DNA of 64,000 nt, taken from Clytia hemisphaerica. Lineage: Eukaryota > Cnidaria > Hydrozoa > Leptothecata > Clytiidae. The stretch spans positions 761,614 through 825,613 of the forward strand of contig CACVBU010000971.1 in the NCBI GenBank assembly GCA_902728285.1, read 5' to 3'. The notes beneath the pieces are model-generated. The model was not told where the DNA came from and did no database searches. It saw only the letters and a list, made by a program, of their open reading frames with translations. The translations under genes and the position numbers were made by a program. Below, piece after piece: positions 1-64,000 of the stretch; the stretch's first letter is position 1, and each line of letters starts with the position of its first letter.

Positions 1-44
1 CTGTCACTCTAATATTTATCAAAGGCCGAATACCTACTTGGCAT

Positions 45-208
45 AAAGAAGGCTAATTAATACAGCAGAATTAGGACAATAAAGGGAACTTTCAAAAACA
101 TTTTCCCAAAAATTAATAAGCGGGGGGCTGGAATAAGAATGTCCCGGGTAGAAAATTTTCAATAAAATTAATTAGCGGGGGGGCGGCAATTAGGTATCTG
201 AGAGTAAC
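45..208. repeat. Partial inverted-repeat element, cut by the window edge
   Basis: The segment closely matches the right-hand part of the complete element at 18271-18543, with the same internal G-rich blocks and the same end (a TTAGGTA..GAGAGTAA motif). The left end is missing or lies before base 1. No coding capacity seen. Confidence 0.7.
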
Positions 209-489
209 CGTGCGCCGAGACCAAATTTTCTATGTAAATTCATTAACAGTCCCCTAAAAATCCGTCCGGGTCGCTAAGAGTTGATAGGTGTGTAGGCTTT
301 TTATACACCATACCATTAAAAAAATGTCTTTCGTCTTTGAAACATATGATTTGATGAGGCAAGCTTGTCGTTTGAAATTTATAAAAAGGCCTAAGAGTTT
401 TACACCAGCCATACAGTTAAAAACGGTAGTTCTTAATTAATAGAAGGAGAAAAATATTTTCTGTTTAGTTACTCCTCCTTGACGATTAA
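209..489. other. Non-coding, nothing recognised
   Basis: AT-rich sequence. A degenerate direct repeat (a 'ggc..ttttacacca..ata..taaaaa' motif near 288-325 and 390-425) is the only structure seen. Confidence 0.4.
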
Positions 490-783
490 ATTTTAATCCC
501 AAACAACGGATTTTTTGCGAGGCAAACCTCGACGATTTTGGTACCTCCGGATACTCTCACAAGGGAGTGTGAGCATTTTTGGATGAACAATAAAGAAATG
601 TATGTAAATGATGTTTATTTATCTTTAGATGAAGAGCATCCCAAGATTATGTTTTCGTTGCAACTTGGTATTCGGTTAGCGGCCGTCAAACCCGGACGAC
701 GTGGCCGAAAAGGTGGTGCCAGTCAGCAAGTCGATGTATTTATGACACCGTCAGAACAAAATGCAGTCTCTATGTTTTATTGA
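490..783 (+). CDS. Possible terminal exon or orphan coding fragment, function unknown
   Basis: An open frame runs from 490 (stop TAA just upstream at 487-489) to the TGA at 781-783, about 97 codons. The first in-frame ATG is at 583, so most of the frame lacks its own start; it would have to be a last exon. An acceptor-like AG lies near 519-522 (ttttttgcgag). The peptide is not low-complexity: it has an acidic stretch (LSLDEEHPK) and then a basic run (PGRRGRKGG), followed by SQQVDVFMTPSEQN. G+C is higher than in the surrounding DNA, which is unlike the random short ORFs nearby. I do not recognise a family. It could be the 3' exon of a gene that begins before the window, a transposon protein remnant, or chance. 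Confidence 0.3.
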   Translation: MLIPNNGFFARQTSTILVPPDTLTRECEHFWMNNKEMYVNDVYLSLDEEHPKIMFSLQLGIRLAAVKPGRRGRKGGASQQVDVFMTPSEQNAVSMFY

Positions 784-900
784 TTTGTCATTTTCGTCAC
801 TCTTTGTTTTTTTGAATATATTTCTCAAAAAGGATAAATTTACTTTTCTTATTTTTCTCAGTTTTGTCTTCCAGAAAGAAAGCCAAATTCAAGATAGGTA

Positions 901-1268
901 CTTAAATGGGATAAACTTTCGTTGGGATTAAATTTTGCGGTTGGGCCTATCCGCGAAACTCAAGAATTTTGCGGGGACTTAATTTCGCGGGTGGCACTAT
1001 TGGGTGTCAATATTTTCACGATTTTGTGACTTTCACTGTCAAATCATATATGTTGGTTGTTGAAATACACATTATTTGTGCCTCTTTGATGCAAGTAGCC
1101 ATTCAAAAAGTATTTATTTGACATATTTTGAGTTTTTTTTAGAAATATTTCGCGGATTAGGCCCTTCCAAATTTCCATTGGGACTTAATTTCGCGGATTT
1201 TCGTGGATGACACCCAAATCCGCAAAATCCGCGAAATTTAATCCCCGTGAAAGTTTATCCCATTAAAG
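901..1268. mobile_element. MITE, TA-flanked, TIR CTTTAATGGGATAAACTTTC-type
   Basis: A 368-bp element with inverted ends (cttaaatgggataaactttc / gaaagtttatcccattaaag), flanked by TA on both sides. It contains several 'cgcgaaatt' motifs. A shorter copy of the same family lies inverted at 3205-3446. TA target duplication and lack of coding capacity fit a non-autonomous Tc1/mariner-type element (inference). Confidence 0.8.
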
Positions 1269-2080
1269 TAGTCTGTACTCAGACCAGACCTACGGCTTAT
1301 TTCAAAATTCATTGAGTAAACGCGAGATGCACCATGGTATAGAGTACAAGATAGGAAGTGATGTAAACTTTAAAGCTATTTTGGCAAGCAACAAAACATA
1401 CGGATGAAGAACACTCATGGCTTATAGGTACCTCTAATTAGCGGACACCATTGGGGAAACTTATATACCTGATGAGGTTCCACAAATTAACTGTTGTGTG
1501 TACTTCCCTTCCGTGTTCGTTATGAGCTGTTCCCAAGATTTAGCTATTTATTTTTTGCACAATGACTCAGTACATCATAGCACCCTTTATTTTCAGTCAT
1601 TTGTTTGGTCATTTTCTATCGACTAATGCGATCTAAAAAATATGGTAATTTTAAGACATGCCATAACTTACCCGAGGATGCTAAAAAGTAATGCCCATTT
1701 TTTGGGTCGCCGCAGCAATTTTTTTTCCCGTCAACCGACGAAGACCTACATCAGCGGCCGAAGACCTTCAAAACTTTACTTTGCATTTTCCAAACAACCG
1801 AACACCTTCGCTAACAACTGCTGAAGACCTGCAAGACTTATACTAGGTATTAAAGAATCGAAATGAAACTTTTAGCGAACAACGAAAACGGGTTTCCTTC
1901 ATTTTTTCGACTTACCCTTGACATTACTTCGTCATCTTTTTCACGGTGATGCAAATAACAATGCCGAAAATATAACAGGGCACAATATCCGGTAGCGTGA
2001 AGGTATGAAAAAAGTGTGAAAAAAGAAAAATCTCAAAATCGACGAATATAAGAAAAATTGACTAATAATTTCTCCTAGAA
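1269..2080. other. Non-coding, nothing recognised
   Basis: AT-rich with only short chance ORFs. No repeat partner was noticed in the window. Confidence 0.4.
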
Positions 2081-2757
2081 AAACAGGATTTGAATTTGTC
2101 GGTAATTGGTCGATCTTAAAGCCTTTTGATTTCTTTTAATGTATCAAAAAAAAAAATTTAACTCGCCCGATAAAATACGACTTTTTTTAGTAGAGCTTAA
2201 GATTGCTCTGAACATTCTTACTATCAGTATTGAAGATTTTTAGCCTTCTAATATACGAAAATAAAACTTCGTCCGCGAAACAGGTTTATGTTCAATTTCG
2301 TTACCCGTTAAACTTTGTTTTGAAAACATATTTTCTCGAGCCAGAAAATAAAAAGTTCTTTATAAGCACACACGATTTCAGACTTAATTTGTAGACATAA
2401 AGTCGCTGGAGAATTTTGGAAGAAAGTATCAAGCAAATGAGTCCACCTTAAAGAAAACATTGCGATCGAAAAATCTAATCATTTGATGAAGGATTGCCAA
2501 GTTTACAGGCCTTTTTTAATCCAAATATTTTCTTACACTGATGTCAGAAACAATGAATCTCGTCTCGTCTAATTTCTAAAGCTTAAATGAGCCAATAAGA
2601 TTTCACCTATGGATAAAGGAGCTCATTAAAAATGCACGATATATGAGATTGTGAGCATGCATACATCATAACTTTTTTAATCGGTGGGTGAGCTTCCCGT
2701 CCCCGGGGGCGAACTTGGTTACAATAGCATACATCTCCTGTTTCTTTATACCTCCAT
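2081..2757. repeat. Interspersed repeat, long copy
   Basis: Its two ends (2081-2265 and about 2715-2757) match 26542-26720 in EI24 intron 6, where the middle of about 450 bp is absent. Shared words include 'gattgctctgaa' and 'gccttctaatatacgaaaat' on one side and 'acaatagcatacatctcctg' on the other. No inverted ends were identified. Confidence 0.65.
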
Positions 2758-3204
2758 TCCGGTAGGTACAATCGGTGACGAAATACTTGGCACAAAAAGG
2801 AAATTCACCGGGGTGTTTCGAAACCACAATCGATTTGCAAGTGCTCTAAAGTAGGCTCGAAGGGTAGAGTTTTAATGCTAGACTTAAGACTTAGTAGGAC
2901 CTTAGGATCCCAAAGTTCAAAAATGGTCCAGTAGGGCTTGAAATATAGCCTAGAAACCAATAAATCCCTCCCAGATCGAAATAATCGGTTGAAGGCCCGA
3001 AATTGACATTCTCGCTCGAACTTCAATTTTCGAAAAATGGTAAATTAGCCAAAAGTGCCAATGTGTTATGGCACTGATTGTAGGTCCGAAAATGTCCAGA
3101 TAGGATTACTAGACCATTTTTTGAAATTTTCTCGAGATTTTATCAATCAATGTGTCGAAAAACTGTTTCCAGGAAATAATAACCGGTCTCTAGAACCGGA
3201 AATA
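2758..3204. other. Non-coding, nothing recognised
   Basis: Short ORFs here have no recognisable content and there is no internal repeat. Confidence 0.4.
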
Positions 3205-3446
3205 CTTTAATGGGATTAACTTTCGCGGATTTGGGTGTCATCCGCGAAATTAAGTCTCAATGGAAATTTGGAAGTGCCTCATCCGCGAAATTCTAAACAA
3301 ACCTCAAAATATGTCAAATAAATACTTTTTGAATGGTTACCTGCATCAAAGAGGCGCAAATAATGTGTATTTCACCCAATAGTGCCACCCGCGAAATTTT
3401 TGGATTTCGCGGATAGGTCCAACCGCGAAAGTTTATCCCATTAAAG
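3205..3446. mobile_element. MITE, shorter inverted copy of the 901-1268 family
   Basis: A 242-bp element with the same ends (ctttaatgggattaactttc / gaaagtttatcccattaaag) and TA on both sides (3203-3204, 3447-3448). Its interior is the reverse complement of 901-1268 with an internal deletion. Confidence 0.8.
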
Positions 3447-3530
3447 TACACGTTTTATATATAGCATGCGCTTGATATAAGCATGTGCTACGACCAAGGG
3501 CAAAATAATAGGGTGTATTGTATACCTTGG

Positions 3531-3840
3531 GTGTAAATTTTCGTGAGGATTATATTTTGCAAATTTCGTCTTTTTCGCAAAAATTCTCATACTCTCATCT
3601 GTCGCTAAATTCGCGAAATTTAATCCTCGCGAAAATTGAGTTTTTTACGCTAAAAATTCTTTCAGCTAAGAAACTCTCGAATCTCTCTATAATTCGAATA
3701 AATTTTCATTCATCGTAGTCGTTTGAGTTATGGAGACTCTACAGTACAGACAAAATCTCGTAATCAAACTAACGAAAAATGTAAAAATCTGAAAAAATTC
3801 GCCTATTCGCGAAATTAAATCCTCGCAAAAATTTACATTC
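3531..3840. mobile_element. Inverted-repeat element rich in CGCGAAATT motifs
   Basis: The left end 'tgtaaattttcgtgaggatt' is matched in inverse by the right end 'aatcctcgcaaaaatttaca'. The interior repeats 'cgcgaaatttaatcctcgcg'-type words. A 66-codon ORF across it is a by-product of the repeat. Confidence 0.55.
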
Positions 3841-4154
3841 GAAGTTAATCGCGATAATTAAATAATTCTGCGAGGGAAGCTGTCTTGATCGATATTTTGC
3901 CAGAGAGACCGGCTTTTCGGTTAATAATCCATAAAAAGTATCTTTTTAGCGAGAATCAAAACTGGTGTGCAAGGAGCCAGTTTTTAATATCGATTGTCAA
4001 CCCAAAATGCACAAATCGACTTTTCCATGTAGAAAATCTCAAAAACACACCCCTAAATGAAGTATTGAAGCAGATCGTTCAAAATTAACGGTCAATAGGA
4101 AAAAAGAAAATGGAGAACTGGTATTTTCGATATTTTTCTTGGAATAAATTACAT
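3841..4154. other. 3' flank of RPS19
   Basis: The only feature is a minus-strand ATTAAA (3983-3988), about 170 bases past the RPS19 stop, which could be its polyadenylation signal. No canonical AATAAA was seen on that strand here. Confidence 0.35.
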
Positions 4155-5301
4155 CTAGGCAGCAACAACCTGAAAAATAAAAGAAAGAAATCATTTCCAA
4201 ATGAGGAACTAACGCCTTAAAGTTATTTTAAAAATATGTTGATTAGACTTAAATTAAAGTAGATACAGGTTAAAAACATCAAAAATGTATATTTTGTCTC
4301 AAATACAACTTCTTTAAAATAGTCCGAACGTTCACTAAGAGCATCTTTTTTACTAAGTTTTGCTATAAATAAAAGTCCATTGTTCTTACAAATGAATTTA
4401 AAGTTGATGTTTACAAGAAAAAAAATTACCTGGCATGCAATTCTGTCCATATCTCTTCTACCAGTGGATGTAAGTGTTCGGCCTCCATTTTCGTCTGTGG
4501 TAACCATTTTTAATCCTTCTAAAGATTGCAATACTTTACGGGCAACTGATGCAGATCCTTTTACGAAATGACTGGGTCGGGTACCATTGTTTTTAGCTCC
4601 ACCATATACTCTACGAAGGGCACCTACACCAGTGTTTGGTCGCAAGTAAACGTGTCGTGCAACGGCAGCTGCTCTGACGTAATACCAGTCTGGGTCAACT
4701 GGGCCAATCTCCTTTGCCTTTGAGGTTTTGACGATTTCGACAAATTCAGGAACCTTCATTTTATTTGATCTGAAAGATGTTCAAAATAAGCTTAAGTTCA
4801 TTCGCTTTTAAGGGTGCCTTAAATTCTTATTTTTCAAGCAATTTATTCAAATCTACAAATTTGACATCGAAAATAAAACTCACTAGAGCACTATTTATAA
4901 TCTTTAAAAATGACAAAGAAAAAACTTTTTACCCTTGTGCTAGAACTTAAAATTCTTAGAGTGGAAGTAGTTTAAAGCCTAAGGAAAGGAAGCTCGTCGG
5001 AGTCGAAAAAAGGAAAATGATTATCGTGCTCTAGATTATCTTTTCAAAGGTGTTGATTTGCTAAAACTGAAGTATTGGTTGAATTAGTTACATTATCATT
5101 CAAGTAGTGGAATTTAAGCTGTGATTCTGATTTTGTTTAAAAAAGACACAATTTAATGTATCTTCCTTATGATGTGCTTACACAGAATTTTTGAACCAAA
5201 AGAGAGATTTTGTGTAAGTGTAAAACTTACTTTTTTAAATGGGCTGCAAAAGCAACAACAAATTTCTGTGGGCAAACATCCTTGACAGTAACTCCTGGCA
5301 T
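4155..5301 (-). CDS. RPS19: 40S ribosomal protein S19 (eS19)
   Basis: A structural protein of the small ribosomal subunit, needed for maturation of the 18S rRNA 3' side. Three coding exons on the minus strand: 5231-5301, 4430-4769 and 4155-4169. Introns have GTAAGT, GTAATT and CAG/TTTCAG ends and phases that join exactly, giving 141 codons. The start is [15 protein letters not shown], the classic eS19 N-terminus; then [10 protein letters not shown] spans the first junction, and [38 protein letters not shown] and GRRDMDRIA follow, all family hallmarks. The last exon adds only VVAA. Length is normal (about 140-145 aa). The ATG directly follows an acceptor-like 'ttctcttag', so the 5'UTR must be on an upstream exon or a spliced leader. 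The longer open frame that runs on to 4223 is read-through into intron 2. Confidence 0.96.
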
Positions 5302-6850
5302 CTAAGAGAATAAAGACAAAAAATGTTAGACAAACACCAAGGGCCTCAAGAATAAATTCTATGTAATACTACTCTAATAAAATGCTAACTTTTTTACTGA
5401 AAAGTAAAAAAAAAACTAATAGCTTTGTAAGCTAAGGTGCTCTTATTTTAGATTTAATACCCAATTTTTTAAAAGTTATACCCTTAAAGTTCCTCGAAAC
5501 TTAGCACTTTGAAGCTCATCATGGCCCTTAAATTACTCTCATTTTCAGCAGTTTTTAATCTCATTGTTCTTATAAAAAAGATGACCTATAATTTAGCCGA
5601 AACTTGACTGTTTTTTATCTAAAAAAGTCCTGAATATGACTAGAACTGGCGCCAATACATATTCAGGCCAGGTTTTCAGGGCAAAGATCCAAAATTTTGT
5701 GGCTCTTAATTGGGGGCTCATAAATTTTTTTAGCAGCATTTGGCCTTTAAGAGAGAGAGAGAGGGGTGTGAAAACGTGATTCGGAAAGTCGGTAAAATCG
5801 TCGGTTTTTTTTGGGCGCTGTTTGCAGGTTCGGATCTATCCCATAATGGCGGGCATTGGCGAACGGAGCATGTCTTTGAATCATTATTTTTGTTTACTTA
5901 ACCCACATTGAGTCCTGTTCAAGTTTTCATGTACCCTTATTGAAATTTTCATGTCAAAATTCAGCAACGTGGCAGGGCCATTACCCTGGGGGCTGAAAAT
6001 AAGGGCTGCTTTAACGTTAGGGATCGTCGACAAAAAACTTTCAAATTTTTATAGGCATTGGGCTGATAAGGGGGTGGGGGTACATACCGATAAAAAAACA
6101 AGTATTGGGGCAAAAATCTTTTCAGCCAATTTCTCTCTGATTTTGCGCACAATCTCCCACTGAAAGCATACAATTTCACTTGCTTTCACCTTCGCGCACA
6201 AATTCGCAGCTTTAAAAGTAAAGTTTTGAATTAGCTTCGACTAGATGGTTCCCGTCGTCACACACGCCGGCTTAGCTTGCGCATCAAAAACCCTTAGGAT
6301 GATAAAGATGGTATTGCTGATGCTCTCTAACTTTATTTTTAAGGAGAATTCGAATTAGTCCTTTTTTTGGACGGGGGTTTTATCGGAAGATAATGCTAAT
6401 TTTCGCACTCAATCATAGATGAAAATGAAATTTTAAACACAAAATTAAAGCCACAACGTATCATCAACTACTTTTTCGAAAGACAATAAGATTTTTTGTC
6501 TTAAAACTGCACAAAATCCCTCTTTCATACTGGAATCAACCCCCTGGCAAAATTTGAGAATAACAGCTCAGCTACCATCTTGCGCTACACACATTTTCAT
6601 AAACGCCGTCACCCAACGTCGCATCCGCCGAGTAGAGTGTTGTTGAACACATCAAAAGCACTTTGGATGGTGGAGGAGGGTAATAAGCTTGAATTCTAAG
6701 CCCAAAGAACGAAATATTGAACTGATTGAAGTTCGAGAAATCGTATACTTAATGTTTGTGGCGTCATTTGGGCCATCGAAAGGTCAATAAATTGTTTACT
6801 TTACTGAAATCAATTTGTCATTTACCCAAAAGATTTTCTCGATGATTTCT
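5302..6850. other. Upstream of RPS19; no gene seen
   Basis: Should hold the RPS19 promoter and any non-coding first exon, but I could not place either. A short GA microsatellite lies at about 5749-5764. The overlapping ORFs at 5951-6179 have no recognisable content. Confidence 0.4.
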
Positions 6851-8080
6851 GATCCAATGAGGGGTCAACCATTGCTTAACCCTATTAGCCCCAGGGGGGG
6901 GGGGAGGTAGAATCTACCACGCTGGAGTTCTTTTGTTTATATCTCGGAGAAAAAAATTTCAAACGACTTGAAACTTTCTGGCTTTTAATAAAATCTTATT
7001 AAGAGTACTTGTACAAAATTTTAGGGTCATAGGTTGTCCAAATCAGGTTTTATGACTTTATTGTGAAACATGACATAAAACCCAGCTAAAATCCTTAAAA
7101 CTCAAAATTTTAAAGTGCTGATAACTTCTAAACTATTTATTAAATCATTTTCAAATTTTGACACGTGATAGGCATTGATAATACAAATTTAAAAAATCTA
7201 AAGAAAATTTTTGAAAATGATGACGTCATCATGTATGACGTCATCAAATTTTGAAAATTTTACTCATCTTCAGCATAGATTTTAAGAAAAAATCTTCATT
7301 GAAATTGCAAAACCGGCAATTATGTTAAAGAACAGTCTTTTACCTTTCAGAATCTTCAAACAGAATCGAAATATCTTTATTGGTTCGACTGTAATAGACA
7401 TTTTTGTAAACCATATATTTGGGCTTTTTTCCGACAGGTGGAAATTTTGTGATGACGTCATCAGTTTTTGAATGACGTCATCAATTTTTTTTTCTTCCTG
7501 GAAAATTGTATCATGATGGAGAACATCTGTACCAAATATCATGGCCATAGCTCTTCTAGATCGAAAATAATCGAGGTAGATTCTACCCCCCCCCTGGGGA
7601 TACAAAAGTCAAAAAAGCTTGGGGCTAATAGAGCTAATTCTTATTCAAACTCAAGATATTGGATTTTTCAGGTTTTGATGACGTCATCGGACCCAAAATG
7701 GCTCAATTTGAATATATTTATTTTCAAAAGTTTATATATACCCACTGTTACCCCTCCCATCTTATTCTTCATAGAATTTCCGATCCAATGAGGGGTCAAC
7801 CATCTCCTAACTCCTTTCCTATCTCGAGATATTGCATTTTCCCTGTTTTGATGACTTCATCAAGTGAAAACGCCCAAAAATTTAGCCAAATTTCAAAGTC
7901 ACAATCAAGCCTTATAACCCCTCCCAACTTATTCCCCATAAAATTCTCGATCCAATGAGGGGTCAAAGACCTCCCAACTCCTTCTCAAACTCGAGATATT
8001 GCATTTCTAAGTTTTTCCCAAATCTGTGACGTCATTCGGTCCCTTTACCCCTAATTTTGTCAATGGTCAATTCGCGAATT
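6851..8080 (+). repeat. Tandem array of ~168-bp units, interrupted by a transposon
   Basis: The word 'gatccaatgaggggtcaa' recurs at 6851, 7783 and 7951, each followed by a '..ctaactc..tcgagatattgcattt..tgacgtcat' section. After removing the insertion at 6882-7631 the spacing is about 180 and 168 bp. A diverged single unit lies at about 11123-11190. Confidence 0.75.
6882..7631. mobile_element. 750-bp element with CTATTAGCCCC inverted ends
   Basis: The left end 'ctattagccccag' is matched by 'ctggggatac..ggggctaatag' at the right. G-run/C-run and 'gtagaatctac' blocks are repeated inside both ends. It sits in the first unit of the 168-bp array. A 223-bp derivative is in EI24 intron 5 (25825-26047). 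No intact transposase. Confidence 0.75.
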
Positions 8081-9253
8081 TTGGAATTTTTGCGGTCAAC
8101 AGGTACTTTGTACCCCAAGGGTCCCAAAAAACAAAAAACGTCAATTATTTCCACGGGAAAATGGGTTTTCAAATTTGCGAAAGATTTACACTGCAACGGC
8201 TTCTCCCCCAAAACGCTAATAGATTACCTATATCCATACACTCTTACGGCTATGTGAAGCTGCGATAGACTGAGATGTCTCTTAATTCTGGGCTAGCGTT
8301 ACAGAAATTTTTCATAAACTCATTTAGTATAGTAAGATAAAAAACTATTTTTTCATTGGCAAGCCTGCTGCCGTTTCCTTTGAAATGTTGCGACTTCATT
8401 GAGTCTTTTAACTTTCGTTTTGATTAACAATATCAATGCGGGTATGAACAGACTCGGTGTTGGTGTAAATAGACAAATATTCAACGGTGACAGGTGGGAA
8501 GGCAAGATCAACGCGATGCCAGACATGATTGGAGAAAATTGTGTTATTGAAGATGTAAAAAGTTGGTTTTGAAAAAATTTGGCCGATAATAGCAGTCAGG
8601 GCCTCCTTGGTCTTTTATAACATTAGTTCGGATAGAATAAAAACATACCTGATCAACACAACCGAACCTTCTGTTCTCTTTCCTTCCTAACAACTTTTGT
8701 TTTTGGTTATATAGGTTTTAAAATTCACAAGTAATGAACCTCTTATAGCTTTATCTGAATAAAATCTACTTGAAAACCTTGTCAGGCTTCATTTCAAACG
8801 TTTTTTATCCACGTGTTGAATCGGTTTCCCGATAATTAAAAATTGGAACTTTCCCGTGGGCGCGATTGGGCTTGGCTGAGCGCACCTCTCTTATTCATTA
8901 TCTAAGAATTGAAGCGGGCAAAGGTTATTTGAAGATATTTTCAGTTATAATCCAAGGTAGAACAAACTAAACATAGAAAGGAGGTGTTCTTTCGTGCTCT
9001 TTATGATGATCAGTATTTTATTTGAATTCTATGTTTAGATTTTTCTACCCAGCCCCGTTGCTATGTACTTGCGACCTGTTGCTAAGACCTTTGCTTAAAA
9101 TCGAAAGCAAAACCAAAATAATTTGGCACACACTGTGCCATTTGCGTAATATTGATAAAGTGAAAGGAGGTCCTGACTGGATAAGAGCAAGGGGGAGGGG
9201 GTCTGAAGCTTATCGGCCCATTTGAAAGTTTTTTGTTGAAGACCCCTTAACAC
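8081..9253. other. Non-coding, nothing recognised
   Basis: No repeat partner or credible ORF was found. Confidence 0.4.
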
Positions 9254-9255
9254 TA

Positions 9256-9595
9256 GGCTGCACGCATCCCCAGAATTTATTTTGTTATAGGGGATGCGTA
9301 TCGTGTATGAAATTCTCGTCCGAGAGTTACCTCAAATTTGGGGTAACCGAAAGTTGCATAAATTTACATAATTTTGTTACATCCAATCACAGAAAGAGAA
9401 AAATGACGTCATTGTGTTATTGCTTTCATAATTATAAATTTTCATTCACTAAACAAAGAAAAAGAGAAGTTGTTGTACAGCTGTGACACATAATCTAAAA
9501 AGAGAAAAGAAAAGACTGGGGTAAGCTGGGACAGGAATATCTTAGACGATACGCATCCCCTATATCAAATCGTATCAGAGGGGATGCGTGCAGCC
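9256..9595. mobile_element. 340-bp MITE, TIR GGCTGCACGCATCCCC, TA-flanked
   Basis: Ends 'ggctgcacgcatcccc' and 'ggggatgcgtgcagcc' are perfect inverse copies, with TA on both sides (9254-9255, 9596-9597). A second copy in the same orientation is at 40402-40740 and is nearly identical. Inner 'ggggatgcgtatcgt' / 'acgatacgcatcccc' blocks extend the inverted repeat. Confidence 0.9.
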
Positions 9596-9597
9596 TA

Positions 9598-10689
9598 CCT
9601 TAACACATGCGCGCGCACATTTAGTTTGGCAAATTGAAGATGGCTGCATTAGATTCTGTTGATTGTTGACTTAATTCATCGGGATTTACTAGATCTTAAA
9701 AAATTCCATTAAATTTACTACCGACCAACCGACCGACCGACTGGATTTGAAGATGTTTTCGGACCCAAATGGAACATATTTTTGATTGCCGCCTAACAGC
9801 CAAATGCCACTAAAAAATTTGAAAATCGCAAGTCGATCAACGGCCCCCTGATAAACGAGCACAAGACAAGTCATTCACAATTCTATACCAGCCTGTGATA
9901 TTTATCCCCAAAACAGATTGGTTTCAAAATTTAGCAGCTGAAAACCCATAACCCAAGCCAAACCCTGTGCCTGTGCAAATGTGTCTGAATGCATCCCCTA
10001 CAATTTTGAACACAACTGGTGGAGCACACTATTTTTCCTGACCATTTCTGAGAAAGAATTGGATGGATATCTCAACCAGGTATATCCATTTGTATATAGG
10101 CAGATAAGTTACTACAATTTTTTACTAAATTACTGACTGAATAAATCTTTTCTTGCTAAACATCCACCACATAATAATTACGACGGGGTACATAATGCAT
10201 AATAGTATTGTGTAATTTACAGAACGATTTTATATTTTCTAAAACTCTCCTTTGTAGAGGCTAAAACCATGAAAAGCCTGTTTAGAAGTAAACATTCCAA
10301 TGAGAAGGATTTTCCTAGACATGATATTTACTTTTTGAATCTGAACGAAAGAGAAATTAATCATTCGAATTATAACAACAAAGGGTTTTCCGTCAGCATA
10401 AATAATAAGAAGATGCAACAGACCAGATTGATCAGAAAGGTTTCCCCCTTCTTCTTTCTCCAACAAAGGTAAACACATAAACATTCTAATGTGAAAAGAT
10501 TCGAAGTTAATTTTCTTTGATCTAGCTTTTGCATGAAGCTCTTTAATTTATATTAGCTTATCTAACAAAAAGCATTCACATGGTTAATGATTTTTAAGAG
10601 GAAAAACCCATTGAACTTTAATAGCAATTGTTCGAAAAGATCTCTGAGAAAACCCAGAATAAAGATCTTGCGAGAGGCTCTATCTTATA
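9598..10689. other. Non-coding, nothing recognised
   Basis: A short (ACCG)n-like run lies near 9719-9738. The two overlapping ORFs near 10239-10484 are on opposite strands and low-complexity, so I do not call them. Confidence 0.4.
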
Positions 10690-10900
10690 ATTCCTGCATT
10701 ACTAAAAATAGACAAAAAGAATGACAAATTTCATAAAAAACGACAAAAAAGAACAAAATTTCATATTTTACCATCCACAACCCGACTGAAAGTGACTGTA
10801 CCACCCCTAGCGATTCATTTCTCTTTGATTATCACGGAAAATAACTACTTGTGGTCTAAAAGAACAACATATTACGCATGCGTGTTATTAATGCAGGAAT
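10690..10900 (-). mobile_element. MITE with ATTCCTGCATT ends
   Basis: A 211-bp element with ends 'attcctgcatt' / 'aatgcaggaat'. It is the reverse complement of the copy at 31231-31414 over most of its length, including the 'acgcatgcgt' and 'ggtggtaca' words. Confidence 0.75.
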
Positions 10901-12337
10901 ACACCTTATCGGAAATTCCCCCTCCTTGCGTTGTTGCTATGCAACACTTTTTGGGAGGTAAACAAAGCTTGATATTGCGGTTTTCAGGCAAAAAGCCTTA
11001 CAAAACACCCAAAATATTGATGCCGAGAGAGCCTCCAAATCAACTGAAGTAGGGTGGTCAGAGGAAATTTCAAACTTACTTGCAGAATACCAAACCAACT
11101 TGAATGGAAAGCCATAACCATCAGAAGAAAAATGAGGGGTCATTTACCTTCCAATTCTTTAAAGTCCCAAAGATATTACATTTTGAAGTTCAATTTTTCA
11201 AGCATTTTTGTGCACGCATCGCCAGCCATTTTGTACCTTCATTACGGCACCAAAAGCGAAAGTGTTTTATGAAAAATTCCGCGCGAGAGGCTTGGTGCGA
11301 GTTTTATTTTCCGTAGATGTAGCTGAAACGGGGGTAATTACACCATAATCTTTCCCTTAGCGCTTGCCACCGGAAACAGCTTGATTCTTACTTTTTTCAC
11401 ATTTGGAAAGAAAAAACATTGTTCTTTCTAAAAAACTCACGTTCGATAAAAGAATTTGATTTTTTCATTGAAGAAAACGCATTTTAAGTACATAATTTGA
11501 CTTCCTGAAAAATATACGTTGCTCCAACCAACGAACGTGGTACGTCTCAAAAGCTAAACTGTTGCGGGGAACGATGCAAAAAAATCCAGGTCGATAGCTG
11601 TTTCGGGTGGCTAGCGCTTTGGATTTTAGAACCCCCGGATAAAAAATTTTGCCGTGCCGCGAACAAGAAGTTTGAAAAAACTCACCCGCGAGTACTCATT
11701 TTCTAATTTTGAAGGAACATGAAGACATGATGTGCTGATTTTTTCTGCAAAAGAAAGCTGAATAAATTCTCTACACTTTGGAAAAAATACTTATGTTAAA
11801 AGAGGTTTCTTTCCTTGAGATATGTAAGCTTGAATATTTTTTTTCGAAAATCTATGTTTTGTTACTGCCGCACGCGTAAGGCCCGACCTCCCTAACTGAA
11901 GAAACACCGAAGTTGTTGTTTTTCTCTTTCTAATAGCTTCTGCTAGCATCTTGAAAGCTTTGTTCTGTTTGTTTTTTTCAAATTCAGTGTATTTTTAGGA
12001 ACATAAACAAGCCAGATATAAGCAAACGAGTTCTTGTTTTACGCGGGAACTTTTTTACAGGCGCATGGAATTCATATTTACGTGACGGAAATATAGTGTT
12101 GAAGCTGGGCCGTACTATGCAAGCGTACACCATGTATTGCAAGCCATACCGCCGCTACTCGCGCTACCATTTATGTTTACCTCCAAATTTCAACGGATCC
12201 ATTTTAACGCTATTGTTTTTGTGGAATTTCCGATAAGGTGTATTGTCAGTCGAACCCACTGTGCTATAAAATTTACGTTTTAGAGTAAGGCGGTCATCGA
12301 AAAAATGCTCTGTTCGCGTGACAACAGGTGTTAAAAA
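10901..12337. other. Non-coding; one diverged repeat unit
   Basis: About 11123-11190 is a diverged copy of the 168-bp unit of 6851-8080 (atgaggggtca .. aaagatattacatttt). The rest shows nothing. Confidence 0.4.
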
Positions 12338-12643
12338 TGGGCCATTCCAGAAAAAAAAAATTACCCCCTAATGGATGACATCAATTTTTGACATAAACTT
12401 TGGCACAGAATTCCAGGCAAACTTTAAAGAGAAAGTATCGGAATTCCATGAATTTTACTTAATTTTGCATTAAAGTATTGGAATCAGTTGGAATTCCATG
12501 ATTTTTTAAGGTTACAGTAACGGAATTCCACGGTTTTGATAGGTATTTTGTAAATTTGTTACGGAAATTCCGGACTTTCTTGAAATCAATTTGCTACGGA
12601 AATTCCATGTCGTCATTGGGGGGTACGATAAACTGGAATGCCC
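12338..12643. mobile_element. MITE with TGGGCCATTCCAG ends, first of a tandem pair
   Basis: A 306-bp element beginning 'tgggccattccag' and ending 'ctggaatgccc'. Its interior carries many 'ggaattccatg' words. It abuts a second copy directly. Confidence 0.75.
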
Positions 12644-12937
12644 TGGGCCCTTCCAGAAAAAAAATACCCCCTGATGTGATGGTGACATCATTTTGAAAAA
12701 AGTTTGGGCACGGCCCAGGCAAACTTTAAGAAAGTATCGGAATTCCATGAATTTACTTAATTTGCATTAAAGTATTGGAATTCCATGATTTTTTTAGGTT
12801 ACAGTAACGGAATTCCACGGTTTTGATAAGTGTTTTGTAAATTTGTTACGGAAATTCCGGACTTTCTTGAAAGTAATTTGCTACGGAAATTCCATGTCGT
12901 CCATTGGGGGGTAACGAATAAAAACTGGAACGGCCCA
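12644..12937. mobile_element. MITE with TGGGCC-TTCCAG ends, second of a tandem pair
   Basis: A 294-bp copy of the preceding element, beginning 'tgggcccttccag' and ending 'ctggaacggccca'. Differences from copy one are scattered indels and substitutions. Confidence 0.75.
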
Positions 12938-13772
12938 ATATACGGAGGAGATTCTTTCGTGTTTTTTTCTACTCTATACTACGTTCTGTAAAATACAACT
13001 ATGAAAATCAAAATGGCAACAACCATTTTCAGTGGATAATGGATTTTCTTCATCATCCAAAATTCAAATTTACAGCTTTCTACCTTTTATTTTCTGGTAG
13101 AAAATGGTTTATTTGTTTTGTTGAAAGTATTATCTCTCAGATTATCCTTATAATAGCCTCTAAAATTGACATTTTTCAAATATTATGCATTATGTTTTAT
13201 GCATTTTGTACCCGTCGATAATAAATATCATGTCTGATTTTGATATATTTCTCTGTATGATATGAACCATGAAGTAAACCAAGTACATAGCTGTGCTAAT
13301 AATAATAAACTCGTTTAAAAACACAACAATTTTCAAACGCCATCAAAAGTCTGCATCAAAATAAAATCACTTTCTCAGTACCTTGGCAGAGAGTTGTTAT
13401 GCTTCGTCTTGATGAACGAAAATTGAAAAGACCATGCCGGTGTTGATGTTCCATTTTGGGCTCTGGTGACGAAGTTTTCTATGTGACTATTTTACAGACG
13501 TAAATTCAAACTATGGTGTTTCTTTTAATTGTCTAGTTTTGACCTAAAACAAACTGAAACTTAAATTAAATATAATTTCAAAATTTTTTATTCTAATTTT
13601 ATGGAGTTATTAGTTAAATTATGTAAATAATTTACCAAATTTTTGGTCTTCACTTTAGTTTTATGCTTTATAAGTTCACCGGCTTCCGTAGAAGTGGATT
13701 TTTCGACTTTTCTTACTGCGCGGGACTTCCAATTCGGAAGGTAACCGTCCAGCAAAAGGTCGGTCAGCCAGT
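12938..13772. other. Non-coding, nothing recognised
   Basis: AT-rich. The ORF at 13039-13221 is a low-complexity hydrophobic reading without support. Confidence 0.4.
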
Positions 13773-14333
13773 CGGGTGTTTAAGATAAAAACTGCAATTA
13801 TTTTATTGCTCTTTTCGGAAATTATTGCCGAAAACGGCAATTTTTTTAACGATGAAATGCTGAATCAGCAGAAAAATAAAAAGGTAAATAAATGAAAATT
13901 GCCGTTTTCGGCAATTATTGCCGTTTTTGCAAATAAAAGTTGATTTTATTATTGAACACGTGGTATTTGACAATTCGCGTAGCCCACGTGCCTCGTTTAG
14001 TTTTGTTTTTCACTGGTTTGTGGAAATGCGATAGCAAAATCGAGTCATATGTAAACAAATTTACAACGGGGTTTTGTTATCTCTTTCTGGCGGTTTCGGA
14101 TCGATGCAGGATCTTTTAACTTATTATTTAGAACTTTTCATTGTATTGACAACGAAAATTGAAAAATCACTTTTAAAAATCGAAAAACTTTTACTCGATG
14201 CAATTTTACTTTTTCAAACCCTGACATTTTGCCCTTAAAAGGAAACCATTTGCTGATTAGCATTTCATCGTTAAAAAATTGCGTTTCGGCAATAATTCGA
14301 AGAGCAATAATTGCAGTTTTTATCTTAACACCG
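13773..14333. mobile_element. 561-bp element with ~90-bp inverted ends
   Basis: The left arm (13773-13870) and right arm (14240-14333) are inverse copies with a few indels: 'taagataaaaactgcaatta', 'attattgccgaaa', 'aacgatgaaatgct' and 'aatcagca' appear in order in both. The interior adds another 'attgccgttttcggcaat' palindrome. No coding capacity. Confidence 0.8.
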
Positions 14334-15654
14334 CTTCAGCAGTCAGCAGTCTCAAGAATTTAGGTTGTCATAGACTCGTTTTTCAAAAGTCTTTTTGATG
14401 TGATCAGGGGGGGGGGGGCAGAATTGGGTACAGGGTCATGACACGATGACACTGGTCAGGGTCAGGTTTCTGGGCTTGTCTGGACAAATTTTAAATACCT
14501 AGGTCGACCCCTGTATTTTTATTAGAATTAAGTTTCTATCAGGGGTGATCCCTCTACCTAATCTGGTATAGTAGTAGTAAATACATTATGGTATTCAATT
14601 CAAAATGTGCATGGGCCATGGGGGAATGGAAAATCTTTTCAATTGTTTGTTCTGGCACATAGCTGTCAACTTCGCCTCACCAAAATGCAGGAGAGCTCAA
14701 AGTCTCAAAATTGGAAAATCGGGAAAGATCAGGAAAATTTTTCCTCCAAATCTGATTTTATCGAAAGTTTTTTTGGCTTGGGGAAATCGAGGAAGATGGA
14801 AGATGTAAATACCAAATCAGAGAATTTTTCATCCCAATTTTCCCAATCTGGAAAGTAAGGCATGTACGCCCGATATCTCAGGCACAGACTTTGGATTTCA
14901 TAGGCTTACACAAAGGCTACGCCAAGAAATCTCTGGTGTAAATATTCTCTTCTTTCCAGACTGGCAATTTTCCTAAATGAAAGAAAAAATCCTGAAAATG
15001 CGGGTAATTTGGCGCACTCAATGCGGGAGAGTTGACAGCTATGTCAGTGCGGTTGGAACTTCGATATTCCTTGGTTAAAAAAGCTATACCTGTTTTCTTT
15101 TCTCTTTACAGAATAAGCAAGCCATCAACACCAGATCAACACCAACAAATTCCACACATTTCCTCCTCAGACACTTTTAAATTATTTGCCATTATGACTT
15201 TCCTGAAGCGGTTCCAAAATTAACCAATCGGGTTATGTATTGGGATTCCTATGGGAGCTCTTTTCAGATATTTGTAAAATAGCTAATCGACAAAAAAACT
15301 TTTCCTGGGGGTTTGAAAATAAAACAGAACACTATCATTTGCTTTTTAATTAGCAGTATAGACCTAACTCTTCATACAAAAATTACGGGAAACGCATATT
15401 TGGACTTTGTACCCTATGCTGCACGCAAGCACGTACGCTAAAGTCCTGCAAAAGCGGGACGAAAATTAGTTTTTTGAAGTTTGCAAAAAAACGCCACATA
15501 GAAGATCTTTCAAATTCAGTATGTGAATAGAGCAGTAAAAAATGCAACTTTTCTATTTTTCACTTTTTTTGCAAAAGTTCTAGGAATAAAAATAAAGGGA
15601 TAATGATAATTGAATACTATCCACTGATGATCTGCGGCACTAATTTTTTACAGG
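14334..15654. other. Non-coding, nothing recognised
   Basis: A G run at 14407-14418. Overlapping ORFs at 14605-14858 in two frames have no family content. Confidence 0.4.
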
Positions 15655-15890
15655 TCCCGTCGTATAGTGGTAGTCGACCTTGGCTTCTGTGCTGGGGGCC
15701 AGGGTTTGATTCCCACTAACGGCAGTTCACTTGGCAAGTGAACGTTCCTTTGCCCGGGTCAACCCATGCCATGTGAGGGGAATTGGGTAGTCAGTTCAAG
15801 GTGCTGATTGGACGCTCATTAGTAAGCGTCTATAGAGAATAGGCCTCTAAAGCCTCCTGCAACTCAACCAAATAGAAAAAAAAAATCTTA
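15655..15890 (+). mobile_element. tRNA-derived SINE
   Basis: The head resembles a tRNA gene, with a type-2 promoter: an A-box-like 'tatagtggtagtcga' and a B-box-like 'gggtttgattccc' 33 bases further on. A tRNA-unrelated body follows and it ends in an A run (about 15880-15889). The cloverleaf is degenerate, so a working tRNA is unlikely. Confidence 0.65.
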
Positions 15891-16290
15891 AAGCTAGAAT
15901 CGCTTTGCGTACTCTGCGCTTGAGAAACTGATTGACAGATTGAAGTTTTTCACCCGAGCGGGAGTTTGCAGGCGTTCTGCAAGCGTTCTCGGCTTAATCC
16001 TCAGACTGCGCTAAAAATGGTAGACGTAGCTGTGATAGATCATTTCGATGAAAGTTGTTGGAATGTTTACAAGTCTCTTGACAGAAAATCTTTTGTTTTA
16101 TTGTCACCAATGATGACAGTGTCGTTATTAATTTTGTTAGATCTGACATATTGATGTTTGTAAGTGTACTTTATAGTTTTGATTCCCATTGAAGAATCAT
16201 ATTCTGGTTTTCATGTTATTAAATGCTGTTTTAGACCTTTAGAGCTAGCCTAATTAGGCATATATTTAAATTTGAAACTGTTTTTCTTTG
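15891..16290. other. Non-coding, nothing recognised
   Basis: A 62-codon ORF at 15966-16154 has no recognisable content. Confidence 0.35.
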
Positions 16291-17111
16291 CTTAGGCAAA
16301 TACTTTTTTATTTATTGGTTTACGGATCCGCCGACGTTATTTTTGCCAAAATAAAATAAAAATAAAATAGAGATTTCAAAAAATTTTATTTACTTTTTCT
16401 CCTCCGAGCTTCAAAAAAGAAGAAATAAATAAAAAACCTTTACTTAAACAGGAAAACAAAAGAACAGGAGAGAAAGAGAGAGGGGGTTAATTAATGATCT
16501 AACACAGCTGTGCACTATTCTGCCAATGTAAAGATACTTTGATCCTTCTCTTAATGTCAGGGAACTTCCCCATGGAATTTCCCTATCCACAAAAAACAAA
16601 CTAAATTATACAACTCTTTGTGTACACAGTCGATTTTCTTCATTTTTTTTATTTTTTTTGTAATCGTTTTTATTTAAAGTCCTTTATGTGATTGTTAAAA
16701 TTCAAGAGTAGATATAAAAATAGGCATACCAGAAAAGTGGGATGGGGGAACCTAAGTGGGAACCCTAAGGGTGAACCCTAAATGGGAGCCTATGTCAGCC
16801 TTTACATATACACATATCAGTCTTTGTGTTTACATTTCTATGTTTCATTTTATTTTTAGTGTTTTTTATCCATAGACCCTATCTATAACAACATTATGCA
16901 CTTTATTCTTTCGTCTTTAAATCTAAAAAATTGTTACTTTAGGAAATTTCATAAAATTTTATTTTATTATTTCCTCCGATTTCAGATTTTTAAAAAGAAA
17001 ATTAAAAAAATTTGAAACATTAATTTTATTTTTATTTTTTTTCCATCCTCCTGTCCAAAACTTTTCCTCATAATGTCCGTAAACCAGAAAATAAAAAAGT
17101 AATTGCCTTAG
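16291..17111. mobile_element. 820-bp inverted-repeat element
   Basis: The left end 'cttaggcaaatacttttt' followed by 'tggtttacgga' is matched in inverse by 'tccgtaaacca' and 'aaaaagtaattgccttag' at the right. The interior is A/T-rich with inverse 'aaattttattt'-type blocks. Non-coding. Confidence 0.6.
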
Positions 17112-18270
17112 TGGTCAGAGAGGAATAATCTTTTTTCAATCAGTGATTCAAGCTTTCATATTATTCCTTTCTCTATAGAAGGGTGTCGGAATTAGACGAG
17201 GGATGTCGATATTAGACCAACTTACAGTACCATTCTATCGTATGCGCAAAATAAGGCGGAAATTAAGTAGCGCCCTCTGAGAAAGATTGACTGAAGTGGC
17301 TGAAATTTGGCTCAATTCCAGTCAGGTTCTTTCATATGGATCCAAAAACCACCAAAAAACCTGCATTTGATTCAAAAAACTTTGGACCCTTTTTGTGGCA
17401 TTTTTTATGATGACTGACATCAATTTTCAGTACATGTACAAACCTGCTCTATAAATAAATTTTTCAACTATTCTACTCAAAAGATGAAAAATGGATAATG
17501 AAAATGGGGTCAATAGACCTATTTGAATCAGTGATTCAGAACCTTCCTGTTAATCCTATCTCTAAGAGGGATGTCAGAATTACATGAGAGATTAGACCAA
17601 CTTACACTAACATGAGACATAAACTGTAAAATTAGCAGCAAAGGTGCAAGAATAATCCTTCCACTGAAGGTATATTGTTCTCCTGAGAATTTTATTGCAC
17701 AATGACGTCTTATTTCAAACCAAAACATTATTTCTATTTTTATTTGGTTGAATTGCAGGAGGCTCCAAGGCACATTTTCACAAATTTATAGACACATTCA
17801 ATGAGCACCCCTCAGCACCTTGGATTAACTTCCCAATTGTTAAGGTGTTCATTCACTTGCCAAGTGAACCACTGTAATTTGGAGTTAAACCTGTGTCACA
17901 TGTGCAGCAAGCAAGGTCAACCAAGGTTTCTTTTAAGAGAAGAAAAGTTTCACGGGAAGAATTCTTTTGCGGTTTTTTTACTAAACCATCAGGCATCGAA
18001 ATAAGGGATAGAAAGTGCATCGCAATTTTTTGATAAGCATGATTTTGCATCCTAAAATGGACCAATTTTCAATTTTTAGCTTGTAAGTAATCCAAAAACG
18101 CATCGCGAATTGCGAAATGCGATACGCTAATTCGATCCCTGTATGAAATTAAATTCGGCTAAACACGAATACCCTCAGAATTAAATTTTTTTTGGTTATT
18201 TAGGGTAAAATATGCCATATCTTAAACGAAAAATTCTATCAACCGCAAAATTAAATGTCGTTTAAATGCC
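17112..18270. other. Non-coding with one direct repeat
   Basis: About 17142-17230 and 17524-17612 are diverged direct repeats ('atcagtgattca' .. 'gggatgtc' .. 'attagaccaacttaca'). The rest shows nothing. Confidence 0.4.
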
Positions 18271-18543
18271 GATTACTCTTGGGTACCTAATAGCCGGGGG
18301 GTTGGAATAAGCAGGGGGGTTGGAAAAAATCTCAAAATTTAATAAGCGGGGGGGTTGGAATAAAAATGTCCTGGGTGGAAAACGGAGGCTAATACAGCAG
18401 AATTAAGACAAAAAAGGGAACTTTCAAAAACATTTTCCCAAAAATTAATAAGCGGGGGGTTGGAATAAGAATGTCCTGGGTGGAAAATTTTCAAAAAATT
18501 AGTTAGCGGGGGGGGGACGGCTATTAGGTACCCGAGAGTAATC
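18271..18543. mobile_element. 273-bp element with GATTACTCTTGGGTACC ends
   Basis: Inverted ends of about 25 bp ('gattactcttgggtaccta' / 'taggtacccgagagtaatc'). The interior repeats a 'taagcgggggg-ttggaata' block three times. The partial copy at 45-208 belongs to the same family. Confidence 0.8.
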
Positions 18544-18612
18544 TCAAACTAAGAATTTTAGTCTTCCGAATTTTGTGCTGTGAACCGCAAAATTGAATTC
18601 TGAGAAAATTTC

Positions 18613-19170
18613 TGATGCTAATCAAAAATTAACCCCTGTTTTGTGACATTTTTGATGTCATCCACTATTTTGCTCATAGAATGAGGCCATCATGTGGCTT
18701 ACATGTCAAAATACATCCATGGTTAAGCTGAATAATTTATCTACCTGTTGCAAAAAGAACGAAATTTTGTGGCTTACTCAACTTAAATATATTAAAGCAT
18801 GAAGTGTGAGTAAAATATGTGGCTGACAAAAAAGCCACAAAAAAGTACATTTAACAACGCAAAAGTATGTACATTTAACACTTTTTGGAAAATTCAGCCT
18901 TTCTTCTTTCAAGTCTAGAAGGTCCCATTCAGAGATCACTTTTCAATATCGTGTGGCTTACACTTAAAAAAAACTAGAATTTTTGAACTGCAGCCACAAT
19001 TTTGTTATTTGAGTAAATAAAAAAATAATTTTTTTTTTTTAATCATTATCTCCACATTGAGGTCTATTACCCTGTGAAATCTCTATGGCTGACTCAAAAA
19101 ATATGAAGAGTTATTCCAAAAATTGATTTTGAGCATTTTTTACAATGTCACACTATTTTTGATTAGCATC
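18613..19170. mobile_element. 558-bp element with GATGCTAATCAAAAAT ends
   Basis: Ends 'gatgctaatcaaaaat' / 'atttttgattagcatc', continuing inward as diverged inverse copies that include 'tgtgacatt'. The interior repeats 'gtggctta..c' words. Non-coding. Confidence 0.65.
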
Positions 19171-19299
19171 TTCTTCCTTTAAAAGTATATTATTCTTGTA
19201 TTTTTTAATCTCAACCTTGGCTTTTAAATCTCAATATAAGATTTTCATGTGAGTGAAGGTAGAGAGTCTATCACCATATTTCCCTAACACCCTGCCTGG

Positions 19300-19385
19300 A
19301 AGAGCTTGGGATTCGAACACAGTCCATTGCGGTGGAAGTCTGTGATCGAAACCTTCACACTACCAATCGGCTGTTAGTGAGATAC
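19300..19385 (-). mobile_element. tRNA-like SINE head (minus strand)
   Basis: Read on the minus strand there is an A-box-like 'gattggtagtgtgaagg' and a B-box-like 'tgttcgaatccca' at roughly tRNA spacing. The body and tail toward lower coordinates are not clear, so only the head is called. Confidence 0.4.
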
Positions 19386-19731
19386 AGTGATAGCCTTATC
19401 CAGATGGTGACCACCTAAGATTTTCAGTCTGAAACCACAATTTTCATCACAATTAACTAATTTTACATTTACCTTAAATTCTCAAAACCCTCTCAGGCTT
19501 TCTTTATTTGTTTTTATATTTTAATCATTTAATAATAAATGTTTGATTATAAATGACTATCATCATTGTATCTTTATGTAGCAAAAATAGGCCTTTGGGC
19601 CTAATGTTATTTAAATATATAGATAAGATAGATAGAGTTTAATAACCACTAAACTACAGCACCTCCACCATACTACAGCAACTAGCTCTGCCCCCCTGAT
19701 TAGCTCAATTATTTCTTGCAAGGAAGACAGA
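19386..19731. other. Non-coding, nothing recognised
   Basis: AT-rich, no partner seen. Confidence 0.35.
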
Positions 19732-20133
19732 CATAGTTTCTACCCCCCCTACATTTAGGGGGGTCTTGGGTTTTGATGAACCAAAAGCAAGGAGGGGTGT
19801 TAAAAGTATTTAGACTTTCCTAAGGCGGGTTGCCAGTTAAGGGGGGTCTTCTTACCTAAGGGGGGTCTTCTGTAGTATATAGAATGACAGGATTCAAACC
19901 TGCAAAATGTCTTCAGCTTTAAACTAAATTAGCTTTATTTTCTAAACAAGTAACTTTTTCCTTTGTAAATAGAAGTCTATATTCAACAAAAATCATCTAA
20001 CCTAATTATGACTCTTGTACAATCGTTTCATTTATACTGATTTTCCAAGGGGGGGGGGTGTCAAATTTTAAATGAATTTCCTAAGGGGGGGATTTGCACT
20101 TAAGGGAGGGTCTTGACCCTTCTAGAAACTATG
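19732..20133. mobile_element. 402-bp element with CATAGTTTCTA ends
   Basis: Inverted ends 'catagtttcta' / 'tagaaactatg' with C-run/G-run blocks inside ('ttaaggggggtctt', 'cttaagggagggtcttgacc'). Non-coding. Confidence 0.6.
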
Positions 20134-21186
20134 GAAGAAGATTATGACATCATAATTACTGCTCTCAATTTGCATGTTTTGAGGGTTTGGTGTGTGTAGT
20201 ACTCTGTCTTCGTAGAATTGATGATAGGGTCAAAACATATGCTATGTCTTGAAGAACACATTTCTAATCTGTTCTAATAGACTTTTATTGTTTTGGGGAC
20301 CATTCAAAAAGATGTACGCTCTGAGGGGGTCCTGTGTAAACTTAACAAAAGCATAAATGGGGGACGGGGTCAATCATGAAAATGTACGTATGCTTCGCAA
20401 ATTCTTTCAAACTGAGGGAAGGGGATAATCGGAAAAGCGTACATATGTGGAGGGAGGGTTACTGTTAAAGAAAACACAAGCGTACAGGGGAAGGGGTCGA
20501 AATATCAGGGGGGTCAGGATCCAGATACCAAACCCAGGGCCCGGGGGTGGTGTCAATTTTTTCTTCAAATTTCAAAAAGTCAAGTTGGTATCGATACCAA
20601 AATGAGGGGGTGGGTCCCCCTTTTTTAATTTTTGCTGAATTTGAAATTGGTATCTGACTTAAAACTTTGTATAATGTAAGTATAAAAACTCATTTGAATC
20701 GTTTTCACTATACCCTGATTCCATATAAAAGCATTCTTCATTCTATAATTAAAATTTTTATTTAACTTTTGCTGCTCTCAATCCTTTCAATCAACCAAAA
20801 TTTATTCAAAACTAGAGTTAAACAAACTGAATCAAGTCTTAGCAGATCTTAGAACTTTTTTAGTCGTGATGAAATTTTTCTGTACATAACATATAGGCTA
20901 TGTTACAAAGACTCTAGGCGCACCTAATACAATGAGTTTTTTATCTAGTCTAGTTTATCAACTAGTTTTATGAATTTGATACATTTTGCCAATTCAGTTC
21001 AAGAAACTTAATTTTTGTTGTGTTAGAATAAGAAAAACTTGTTTTCATTTTCAGGAGTCTAAAGTGGGGTACATAATATAATATAAGTGATTAATAAGAG
21101 GAATGTTCTTTGAATAAAAACATCAACAGATTTTGTTTAGCGTCCCTTGTATGCAGTATCCTATGCATATAACTTCTTGCATTTTT

Positions 21187-21457
21187 ACCGGGTAGCTCAG
21201 TCGGTAGAGCATTCGCCTTACAATCTAAGTTTGTGGGTTCGATCCCCGGTCACCGCCAACTCAGCAGATGAGTAGCTTAGATTGGGTAACCTGATCTAGG
21301 CGGTAAGTTACTGGGAGCTGAGAGTAGGTGTGGCGCTCCACCTCAGCATTCGATCTCCCAGGTCTAGTGCAAATAGAAAAGGGGATAGACTCCCTCACTC
21401 CCGGCTCCGCCGACAGCCAATAAATGAATATACTTACTTACTTACTTATTTTTACTG
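21187..21457 (+). mobile_element. tRNA-derived SINE inside the 20.5-21.7 kb element
   Basis: The head 'accgggtagctcagtcggta' with B-box 'gtgggttcgatcccc' is close to a tRNA gene. Acceptor-like ends pair (ACCGGG/CCCGGT) but the anticodon arm does not fold. The body is about 170 bp and the tail is (CTTA)n with a final T run. It is a different family from the SINE at 15655. Confidence 0.75.
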
Positions 21458-21665
21458 ATGGCCAATTTAGGGGGGGGGGTGGGTCCCCCTTTTTCAGAAA
21501 AATCAGGATTTTCAAGTTTGTATCGATACCAATTTAAGGGGTGGGTCCCCCCTTTTTCAGAAAATCAGGATTTTCATATTGGTATCGATACCAATTTAGG
21601 GGGGTGGGTCCCCCCTTTTTTAGAAAATTGGGGTTTTCAAGTTGGTATTGATACCAATTTAAGGG
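21458..21665 (+). repeat. ~63-bp minisatellite, about 3 units
   Basis: Units contain 'gggtgggtccccc', 'tcagaaaatcaggattttca' and the palindrome GGTATCGATACC (one copy reads GGTATTGATACC). One more unit is separated at about 20575-20625 near the left end of the host element. The 119-codon ORF across it is a by-product of the repeat. Confidence 0.75.
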
Positions 21666-21789
21666 GTGTTCGCGTCTACTACTTTCAAATCTTGAAAAGT
21701 CAGGTTTTTGGGCCCTGGGTTGGTATCCTGGACCCTGACCCCCCTGGAAATATGCTTACTTCTGAGCGTACATACTTTTTGAATGATCC

Positions 21790-22164
21790 ATTGCAAGTAT
21801 TTCTTATTCAATTATGAAATTCTTTTATTGTTTAATGAGTAAAGCATTTCTTTATAAGATGCTTTCTTGGCTTTGTAATCTTTGTGTAAACTTTTTTATA
21901 ATTTGCTTATAATCCAAGAAAGTGGGTGGAAAGGCGAAAAAGCTGGAAAAAGTCATATTTTAAAATTATGTCAATTAGCTAGACCCCTTTAAAAATGTCT
22001 AAACTAAATGACCCAAAATTTACCATATTTCCTTGTTAGGTCATTAATTACTTTATCAGATCAGCTCCTCCAAATCAGGCTGATTATGGTATGGTTTATT
22101 AAAGGGTTACCAGATCACAAGTATTTTGGTTTAAATTTACAGAAAAATTACAAAGACGAACTAA
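21790..22164 (+). other. 5' flank of EI24
   Basis: No promoter motif could be fixed. An acceptor-like 'ttaaatttacag' ends at 22142, 22 bases before the EI24 ATG, so the 5'UTR probably starts on another exon or a spliced leader. Confidence 0.4.
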
Positions 22165-25100
22165 ATGAACACTATAGCTGAATTGTTTTTGGGATGTTTA
22201 CTTGGTTTAAAAGATTCAATTCTTGGTTTGATTGTCTTGACAAAGATTGATAGTGAAGAAAAAGAGCGAGATGGTAGACCTCCAAGTAGAAGAAGTACAA
22301 GGCAAAGACAACCAGATAAAAAGTAAGATGTTAATTCATAACATTATTTATTAAAACAAACGTTTATGAAAGATTTATCTGTTAATTTATAGAAGATATT
22401 TAGCCTTCATATAATAACTATTATGTAATTAACCAAAATCAACAATTTTTTGTTTCAGGAAAGTACAAATTCTTCCTTTGTTGGCACAGAGCTGTCTTTT
22501 AAATGGAGGTGCTCTTTTGGTATGTCTAGAGTAAAATTCTATATTTTGAAGTAAATTGCAGTTTTGTTATGACTGTTTTTAAACTTTCAATCATGATAAT
22601 ATTATTGCCCTGCTTTTTGCCAGTAGTGGAAAATTTAAGCTAAAAAAATTAGATGAAACAGAAATTTTTTAAATAGACAAAAAAAATCAGCTAAAAAAAT
22701 CAGCCACGTCAATTGAATTGAATAATTTATTTGAAATTTCTTTTTTTTACTTTTAGGTAAGTGTTCTGGTATTTGAAGGATATATCATTCCTGCTGTCCA
22801 ATACATTATGGTGTTTGTCTCATGTGAGTCTCATTGTTGAGTTATCGAGCAATTTAATAAGAAACAGGATACCTTAAGTGAAAAAATCACCTCAACTTAA
22901 AGTCTATCTGTCTCAATATAATTTACAGAGGAGACAAAAAAGGCTATAAACTTTGATGAAATTGGAATTAGTTAGCGGTTTTGTGCTTGTCAAAATAACA
23001 AACAGGAATGGATATTATCAAAAAGAAAAAATTAAAAAAAAATTGTAAAATAATGATTCATAATGAAAAAGAAGAAAATCAACTTCTTCAATAATTGTGC
23101 TATAATCGTCATTTTCACACTAGTGATTCTTTGATCTTAGAACATCATCAATGTGGAAAAACTTTCAAAAAGCTTTTTTCGAGAGAAGATAATAGTCGGA
23201 AGTTTTATTGCTAATTGACTTCAAAAACCACCAAAACAAGTCAACCAGAGCAAAGTTTTTAATTTTATTGTTTTTTGTTAATAAAAGTCATATTCAGTCA
23301 TATTCAGTTCAATCATATTCAGTTTCACCAGAACTAGGCCTACTAGAAGGCAAAGTAGGCCTTAAGAAATACTAATTTAAAACAAAACCTTTAAATTCAA
23401 TCTTGTTAAAATTGATCCTACAAAGATCAAACAATATTTTCTTCTCTTCTTCTTTCAGCATTTTTCATTAGAGATAATGGCTTACAAAGTTCCCTTTGGT
23501 CATATGTAGAACCCGTCATGAAGTATACCTTTCAATATTTGTGGGTTATTCCTTTGTTTTGGTTAAGCAAAATTCTCAACTGTATATGGTTTGTTGTAAG
23601 TATTGCGGTGTTTATTATTGTTTTGAATTTAAAAAAATAAGATAGATTTGGATAATCAAGAACATTTTAATGTCATTTTTCACTTGACAGTTATTTGAAG
23701 TACAGTTGACAAGGGCATCAAATTCTAAATTAAGTCTATAGCTTTTTTAACAACTTTCAGACTGTTACAGTCTTGTTTAAAATTTTTGAAACTTGTATTT
23801 TTTTATTGGACCTACCCCGGTGGGCTGTAGGTCCTATAAATTAACCTCTGCTCGTTCGTCCGTTCGTCCGTTCGTTCGTCCGTTCGTTACTAGCTTTTCT
23901 CGGGATTGGCTCATTAGTTTTTCCTAATTTTTGGCACAAAGATGCAAAATGGTAATGCCCAAAATGTGACGGAGCCCGATTTTCGAAAAAAATTCATTTC
24001 CGGCCGAAATTGCCGGAAATATGCCGGAAAAACCGGTTTTTTGGCATTTTCTCGAGATTTCATCATTAGTTTTTTCTGATTTTTTTCACAAAGATGCGTA
24101 TTAGCAATGCCTAAAACATGGATTAGTCCGATTTTTGAGAAAAATTCTATTCCGGCTGAAAATGCCGGAAATATCCCGGAAATCGCCGTTTTTGTAGATT
24201 TTCATTGGACTTTTTCCTTATATTTCGTTGTTTTTTCACACAAAAACATTATTTGTAGCATTGCCCACCATCAAGCATGGTTTAATTGTCAATAAAAGTG
24301 ATTTTTGAAGCCGGAACTTTCTAAAAATCGCCGGAACAGCCTATTTTCGCCGGAAAAACGGTATTTCTTGAATTTCTCGAGCTGTACTTTATATTTTTTC
24401 ATGAAATTTTGCACACTGATGCAAAATGGCAATACCTAAAATATGACAGAGCCTGATTTTCAATAAACGTACTTTTCCGGCCGAAAATGCCGGAAATATG
24501 CCGGAAAAACATGTTTTTTGGCATTTTCTCGAGATTTCATCATTAGTTTTTTCTGATTTTTTGCACAAAGATGCGTATTAACAATGTCTAAAACATGGCC
24601 TAGTCCGATTTTTGAGAAAAATTCTATTCCGGCTGAAAATGCCGGAAATATCCCGGAAATCGCCGTTTTTGCAGATTTTCATCGGACTTTTTCCTTATAT
24701 TTCGTTGTTTTTTCAGACAAAAACATTATTGATAGCAATGCCCACCATCAAGCATGTTTCAATTTTCAATAAAATTGATTTTTGAAGCCGCAACTATTTT
24801 AAAAGTCGCCGGAACAACCTATTTTCGCCGGAAAGACAGTGTTACTTGAATTTCTCGAGCTGTACTTTATATTTTTTTATGAAATTTTGCACACTGACGC
24901 AATATGACAATACATAAAATGTGACGGAGCCTGATTTTCGAAAAACATTTTTTTCCGGCCGAAAATGCCGGAAATATGCCGGAAAACCGTTTTTTTTTTT
25001 ACATTTTCTCGAATTTTCATTTTTAGCTTTTTCTGATTTTTTGCAGAAAGATGCGTATTTGCAATGCTCAAAACATGGCCGAGTTCGATTTTTGAGAAAA

Positions 25101-27998
25101 AATTTTTTCCGGTTGAAAATGCCGGAAATCGCCGTCTTTGCAGATTTTCATTATATGTTTTCCTTGTATTTCTATGTTCTTCACACAAAAACATTATTGA
25201 TAACAATGCTCACCATCAAGCATGATTCAATTGTCAATAAAACTGATTTTTGCAACCAGAACTTTCTATTAATTTTTCCCTACAACCCTTCCCTCTCCCC
25301 CCATCAACAATCAATGATGAATTTATTGCGTTATGCATTTTCGCTAAACGATATATTTTCTGACTGATTTTTTTCTCCTCGCATTGCTATCTAACTTTCA
25401 CCATCAGGTAGGTCCATTCAGCATCTAGCTTGTTTCCTTCAATTCAACAAGCTTCATGCGCAGATAAAAATCCTCAATAGTTAATTGCATTGATGATCCT
25501 TCTTTTTGATTTTTTTTATGTTAAAATTGTGTTCCACTTTTTCAAGACACACTCTAAATAAGTTACCTTATTGTATTAATTTTGGTGGATTTAACTAAAA
25601 TCCGCCAATGGTAATAATACACTTTAGGTAGAGGATGGACTGATGGTCTTACAAACTATTTGATTTTTAAACTTTTTATTTTCAGGAAATAGCAGATGGT
25701 GCGTACAGAAAGAAATACGGAAGACCAGTATCCTCTTTGATTTCTTCAAAAGACAAGTAATTTAATTTTTTTATTACCAAAGGTTATTGTCAGTATTTCT
25801 TTAAAAGAATAAAGGTTTCTAATAACTTTAGCCTCATAGTGGAGGGGGGGGTAGAATCTACCCCGCGTTGATGTTCTTTTGTCTTTATTTCAGAGAAATA
25901 TTTTTGAAACGATTTGAAACTCTTTGACTTTTTATAAAATCTTAAGAGAAATTGTGCAGACTTTAGGGTCATGTAGGTAATCTAGATCAGGTTTAAAGCC
26001 CACCACCCCCTTGTGCTACAAAAGTCAAAAAAGCTTGAGGTTAATAGGGTTTTTCTAAAAGCTATTGTTTTAACCAATTTAATGTTACAAACATTATGAG
26101 TGAAAAGAGACTCAATCAAAGCTTTAAATCTTGAATTTGAATCTTGTATTGGTACAATGAAAAATGTTTTCCCTTGTTCAACTATTGACGTTGATGGTGT
26201 TCTATTTACTTTTACTTTTTACAGCATCTTCAAAGTGATCAGCAAGTCAATGGCAGACTTTTTGTTCAGTATTCTAGTAGAGATTTTCTTCCTGATTCAA
26301 GTATGTATTCTTCTTCATCTAAAATGCCCAATCAGGGTTGCTTTGCTTGACATTTGTGATTTTTGGTTTGGAGAAAGCAATTCAGGTCAGACAATTTCCT
26401 GTCCTGTCTCTGATGAATTGTCATTCAATAAAAGCTTTAAAGGAGGTATTTTTGTCTCAATTCAGCTAAATTCATTTAAGTATCAATATTTGGTCCAATT
26501 TGTTGTGTAAGCTTTGTTTCTTGTCCTGAGAAGAAAAAGTAAAACAGGAGTTGAATTTGTTGGTAATTGGTTGTTAAAGTCTTTTGATTTAGACTTTTTA
26601 GTATAACGCAAGATTGCTCTGAATATACTTACTACTATCAGTATCAAAGATTTCTAGCCTTCTAATATACGAAAATTGAATATTACAATAGCATACATCT
26701 CCTGTTTCTTTATACCTCCATGCTTATTCTCTTCCACAATAAAGAGTAGGTCATTTTAAATGTATCTTAATGAATTAAGTTAAAATTTTCTCAATTTCTC
26801 TTTACTCTCTCCGTTTATTATGAAAAGAGAATTTACTTTAGTGTGGTATCTAATTGGAATATTTTAAGGTGATCAGGGCTTGACTTTCAATGAATTAGCA
26901 AACAAAAGCAAAGTTGCCAAACAAAATAGATCAAGCACTGATAGATCTTCATAAGTTATGACATCATTCACTAACCATGTTATGTTAACTTACTTTTAAG
27001 TTTTTTTTTTCTAAATAGTATTTATCATATTTTTAGGCTCAATTGGTGGGGCTTATACCAGTGTTTGGCACCACTCTCTTATATGTTCACATGTCTCTCC
27101 TATACTCGCTATACGCATTTGAATACACTTGGTCAAACCTTGGGTGGACCGTTGTACGAAGAGTAGGTTTCATTGAAACTTATTGGCCCTATTTCACTGG
27201 ATTTGGTTTTCTCTTGTCTGTATTGACGTACATCTCAACATCAACAATAGCAAGGTAGTATTGGTTGGTATTCCGTATTGTTTGGTTTAGTTTGTAACTG
27301 AAATGATTTGAAGTGACCTGCAGTTTTAACCCGCAAAAAATCAAGTTTGAAGTGACCTGCAGTTTTAACCCACAAAAAATCAAGTATGGTAGTGCCAATT
27401 TACCGTCTTCCTAAGTCAAACTTTCTCTTTCGCTGAAAAACACAAATGCGTAAAACTGTCATTACATCGTTTGATAAGGCTAGTTTTAGACAGTGTATAA
27501 TTATCCTATTTTAAACTTTTCCTTTAGTGCTGGTATATTTGGTACTGTTTTCCCAGTATTTATTTTGAGTGCACTGGAAGCAAAGCCACACGAAGAATGG
27601 TAAAACATTATCACTCATGTATACTTTCAATTTTTTTGCACAAGGTGTAAGAACTCTCCTGTTTATTAGGCTACAAAGCTTGCAAATGAAATAGATCTAA
27701 AACCTATACGTTAATCAGTCTATCATTTCAACATTTTTCTGTGTATCTAATAGCTGCACTATCTTCATTAATTGCAGTTTTATATATTTACAGTGGGAAC
27801 CTGATTCCGATTTAAACACACTAAATTCTTTTCTCTTAGTTGGCTTAGTTCAGTATAAAAGAGCCAAGTTTTCTCTGTTTCTCTCATTTTAGTGAATATC
27901 CACTGAGGTTGTTTTCATTGGTGATATGGCTGACAAACAAATTGTTCTTATTCAGATCACCTGTCAAAAGTAAATCAAGTACTGAAACTAATAAATGA
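22165..27998 (+). CDS. EI24: EI24 homolog (EPG-4 / etoposide-induced 2.4), ER membrane autophagy protein
   Basis: A multi-pass ER membrane protein; in animals it is needed for autophagosome maturation. Nine coding exons: 22165-22322, 22459-22519, 22757-22823, 23459-23595, 25686-25756, 26225-26300, 27037-27254, 27528-27599 and 27893-27998. All introns have GT..AG ends and the phases join without error to 321 codons. Family landmarks in order: GLKDSILG (14-21), SCLLNGG (64-70), LWVIPLFWLSKILNCIWF (123-140), EIAD (142-145), SKSMADFLF (171-179), HMSLLYSLYAFEYTW (in exon 7), WPYFTGFG, FPVFILSALEAK (exon 8) and RLFSLVIWLTNKLF near the C-terminus. An in-frame TAA lies directly before the ATG. Several hydrophobic segments fit a polytopic protein. 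Introns 4, 5 and 6 carry repeats. Candidate AATAAA signals are at 28522 and 28698. Confidence 0.93.
23806..25434 (+). mobile_element. 'GGACCTACC' repeat family, long copy in EI24 intron 4
   Basis: It begins 'ttggacctaccccggtgggc' (hairpin-forming), then a (CGTT/CGTC)n stretch, and ends 'ggtaggtcca' plus about 20 bases to 'cttgtt'. The interior has a ~480-bp sub-unit repeated about 2.5 times, with 'gccggaaatatgccgg' words. Relatives lie at 31836, 34137, 42849, 50850 and 62136. No target duplication and no transposase seen. Confidence 0.8.
25825..26047. mobile_element. Short derivative of the CTATTAGCCCC element in EI24 intron 5
   Basis: Its ends and terminal blocks match 6882-7631 (G-run 'gtagaatctac', 'ttcttttgt', 'acaaaagtcaaaaaagctt'), but about 500 bp of the interior is missing. 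Confidence 0.75.
26542..26720. repeat. Short copy of the 2081-2757 repeat in EI24 intron 6
   Basis: The two ends match the long copy and are joined directly, without the ~450-bp middle. Confidence 0.65.
27307..27384 (+). repeat. 39-bp tandem duplication in EI24 intron 7
   Basis: Two adjacent copies of a unit containing 'agtgacctgcagttttaacc', differing by a single base (ccgc/ccac). Confidence 0.9.
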
Positions 27999-28986
27999 CA
28001 ACAATTGAAGAAGTGAATAACCCAAGGGAGTAATTTTGAATTTTCTCTCTACGACAGTAAAAGTATGAGAATTTTACTGTGGGTAGGGTTGAATTTCTCT
28101 CCCGTTCAAGTCTCCAATAACAGGGATAGTGTAAAAAAGGTCCTTGTTGTGAGACTTATATAGTGCTTTATTTTTAAAACCCACCAAACAAATTGAAATT
28201 CGTGGTCTATCTTTCCAAAAAAGATGTTGCTCTAGATTTACTGAATTTTATAAAGGAAAGCTATATAGACTTATCAAGTTACCAAGGAGTTATACTAGGT
28301 ATTAATCCTATCTCCCAACGAAAGATCCATCAATTCTCACCATAAATGGAGCCTCAACTATAATAGTCTTCACCCTCTCTTAGTACAGGTTTTAGAAGGG
28401 TGTGACGGTTGGTGCGACGGTTGGGGCCAACCAAAATAGACTTGGGAATAGCTTATACATTTTCTTATTCATGATCTATCATGTCATAATTTTTTTTCCT
28501 TTGTGCTGCTTGTTTTGTTCTAATAAATGATGGGAAAAAAGACTAGCAGACTAACAGGGCCATATTTTTAAGAGGTGCAAGAATTTGGTACTAAATTTTA
28601 TTGATATTGTTAGTTTCTTAAGAATTTTTTGTGAACTTGTTTATTTTATAAATCTATAATTATTCTAAAATTGTAAATACATTGAACTATAGTTTTAAAT
28701 AAATAGCATGTAAATTTTGTAGCTTTCGAGCACTAAGCAGTACCTATGAAGTGTCACAGCCTCCAGCTCTTGCATAAGTTAGTGCAAGATCAATCCCAGC
28801 TAATACCTCGAAAAATTGATCTAAAAGTTTATAGTGGTTTCTCCAGCTTCTCAAATCAAGAATTAATAACTGGCCAACTTTAGATTTAATCACCAAATTA
28901 AATCAAAAATGGCATATCTGTCAACAAGTAAATTAAATCTGCGCCAAAGTATTCTTCTTAAAGATACATCTTTTCATTAATAGGGA
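27999..28986 (+). other. EI24-PEX2 intergenic region
   Basis: It holds two possible EI24 polyadenylation signals (AATAAA at 28522-28527 and 28698-28703). An acceptor-like 'ttttcattaatag' ends at 28983, just before the PEX2 ATG. No repeats recognised. Confidence 0.45.
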
Positions 28987-29862
28987 ATGTCTAAAAATGA
29001 GAAACAAGAAAAATATAAAGTGCTTCGTGTCACCCAATTGGATGCTGAGCAGATTGACAGTTCAATTTTCAGTCTACTCAAAGACTCTTTGGTCAATTCC
29101 TTGAAAGCTGAACCGTTTTGTAAATTATTGAACTTTGAACCAGAGCTATCAGTAAGCTTGCAAGCAGTATTGTGGTATTTCTCTGTTTACAAACATGGGA
29201 AGACAGTCGGTCAAAATATGCTTGGTACCGAATTGGTTGGGGTGAATGGTAGAAAAATCAATAATATTCAATGTTACGGGCTTTTATTTGCTATATTTAT
29301 ACAATGGTTTAAAAATAGAGAAAGTTTATGGGTGAAGTTGATGGATAAAATGGATTTGAACGGTACATCACTGATGAGAATATTTAAATATATAGAATCT
29401 TGTTCCGAGATTATAGTTTATGTGAATATGTTGTTATTTTTGACGAGTGGAAATCATGTATCAGTTATTGAGAGATGTTTAAATTTGAAGCATGTTTATA
29501 CCAATAAACCCTACCCGAGATATATCGATTATGATTACATACGTAAAGAAATGGTTTGGGATACGACAACAAAGACGATGTTATGTTTACTGCCCTTAAT
29601 TAATTTCAAAAAAATTTCATACCATTTGAACAGATTTTTTAATTCCAAGAAATTGATTTTAAAAGATGATAATACTGAAGTACATTTGAGTATGTCTTGT
29701 TGTTTATGTAATGAAACACTAACAAATCCATACCAAGTTGGCTGTCCACACTGGTATTGTTATTATTGTTTGATGGCCAACTTTATTGATGGTAGTTTTA
29801 CTTGCATCCTTTGTGGAATGGTTACTGAGACGTTCAAGCCAGTAATTTTTCAGAAACGCTAA
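28987..29862 (+). CDS. PEX2: Peroxin-2, RING-finger E3 of peroxisomal protein import
   Basis: A peroxisomal membrane subunit of the PEX2-PEX10-PEX12 ubiquitin ligase that recycles the import receptor PEX5. It is a single 291-codon exon, as is usual for the PEX2 coding region. The N-terminal half matches the Pex2/Pex12 domain: VLRVTQLDA (12-20), FEPELSVSLQAVLWYF (50-65), KTVGQNML (72-79), MVWDTTTKTMLCLLPLINF (189-207). The C-terminal RING has C238-x2-C241, C253-P-H255, C258-x2-C261 and C273-x2-C276, all metal ligands present. Hydrophobic stretches near 141-155 and 198-206 fit its membrane segments. Start choice: this ATG gives the usual PEX2 N-terminus and lies three bases after an acceptor-like AG. 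An AATAAA is at 30017-30022. The gene is on the same strand as EI24, about 1 kb downstream. Confidence 0.95.
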   Translation: MSKNEKQEKYKVLRVTQLDAEQIDSSIFSLLKDSLVNSLKAEPFCKLLNFEPELSVSLQAVLWYFSVYKHGKTVGQNMLGTELVGVNGRKINNIQCYGLLFAIFIQWFKNRESLWVKLMDKMDLNGTSLMRIFKYIESCSEIIVYVNMLLFLTSGNHVSVIERCLNLKHVYTNKPYPRYIDYDYIRKEMVWDTTTKTMLCLLPLINFKKISYHLNRFFNSKKLILKDDNTEVHLSMSCCLCNETLTNPYQVGCPHWYCYYCLMANFIDGSFTCILCGMVTETFKPVIFQKR

Positions 29863-30873
29863 TTTTTTGAAATATTTTTGTATTCTTTTCCGAATCTGAA
29901 TTAATTGTTATTGTTAATGATCGAGTGAATTTGATTTATATAAAATATAAAACAGTTGAAGTTAAAGGAGTTGCCTGAACATTGTCACAAAAGTGGCATG
30001 AAACTGCCAGTATCAGAATAAAAAAGTTTTTGTTTTTTTCTTTCTGACTTTAAAATATAAAATAATTTTTTTTAACGTTGGAGAAACTCGGGGGAAGGGG
30101 GTTCATCATTTAATCATAATGCCTGTATATTTTGATGTATTATTTTAAAAATGAATTGTAATTTATTATGAATATTTTTTTGACATTCTTTATTAGCTTC
30201 CAAATTATTCTAGCCTTAACTGAAATTGCTAAGATCTTTTAATCAAGATATTCTATCAAAATTTCAAAATCTTAAACGTTGTATAACCTATTGCCATGTC
30301 CTCTTATTGTTTTAGATTTTTGATTGAGTTTCAAACCAGTTTTATTCTGATCCTCTTTACTCCTTTTGATCAAATATTTTTTATAAGGACAATCATGCCC
30401 AAAATGCCAAAATACTTTAAAACATTGCTGATCCTGGAAAAACTGAATTTTAAGCAAATTATTAATTCACTGAGAATAAGGTATAACATAAAACACCTCA
30501 TTTTCACCTATAAATAAGAACAGGATAAGAACGATTTTAAGCTCACAGTGCCAACAAAGTAAGAACAGCCGAGCCTTATCAAAAATATACTGGTTCTTAT
30601 AATGAAAAGAATGTTATCAATTTTCTTTTAACTGAACATCTTCAATATTTTATTTCTCTCACGGTCGATTGAACCCTGGCAGTAAAAGCTCTTCGCTCAA
30701 CTTTTTGATAATTATTCTACTCAAGAATATTTTATCAGCAAACATAAAATCGATTTCATATTCAAATTTTAGCAAAAGTTAGTTTTGTTTTTGTTCCCGC
30801 TGCAGGTTGTAATGAGACAGACTTAATTTAAATGCTATTAATATATGACCTAATTTTCCTTTGTCTATTTTAG
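29863..30873 (+). other. Intergenic, PEX2 to secreted-protein gene
   Basis: It contains the PEX2 polyadenylation signal and ends at an acceptor-like 'ttgtctattttag' (to 30873). The overlapping ORFs at 30272-30517 look non-functional. Confidence 0.4.
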
Positions 30874-30900
30874 ATTACTCCAAGAAAAAAATATAGAAAA

Positions 30901-33900
30901 ATGAATAGAAATTTGGTTGCTTGTCTATTATGTATTGGTTGTATAGCTAGAGTAACTAGCTCTGAATGCCAATTTTCAGTAGAGCTCAATGAGGTGAAAA
31001 ATAACAGCTTGGTGGTAAGAAATGATTTAGTTGGTTGTCATAAAAGAGAAAGTTGTCTCATGGTGCTCGTCAAGATAAAATTGGATTGTGAAACAGGCCA
31101 GGTATTTTATTTTCTAATCAACTCTCGAATTGGAGTTTGAATGCTATTTTTATCCTTTGGAACCCTTGGTGGAATCGTCCGGGATCAAAGCTATACACGT
31201 TTGACAGACCATACAGTCTATTCCTCTAAAGAATCCTGCATTGTAACACGCATGCGTAATTTGTCGTTCTTTTAAACCACGTGCAGTTAATTCCCGTGAT
31301 AAACTAAGAGGAATCAATCGCTACGGGTGGTACAGTTACTTTCGGTCGGGGCGAAATATGTCGTTCTCTATGAAATTTGTCGTTCTTTTTGTCTATTTTT
31401 AGTAATGCAGGATTCTTCAGATAAAACCCCCTCATATAATTCGGCTAAAAGGGGGGGTTTCAGGGGGTACCCGATTCCGCAATTCCGTCAATTTTTTCTC
31501 CAATTTCCGTCAAACCGTCCTAAATTGAACCAAAATTCCGTCACCGAAAATTCCTTTGAAATTCAATATTTTTGTCGAAAATTCCGCAAATTTTGAATAT
31601 CTTTTACCAATTCCGAAATTCCGCAAATTTTTTTGCTCAATTCCGTTTTTCCGCACTAAAATTGTCTAATTTTCCGTCTCCGTCAGAGAACGCAATTTCC
31701 GTAATTCCGTCTAAATTTTTGCCAAATTCCGCCACTCCGTCCGAAAAAAGGGCCGATTCCGCTCCTCCGCCAACCATGAACCCCCCCTAAAAGGATTTAT
31801 TGCAATAGAGGAAAGTTCTTACTCTTACAATATCTTTTTGGACCTACCCCGGTGGGGTGGAGGTCCTATAAATTAACCCATGTTCGTTCGTTAGTTAGTC
31901 AGTTCGTTAGTTAGTTACCAGCTTTTCTCGAGATTGACTCATTAGTTTTTTCTGATTTTTGGCACAAAGGTGCATGACCATAAACCCTCGAATGTGACGG
32001 AGCCCGATTTTCGAAAAAAATTTTTTTTTGGCAAATTTGGGCCAAAAAACGGCTTAAAAACTTTGTGAAAAATCGGATCATTAATTTTTTCTGATTTTTA
32101 GCATGAAAGTAGGCTACAGTCATAGTTAAAAGATGGCTCAAGCAGATTTTTACAAAAAATTTTTTTTGGCTCAAAAATTGCATTTTTATCTATAAGAACC
32201 ACTTTTAATAAGAATACATCAATGTTCTTAGCCATATTATTATTATTATTTTTATTAGTTTTTTTTAAGATGAAATTTCACGGTGGAGGGCGATGGTTTG
32301 AGTTTTCTAGAAACACTTATTATTTTTTTGGCTGAAAAACGAATCTTTATCTATAAGAATCACTAACTATAAGCATAGATCAATGTTCTTAGCCAAATTA
32401 TTATTTTAATATTATTTTTTCTAAACAAAGAAAATGTCACCGTTTTCTGTAAACACTTATTATTTTTTTGGCTGAAAAATGAATTTTTATCTATAAGAAT
32501 CACTATTTATGAGCATAGATCAATGTTATTAGAAAAGAAAAATGTCACGGTAGACGCGACGGTTTGAGTTTTCTGGAAACCTTATTTATTAAGCTGTGCA
32601 TTTTTCTGATAGTGGTTTTATAAAGAAAAGCGCTTAATAGCTTTTTTATTTCTTTTTCAAAAATATTTTTCAATAGTGTTGATAGTTTCTCTCAATAGAT
32701 ATCCTTTCATTTTCTTTATTTTTTTGTATTTTGACCAGTTATGTCTTATGTGTTTCATTGTTTCAATGTTCACTGATTAGTTTGATAACCAGGTAGGTCC
32801 ATAAAAGTATCACTTGTTATAATTAAAAAGAATGAAAACGCCAAAACTTTCTAAATTTCCTTATACTTTCACTCCATTGGCCGTAACTGGACATATCATA
32901 TGTATCGAAAAAACTATAATTTTTTAACGGACTCACATATGGTAGAACAACTGCCTGTTAAAAGTGACCCCAACCATTCTACCTGATTTCACTGATCTCT
33001 GAAACCAGCAAATAGACCTTATCGGAGTTTTTGATTTTTCTAAATCATCGATGCATTATGGGATTGTTTCGTTGGTATTACAATAGAATTCGAGGAATTC
33101 CTAAGAGATTTCTATTGTAATACTTCAGAAACAATCCCACAATGCATCGCTTTTTTAGTAGAATCAGAAACTCCGATAAGATCTATTTTAAAGGTTCTCA
33201 ATCTGTTGCACTCACTTGTAGGCATTATATATAAGTCAATTTTGACACGTTTTTAAGATACTCCTATGAGATTCTAAGAGACATCCGTTCAGTTAACTTC
33301 TTCCAATAGAACGAGACACATCATTTATGATTTAATCAAATTTAAGACTCGGAACTAATTTTTGTGTCAACTTATTTTCGCGATACGAGTGTACTAAATT
33401 GGTGCATTTTACGGAACTAATTTTTGCGTTTGACACCAACTTTTTGCTGAAATTCTTTCATATACCTAGGGGTTTTTTAGGATTTTAAAAATTGTATTTC
33501 GCAGAGCTAATTTTTGCGAAAATTAGTTCCCGCAAAAATTAGTCCCCTTAATGTAGTGGTTTCCCTGGTTGCAAAGGAAGATCAAGTTCAACTACTAGAG
33601 GCTAAACCCTTAGCATCCGCAGCAGCATCTTACGGGGAACGCGATTCATTTTCAAATATAGGTTGTAATGCTTTTCTAAACGAGCATGAAAAATGCTTTC
33701 CAACGATACATAACATACTTTGGTCTGTAAAACACAAAAATAGGTGTCAATTTTTTTGAGTTTGAGATTTAAATCCGTTTTTGACCCCTAAACTACAAAT
33801 TGTGCAAAGTTTCATGCTTGTACGCCTTTGTGGGCAATTTTTACACAATTAGACTACTAAAACTCGCTATTATAAAGAAGTAAGGGGGGAGTACGGGCAT

Positions 33901-36900
33901 TTAAATTTCAGAATTTTGTCAGGTAGAGTATGATTGACGTCAAATTTTGTTTCAAACGTAACAGACTTCACATGATCTCGAACTTTTAATGGCCCCTGAA
34001 TATGGCCATATCTTTTTTGTGTTTTTGATTAAACGTTTGAATTACTACTTTATTTAAAAGATCGAAATTTTAAGATAAAAGGGGCAGGTTGTGTTTATTT
34101 CTTAATTTCGAAAAGTTTTCGTAAGATTTCGTAAGCTTTTTGGACCTACCTAAGGTAGTCCTTTAAATTAACCCTTGTCCGTTCGTTCGTCCGTTCGTTC
34201 GTTCGTTCGTCTGTTGCCAGCTTTTCTCGGGATCGGCTCATTAGTTTTTTCTAATTTTTTGCACAATGATGCAAAATGGCAATGCCCAAAATGTGACGGA
34301 GCCCGATTTTCGAAAAAAAAATTTTTCCGGCCGAAAATGGCGGAAATATGCCGGAAAAACTGGTTTTTCGGCATTTTCTCGAGATTTCATCATTAGTTTT
34401 TTCTGACTTTTTGCTCAAAGATGCGTATTAACAATGCCCAAAACATGGACTAGTCCGATTTTTGAGAACAAATTTTTTCCGGCCAAAAATGCCGGAAATA
34501 TGCCGGAAATCGCCGTTTTTCTGGATTTTCATTGGACTTTTCCATATAATTGGTTGTTTTTTCATTCAAAAAGATTATCAATAGCAATGCCCACCATCAA
34601 GCATGTTTCAATTTTCAATAAAATTGATTTTTGAAGCCGGAACTTTCTAAAAATCGCCGGAACAGCCGATTTTCGCCGGAAAAACGGTATTTCTTGAATT
34701 TCTTGAGCTGTACTTCATATTTTTTCATGATATTTTGCACACTGATGCAAAATGTCAATACCTAAATTGTGACGGAGCCCGATTTTCGAAAAAATTCATT
34801 TCCGGCCGAAAATGCCGGAAATATGCCGGAAAAACTGTTTTTTTGCCATTTTCTCGAGATTTCATCATTAGTTTTTTCTGAATTTTTGCTCAAAGATGCG
34901 TATTAAAAATGTTCAAAACATGGCTGAGTCTGATTTTTAAGAAAAATATTTTTCCGGCGGAAAATGCCTGAAATATGCCGGAAAAACTTGTTTTTTGCCA
35001 TTTTCTCGAGATTTCATCATTAGTTTTTTCTGAATTTATGCTCAAAGATGCGTATTAACAATGCCCAAAACATGACTGAGTCCGATTTTTAAGAAAAATA
35101 TTTTTCCGGCGGAAAATGCCTGAAATATGCCGGAAATCGCCGTTTTTCTAGATTTTCATTTGACTTTTCCATATAATTGGTTGTTTTTTCATTCAAAAAC
35201 ATTATCAATAGCAATGCCCACCATCAAGCATGTTTCAATTTTCAATAAAATTGATTTTTGAAGCCGGAACTATTTTAAAAGTCGCCGGAACAACCTTTTT
35301 TCGCCGGAAAGACAGTATTTCTTGAATTTCTCGAGCTGTAGTTTATATATTTTTATGAAATTTTCACACTGATGCAATATGACAATACCTAAAATGTGAC
35401 GGAGCCCGATTTTCGAAAAACATTTTTTTCCGGCCGAAAATGCCGGAAATATGCCGGAAAACCGGTTTTTTGACTTTTTCTCGAATTTTCATTTTTAGTT
35501 TTTTCTGATTTTTTGCAGAAAGATGCGTATTAGCAATGCTCAAAAAATGGCCGAATTCGATTTTTGAGAAAAAAAAATTTCCGGTTGCTGGAAATCGCCG
35601 TTTTTGCAGATTTTCATTGGATTTTTTCCTTGTATTTCTATGTTTTTCAGACAAAAATATTATTGATAAAAATGCTCACCATCAAGCATGATTCAATTGT
35701 CAATAAAACTGATTTTTGCGAGCAGAACTTCCTATTTATTTTTTCCCTACAACCCTTCTCTCTCTTCCCATCAACAATCAATGATGAATTTATTGTGTTG
35801 TGTTTTCGCTAAATGCTATATTTTCTGACTGATTTTTTTCATTTTTCTTTTCGCATTGCTAACTAACTTTCATCATCAGGTAGGTCCATTCAGCATGTTG
35901 CTTGTTTATCATTTTAATCACTACAAAAGTCTTACATCTCGATGAACCATTTATATAACATCTTTTTCAAAGGTGATTGATCACAGTAATGATTTGATCC
36001 GAGCTGGCTTTGAACCACAAATCAAAGTTCTTGAAGACATCAATGGGGACATCACTGTTCATATTGTGGACGTTGTCCGAACGAAAGATGAAAATAATTG
36101 CTACTGTATTCAATCGTAAGTGCTACCTTTTTGCTCATGGAAAGTTTTCAACGAGGGATAGATTTATAAAGCCTGAAGGGCTAGATGTCGTGCTTTAAGC
36201 TATCACAGGCAAAAAAAAGTGAATATCGGAAAAATATTGTTGCTATTGTTTTCGAAAACCCGTGAAGCTTCTGATTGGTCAAGCGCTGAAATTCTATTGT
36301 AATGTCACGTGACTTAGGTAGGATTTCTTACCTAACCACGGCACACTTTTCAGCAAAAGTACGTCATCTAGCCCTTCCCAGGCTTTATAAATCTATGGTC
36401 TCCTAAGGACTTCTAAAAGAAGTAACGGCTATCTATTAAAAGTCATGATCTGAACTCCCTTTCTTATTTATCATCTCATAATAGACTCTCCCATTAACCA
36501 TACAGGGGGTGGACAAACCTTTTCAAGTCAATAGAAAATTATTGAAAAACTGTGGATACCCCTGGAAAATATCAAAATTTGAAAGATTCGTTTTATATCT
36601 TACAGTGAGGATGGGCGAACTAAACTCAATCTTTTACCCCTGGGAATTTTAGAACAACTTTTTACCCCTCTTGGAAAAATGAAAAAAACCCTGGAAATTT
36701 TTCTGGGGTGACCCCCTGTATGGATATAAAATGGAATGGCCCAATCGGTTAAAAAACTTTATATTTGCTAACAACATGGCAAAACTTTTGCCTGTAGCAA
36801 CTGCAACACTGTCAATAGTGCAGGTTCAAAGATTTTAGTAAAAGTGGTGATGATGATGATGATGATGATTGTCACTTCTGTTACAGAAGACGACCATCTC

Positions 36901-39900
36901 TTCTAAGTTGGTATAAAAACTATCAAATTAAAAGGTTAAAAGACATGTCTAAACAAAATGAAAGAAATTGTAAAATAAATAGTAAATGTATAATAGAGGG
37001 TAAAAGATTGATAAAAGAGGATAAAAGACGTTCGAGTTTCGATATAATACAGAATAAAATAATTAGAGATGGATTTTCATATGGCGTTTGAGACCACCTG
37101 AAGATTTGCAAACTTTCCCGCATTGATTGCAGGTGGTTGTTTGAGGGAGAAGAGCAGAATTAACATTTCGATGTGAGCGTTTGTGGCTGGCAAGGCCTGC
37201 TTTAGAAAGAGCAAGTTTGCCACAGACGTCACAAGAGAGTTCACGACTGACGCTCGCGGGGAGAGAATCAAAATCACCTTTACGATGTGCGCGTTTTACA
37301 TTGCAATGATTAATTCTGTTAGCCTCAAAAAGTTGACATCCATCGTGTATGGCTTTCCGCCATTCCAGACGATTGTTGGCTGTCGATTGCCAATTATTAA
37401 TATTAAGACCCATAAATTTCAAATTTGATTTGATTACAACTTTAAATCTCTTTTTTGGTTTATGACTCGGACGTTTGCCGTTTTTCATCTCACCGAAGAA
37501 AAGCCTTTTTGGAAGCCGCTTGTCTTACATACGCACTAAGTGACCTGTCCATCGCATTTGGTTTCGCATAATTATACTTTCAACACTATCAACATTTGCT
37601 CGAGAAAGAACCTCCGTGTCTGGAGTAAAAGTGTCCCAACGAATATTGAGAACACGACGGAGGAATTTTTGATGGGCACGTTCAAGTAACCTGATGTGTC
37701 TGCGATATGTGGTCCAGGTTTCAGAAGAATATAGAAGAGCAGTAAGAATACAAGATTTGTAGACACTGACCTTGGTTTTTAAGTAATGTTACTGTCTGAC
37801 CAAACACGATTTTCTAAGGCACCAAAAGATTTTGTAGCTTTTTGAATACGAAGTAACACTTCAGAGTCAAGTGTACCGTCTTTTGATAAAGAACTACCAA
37901 GATAAACAAAACTGTCTACTACCTCGAGTCGAGTACCGTTAACAAAGATATTTGGTTCCGCGTAGTGAATGTTTGGAGGTGGTGTATACATGACTTTAGT
38001 TTTTTTAAGGCTTATTGTAAGACCAAAAGCGTCACAGGTACTAAAAAAAAGATCCATGATGAGCTGCATGTCATCTTCTGAATGAGAGACTAAATCAGCG
38101 TCATCTGCGTATAACAATTCGCGATAATCATTTCAAAAACTTTAGATTTGGCCTGAAGTCGTCGAAGATCAAAAACTTTTCCTGAGGTTCGGAAACGTAG
38201 AAATACACCAGCTGTACATTCTTTGAAAGCATGACAGAGAATTGACGCGAAGAAAATTGAAAAAAGGGTAGGCGCAAGTATGTCACCCTGTTTCACCCCG
38301 TTTTAAACAGCTATTGGGCGTGAAAGAGTGCCACTAAAGGATAAGCGAGCTTTCATATCCCCATGAAGTTTTTTAACAAGATTAACGTAAAGATCAGGGC
38401 AGTCGAGTTTACCCAAGATGGCCCAAAGCGCCTCACGATTAACGGTGTCGAAAGCTTTTGTAAGGTCAACAAACACCTGGTACAGAGACATACGTTGTTC
38501 TATACATTTTTCTTGTAATTGACGTGCAGCTAAAATCATGTCTGTTGTGCCCCTTCCTGATCGAAAACCTGACTGAGTTTCAGAAATAATGAGAGCACAA
38601 ATGAAAGAAGTTAATCTATCTAATAACACCTTGGAAAAGACCTTACCCACTGACTCCAGAAGACTTATGCCACGATAGTTACCACATTCCGATCTTGAAC
38701 CTTTCCCTTTGTAAAGACAAACTAAAATAGCATCAATCCAGTCCTGATGAACAAGCCCCCCATTCCAGACATCAGAGATCAAATTGTATATATGGGTATG
38801 GACGCTATCACCTCCGTGAAGCAAAACATCTACATACACGCCATCAAGACCAGGGGCCTTTCCCGTGTTGATTTTTTTAATGGCTTTAACAACTTCTATT
38901 TTAGTCGGTGGGATAGCCATATCGTTAAAAATTTCATTTTGGGAAAGATTTTGTATAACATTATTATCAACTGTCGAGGGATTAAAAAAGAGTTCCGAAA
39001 AATGTTCTGTCCAGCGATCTTGAATACTGGTTGAATCTTTGAGGAGAACATTTCCATCTTTGGAGAGAAGTGGGGAAATGGATGAAGATTTTGGCCCATA
39101 TGCTTGTCTTAGCATATGATAAAAGGTTTTAGAATCTTTTCTATCAAAGGCTTGTTGAATTTCTAAAGAAAGATTCTGCCACCAATCATTCTTCATTTTA
39201 CGCAGTTTACGTTGAAGAGTGGCCTTTGTTTCTTTCCACAAAAGTTCAACTCTGGGGTCGGGGTCATTTCCAGAAGAAAGAAGTTTTTGAAAGATGGTGT
39301 TTTTTTCTTGTAAGAGTTGATCGATTTCAGGGTTGTTATCATCAAACCAGTCTTTATGTTGTTTTTGTTTGAAGCCTAAAATATCAGTACTAACAGTGTA
39401 AGAAACATACTTAAAATTTTCCCAAGAACCATCAAATACAACATTGTCGAAAGCACGATAGCTTCTCCCGAATAAGAGGGTTGTTTAGTTTTGAAACATT
39501 GACACGTTTAGGAATTTTAACACCATTTGCACGACATCGGTGCATAAGATGTAATTTCAGTTTCCCCCTTAAGAGAAAATGATCAGTACCGCACTCTGCA
39601 CTACGCAAAACCTTAACATTAAAAACATCCTGCATATCACGTTTGCGACAAATCACATAATCAATCATGTGACCTTGACGTGATCTTGGGTGAATCCAAG
39701 TAGTGGTGATAGGGGGTGCAATATAAACATATCATTTTAACAATAAAAACAAAGAATTTTCAGCTTATACCGGCCGTTTTCCGCGAAAAAAGAAAACGAA
39801 CCGAACAAAACAACAGGACAAGTTTCCCTAAATACTATCCACATTTTTCTGCATAATTTTTATATTTACATTCTATACAGATCATGTTCGAATCGAATTT

Positions 39901-42400
39901 GTGACATCGTGTGGTATAGTGTTCTCCCTCTTCACGATGATACCGATGCTTTGGAACTTATTGTCTCTGGCAACGGTTTTGGTGAAGGCGTTCCTACCAA
40001 GAGGTATTTTTTTTATTGTCATTTAATATTTGTGTTATATTGTGTTTGTTTTCCCAGGGTTGCTACATCTGCCAGAAATGTATCAAATTAGGAAAGTCTG
40101 GAAAAAGTCTGGAATTGGCATACCTGTCTAGAAAAAAGAATTGGTATTTGAAGGAAATAGTACTGAATGAAGTCTAGCAAACTTTCTAGAAATAGGAAAC
40201 TTTTATCCTGGCATTTTTATTATTATTTTTTCGTTTATATACTACATGAACATAAACACACAAACATTATATACTACAAAATCAAACATAAAAAGCCAAG
40301 ATTGTGAGGATAAAAAAATCATAACATAAAATCACCTTTTCTTTAAACTATATTTTCATCTTTACAGCTCTTTATTAAGTTTTCATTCAAGTTTCTACCT
40401 AGGCTGCGCGCATCCCCAGAATTTATTTTGTTATAGGGGATGCGTATCGTGTATGAAATTCTCGTCCGAGAGTTACCTGAAATTTGGGGTAACCAAAATT
40501 TGCATAAAATTTACATAATTTCGTCACATCCAATCAAAGAAAGAAAAAAATGAAGTCATTGTGCTGTTGTTTTCATAATTATCAATTTTCATTCATTGAA
40601 CAAAGAAAAAAAGAAGTCATTGTATTGCTATGACACATAATCAAAAAAGAAAAAAGAAAAGACGGGGGTAAGTTGGGACAGAAATATTTTAGACGATACA
40701 TCCCCTATATCAAATCATATCAGAGAGGATGCGTGCAGCCTAGTTTCTACCATAATAGTCTGCGTATAAGTAGCAGGCAAATTACGGTAAACACTAAACA
40801 TTTGAAATTCCCCAAAAATTTCAAACCAAATCATATTCTTTCTGATAATTTCTAATTCCGTTGTATTCATCCATCTGGTCTTTCAAAATGACCGTTAAGA
40901 AAAAACTAAAACCTTCTAAACCAGCGCCCAGCCGAAAAAGACTTATTTTGTTCGTTGTGCGAAATTGGTAAACTCAAACTGAAACTCATGTTGCGGCCTC
41001 ATGTCGTAAAACAATAAATTTTATTTGTTTCTTTCAGAGAGAGTTTTAAATATACTCAAGTTAGATTATCATCAGACATTGCGTCTAAATTTCATTTCTA
41101 CAAAAGTTGCTATGTCAGGAATGGTCCAATACGCATTACCGTCAGAACGAATAGCAGTTAAAAGTGTTTCCAAGCAATTATTAAACCACCACCCAGTTCC
41201 TTCCCAGTTATTTGAACAATCCCCTCCAGAATTGTCATTATCTTGATCATACGTTGAAAATTTCGTATTGTTATGGTAACTAAGGGCAGTCAAATCATTG
41301 GCATCGCCTGACACACCGCTGATCTTCAATGTGTATTTGCTCGCCTCATCTCCAATTTCAAAAGTGTCGTATTTTGCATAAACTGGTTTTGTTTGTCCTT
41401 TCATTCGCATGTTGATCAACAGCTCTGATTTATTCGGTGCCATCGATTCTTTGGTCAAATCATGGACTATTTCATTTCCAAGCCAGAATTCATTGGCTAA
41501 CTCTCCAAAACCATATTTGTAGTTATTCCAGTTCTGTTTAAAGTCTAAGGATCCGCTTTCTCTTTTGAGATATACCGTCCATCCTCCACCTTGGGTAGTT
41601 TGATCGCAGAACACACGTGGTCTGTTAAATACAGGTCCCACCAGCTGATAAAAGCCATTAACTTGATAGCTGATAGCCAGCTTGTCGAAACTCGAGACAA
41701 TCTTTCATAGGGTCAGTATTCGTACAGTCGCAGTATTCGCTCTTAGGGATCAACTTACAAGGAGCACAATGTCCGTAGAATTTCTTTATGAGAGCTATCG
41801 ATTTTAACTTCAGTTTGTAGGTCGGTTTGATTTTCTGTAGATTGGAGAAATTGATCGGTCAACCAAGACATCTACTGTTTCATTGCCAGTGGCTGATGTA
41901 TAAGCAAACCATTGTATGCAGATGAATATGAAGATTTGACTTCCTGTTAGCGCCATTTTACTTTCCTTCGCCAGCTTTGAACCAGTGTTTGGTGTTTTGT
42001 TGAAAATTTAGTGGTCTTTTTATACATGTTGTAGGTTCATGGATTTATTGACTTATCGAGTTTCGTTTGCCTTTTATTGCTCCAAACAATAATGTTGGTT
42101 TGGAACGTTTCAAAAACTTTTTCCGTTTAATTTGCGGCTACAGTTTAATTGTGCCAAAGAAAGAACAAAAAAATTGGCACTGTGTACCAATGACAAAGAC
42201 GCATTCCAATTAAATTTTAGCCGCAAATTAAACGGCAAAAATCTCCATCTAGCGTGGCCCTAGAATTTAGCCAATCTCATAAATGAACATCTACATTAGT
42301 GTAATTTCTCTTCTTTTCTAGCAATTTTTTTAAAACATTGATTCACAACAGAACTGAAACCCAAATGGTTGATTCTGCGGCGAAAAAAAAGTCATCATAA
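30901..42400 (+). CDS. Unrecognised secreted cysteine-rich protein, four exons
   Basis: Four exons, 30901-31101, 35973-36115, 39881-40003 and 42322-42400, join with matching phases (0, 2, 2) and good GT..AG sites (gtattt, gtaagt, gtattt; caaag, acag, tctag) to 181 codons ending in TAA. The first exon encodes a typical signal peptide (MNRNLVACLLCIGCIARVTSS, cleavage likely near residue 20-21). The mature part has eight cysteines (C23, C46, C52, C63, C110, C112, C117, C122), a CYCIQSSC motif across the exon 2-3 junction, and a lysine/serine-rich C-terminus. There is no membrane segment, so secretion is inferred. No known family is recognised; extra or alternative exons in the long introns cannot be excluded. 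Its introns hold several transposons, a minus-strand retrotransposon and a minus-strand fibrinogen-related pseudogene. An AATAAA follows at 42624. Confidence 0.65.
31231..31414 (+). mobile_element. MITE with GAATCCTGCAT ends
   Basis: A 184-bp element with ends 'gaatcctgcat' / 'atgcaggattc', homologous in inverse to 10690-10900. It lies in intron 1 of the secreted-protein gene. Confidence 0.75.
31451..31786. mobile_element. TTCCG-rich element with G-run ends and CTAAAA target duplication
   Basis: Ends 'gggggggtttca' and 'tgaacccccc' are inverse; CTAAAA flanks both sides (31445-31450, 31787-31792). The interior consists largely of 'aattccg'/'tccgtc' words with little higher-order order. The ORFs across it are by-products. 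Confidence 0.65.
31836..32818 (+). mobile_element. 'GGACCTACC' repeat family, second subtype
   Basis: It begins 'tttttggacctaccccggtg' and ends 'ggtaggtcca..cacttgtt'. The interior shares the 'gcaaatttgggccaaaaaacgg' core with 50.9-51.7 and 62.1-63.1 kb, rather than the GCCGG core of the long copies. It also has a ~120-bp internal direct repeat ('tatctataagaatcacta..'). Confidence 0.75.
33013..33185. mobile_element. Palindromic MITE, ~75-bp arms
   Basis: The left arm 'tagaccttatcggagttttt' .. 'gatgcattatgggattgttt' .. 'gtattacaatagaa' is repeated in inverse up to 'ctccgataagatcta'. The loop is about 20 bp. Confidence 0.8.
33341..33550. mobile_element. Short inverted-repeat element, GGAACTAATTTTTG ends
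   Basis: The left 'ggaactaatttttgtg' is matched by 'cgcaaaaattagtcccc' at the right, and further 'aactaatttttgcg' copies occur inside. Confidence 0.55.
33551..34136. other. Intronic, nothing recognised
   Basis: The 81-codon ORF at 33514-33759 starts inside a transposon end and is not conserved-looking; not called. Confidence 0.4.
34137..35906 (+). mobile_element. 'GGACCTACC' repeat family, long copy in intron 1 of the secreted-protein gene
   Basis: Same organisation as 23806-25434: a terminal hairpin (GGACCTACCTAAGGTAGTCC), a CGTT/CGTC run, GCCGGAAATATGCCGG-rich tandem sub-units, and an end 'ggtaggtccattcagcat..cttgtt'. The right end lies only 66 bases before exon 2. Confidence 0.8.
36158..36396. 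mobile_element. 239-bp MITE with ~40-bp inverted ends
   Basis: The left 'atagatttataaagcctgaa' + 'gggctagatg' is matched by 'catctagccc' + 'ttcccaggctttataaatct' at the right. It lies 43 bases after exon 2 of the secreted-protein gene. Confidence 0.8.
36498..36723. mobile_element. 226-bp MITE with CCATACAGGGGGT ends
   Basis: Ends 'ccatacagggggt' / 'accccctgtatgg' are inverse, with a few diverged inverse blocks inside. Non-coding. Confidence 0.65.
36846..39718 (-). mobile_element. Non-LTR retrotransposon, 5'-truncated
   Basis: On the minus strand it runs from a truncated endonuclease domain (39718) through reverse transcriptase to C-terminal zinc fingers (37063), and ends in an (ATC)n tail at 36846-36869. 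The truncated 5' end and simple-repeat 3' tail are typical of target-primed insertion. It lies antisense in intron 2 of the secreted-protein gene. Confidence 0.85.
37063..39718 (-). pseudogene. Endonuclease-reverse transcriptase polyprotein, broken
   Basis: Domains in order: the C-terminal part of an AP-type endonuclease (TTTWIHPRSRQ .. MIDYVI .. ECGTDHFLL, about 39480-39718); a linker; reverse transcriptase with GKAPGLDG, NYRGISLL, ETQSGFRSGRGTTD, VFVDLTKAFDTVNR and the catalytic YADD (near 38100); then two C2H2 fingers (CDVCGK..HKRSH and CNQCGK..HMKIH, 37063-37240). Breaks: a frameshift near 39440, a stop at about 38302 (between PIAV and NGVKQGD), frameshifts near 38110 and 37780, and a stop near 37527. 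The order resembles RTE/Nimb-like elements common in invertebrates, but I do not assign a clade. Not functional as it stands. Confidence 0.88.
40360..40925 (+). repeat. Interspersed repeat, copy containing a MITE
   Basis: Matches 50320-50560 on both sides of the inserted MITE (40402-40740): 'attcaagtttctacc' on the left, and 'gtctgcgtataag' .. 'acggtaaacactaaacattt' .. 'gttgtattcat' on the right. Confidence 0.8.
40402..40740. mobile_element. 339-bp MITE, second copy of the 9256-9595 family
   Basis: Ends 'ggctgcgcgcatcccc' / 'gaggatgcgtgcagcc' with TA on both sides (40400-40401, 40741-40742). Nearly identical to 9256-9595 over its length. Confidence 0.9.
41072..41956 (-). pseudogene. Fibrinogen-related protein gene, broken copy (FReD-a)
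   Basis: On the minus strand the ATG at 41956 opens the same signal peptide as the two intact paralogs (MALTGSQIFIFICIQWF). A 2-base insertion near codon 37 (ggagAAattg versus ggagattg in the copy at 60.6 kb) shifts the frame to a stop. A 7-base duplication before the fibrinogen domain (tatcagc/tatcaag) restores it, so from about 41641 down to the stop at 41072 the fibrinogen domain is open and looks constrained: CDQTTQGGGWTVYLKR, FWLGNEIVHDLT, KSELLINMRMKGQTK, YDQDNDNSGGDCSNNWEGTG with the calcium-site aspartates and paired cysteines. It lies antisense in intron 3 of the secreted-protein gene. Either a recent pseudogene or a gene using another 5' exon. Confidence 0.75.
42015..42024 (-). promoter_or_regulatory. 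TATA box of FReD-a
   Basis: TATAAAAAGA on the minus strand, about 60 bases before the ATG, within a ~130-bp upstream stretch nearly identical in all three fibrinogen-related copies. Confidence 0.65.
42119..42238. mobile_element. Palindromic MITE upstream of FReD-a
   Basis: The left 'ccgtttaatttgcggcta' is matched by 'tagccgcaaattaaacgg' at the right, with outer 'ttttt'/'aaaaa'. About 120 bp, lying about 100 bases upstream of the FReD-a TATA box and absent from the other two promoters. Confidence 0.7.
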
Positions 42401-42848
42401 GGAATTAGATAAAGAAGTATTATCGTTTGGTGAATGAGTTGTGAACAAATTTTGTGTAAAGTAAAATCCTCAAAACTCATCATCTCACTGGATCTTGAAA
42501 CAATTGAAACAATTGAAGTTTTAGAAATCCATGTTATAGTCTTACAAGTTTGTTATGATCATGATTTATGGTATGATAAAAGGTTATACACTGTTGGAAA
42601 GATATTCTCGAGGAGAACTATCAAATAAATTGAAAATTGGAGACGAAAAATACAGATGAAACTACTGGTTTCGTGACATAATATACTTTTTAGAATATTT
42701 GAACTTCGCCGATTTCAAATCTGTTTTCAGCTTGTTGTTGTCACTATTTTTGAATCTTAAGTTTTTCATCTTCAATTTTCGATTCAACGGAAATTTTCAA
42801 TAATATTTGATAATTCTCCTGGAAATTATCATTCCAACGGTGTATAGC
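42401..42848 (+). other. 3' flank of the secreted-protein gene
   Basis: AATAAA at 42624-42629 is the likely polyadenylation signal. The 64-codon ORF at 42434-42628 lies in the presumed 3'UTR and is not called. Confidence 0.45.
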
Positions 42849-43045
42849 TTTTTGAACCTACCTCGAAGGTCCTTTAAATTAACACACTCCCCTTCCCTTT
42901 CCCCTGTCAACAATCAATGATGAAATTTAATGCGCTATGCATTTTCGCTAAACGCTATATTTTCTGACTGATTGTTTTCGTTTTTCTCCTTATTGCTATC
43001 TAACTTTCATCATTAGGTATGTCCATTCAGAGTATCTAGTTTGTT
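42849..43045 (+). mobile_element. 'GGACCTACC' family, ~200-bp deletion derivative
   Basis: It begins 'tttttgaacctacctcgaag' with the terminal hairpin kept, and ends 'ggtatgtccattcag..tttgtt'. The interior joins the start directly to the last ~130 bp of the long copies. Confidence 0.7.
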
Positions 43046-43361
43046 TTAACATAGCATTAATGGGTGCTGAGAAATTATCAAAAAAAAGTAAAGTGTCTAC
43101 ATATTGAGACATTTGAGACAAACTTTGGAGCCTTTCTTTGCGAAACAGTTCCTTTATCCCTGAAAAGTTTATGTTATAAAGGTTGTGAATCAACCCATAA
43201 AAACGCTACCGTTTAGCAAACTTTTGTTGAGCAAGGATTACGTGGTGTGCCTCTTTTTATTTAGCTTTAGTCACTGAATTTGAATAAAAAGGAAAACTTA
43301 TGATCTACTGAGTAAAATAGTCTTATTCGCTAAAATCTTAATTATAACTTTTGGCTTTAAG

Positions 43362-43510
43362 GTCCTACAAATCATAACCGTTTTTCGTTCTTTCGTTCGC
43401 CTATCTGTTCGTTCTGTTAGGTCTGTTACGATTTTTTTTAGGGATTAGGTCATTGGGTTTTTCTAATTTTTTACAAACTGATTCAAAATAACGATATCCA
43501 AATTTTTTTT
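43362..43510 (+). repeat. Diverged fragment of the 'GGACCTACC' family
   Basis: 'aggtcctacaaatcataacc', a CGTT-rich stretch and 'gattaggtcattgggttttt' correspond in order to the family's 5' part. Confidence 0.5.
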
Positions 43511-43740
43511 ACTGAAATAACGGGTCTAAGAGAGATTTTCGAAATATCCGAGAAAATATCGTGGTATTAGCTTTGGGTCAACCGTATATAAACTTATCGT
43601 CAACATAAATGGCAATGTTCAAAATTTAGTTAGACATTTTTGTAAAGAGAAAACCGGTAGCATCGATGATGCCGATAGTTATATTTTATAATGACAACCC
43701 CTAATCTATAAAAAAATGGGCAAGTATCGCAATGTATGTA

Positions 43741-43935
43741 GACCTGAAATCGTCAGGTTTTCACTACCGTCAAATTCGAAATTGACGGACTTTCACGTCC
43801 AACATTTCCGAAGCGTCTGACGTGCATGCATTGTTAGATCTAAACAATTCGTCTAGGTCTTCACTGTGGTAAATTTCGTAAATTGACTGACTTTCAAGTC
43901 TTACTTTTCCGAAACGTCAGACGTGCACATGCTTT
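43741..43935 (+). repeat. ~100-bp tandem duplication
   Basis: Two diverged units, each with 'ttcact..gt', 'aaattgac', 'gactttca', 'tttccgaa.cgt' and 'gacgtgca'. Present in duplication copy 1 only. Confidence 0.6.
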
Positions 43936-44494
43936 ATTTCTATGCGCTTTCATTACACTTGTAATCTAACAATTCAAAATAGGTCTCCTTGGTCGTGCAA
44001 GATAACGCAAGTCTCCAAGCAAAGTCACTTAATAAGTTGATTCTTAGGGTTAAGGTCCTGCAAAGGCTAGTACCTTAGGTAGAATTAAGAAAATTCTAGA
44101 AACAACGTGAAAGTTTTTTCATATTCTAAAACATCCAATTTTTTTTTAGAAAATTGGACTAAAAATAGGAGCATACTACGAACATTTTTTAGACTTAAAA
44201 CCCACGGTCTGAAGGTTTCAAAATCTTCAGACGTTCTTGCAAAAAAAATTTAACCGAAAGAACGAAAAAAAACAATATGATTATATAATAAGAACATACG
44301 ATATCTAAGCTATAAATTTAAGAACATTTTAAGAACATTCAAGTTTTTTCAGAGTTTGAAACATACAATTTCTTAGAAAATTAGATTAAAATATGATTGT
44401 ATTGATTCTCATCTGATCGTTTGAACTTCTTTATCAATGTTTTCATTGCTTCGCGTCCACGATTTTGAGGTTGAATGAACTTACTTTTTAATGA

Positions 44495-45367
44495 TTAGAG
44501 CTTACGGCGCATCATCATTTGGACAAATTCGGGTTGGTTACTACCAACCCAATAGATATTACCGTTATCCTTTGTAAATTTGTAATTACCAGTCAAAAGC
44601 GTGTTATAACAACTTTTGAACCACCAACCAACTCTGTATCTAGACGAACAATGGCCAGAATACTTGTCATTATCCTGATCATACGTTGAAAACTTCATGT
44701 TGTTATGATAACCAAGAAAAGAACTTGATCCAGTTAAATGAGATGCATCGCCTGATACACCGCTGATCTTCAATGTGTATTTGCTCCCCTCATCTCCAAT
44801 TTCAAAAGTGTCGTATTTGGCGAAAACTAGTTTGGTTTGTCCTTTCATTCGCATGTTGATCAACAGCTCTGACTTCTTTGGAGCCACTGATGGTTTGGTC
44901 AAATCATGGACCATTTCATTTCCAAGCCAAAATTCACTGGTCATCTTACCAAAACCATATTTGTAGTCCAGCCAGTTCTGTTTGAAGTCTGTTGATCCAT
45001 CTTGTCTCCTTAAGAAAACTGTCCAGCCACCATTTTGAGTGGTTTGATCGCAGTAGACGTTTTCTTTCTGTGTTACTTTGTAGATTCCATTCTTGGTGTA
45101 GCCGTTCTGTAAAAACTCCAGACAATCTTTCATCGGTGTGATGGCTGTACAATCACAGCTTTTGCTATTAAAGATTGATCTACATGGCAAGCAATCACCA
45201 TACATCTTTTTGAGCAGGGAAAGTAACTTCATCTTTAGTTTGATTTTCTGGAGATTGGAAATTGATTGGTCAATCAAGACATCTACTGTTTCATTGCCAG
45301 TGGCTGATGTATACGCAAACCATTGTATGCAGATGAATATGAAGATTTGACTTCCTGTTAGCGCCAT
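44495..45367 (-). CDS. Secreted fibrinogen-related protein (FReD-b)
   Basis: A single exon of 290 codons with a signal peptide (MALTGSQIFIFICIQWFAYT, cut near 22-24), a short lysine-rich linker (35-57), a cysteine cluster C59-C62-C71-C73, and a C-terminal fibrinogen-like domain from C82. Domain signs: C106 (CDQTTQNGGWTVFLRR), DFKQNWLDYKYGFG, EFWLGNEMVHDLT, KYTLKISG, the calcium site around D230/D232/N233/D234, and the C240..C253 pair enclosing RVGWWFKSC, then LLTGNYK. FReD proteins often act as carbohydrate- or acetyl-group-binding lectins in innate immunity (family knowledge; ligand here unknown). The ATG is supported by a TATA box about 60 bases upstream. A donor-like GTAAGT follows the stop without the matching intron found in FReD-c. 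An intact copy of a local family. Confidence 0.92.
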   Translation of the reverse strand: MALTGSQIFIFICIQWFAYTSATGNETVDVLIDQSISNLQKIKLKMKLLSLLKKMYGDCLPCRSIFNSKSCDCTAITPMKDCLEFLQNGYTKNGIYKVTQKENVYCDQTTQNGGWTVFLRRQDGSTDFKQNWLDYKYGFGKMTSEFWLGNEMVHDLTKPSVAPKKSELLINMRMKGQTKLVFAKYDTFEIGDEGSKYTLKISGVSGDASHLTGSSSFLGYHNNMKFSTYDQDNDKYSGHCSSRYRVGWWFKSCYNTLLTGNYKFTKDNGNIYWVGSNQPEFVQMMMRRKL

Positions 45368-45424
45368 TTTACTGTTCTTCGCCAGCTTTGAACCAGTGTT
45401 TGGTGTTTTGTTAAAATTTAGTGG

Positions 45425-45434
45425 TCTTTTTATA
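45425..45434 (-). promoter_or_regulatory. TATA box of FReD-b
   Basis: TATAAAAAGA on the minus strand, 58 bases before the ATG, in the same conserved upstream block as at 42015 and 60761. Confidence 0.7.
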
Positions 45435-45499
45435 CATGTAGGTTTATGAATTTCTTGACTTATCGAGTTTCGTTTGCCTCATTGCTCCAAACAAAAGTG

Positions 45500-46148
45500 T
45501 TGTGTTTGCACGTTGCTCCAAAAATCTTTTTACCCGTTTAATGGAAAGTAAATTTATCCTTTTATGGTCAAAGATTTTCAAGCGATAATGATCTTAGTGA
45601 TCAGTCTTTTTGAAAGATTATTAAAAATTATATCGATACATTTTATTGTTAAAAACTATAAGGCTGTTTATCGATAAAATTGGTAGATGTGTTGTAAAGT
45701 TTGCTTTATCTAGTCAGCACAGAATGAAATCTTTCCGAAATTAGTCTTAGAAACACGTGGGAATTACGAGATATGCGGGTTGATAAAACTAAGCATAAGA
45801 AATGCTTGTGAAAGTTACGAAGCAAGCGACTCGATAAAACTAATAACAAGAGACGCTCGTGAAAAAAGATTTCCTCGACCGGTTTTTAGTGGTTAAAAAA
45901 ATAAGGCTAATCACCGTCACCGTCTGATTTTAAAATACCGTATTCCCGTTTCTTGTTTCGTGAAATCCCGTAATACCGTACTAAAAAATGGGCAATCCCG
46001 TCACACCGTAAAAGTATAAACCCCCTGAATGGCATACCCCTCAAAGCGTTAACCTTTTGATGCTGGTAAAAATGAAAATTATTTGCACCAAACATAAACA
46101 ATAAAAAATTCCATAAATTTTAATTGATAATTTAGTGTTCTGTCGTAG
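45500..46148. other. Upstream region of FReD-b, non-coding
   Basis: Holds ATCGATA motifs near 45632-45680 and a TCCCGT/ACCGT-rich stretch at about 45905-46015 whose style resembles 31451-31786. 46065-46148 matches duplication copy 2. Confidence 0.4.
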
Positions 46149-49030
46149 TAGGGGGGGGGGGGGGGTCCAAAATTTCACTTTTTGAGTTTAACCATCTTTT
46201 TCAAATTAATTTTTCATGCTGATTCCGAATTTGAAATCCGTTTTTCCATATCTCTTACCCCTGCGCGGCTACCGGAGAGCCTTTTTTCGGAAAACCGCCC
46301 AAAACCACTAAAAGTCAAATTTTTTGAAATTTTCCATTTTGAATAGCTTTCTAGTGATGTGATATCTTTTTTAAATCAGTTTTTCATGCTGATTCCGAAT
46401 CTGAAATTCATTTTGTCATAGCTCTCACCCTTGGCCTGGTATAGGAGGCTGTTTTTTTACTAAAATCTTCGAATCCAAGGAAACTTGATAATTTGAAAAT
46501 GTTTGAATTTGAATGAACTTTGAATGAAAAATTTAATGATAACAACTTGTTTTAGATCAGATTTTCATGCTGATTTCGAATTTCAAATCAGTTTTTGCAT
46601 ATCTCATACCTTTGGCTTGCTACCGGGCCGGCTACATGAGGTTCCTTATTCAGAAAATATCGTAAAAATGTACTGAAATGAATATTTTTGAAGGAGATTC
46701 TTGTACTTGGATTCCATTTATCAAAACATCTGGTCATAGATTCCTTGTTACAAAGAGTTTTGAGTACTTTATGCAATGATGCAACCCTATGGACTGAGCT
46801 GCTTTTAATTTGTCTGCTTAGAATATAATCAAAGATGTAAAAATCAAATTGTTAAAAATACCTTGAGCTAAAGTCTATTCACGATAAGTGTGCACTCTTT
46901 TTTCATTTACCTATAACTTTTGAAGGAATTCTTCAATCTTTATAAATTTGGTATCATTGGAAAGATATTAGTGAGTGGAACAATTTGAAATAAAAAAACT
47001 TTTAAAAAGATTATAAAAATGAAGATGAAAATGAAGAAGAAAAAAATGAAGATCTTGTAGAAAAGTGCTATAACTTTCATTTTCACTGGAAAGATTCTTT
47101 GATCTTAGGAGATCATCACTGTGAAGAAATTTCATAAAATAATTTTTATTCAATATAAAGTTATGATACAAGTTAATAAGTGATTGACCCCAAAAAACAG
47201 CAAAAACTGCAGAAAAACAGCGTTTTTAGACGTCAATCAGCTTATAACTTTGTTTGATATCTTTTGACTGAATGATTATTTTTGAGAATTTTTTTCACAG
47301 TGATGACGTTCAACGATTAAGGATTCACTTCAGTGAAAATGATAGTTATAGCACTTTTCTACAAGATCTTCATTTTTTTCTTCTTCATTTTCATCTTCAT
47401 TTTTATAATCTTTTTAAAGTTTTTTTTATTTCAAATTGTTCCACTCACTAATATCTTTCCAATGATACCAAATTTATAAAGATTGAAGAATTCCTTCAAA
47501 AGTTATAGGTAAATGAAAAAAGAGTGCACACTTATCGTGAATAGACTTTAGTAAAATTCTTCCAAATGCAATGATTGTCTGCATTGGACATTCAAAAGTT
47601 GATATTGACTTTTACAAGCCGTATATCATTGTTTGAAAGGTTAAGTTACAATGAAAATCATAGGGATTTATAGACCTTAAATACCGAATAGATAGAATCT
47701 AAAAATCCTACATTGGAATAGTTGTTTATTGAACCAATCAAAAGGCACTATTGTTTTATCCATCCCTTAAATATTTGCTTGAATAGATTTGAAGAACTAA
47801 TGCTTTTTACAAATAAATCAGACCTTAAGCTGTTGATTTAATTACAATATTATTGGTGTCAATTATTAAGGACTTCCACAAATATGACTATCTGTTCAAA
47901 CAAGGGTTCTTTGAGAAGTTAATTAGAAAAATATGTTTTGAGAAATTAAATCATCTTGTGATGAACTTCGTAGTAAAACGTCCCTCCTTTCCTGGGAGAC
48001 AACCATGTAAATGCTTTCATATTGGTCCATTTGTTTGGAAGTTACATTTTAGGAATAGTTTATATTTCTTAAACATTGGTATCTTTCAATATAAACCTGT
48101 TCTTATATGACTTGTTTGAAAAATTTGAAAAATTCCATATATTAGCTATCTGTATAGCCTAGTGATTTTAATTTTAACTCACCCCTTAAATGATTAAGGC
48201 TTCCTAAAAATAATTATCTACTTTTCAATGTTCAATTAATTTAGGGAATCATTGTATTTGAAAGGAGTTCACTAGCTCAAGATAGTTTAAACGAGATTCT
48301 AAGCAGGTTGAATTTTGCTTCATGACTAGTTGAGCAGATAAATTCATAGCAGCAGTACAAAGGGTTAGCTCATTGGATAAAGATAAAGTATATACTCAAG
48401 ACACCCTATGACGATGAATGTATAACATTAGCAAAGTGTCAAAAAGCCACAGACGAACTAAAAGCTTAGAAATATCCTTTCAATAATATCGTTTTTGCAC
48501 ATTTTCTGCAATATTTTCTGAATAAGGAAACCTCATGTAGCCGGCCCCGTAGCAGGTCAGTGGCAGGAGATATGCAAAAACTGATTTGAAATTTGAAATC
48601 AGCATGAAAACTTGATCTAAAACAAGTATTGCTATTAAATTTTTCATTCAAAGTTCATTCAAAGTGAAACATTTTCTAATTATCAATTTTCCTTAGTTTC
48701 GAAGATTTTAGTAAAAAAAAACAGCCTCCTATACCAGGCCAAGGGTGAGAGTTATGACAAAATGAATTTCAGATTCGGAATCAGCATGAAAAACTGATTT
48801 AAAAAAGATATCACATCACTAGAAAGCTATTCAAAATGGAAAATTTCAAAAAAATTGACTTTTAGCGGTTTTGGGCGGTTTTCCGAAAAAAGGGTCTCCG
48901 GTAGCCGCCCAGGGGTAAGAGATATGGAAAAATGGATTTCAAATTCGGAATCAGCATGAAAAATTAATTTAAAAAAGATGGTTAAACATCAAAATTTCCA
49001 AAAAAAGTCATTTTTGGACCCCCCCCCCTA
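46149..49030. mobile_element. 2.9-kb foldback element with ~557-bp inverted arms
   Basis: Arms 46149-46705 and 48473-49030 are inverse copies (matching words 'catgctgattccgaat', 'gcctggtataggaggctgtt', 'gccggctacatgaggttcct'), starting with a TAGGGGG run. GTCGTAG is directly repeated at 46142-46148 and 49031-49037; copy 2 of the duplication has one GTCATAG and no insert. The centre holds a separate 684-bp palindrome and about 900 bp without recognisable coding sequence. Confidence 0.9.
46868..47551. mobile_element. 684-bp near-perfect palindrome inside the foldback element
   Basis: Arms of about 335 bp start 'ctaaagtctattcacgataa' and end as its inverse; the turn is near 47205-47215. Inner words such as 'gtgctataactttcattttc' and 'tcttcatttttttcttcttc' occur in both arms. 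It lies off-centre in the loop of the outer element, so it was probably a separate insertion. Confidence 0.9.
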
Positions 49031-49488
49031 GTCGTAGAGGTATATATTTTGTTCGAAGGTCTCCCTTCAACCTAAAAACAGTACTCAGCGTCATCAAAAA
49101 AAAAGATAAAAAAGACACCCCCTCACTGACCTGTTGGAATTTTTTCAGACAGTCGGGATAAAAATAACGGACTGAAACTCGATGGGGATTGATATTCCCA
49201 TATTTCTTGTGGCTGGGGATTTCAATTCTTTTGTTTTAAAGTCATAAAATTCAGTGGGGATGGGAAAAATAGCATTTTTATTGAAGGGTAATTTTCAACC
49301 GGGGACGATATTTTGGCCAATTTTTCCAGTGGGAAGAGGTCCCAGTGGGTTGTCGGTGAAAAGGGGGTGTAAAAAGCAAAGCTCTGTCAGAGTCTAGTCT
49401 ATTGAGTAGCTAGCTCTACTCATGAGATAAATAATCCAAATCTCATGGTTGATTGAAATTCGATTGACGTTTTTGCTTACGTTAAATT

Positions 49489-49590
49489 GTAATTTCCCGC
49501 GAACTTGTAATTTCCCTCCTAGCTTTTGTAATTTCCCTCCTAGCTTTTGTAATTTCCCTCCTAGATTTTGTAATTTCCCGCAAAAGTGAA
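49489..49590 (+). repeat. 21-bp minisatellite
   Basis: Units of 'gtaatttccctcctagcttt' plus T start at 49507, 49528 and 49549, with diverged edge units ('gtaatttcccgc') on both sides. Confidence 0.9.
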
Positions 49591-50319
49591 ATTTTCATCG
49601 TTTGGAAATTCATACTTTTTTCGACTTTCTTACTAACTTCAAAGGCTTAAGTAAATGGAATACTATCCAATCAAAACTCGATTCGCGTTTCTAAGACTTT
49701 TTTGAGACCTTTTTAAATTTCCAGTGATTTCCAGTGTTAAATTGACGTCTTTCAGAATTGTTAGAATTTCAATCCAAACCATGAGATTAACCAGGAATCC
49801 CATGCTTGTTTCGTGAAATTCTGGATAAATTACCCTCTGTCAAATTTCGAAATGTTTTAAATTTCCCTCGTTGCACTCGGGAAATTTCAAAAAATTTCAA
49901 AATCGACCTCGGGAAATTTATCCCGAATTTTTCTTATAACCATGAGATTACTAGTACAAATCAATTTGAATCTGTAGTTTTATTAATAGTTTAATCCACT
50001 TTTTACAAAAAGAAGTAGCTCCACGTTTTTTTTATAAGTACAAACTATGATAACAACATAAGGCTTCGATGGCCAAAATGCTAAGAACAAGTTAAGAAAA
50101 TTTTAAGGCTTCGCCGACTCTGAAACACCCATTTTCTTAGGAAAATTGACAAAAGATAATACTCAAAAAATGGTGAAAATAAGAACATATTAAGAACATT
50201 TTCAGGCTTAAAACTCAAAAAGTTCAGCACCTCGGAATGCTTCAAAAATTTTGGATGTTCTTATAAAAGACGTGAATTTCCCATTCCCTAAGGTCTTACG
50301 TAAAACTTTACGTGCATAC

Positions 50320-50560
50320 GAAAAAAGCTTTACAGATCTTTCTCAAGTTTCTATTCAAGTTTCTACCATAAACATAATATACGTATAATAGTCTGCGTAT
50401 AAGTTCCCAATAATTACGGTAAACACTAAACATTTGAAATTCCACAAAAATTTCACACCAAATCATATCCTTTCTGATAATTTCTAATTCTGTTGTATTC
50501 ATCAATCTGGTCTTTCAAAATTACCGTTTAGGAAAAACTGAATCCTTCCAAATGGATAAA
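50320..50560 (+). repeat. Interspersed repeat, copy without the MITE
   Basis: Homologous to 40360-40925 but continuous where that copy carries the 339-bp MITE. Confidence 0.8.
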
Positions 50561-50849
50561 AAATGTCTGGAAAGTTTTTGACATTTTCAGGCAAAAAATC
50601 TGAAAAAATCTGGCTTTTGAAACTAAAAGTCAGGCCTTAAAAACTTGGCAAACCTGTAGAAACCAAGCAGTCCGGCAACCTTTAACCACCAACCCCGCCC
50701 TAAATCTAGAAACTCTCTGAACCCTGCCCTTTCAGAGCAACCCCACCCTTGACCACCAAAATATCCATACCGCACCCTTCAAAAAAAACAAAAAAATTTC
50801 CATGGTTTCCAGACTCTTAGAACTTGTTCTCAGATAGGCCAGAGTATAT

Positions 50850-51700
50850 TTTGGACCTACCCCGGTGGGGTGGAGGTCCTATAAATTAACCTCTGTCTGT
50901 CCGTTAGTCTAGCAAGCTAAACGACTAATTTATACATAGTAGAAATGAAGCAAAAAGTAATGAATGGAACAATTTTAGTCGTCTAGAAACCTTTGTGCAC
51001 TAACTCCAAACAAAAGAAAAGTGTCAATATTGCAATTATGATTTTTTCCTGCTCAAAATAATTCTTGAGAAAAAAAATATGTGTGGATTTGTGTATTGAA
51101 AGTTTTTCATTTTGAGTTGATTTCGTTTTGAGAGTTTGTTGTTGCTTGATAAGTTGTTTTCTCGCTACGCAAGTTTCTGCGTAGCTAGCCCCTGTATCTA
51201 TAAGGCTGGAACACCGGATTCTTCCAGTCGTTTATACAAACTAAATCCCGTATTGTTATTATTAGTATTGGTATTATTAGTATTACACGCATTATAAACG
51301 ACTCCAGTCTATCTGTCCGTCCGTCCGTCCGTTCGTTACCAACTTTTCTCGAGATTGAATCATAGGAATCTTTTGATTTTTGGTAAAAAGGTGCAAAATT
51401 GTGTTGGCCAAAATGTGACGGAGGGTTCAAAATTGGATCATTCATTTTTTTCTGATATTTTGCATGAAAGTAGGGTACCATCATAGGTAAAAGAAAAAAG
51501 AAAAATTTGTTGGCTCAAAAAACGCATGTTTATCTATAAGAATCACTATTAATAAGCATACATCGAATTACTCAATTCTTTATGAGATGAATGTTTTTTT
51601 TTGCTCGTGAGGGCTTACTTTTGAAGAATATGCGTGTCTAGACATGCAATTTTGGTTGCTTGGCGTGTTTTTATAGAAAAACTGGCCAAATTCGATATTC
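50850..51700 (+). mobile_element. 'GGACCTACC' family, copy split by an insertion
   Basis: The 5' part (50850-50915, with the hairpin 'ggacctaccccggtgggg') and the continuation (from about 51300, with the CCGT run and 'ttctcgagattgaatcatag') match 62136-62660 in order. About 385 bp of unrelated sequence separates them. No 3' end was recognised. Confidence 0.65.
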
Positions 51701-51939
51701 GATAGGGATTGTCGACTCCAGTCGCAATATCCTCAGGCCTACATGAAAGGGCAGTAAAACCTAACTTGGAAAAGGGCCGACTATCATTCGACTCTGTAAT
51801 GAGAAATTAGTTCACTCCTTTAGAGCTTCCACGTGGGCGGTAGCCAACCCGCCATCGGATTATCATATACATAGTTATCTAGATCACGAGATAATTCATT
51901 TTAAGGTGGGTAAATATGCCGAAAAACTGCTGACAGCCC

Positions 51940-52254
51940 GGGGGCGGTCAGGCAAATTTAATGAAGGGTATGTGCGGCGTTAAAGGTATGTTATTCAAGA
52001 TAGCAGAAATGCACATGGGTAGACTTTGGATAAATACACTGTAAGGGTGGAAATTTCAGCAAATCTAGGAAAAATTGCAAATTTGAAAAATGCCCGAAAA
52101 TTTTGATTATTTTGCTCCAAAAGAGTTGAAAATTTGAGAAAAATGCACTGTATGAATTTCACCGATATTTAGATGCACTTTAAAGGTGCGATTCTAGAAG
52201 CCAATTTTTCTGCCGCACATACCGTGAGTTGGTAAACCCTCTGCCCCCCCCCCC
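51940..52254. mobile_element. MITE with G-run ends, copy 1
   Basis: Begins 'gggggcggtcaggcaaattt' and ends 'ttggtaaaccctctgccccc'. Matches 56655-56902 in reverse orientation, including 'acactgtaagggtggaaatt' in the middle. Confidence 0.7.
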
Positions 52255-52529
52255 GCGGGTAGACTGGTATTTAAAAGTATAAAGGTACGAATAAAAAAAA
52301 GAAAACCAAATATCTGAATGAATTCACGATTTCACAAGTTACTTTTCCTACTAATCGAATTGAGGAGATCTGTCACAAAGAATACCTAACCAACCCATCA
52401 TTTAGTTTTTATAGGAATTCTGAAGTTGGAGGTAATCACTTTGTCATCAAATGTCTCGAATACTTCAATGATGACTTTTTTGTTATCATGATTGAATGAA
52501 GATCATATCTATATTTGTATTTTAAAACG

Positions 52530-52607
52530 AGACAAAACCGGGGGTTACGAATTGGAGACAAAACCGGGGATTACGAGTTGGAGACAAAACCGGGGGTTAC
52601 GAGTTGG
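52530..52607 (+). repeat. 26-bp minisatellite, 3 units
   Basis: Units 'gagacaaaaccgggggttac' + 'gaattg' at 52530, 52556 and 52582 with one or two differences each. Overlapping ORFs here are by-products of the repeat. Confidence 0.9.
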
Positions 52608-53339
52608 TCACATCAAAAAGAAACTTCAACGTTTAAAGAGAAAATTTTCTTTGAAAAAGAAAATTTCTGTTTTTGCCGAGGGATTTTTTACCAGAGTAAC
52701 GTCGGCGTTTAGAGCCTTTAGAGTAATGAATTCTAAAAACACCAATAAACTGAGAAACTATTGCACCTCCCTTAGCATTTGTGGCAATCGTTTGTCGTAC
52801 AGTGCCGTAGACACAAATTTATATTTCAGAGGGCGCAATATGTTTAGTATCTAAAGAGGTCTCACCATTGTTGGGGTGGAAGGGGCAGGAAAATCTTTGG
52901 ACTTTATACCCTCCAGATTGGCTAAAACTGCCTCTCCGAAAGTCAATTTTCAGCAAAAGGCAAGTAGAAATCACATGCATATCAGTATATTTTCAAATCA
53001 TAAGACTATCTTCTTACATAGTTAGTGCGTTAGTTAGTTATTTCGTTATTACTGAAACACAAAACTCAAGCGTTTAATTTATATTCAATTTCATAAAAAA
53101 TGTTCAAAATAACTTTAAATGTTTCGTAAAAAAAAAATTATTCGGCGGGCGCGGCTCGGTTGGCCATAATCTCATGACAACAGATCATCCATTCTGCGTA
53201 TTCTGTATTTGTCGAAATGAGTAAATTATAGTGAACTTGAAATGATTGAAATTTGCCGAAATCTGTGAAATAAAATAAATGTGAAATATTGTTCGCTTTA
53301 GGGCTGATGTTGGGGGTGTACCATGCAATATAAGGTCTA
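52608..53339. other. Non-coding, nothing recognised
   Basis: The 120-codon ORF ending at 52854 continues out of the minisatellite into Lys/Arg-rich sequence with no family content; I do not call it. Confidence 0.4.
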
Positions 53340-53960
53340 ACTTAAGCGCCTAAGACCGTAAGGATGACGGCCTGTCGAAAGACTGTAACGAGGACAGCCA
53401 TATGGGCGTGGACTATAAGGAGGACAGCCTTTACTCCTAACCTTATGAGCGTGGACTGTAAGGAGGACAGCCTCTACTCCCTAACCTTATGAGCGTGGAC
53501 TGTAAGGAGGACTGTCAAATGAGCGTGGACTGTAAGGAGGAGCCTTTACTCCTAGCATGTATGTGCATGTAGATACTACATAAGCTAGCCACTAGGTAGG
53601 AGTATGGGGTTCCGAAGGGACCCACACCCCCAAAACTACCTGCACAATACATCCCCAAATCAGCAGCCAAACTAAAAAAAAAAAGTCTTTACACATTAGG
53701 AACCTAACTCTTGCTAAAAGGATGACAGTCTTGGTCTTAGTGTTTTTAAGTTTTCCCATAGGTCATAATGAGGATAGCCTGAGCCCATGTGTTTGATGAG
53801 GATGGCCTGAGCCTATATCCTGATGAGAGTGACCTGAGCCCATGTCCTGGTGGGGATGATTGATTTTAGTCTAAATTGTAATGAGGATGATTGAACTTAG
53901 GTGCCTAGGACCGTAGGGATGACGGCCTGTCGAAGGACTGTAAGGAGGACAGTCATATGA
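53340..53960 (+). repeat. Degenerate GGAGGACAG / GAGGATG repeat region
   Basis: 'gcgtggactgtaaggaggac' recurs at about 53407, 53449, 53492 and 53521 with variable spacers. At 53765-53870 a ~28-bp 'tgatgaggatggcctgagcc' unit repeats about four times. 'gaccgtaaggatgacggcct' near 53352 returns at about 53910. Confidence 0.75.
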
Positions 53961-54159
53961 ACAAGGCAGGATGGTCTGAATCGCGATCTGAGGGTAAAAT
54001 TGTTTGAACATTTAATGCAAGAGGCCTGCTAAATATATAATAAGATTAATTGAGAATGGTGACATATAACATTTAATCTAAGCACTCTAACTCTGTGTGG
54101 GACTTAATATATGTTAATTGCACTGACCAAGAAAGGGGTATGTTTCATAGAGAAAGGGA

Positions 54160-55450
54160 ACCAAGTCCTAGGGTAGTTGAAACCAAAAAAGCAATCTACT
54201 TACTGTGAAGCCTGAAAACCCAACCCATAGCTACCCAACAAGTAAATTCCCACATGTTCATTGCTAATATAATTATCATTGAATCGTGACGTCATTCGAC
54301 TTCACCAGGGATTATAGCAAGAGAAAACAAGAAAGAAAAGAAAAATATCTGTCCCACTTACATGTGAACCCATGGTTGGATAGTAAGAAACCCAGTTAGA
54401 ACAAATTAAAACTTGACGACACAAGACTAAGAGCTACCCAACCAGTAGGTTTGCATGGGATCATAGGCTAAGATAATTACCAGTGTATCATGACGTCATT
54501 AGACGTCGCCAGGAATGATAGGATGAAAAAAAAGGCCAGGTAAAAAAAAAAAAAAAAAAACTGTCAAATTTACAGGTGAACCCATGGGTGGATAGTTAGA
54601 AACCCAACTAAAACAAAAAGTAAACATGACAGCACAGACCCAGGGGTATCCAATCAGTAGGTTCCCAAAAGTTCATAGGCTGAGTAATTACCAATGTATC
54701 ATGACGTCATTGGACGTCGGCATGAGTGATAGGATGAAGAAAAGAAGAGTGAAAAACAACTGTCCAACTTACAGGTGAACCCATGGGTGGATAGTTAGAA
54801 ACCCAGTTAAAAACAAAAGTAAAACATGACAACACAGAAACCCAGGGCTAACCAATTAGTAGGTTTCCAAAAGTTCAGGCTAAATAATTACCAATGTATC
54901 ATGACGTCATTGGACGTCGGCAGGAACGATAGGATGAAGAAAAGAGGGGTGAAAAACAAATGCCTAACTTAAAACTGAACTTATGGGTGGATAGTGAGAA
55001 ACCCAGTTAAAAACAAAATGTGAAACATAACAGCACAGAAACCCAGGGCTATCCAACCAGTAGATTTCCCAAAGGTGCATTTAAGCTGAAATAATTACCA
55101 ATGTATCAACCAGCACCATTTGATATCACCAGGGATTAAAGGAGGGAGGAACAAATGGTGTGAAAAACAACTGCCCGACTGGACAAATGAACCCATGGGT
55201 GGATAGTTAAAAAAATAGTTAAAAACCCCAGATAAAGACAAAAAGGTAAAATATGATAACACATGAAACCCAGGGCTATCAACCAAGGCTTCCAAAGGTT
55301 CGTAGGCTAGAATAATGAAGTGGCTAATGTATCAGCGTCGTTGGAAAAACAAAATGGGGGGAAAACAACTGCCCGACTTACGATATATGAACCCATGGTT
55401 GGATAGTTAGAAGCCCCCCAGAGAAATGAAAGACAAAAATTAAATTAAAA
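54160..55450 (+). repeat. ~205-bp tandem satellite, about six units
   Basis: Each unit has 'gaacccatgggtggatagtt', 'aaacccag', 'ccagggctatccaa', 'taattaccaatgtatc' and a TGACGTCA-type site. The sites lie at 54287, 54491, 54702 and 54902; the last two units (near 55107 and 55334) have lost the palindrome. Divergence increases to the right. Confidence 0.88.
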
Positions 55451-56231
55451 CTTAAAAATTAAACTTGAACCCAACAAAGCAAGGGTGCACAATGTGGTTC
55501 CTTTCCACGACTAAGATATTGCCCATGTGCCATGAACAGCGAAATAAACTCAGGGACGTACACGTACACATCAAAGTAGACCATAAAATATAGCCAAGAT
55601 TTGATTATGTTGGAGGGGGGAGGATGAGAGTAGAAATTTGAACTTACAAGACTGTTCACTTAACTTTCCATTTTGTTGAAAGACCATCCAAGGAAGAGAG
55701 TGAAGACAGGTGCATCTGGGACTGTGACTTCGAGGAGAACGAGTACGCAAGTAACAAGACGTGTGTGGATGGGAGCTTGGATTGGTTGTCATCAGTCAGC
55801 AATGTTTATTGTTTTTGAAGGAATACAACAGTAGAGTAGCTAACAGCAATCATAGAGTGTAAGGTCAGGACCAGCAGAACAAACATCCATCGATTTATTT
55901 AATTAACTATCCGGACTTTTCTTTGAAACTTGAAAACATGGTCTTGGATCTGCTCCACATGTCATCCCAACAAATTGAAAACACAAGAGTAAGAAAGACT
56001 AAACGTGGTTTCGCTCTCGTATAAATAGTGATACTGGGATTGAGCAATGGCTTCTAGAGCGCGTAGCATGAGGGCGGAAGGGTGTATTGCGGGCGGGTGT
56101 ATCGTGGCGCTAATTTGTCTTCCTTAAAATTAACCTAAGCTAACTAAAGTTAGCTCTAATTTAAAATTAAAGCGAAGTCGACTGGGTTCCAATATTAATG
56201 TACTGTTTATGCGTATGATAGGTCTTTTCAC
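55451..56231. other. Non-coding, nothing recognised
   Basis: A TATA-like 'cgtataaatag' at about 56020 precedes no gene I can see. ORFs at 55459-55792 are on the minus strand in overlapping frames without content. Confidence 0.4.
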
Positions 56232-56408
56232 AAATTACGTCACGAACAACACTTGCCTTGTATTCAAACAATTATCATGGTTATTATGTCCCTTGAGAAA
56301 AGAATGATTTTTTTTATGAATAGAAAGTAGTTTTAATAAAATCTGCTGGGAGTTAATCACAATGGCAATAATTTCAAAACAAGGCAAGTGATGTTCGTGA
56401 AGTAATTT
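56232..56408. mobile_element. Short palindromic element
   Basis: The left 'aaattacgtcacgaacaaca' + 'cttgccttg' is matched by 'caaggcaag' + 'tgatgttcgtgaagtaattt' at the right, with a ~120-bp centre. Confidence 0.65.
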
Positions 56409-56654
56409 ATATGTTCCAATGTTTAATGTTACTATGAAATATTATTTAGTCAAAAAAGTCGGATTTAATGTTACTATGAACGTTTTTTGAGGGTAGCTTC
56501 TAGTCGTTGAAATTCAGAAAAGAGACGCAACTTCACCCCTTCGATTCTTTTTATTTGGAGCTTGATTTTTTGTATATGGGTCTGTTTTCAACGACTAGTC
56601 TACTAGTCTAAGGTAGTCTATGACAGCCTCAATGATTTTCAAACTCTGCCCCCC

Positions 56655-56902
56655 GGGGGGGGGGGTGGTCAGTGGGTTTACCAACTGACGATATTTTTTC
56701 AAATTTTAAACTCTTTTAGCGCAAAAAAATAAACATTTTCAAGCAAAAATTTGCAATTTTACCCAGATTTGCTGAAATTTCCACCCTTACAGTGCGTTTA
56801 TCAAAAGTCCACCCTTACAGTGCATTTCTGATATTTTGAAAAACATACCCTTACCCGCCGCACATACCCGTCGGTCAATTTGCCTGACTGCCCCCCCCCC
56901 CC
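56655..56902. mobile_element. MITE with G-run ends, copy 2 (inverted)
   Basis: Reverse-oriented relative of 51940-52254, starting at the G run with 'gggtttaccaac' and ending 'tttgcctgactgcccccccc'. Confidence 0.7.
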
Positions 56903-57690
56903 GGGACTCTGCCCTGACAATATGAAATCAAATCCATATGTATTATTTAAGGATTGATATAAACAGACTTATGGGCTTGTTAAAGAAGGGAAATGTTGTT
57001 TCATGATGTATTATATCAATTATTTTTCATATTTATGACGTAACAGGGTTCCCACTAGTAATTACCAGTTATTTTCCCTGACTTTTTACTAAAAATGAGG
57101 CATTTCTCCCTGACTAAAACGCTTAAAGGAGTGATTCCCTGACTTTGAATGGAAAATGACATGTTTTTCCCTGACCACCAACACTTTCACGTTGCAGGCA
57201 ATTCTTTTTGATGTTTTGGAAAATAGAGACTATTAGATTAGATAGAAGCCTTCTGATTTTAAGTATTTAACAGAATTCCCTGACTTTTCCCTGACTTAGC
57301 GAGACATAATCATAATAAAATATTTCCTAACTTTTCCAGGTTTTCCCCGACTTTTACAAAAAAATGATACAATTTCTAGGTTTTCCAGGTTTTCCCTGGT
57401 TTTCGATTTTCATTGTCCTTGAGGGTTTTACCAAGAATTTATTACAGACACTGGATAAACAACGAGCTATATTTTCATTGATTTCTCATGTTCATGTTCC
57501 CATTTCTCCTTGTCGGCAGTAATGACATTATTGTTCACTTGTGCATTTATTTCCAAATTTGTGGCGAGTAAAGAATACAAAAAGATAAAGATAGAGGACT
57601 TTTTAGAAATGAGATTATTAATCATTTTTCAAAATCAGAGAACTTCGAGCCGCCTTGACAGTTGTCCTTTGCTGACTTTATAGAAGTCAG
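56903..57690. other. Non-coding; repetitive 'ccctgactttt' stretch
   Basis: About 57050-57430 repeats 'tccctgactttt' and 'aggttttcc' words after a 'gggttcccact' start, which looks like another non-autonomous transposon, but I cannot fix both ends. Confidence 0.4.
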
Positions 57691-57896
57691 CATAAATGGC
57701 AATGTTCAAAATTTAGTTGGAAATTTTTATAAAGAGACATTTAACAAGAAACTTGAATATAATATTATGATAACTCACTTGAAAACCGGTAGCATCGATG
57801 ATGCCGATAGTTATATTTTATAATGACAACCCCTAATCTATAAAAAAAAATGATAGATTCTAGAAAGATTATAATCCAACATCCATACACTATAAA

Positions 57897-58250
57897 TAAA
57901 ATTCATAAAAATTTATTTTCTACATGAATTTCGAAATCCATAATGGCAGATTCAAAACTTTCTTTCGTCACATGGGCTCTTAGGCTTTGCTAGCCTAAGA
58001 AAAATATTTTTTTGAGCTTAAAACCCTGCATATTATATACAAATCGGTCAGAAATTTTATGCTGATTAAGAAAAAGGTCAGAACCATGGTCTGAATCCCA
58101 TCGATTGGTATATAATATGCAGGGTTTTAAGCTCAAAAAATATTTTTCTTAGCCTAGCAGAGCCTAAAAGCCCATGTGACGAAAGAAAATTTTGAATCCG
58201 CCATTATGGATTTCGAAATTCATGTAGAAAATAAATTTTTCTGAATTTTA
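57897..58250. mobile_element. Palindromic element, ~150-bp arms
   Basis: Left and right arms are inverse copies ('ttattttctacatgaatttc', 'gcatattatatac', 'cacatgggct'), turning near 58075. A third, partial relative follows at about 58370-58560 ('tctgacctttttcttaatca', 'gattggtatataatatg'). Confidence 0.85.
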
Positions 58251-58560
58251 TTATTTGAACGGTAGGCAAGACCCTCCGAAAACTTCAAGTAAATTAAGTA
58301 AGCCAATCAAATGTTACAGCCACGCAAATCTGGAACCAAAAGTAGTCATTTCAAAAAATCGAAATCGAAAGTGCTTCATATCTCCAGATAACGAAATTTT
58401 CAGACCATGATTCTGACCTTTTTCTTAATCAGCATAAAATTTGTGGTCGATTGGTATATAATATGTCTATGTTTAAAGTCAAAAAGAAAATTCTTTTCAA
58501 GCAAGAGGGCTAAAAAGGGGTTGAAAATCTAAAATCCGCCATTGTGGAAATTCGAGCCTG

Positions 58561-59065
58561 ATCCAAATAACGCCACACACGTTTTCTGACTCTTCAAGGA
58601 CTATATACTTTCATGATCAAAAGAAAAAATGACTATACGCCAATGTGCATACGGGACCTAACTCAGCCCCTAGAGTACACATCAAAAATCAACTCGACCT
58701 TGAGGCCAGACAAAGAAATACTCAAGTTTAATTTTTTAGATATACTTTTTAAGGTAGCTAAAAGATAGCAAATATGGATTATTTCATGTCCTCTAGGTTG
58801 AGTTGAAATTTATTTCAGATAGTAGACAAAATTTCGAGACTACTTTCTCAATCAAACTACTTTCATAATCATTTTTTTAATTGTAAAAGAAAGAAGGTTA
58901 ATGTCGACTAAACACATCAGAATTTTGATAAAAACAGATTTAATTTTGGAATCAGTTAGCCTCTAACAACCATTTTCACAAAATTTCAATTTTTATCTTA
59001 GTGTCGGATGGATTTTTGATTTATCTTGAGTAACGCTTGAACTAAAAACAAATGTGAAATTAATT
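58561..59065. other. Non-coding, nothing recognised
   Basis: AT-rich, between the palindrome remnants and the duplicated block that resumes at about 59069. Confidence 0.4.
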
Positions 59066-59386
59066 TAGACTAAAAATAGGAGCATATTACGAACATTTTT
59101 TAGACTTAAAACCCACGCTCCGAAGGTTTCAAAATCTTCAGACGTTGTTACAAGATAAATTTAACTGAAAGAACGAAAAAAACAATATGATTATATAATA
59201 AGAACATACGATATTCTAAGCTATAAATTTAAGAACATTTTAAGAACATTCAAGTTTTTTCAGAGTTTGAAACATACAATTTCTTAGAAAATTAGACTAA
59301 AATATGATTGTATTGATTCTCATCTGATCGTTTGAACTTCTTTATCAATTTTTTCATTGCTTCGTGTCCACGGTTTTGAGGTTGTT

Positions 59387-59799
59387 CTGAAAAAAGAAAG
59401 TAATTTTACATGTTATGTATGTATTGAAACTGTAAGATTTTCTGGACGTCCGATGATGTTATCAAAATTAAGAGGATTTAGGGATAGAGAATCCAACAGA
59501 GGAAATTTTAGGATTGACCCAATCAAAAAATAACCCAAAAAAACTTTTTTAGCAAAACAAATTTTTAAATAACCTGAAATAAATGGCCACAATTTTCCTA
59601 CGTGCACGGTAAATTTTTGAAGTCGCTTGAAAATTAACCATCAGAGGAAAAAAGTCAAATCATAACAAGAATTTTGTTACGTGCCGCGATGTCAAAAATC
59701 CGAACGTTGACGCTGTGGTTGAAGTTTTTATTAAAAAGATTTTCTTATTTTGATTTAAAAGATTTTGAAATCATCTCGTAATCTATAAAATGAACTTAC
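59387..59799 (-). other. Probable 3'UTR intron of FReD-c
   Basis: On the minus strand a GTAAGT donor begins 10 bases past the FReD-c stop, and 'ctttcttttttcag' ends at 59387. The 413 bp between are missing from FReD-b, where the sequence on either side is joined. Confidence 0.55.
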
Positions 59800-59809
59800 T
59801 TTTTAATGA

Positions 59810-60703
59810 TTAGAGCTTACGGCGCATCATCATTTGGACAAACTTGGGTTCGACATCACCGGGATTATTATTCCAAGAGATCTCGCCATTGCTGTGTCCC
59901 GTGAATTTGTAATTACCAGTCAAAAGCGTGATGTAGCAACGATTGAACCACCAGCCAACTCTTCCGTATTCAGTCGAACAATGTCTAGAACGATCTTTGT
60001 CATTATCCCGATCATACGTTGAAAACTTCATGTTGTTATGGTTACCAAGAAAAGAATATGATCCAGTCGAATGAGGTGCATTGCCTGATACACCACTGAT
60101 CTTCAATGTGTATTTGCTCGCCTCATCTCCAATTTCAAAAGTGTCGTATTTGGCGAAAACTAATTTGGTTTGTCCTTTCATTCGCATATTGATCAACAGC
60201 TCTGACTTCTTTGGAGCCACTGATGGTTTGGTCAAATCATGGACTATTTCATTTCCAAGCCAAAATTCACTGGTCAGCTTACCAAAACCATATTTGTAGT
60301 CCAGCCAGTTCTGTTGGAAGTCTGTGGATCCATCTTGTCTCCTTAAGAAAACCGTCCAGCCACCATTTTGAGTGGTTTGATCGCAGTAGACAGTCTTTTC
60401 TCTCTGTGTTACTTTGTAGATTCCATTCTTGGTGTAGCCGTTCTGCAAAAACTCCAGACAATCTTCCATCGGTTTGATGGCTGTACAATCACAGCTTTTG
60501 CTATTAGAGATTGATCTACATGGCAAACAATCGCCATACATCTTTTTGACCTGAGAAAGTAACTTCATCTTTAGTTTGATTTTCTGTAGATTGGAGATTG
60601 ATCGGTCAACCAAGACATGTACTGTTTCATTGCCAGTGGCTGATGTATACGCGAACCATTGTATACAGATGAATATGAAGATTCGACTTCCTGTTAGCGC
60701 CAT
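59810..60703 (-). CDS. Secreted fibrinogen-related protein (FReD-c)
   Basis: A single exon of 297 codons, paralog of FReD-b in the duplicated segment. Same plan: signal peptide (MALTGSRIFIFICIQWFAYT), lysine-rich linker, cysteine cluster C59-C62-C71-C73, and a fibrinogen-like domain from C82 with C107, the calcium site D231/D233/N234/D235, and the C242..C256 pair around GRVGWWFNRC. The N-terminal 205 residues differ from FReD-b at about 15 positions and one indel, but the last 85-90 differ at about 23 positions plus several indels, notably around GHSNGEISWNNNPGDVE. Likely a secreted lectin-type recognition protein (family inference). TATA box 58 bases before the ATG; a probable intron lies in the 3'UTR. 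Confidence 0.92.
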   Translation of the reverse strand: MALTGSRIFIFICIQWFAYTSATGNETVHVLVDRSISNLQKIKLKMKLLSQVKKMYGDCLPCRSISNSKSCDCTAIKPMEDCLEFLQNGYTKNGIYKVTQREKTVYCDQTTQNGGWTVFLRRQDGSTDFQQNWLDYKYGFGKLTSEFWLGNEIVHDLTKPSVAPKKSELLINMRMKGQTKLVFAKYDTFEIGDEASKYTLKISGVSGNAPHSTGSYSFLGNHNNMKFSTYDRDNDKDRSRHCSTEYGRVGWWFNRCYITLLTGNYKFTGHSNGEISWNNNPGDVEPKFVQMMMRRKL

Positions 60704-60760
60704 TTTACTGTTCTTCGCCAGCTTTGAACCAGTGTTAGGTGTTTTGTTGAAATTTAGTGG

Positions 60761-60770
60761 TCTTTTTATA
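60761..60770 (-). promoter_or_regulatory. TATA box of FReD-c
   Basis: TATAAAAAGA on the minus strand, in the upstream block shared with the FReD-a and FReD-b promoters. Confidence 0.7.
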
Positions 60771-60839
60771 CATGTTGTAGGTTCATGAATTACTTGACTT
60801 ATCGAGTTTCGTTTGCCTCATTGCTCCAAACAAAAATGT

Positions 60840-62135
60840 ACGTAATTCCACTAATTTGTTTAATGGAAAGTAAATTTATCCTTTAATGGTCAAAGATTTT
60901 CAAGGGATAATGATCTTGGTGCTCAGTCTTTTTGAAAGTCTCTTGTCAAGGGGGTTGAAAGCTTGATTTTACGCAGATCGAATAAGGGGGTTTCGTGAAC
61001 TTTGCCTGTGCACCTCTTGACATAAAACAAATAATTTGAACAGGTTTATCAAAGATGATTTTTCTCTTTCTTCATTTTTCACGGTGGTACTTTTCATTTT
61101 CGTCTGCAGGTTTAATTTTCCTGTGAGTTTCTAACAGTGAATGGGGGGGGGGGGGGGGGGTTTTGAAATACCTTTTTCCTGTCAATTTTTGCTAAATCCC
61201 GGAATCCCTGACATTAAAAAAACAAAATCTCATCACCGGCATGTTTCATGGCTACTTGATACATTTTCTTTACGAGAGTAAAAGAAATCAGTGGTTTTAC
61301 CAAGAATAGCCGTAAAAACTAGGTATTTTAAATATTTGACTTTTCATTGGAAAAGGATCGCTTTCGTTATCTATGGAACGGTGTATATCTATAGTAAAAT
61401 TATCAATAGTGTGATCAATATCGATAAGGATAAGGTGATTTATATTGATAAGGAAGTTCTATCGATAATTCTATCGTTTTAAGGGATATTGATAAAATCT
61501 ATCGTTGGAAAGTCTTTTTCGATAAAGTTATATTGTTAAAAAATCCTATCGATAAATTTTATTCTTAGAAATGATATGGCTGTTATCGATAAAATTGTTA
61601 GATGTGTTGGAATAGTAAAGTTTGCTTTCTATTTATCTAGTCAACACAGAATGAAATGAAATGGTGGAAATAATGAAAATTATTTGCACCAAACATTAAC
61701 AATAAAAAATTCCATAAATTTTAATCTAGAATTTAGTGTTCTGTCATAGAGGTATATTCTTGTTCGAAGTTATAGACGATTTTATGGTAAAAAATTGATT
61801 GAAAACAGGGAATTTCCCCACAATCTGCATAATTTATGCAAAATTATAGCACTTTTTTTACCACAAAAACGCCCATAACTTTTGATCTAGGAAAGTTGAG
61901 ACTTTGATATAATACATTTTTTTGCTCAGTTGGAAGAGCTCTATCACGTGGTATAGTCATTTTTGATTTTGAAGACCCCCCAAAAATCACGAATTTTCAG
62001 GGCTTACAATTTTGCCTAAAATCGCAAATTACGCAAAAACTGCGGGTTTTCAAGCTTGGTAACATTCAAATTCCGAATCAGCACCCTCAAATTGAATAAG
62101 AAACATATCAAAAAGTTGGTCCCAGACATTTTGAA
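60840..62135. other. Non-coding upstream of FReD-c; G run and ATCGAT cluster
   Basis: A long G run at 61144-61160. Many ATCGATA/TATCGAT-type words crowd 61380-61590. 61671-61775 matches duplication copy 1 and includes the empty site of the foldback element. Confidence 0.45.
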
Positions 62136-63135
62136 TTTTTGGACCTACCCCGGTGGGGTGGAAGTCCTATAAATTCACCTCTGTCCGTTCATCCGTCCGT
62201 CCGTTCGTTACCAGCTTTTCTGGAGATTGAATCATAGGAATCATTTGATTTTTGGTACAAAGGTGCAAAACGGTGGTGGCCAAAATGTGACGGAGCCCGA
62301 TTTTCGAAAAAAAAATTTTTTGGGCAAATTTGGGCCAAAAAACGGCTAAAAAACGGGTTTTTTGGACTTGGTGAAAAATTGGATCATTAAATTTTTTTTA
62401 TTTTTTGCATGAAAGTAGGGTACCATCATAGGTAAAAGATGGCTCAAGCAGATTTTTGCAAAAAAATTTGTTGGCTCAAAAAACGCATGTTTATCTATAA
62501 GAATCACTATTAATAAGCATACATCAATGTTCTTAGTTAAATTACTCAATTTTTTGATGAGAGAGATATTTTTTGAGGGCTTACTTTTGAAGAATGTGTG
62601 TGTTTAGACATGAAATTTTGGTTGCTTGGCGTGTTTTTATAGAAAAACTGGCCAAATTCGACATTTTTTTATAAGCACATTATCAATTACTTAGGTATTA
62701 GCTTTTCTCGAGATTGGCTCTTTCATTCTTTATGATTTTTTGTACAAAGATGCATAACTATAAACCCTCGAATGTGACTGAGCCCGATTTTCGAGAAAAA
62801 ATGTTTTTGGGCAAATTTGGGCCAAAAAACGGCTAAAAAAAGGGTTTTTTGGACTTTGTGAAATATTGGATCGTTCTTTTTTTCTGATTTTTTGCATGAA
62901 AGTAGGTAAAAAATGGGTAATTTGTATGCTCACGAAGTCTTGAATATGAAAGAATATTTCAAGAGCATGAAATTTTGGTTTCTAAACGTTTTTTTTATAA
63001 GAAACAAACGACTAATTTTAATAAATCGTCACTATTTGTGCTCTGAATGATTGTTTAACGTTCATGCTCACGTTGATATCAATTATATATGTGTTAAATG
63101 CATAACCAGGTAGGTCCATAAAAGTATCACTTGTT
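62136..63135 (+). mobile_element. 'GGACCTACC' repeat family, copy in duplication 2
   Basis: A 1-kb copy of the same subtype as 31836-32818: start 'tttttggacctaccccggtg', a CCGT/CGTT run, two tandem inner sections around 'gcaaatttgggccaaaaaac', and end 'ggtaggtccataaaagtatc' + 'acttgtt'. Absent from the matching site in duplication copy 1. Confidence 0.8.
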
Positions 63136-64000
63136 TCTTTATTTTTGAAACATTAACAATGGCCACGGCCTACTTCAATCTAAACACTGTACTCAGCGTC
63201 ATCGAAAAATCATTATCAAAAAGAAACCCCCTTCTCACTGACCCGTTGGAATTTTTTCAGGCAGTCGGGATAAAAATAACGGACTGATTCTCGATGGGGA
63301 TTGATATTCGATCATATTTCATGTGTCTGGGGATTTCAATTCTTTTGTTTTCAAGTCATAAAATTCATTGGAGATGGGAAAAATTGCATAGTTTTTCGCA
63401 ATGAGATATTGAAGGGTAATTTTCAACCGGGGACGATATTTTGGCCAATTTTTCCAGTGGGAAGGGGTGGGTCTGTGAGAAGGGGGTGTAAAAAGCAAAG
63501 CTCAGTCAGAGTCTAGTCTATTGAGTAGAGCTCTACTCATGAGATGTTTTATCAATAGTTAAATCCACTCTTTACCAAAAGAAATGAGAACAAACTATAT
63601 AAGAACATAAGGCTTCGACTGGCCAAAATGTTAAGGACAAGTTTCTTAAGAACATTTTAAGGCTTCGCCGACTCTGAAACACCCAATTTCTTAGGAAAAT
63701 GGACAAAGATACTCAAAAAATGGTGAAAATAATAACATGTTAAGAACATTTTCAGGCTTAAAACTCAAAAGTTCAGCACCTCGGAATGCTTCAAAAATTT
63801 TGGATATTCTTATAAAAAAACTTGTATTCTAATTTTAATGGATGTACCGACTACCTAAAAAAGACGTACCTTATCGGGGGAACAATGTCGGGGTTCAAAT
63901 TAGTCAGGGAAAAGCTTCGACGGAAGGGACAAATTTATTTTATTTACAAATTTATATTTATCACCGTTTATCGAATATTTTTGGGAAGAGATCTTTCAGA
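63136..64000. other. End of duplication copy 2 and non-coding flank
   Basis: 63165-63817 corresponds to 49070-49420 and 50035-50269 of copy 1. The rest up to the window end shows nothing. Confidence 0.5.

Follow-up and report, generated by a model that had tools for sequence, protein, structure and literature searches.

The window, the 64,000-nucleotide stretch of Clytia hemisphaerica DNA that we analyzed (C672:761614-825613), holds three fibrinogen-domain (FReD) gene copies, designated a, b and c, all on the minus strand (Table 1). FReD-c matched the Pfam Fibrinogen_C profile over positions 3-219 of 221 (E = 2e-55; domain residues 80-294), and its translated N-terminus, judged by eye, shows a signal-peptide-like start followed by a short helical, Cys-containing linker. 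G+C content was 33-39% per 4-kb block. Pfam matches to ribosomal protein S19e, Pex2/12 and reverse transcriptase were also found in the window, which gave no Rfam match and no tRNA with ARAGORN. The reverse transcriptase match (37063-39484, minus strand) adjoins copy a and is a remnant of the non-LTR type, with a C2H2-like zinc-finger ORF seen by eye downstream of it. Inverted repeats of up to 280 nt (46179-46643 and 48529-49012; 96% complementarity, about 2 kb apart) lie between b and c, and a tandem array with a unit of about 200 bp occupies 54466-55074 inside a strand-skewed stretch.

Table 1 Features of the fibrinogen-domain gene copies and their surroundings in the window
Feature	Positions	Strand	Remarks
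FReD-c	59810-60703	-	intact single ORF, 297 aa
c frame, codons 1-205	60089-60703	-	3.6-6.2% from full copies b, d, e, g
c variable cassette, codons 206-287	59843-60088	-	divergence island; common to C421 genes
c cassette core, codons 236-287	59843-59998	-	13-29% between copies
c C-terminal anchor, codons 288-297	59813-59842	-	near-identical again in clade-1 copies
FReD-b, intact paralogue, 290 aa	44495-45367	-	Pfam Fibrinogen_C, E 2.2e-56
b variable cassette	44528-44755	-	homologous to c 59843-60088 (alignment)
FReD-a, third copy	41072-41956	-	N-terminal part frameshifted, C-terminal ORF open
5' tract of a (5' flank and codons 1-36)	41849-42072	-	conversion-like, near-identical to b/c
TATAAA, promoter-like	60765-60770	-	in conserved 5' flank of c; putative function
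Putative 3'-UTR intron of c	59387-59799	-	GTAAGT ... TTTTTTCAG; predicted splicing
Duplicated segment with c	57686-63817		counterpart with b ~43599-50268, colinear only in part

Copy a is already mosaic. Its 5' end differs from b at 1/24 silent sites (codons 1-36) and at 7/117 positions of the 5' flank (6-7%), and right after this near-identical tract the silent sites of codons 40-103 are saturated. Codons 151-207 show a pS of 0.22-0.29 (dS 0.27 to b and 0.37 to c), and dS reaches 0.65-0.69 in codons 208-285, compared with 0.39 between b and c over the same codons. The cassette of a is of a different type and shorter than those of b and c. In a GENECONV-like test restricted to a, b and c, there were few polymorphic sites where all three agree.

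Divergence between the intact copies and across the gene family

The preliminary description held that the intact paralogues b and c diverge mainly toward the C-terminus between similar non-coding flanks, and both statements were borne out. Codons 1-205 carry 15 residue changes and one indel event, compared with 22 residue changes and four in-frame indel events in codons 206-287. At the nucleotide level, differences numbered 28/612 in codons 1-205, 44/222 in codons 206-285 and 2/39 in codons 286-298. The 3' flank differs at 9/261 positions and the 5' flank at 4/117 (proximal) and 4/78 (distal), or at 20/231 over its entire length including one badly aligned stretch; on either side of the island, divergence is back to about 4%. 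The divergence had been assigned to the last 85-90 residues, which holds for codons 206-287 but not for the last ten codons, where the sequence, like the 3' flank, is near-identical again.

In a scan for local excess, none of 2000 permutations (0/2000) reached the observed value, and the maximum-likelihood island comprised codons 236-287, with 37/138 differences inside and 50/1113 outside. Its 3' edge in c is sharp (59843-59837) and its 5' edge blurred (60085-59902). Changed codons bearing two or more changes were concentrated in the island (13/22 vs 1/15, p = 0.0016).

Silent as well as replacement divergence between b and c increased from frame to island: silent pS from 0.11 to 0.27, dS from 0.122 to 0.331, dN from 0.031 to 0.170 and dN/dS from 0.26 to 0.51. 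A maximum-likelihood fit put the ratio of silent rates at 3.5 (p = 0.004), the dN/dS values of 0.42 and 0.75 did not differ (p = 0.28), and for the island alone dN/dS = 1 was not rejected (p = 0.46). Among codons encoding the same residue, silent differences occurred in 13/179 (codons 1-205), 0/22 (206-234) and 8/28 (235-287); the contrast with codons 1-205 gave p = 0.0025 for 8/28 and p = 0.09 for 8/50. Fourfold sites rose slightly (3/23 in the island vs 5/66). Averaged over b, c and the further copies d and e, pS was 0.12 in the frame and 0.30 in the island, and pN 0.025 and 0.165, respectively.

We searched the 417-Mb assembly (951 contigs) for related genes. A protein search returned at least 133 FReD matches (132 of 310 candidates scored). 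With the c frame as DNA query (60089-60823), 21/21 candidates matched; the best matches, at 93-96%, were e (C112), d and f (C759), b (C672) and g (C850), followed by a at 80% and by genes on C421 at 70-77% over part of the frame. The five copies b, c, d, e and g, which lie on four contigs, were compared pairwise. All ten pairs differed by 3.6-6.2% (mean 4.5) in codons 1-205 and by 12.7-29.3% (mean 23.3) in codons 236-287, with 6.7-16.7% in codons 206-235 and 0-11.3% after codon 287. Since the island is common to all ten pairs, it is a property of the subfamily rather than of one pair.

For a wider comparison, 20 stretches were taken from the genome and 19 rows aligned, consisting of 17 ORFs and the open C-terminal parts of a and g; the alignment excludes L018 (stops), L027 (short), L030 (broken) and f (no cassette). 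In 7/7 further paralogue pairs (L022/L025, L023/L024, L016/L020, L028/L029 and three within the C421 clade described below), the island was more divergent than codons 104-205 (Fisher p from 0.0074 to 2.5e-10). In L023/L024, replacement divergence rises far more than silent divergence.

In copy f (L012, C759:66353-66362), the deletion takes out precisely the cassette plus the 3'-UTR intron (c 60157-59406 is absent), with an overlap of about 10 nt at the junction. The putative intron of c begins about 10 nt past the stop codon, and 8/17 paralogues have a GTA[AT]G motif no more than 45 nt from the stop, against a background of 4.8%. Related sequence is present in d, e and g, and b is without most of the region. 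An insertion as the origin of the 405 extra bases after the stop codon of c was rejected, as the other copies show a loss in b.

IMG/VR, phage records and GTDB contigs yielded no useful relative; L001 is a fragment of 25% identity. The GTDB contig search also returned a 4-kb contig filed under the bacterium Defluviimonas aestuarii (NZ_JASBQQ010000017.1, L002). Its proteins, adjacent to one another, are ones that we take to resemble vertebrate fibrinogen beta, apolipoprotein A-I and AMBP, and the contig is probably contamination with fish-type liver transcripts.

Cassettes common to two frame clades

Four genes on C421 (L015, L017, L019 and L021) form a second frame clade (clade 2, bootstrap 100), distinct from that of b, c, d, e and g (clade 1). 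Silent pS between the clades was 0.83-0.90 in codons 1-150, 0.535 in codons 151-205, 0.20 in codons 206-235, 0.41 in codons 236-287 and 0.30 in codons 288-297. In codons 236-287, the value between clades (0.41) equals that within clade 1 (0.40) and within clade 2 (0.37) to within a few hundredths. Seven far paralogues gave 0.75-0.93 throughout all segments, which means that the sharing across clades is not due to conservation of silent sites. The 3' flanks of clade 1 and clade 2 had no match to each other. The genes are mosaics, and their cassettes form a pool that spans both frame clades.

Between-minus-within clade divergence fell from 0.331 (codons 135-170) through 0.067 (171-205) to 0.012 (206-287), which supports a change point near codon 205, the place that the preliminary description had named for a conversion breakpoint. 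Among the 70 labelings of the sequences, the clade partition ranked 10/70 for codons 206-287 and 6/70 for codons 236-287, and a trace of clade signal may be left in the island. Segments of one gene have conflicting relationships, as seen both in this silent-divergence contrast and in the PHI test over codons 135-297 (0/5000 permutations); within the island PHI was not significant (p 0.17-0.23). An AU test of the island rejected both clades as separate groups (p = 0.04) and did not reject clade 1 alone (p = 0.37) or clade 2 alone (p = 0.14), making the topology test weaker than the contrast in depth.

We also searched the genome with the c cassette as DNA query. All 14/14 candidates matched, and the best was a C421 gene (84%), narrowly ahead of d (83%), a second C421 gene and e (81% each), a third C421 gene (80%), and g and b (78% each); part of the fourth C421 gene matched at 86%, and five further partial matches reached 71-74%. 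The set of nine cassettes used below was picked after the trees had been seen, and this later search returned the same nine at 78% or more. No near-identical recent donor was found in the genome, the nearest cassettes being at least 13% apart (14/14 scored matches), and no free cassette outside a gene was present among these matches.

We consider it probable (roughly 0.7) that the pattern arose because ectopic gene conversion repeatedly replaced a cassette of 250-380 bp and selection favoured variety among the binding sites; conversion as the mechanism, and its direction, are what we infer from the mosaics. The genes would encode secreted fibrinogen-domain lectins composed of a conserved frame and an exchangeable ligand-binding cassette. 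Near-identical units of promoter, frame and 3' flank would have spread by segmental duplication, and short-tract ectopic conversion among family members would replace this tract, which encodes the ligand face and the calcium loop, probably starting where the copies match well, near codons 170-205, 222-236 and 288-297. The preliminary description had proposed gene conversion sparing the 3' half. Conversion is retained here, but sparing is not, as the 3' cassette is itself common to anciently separated paralogues.

The nearest rival is gene conversion that homogenizes frames and flanks but is blocked by selection in the binding region, leaving an old peak of divergence. For clade 1 taken by itself, this rival would give the same silent and replacement peak, and the 5' tract of a appears homogenized with b and c. 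Precedents are a peak-of-divergence signature in primate opsin exon 5, according to the available text of PMC3924837, and CEACAM32, where conversion is described in the leader exon and introns and not in the Ig exons in the accessible part of PMC7042247. However, protected divergence alone leaves unexplained why cassettes are equally close across clades with saturated frames and unrelated 3' flanks. Moreover, the flanks within the duplicated segments are no older than the frame, their non-coding parts differing at 84/1470 positions (5.7%), which makes a recent duplication with its cassettes replaced the simpler account. We regard this rival as unlikely, although the two processes may operate side by side.

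Local hypermutability, or a plain relaxation of constraint, would likewise raise silent and replacement divergence together and add extra indels, as observed. The rise in silent divergence, which the preliminary description had set as a refuting outcome, did occur, but it does not follow that the region is only one of higher mutation, because island divergence stops following the lines of the gene tree. Higher mutation should make the island more divergent across clades, whereas divergence drops there to the within-clade level; transitions, moreover, dominate in the island as elsewhere (35:11 vs 27:14). With the positional evidence given below against relaxed constraint, we find this explanation highly improbable.

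Even slighter is the chance that some copies are alleles or mis-joined haplotypes. The assembly is fragmented into its 951 contigs, C759 measures merely 78 kb, and the flanks of the copies are 88-95% alike, all of which would suit such an artefact. Against it, b and c lie on one contig, comparison of C759:55001-64500 with the window gave scattered repeat-like matches and no colinear allele, and the clade 2 genes sit on a separate contig, where the 3' flanks are unrelated.

Selection and the predicted ligand site

Ligand contacts were taken from FIBCD1 (PMC3908420) and a shrimp FREP (PMC7858579), as given in the available portions of these reports, and transferred through an alignment to ficolin-1 and the spacing from the calcium Asp. 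The mapping is a sequence alignment; AlphaFold2 predictions for a, b and c had a mean pLDDT of 29.5. Over the nine cassettes, the six predicted contact positions (221, 246, 255, 257, 271 and 283, the last uncertain owing to indels) showed a mean entropy of 1.48 bits compared with 0.55 in the rest of the island (p = 0.005), in a test that followed our having seen the residues of a, b and c at these positions. Position 257 is the exception, being an invariant Tyr. The calcium Asp 233/235 and the S1-site Cys 242/256 were invariant in 9/9 cassettes, and simple relaxed constraint does not account for their invariance while contact positions vary.

In FIBCD1 numbering, Tyr431, His415 and Ala432 have roles in the acetyl pocket, as far as the accessible text of PMC3908420 and PMC7858579 describes them. 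The pocket is not kept here: the position of Tyr431 is S271 in c, D in b and S in a; that of His415 is Y257 in c, Y in b and L in a; and that of Ala432 is N272 in c, N in b and D in a. Classical binding of acetylated sugars therefore appears doubtful, because these ficolin residues are not conserved in the aligned copies.

We fitted codon models to the nine cassettes. Mean dN/dS under M0 was 0.49, with a value of 1 rejected (p = 9e-5), so that the mean in the variable part does not exceed 1. A class of 4% of codons had a dN/dS of 4.35 (p = 0.009), in models that contain no recombination term and in a type of site-class test that recombination can inflate. The high class (dN/dS about 4-6) persisted without gap-adjacent codons (p = 0.022) and in clade 1 alone (5 cassettes, p = 0.023); with a, b and c only, the signal was gone once gap-adjacent codons were dropped. 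A control segment, codons 104-205, gave a dN/dS of 0.12 and a site-class p of 1. Some selection for variety is plausible, given this codon class and the variation at ligand-contact positions.

Point mutation under diversifying selection alone, with no exchange, would account for this codon class and for changes gathered at contact positions. It would also suit codons 206-234 of b and c, where 6 residue changes accompany 0/22 silent ones in same-residue codons, and the mainly replacement rise in L023/L024. As the sole cause, which the preliminary description had allowed, diversifying selection does not hold: silent divergence is also up, 3.5-fold between b and c and from 0.12 to 0.30 in the family mean, the mean dN/dS is 0.49, and cassettes are shared across clades. 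We judge this explanation very unlikely.

Under the preferred reading of repeated cassette conversion, selection would keep the scaffold (calcium Asp, Cys pair and Trp-Trp core), and variety at the contact positions would be favoured or tolerated. A kept scaffold with varied contact positions suggests that each copy probably has its own specificity, and the proteins may recognize diverse, probably microbial, glycans. A bolder reading, possible but doubtful in our estimation, is a dedicated germline, perhaps also somatic, cassette-exchange system, in which anchors flank four variable ligand-face loops (about codons 208-221, 237-246, 254-258 and 269-287, between invariant anchor blocks) and conversion reshuffles specificities. 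If true, such a system would give invertebrates, in a lectin fold, their own version of framework and CDR.

Comparison with known systems

It has long been asked how invertebrates broaden their recognition in the absence of antibodies, and among fibrinogen-domain proteins the usual example is that of the snail FREPs. They are likewise a family of fibrinogen-domain genes, and there the products are immune proteins. Snail FREPs carry one or more IgSF domains at the N-terminus, whereas Pfam found Fibrinogen_C only in b and c. In Biomphalaria glabrata, they owe their diversification to gene conversion together with point mutation according to the available text of PMC7588048 and PMC12074976, and the accessible part of PMC2935394 reports somatic variation. 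Unlike in snail FREPs, the variation in the copies described here lies inside the fibrinogen domain and among germline copies. The 185/333 genes of sea urchins form another big, diversified immune family with mosaic members, but they encode a different protein and their mosaic is element-wise.

Tachylectin 5A, ficolin and FIBCD1 share the same domain (PF00147), and their calcium Asp pair and S1 Cys pair are kept here, whereas their acetyl-pocket residues are absent from our copies. Tachylectin 5A is secreted with a single recognition domain, as is predicted for these copies. What varies in our copies is the fibrinogen domain, at residues that contact ligand in relatives of known structure. Near-identical frames with different cassettes amount to natural domain-swap experiments, and specificity could be read by comparing copies. 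In a literature search that left subscription papers mostly outside, and that is weak evidence of novelty, we found no description of paralogues exchanging the ligand-binding portion of their fibrinogen domains.

CEACAM32 (PMC7042247) and opsin exon 5 (PMC3924837) are, in the available portions of these two reports, cases in which leader or flanks are alike and the functional region is divergent, as in the copies here. In contrast to both, the divergent part in our family is common to anciently separated paralogues, so it looks exchanged and not only protected.
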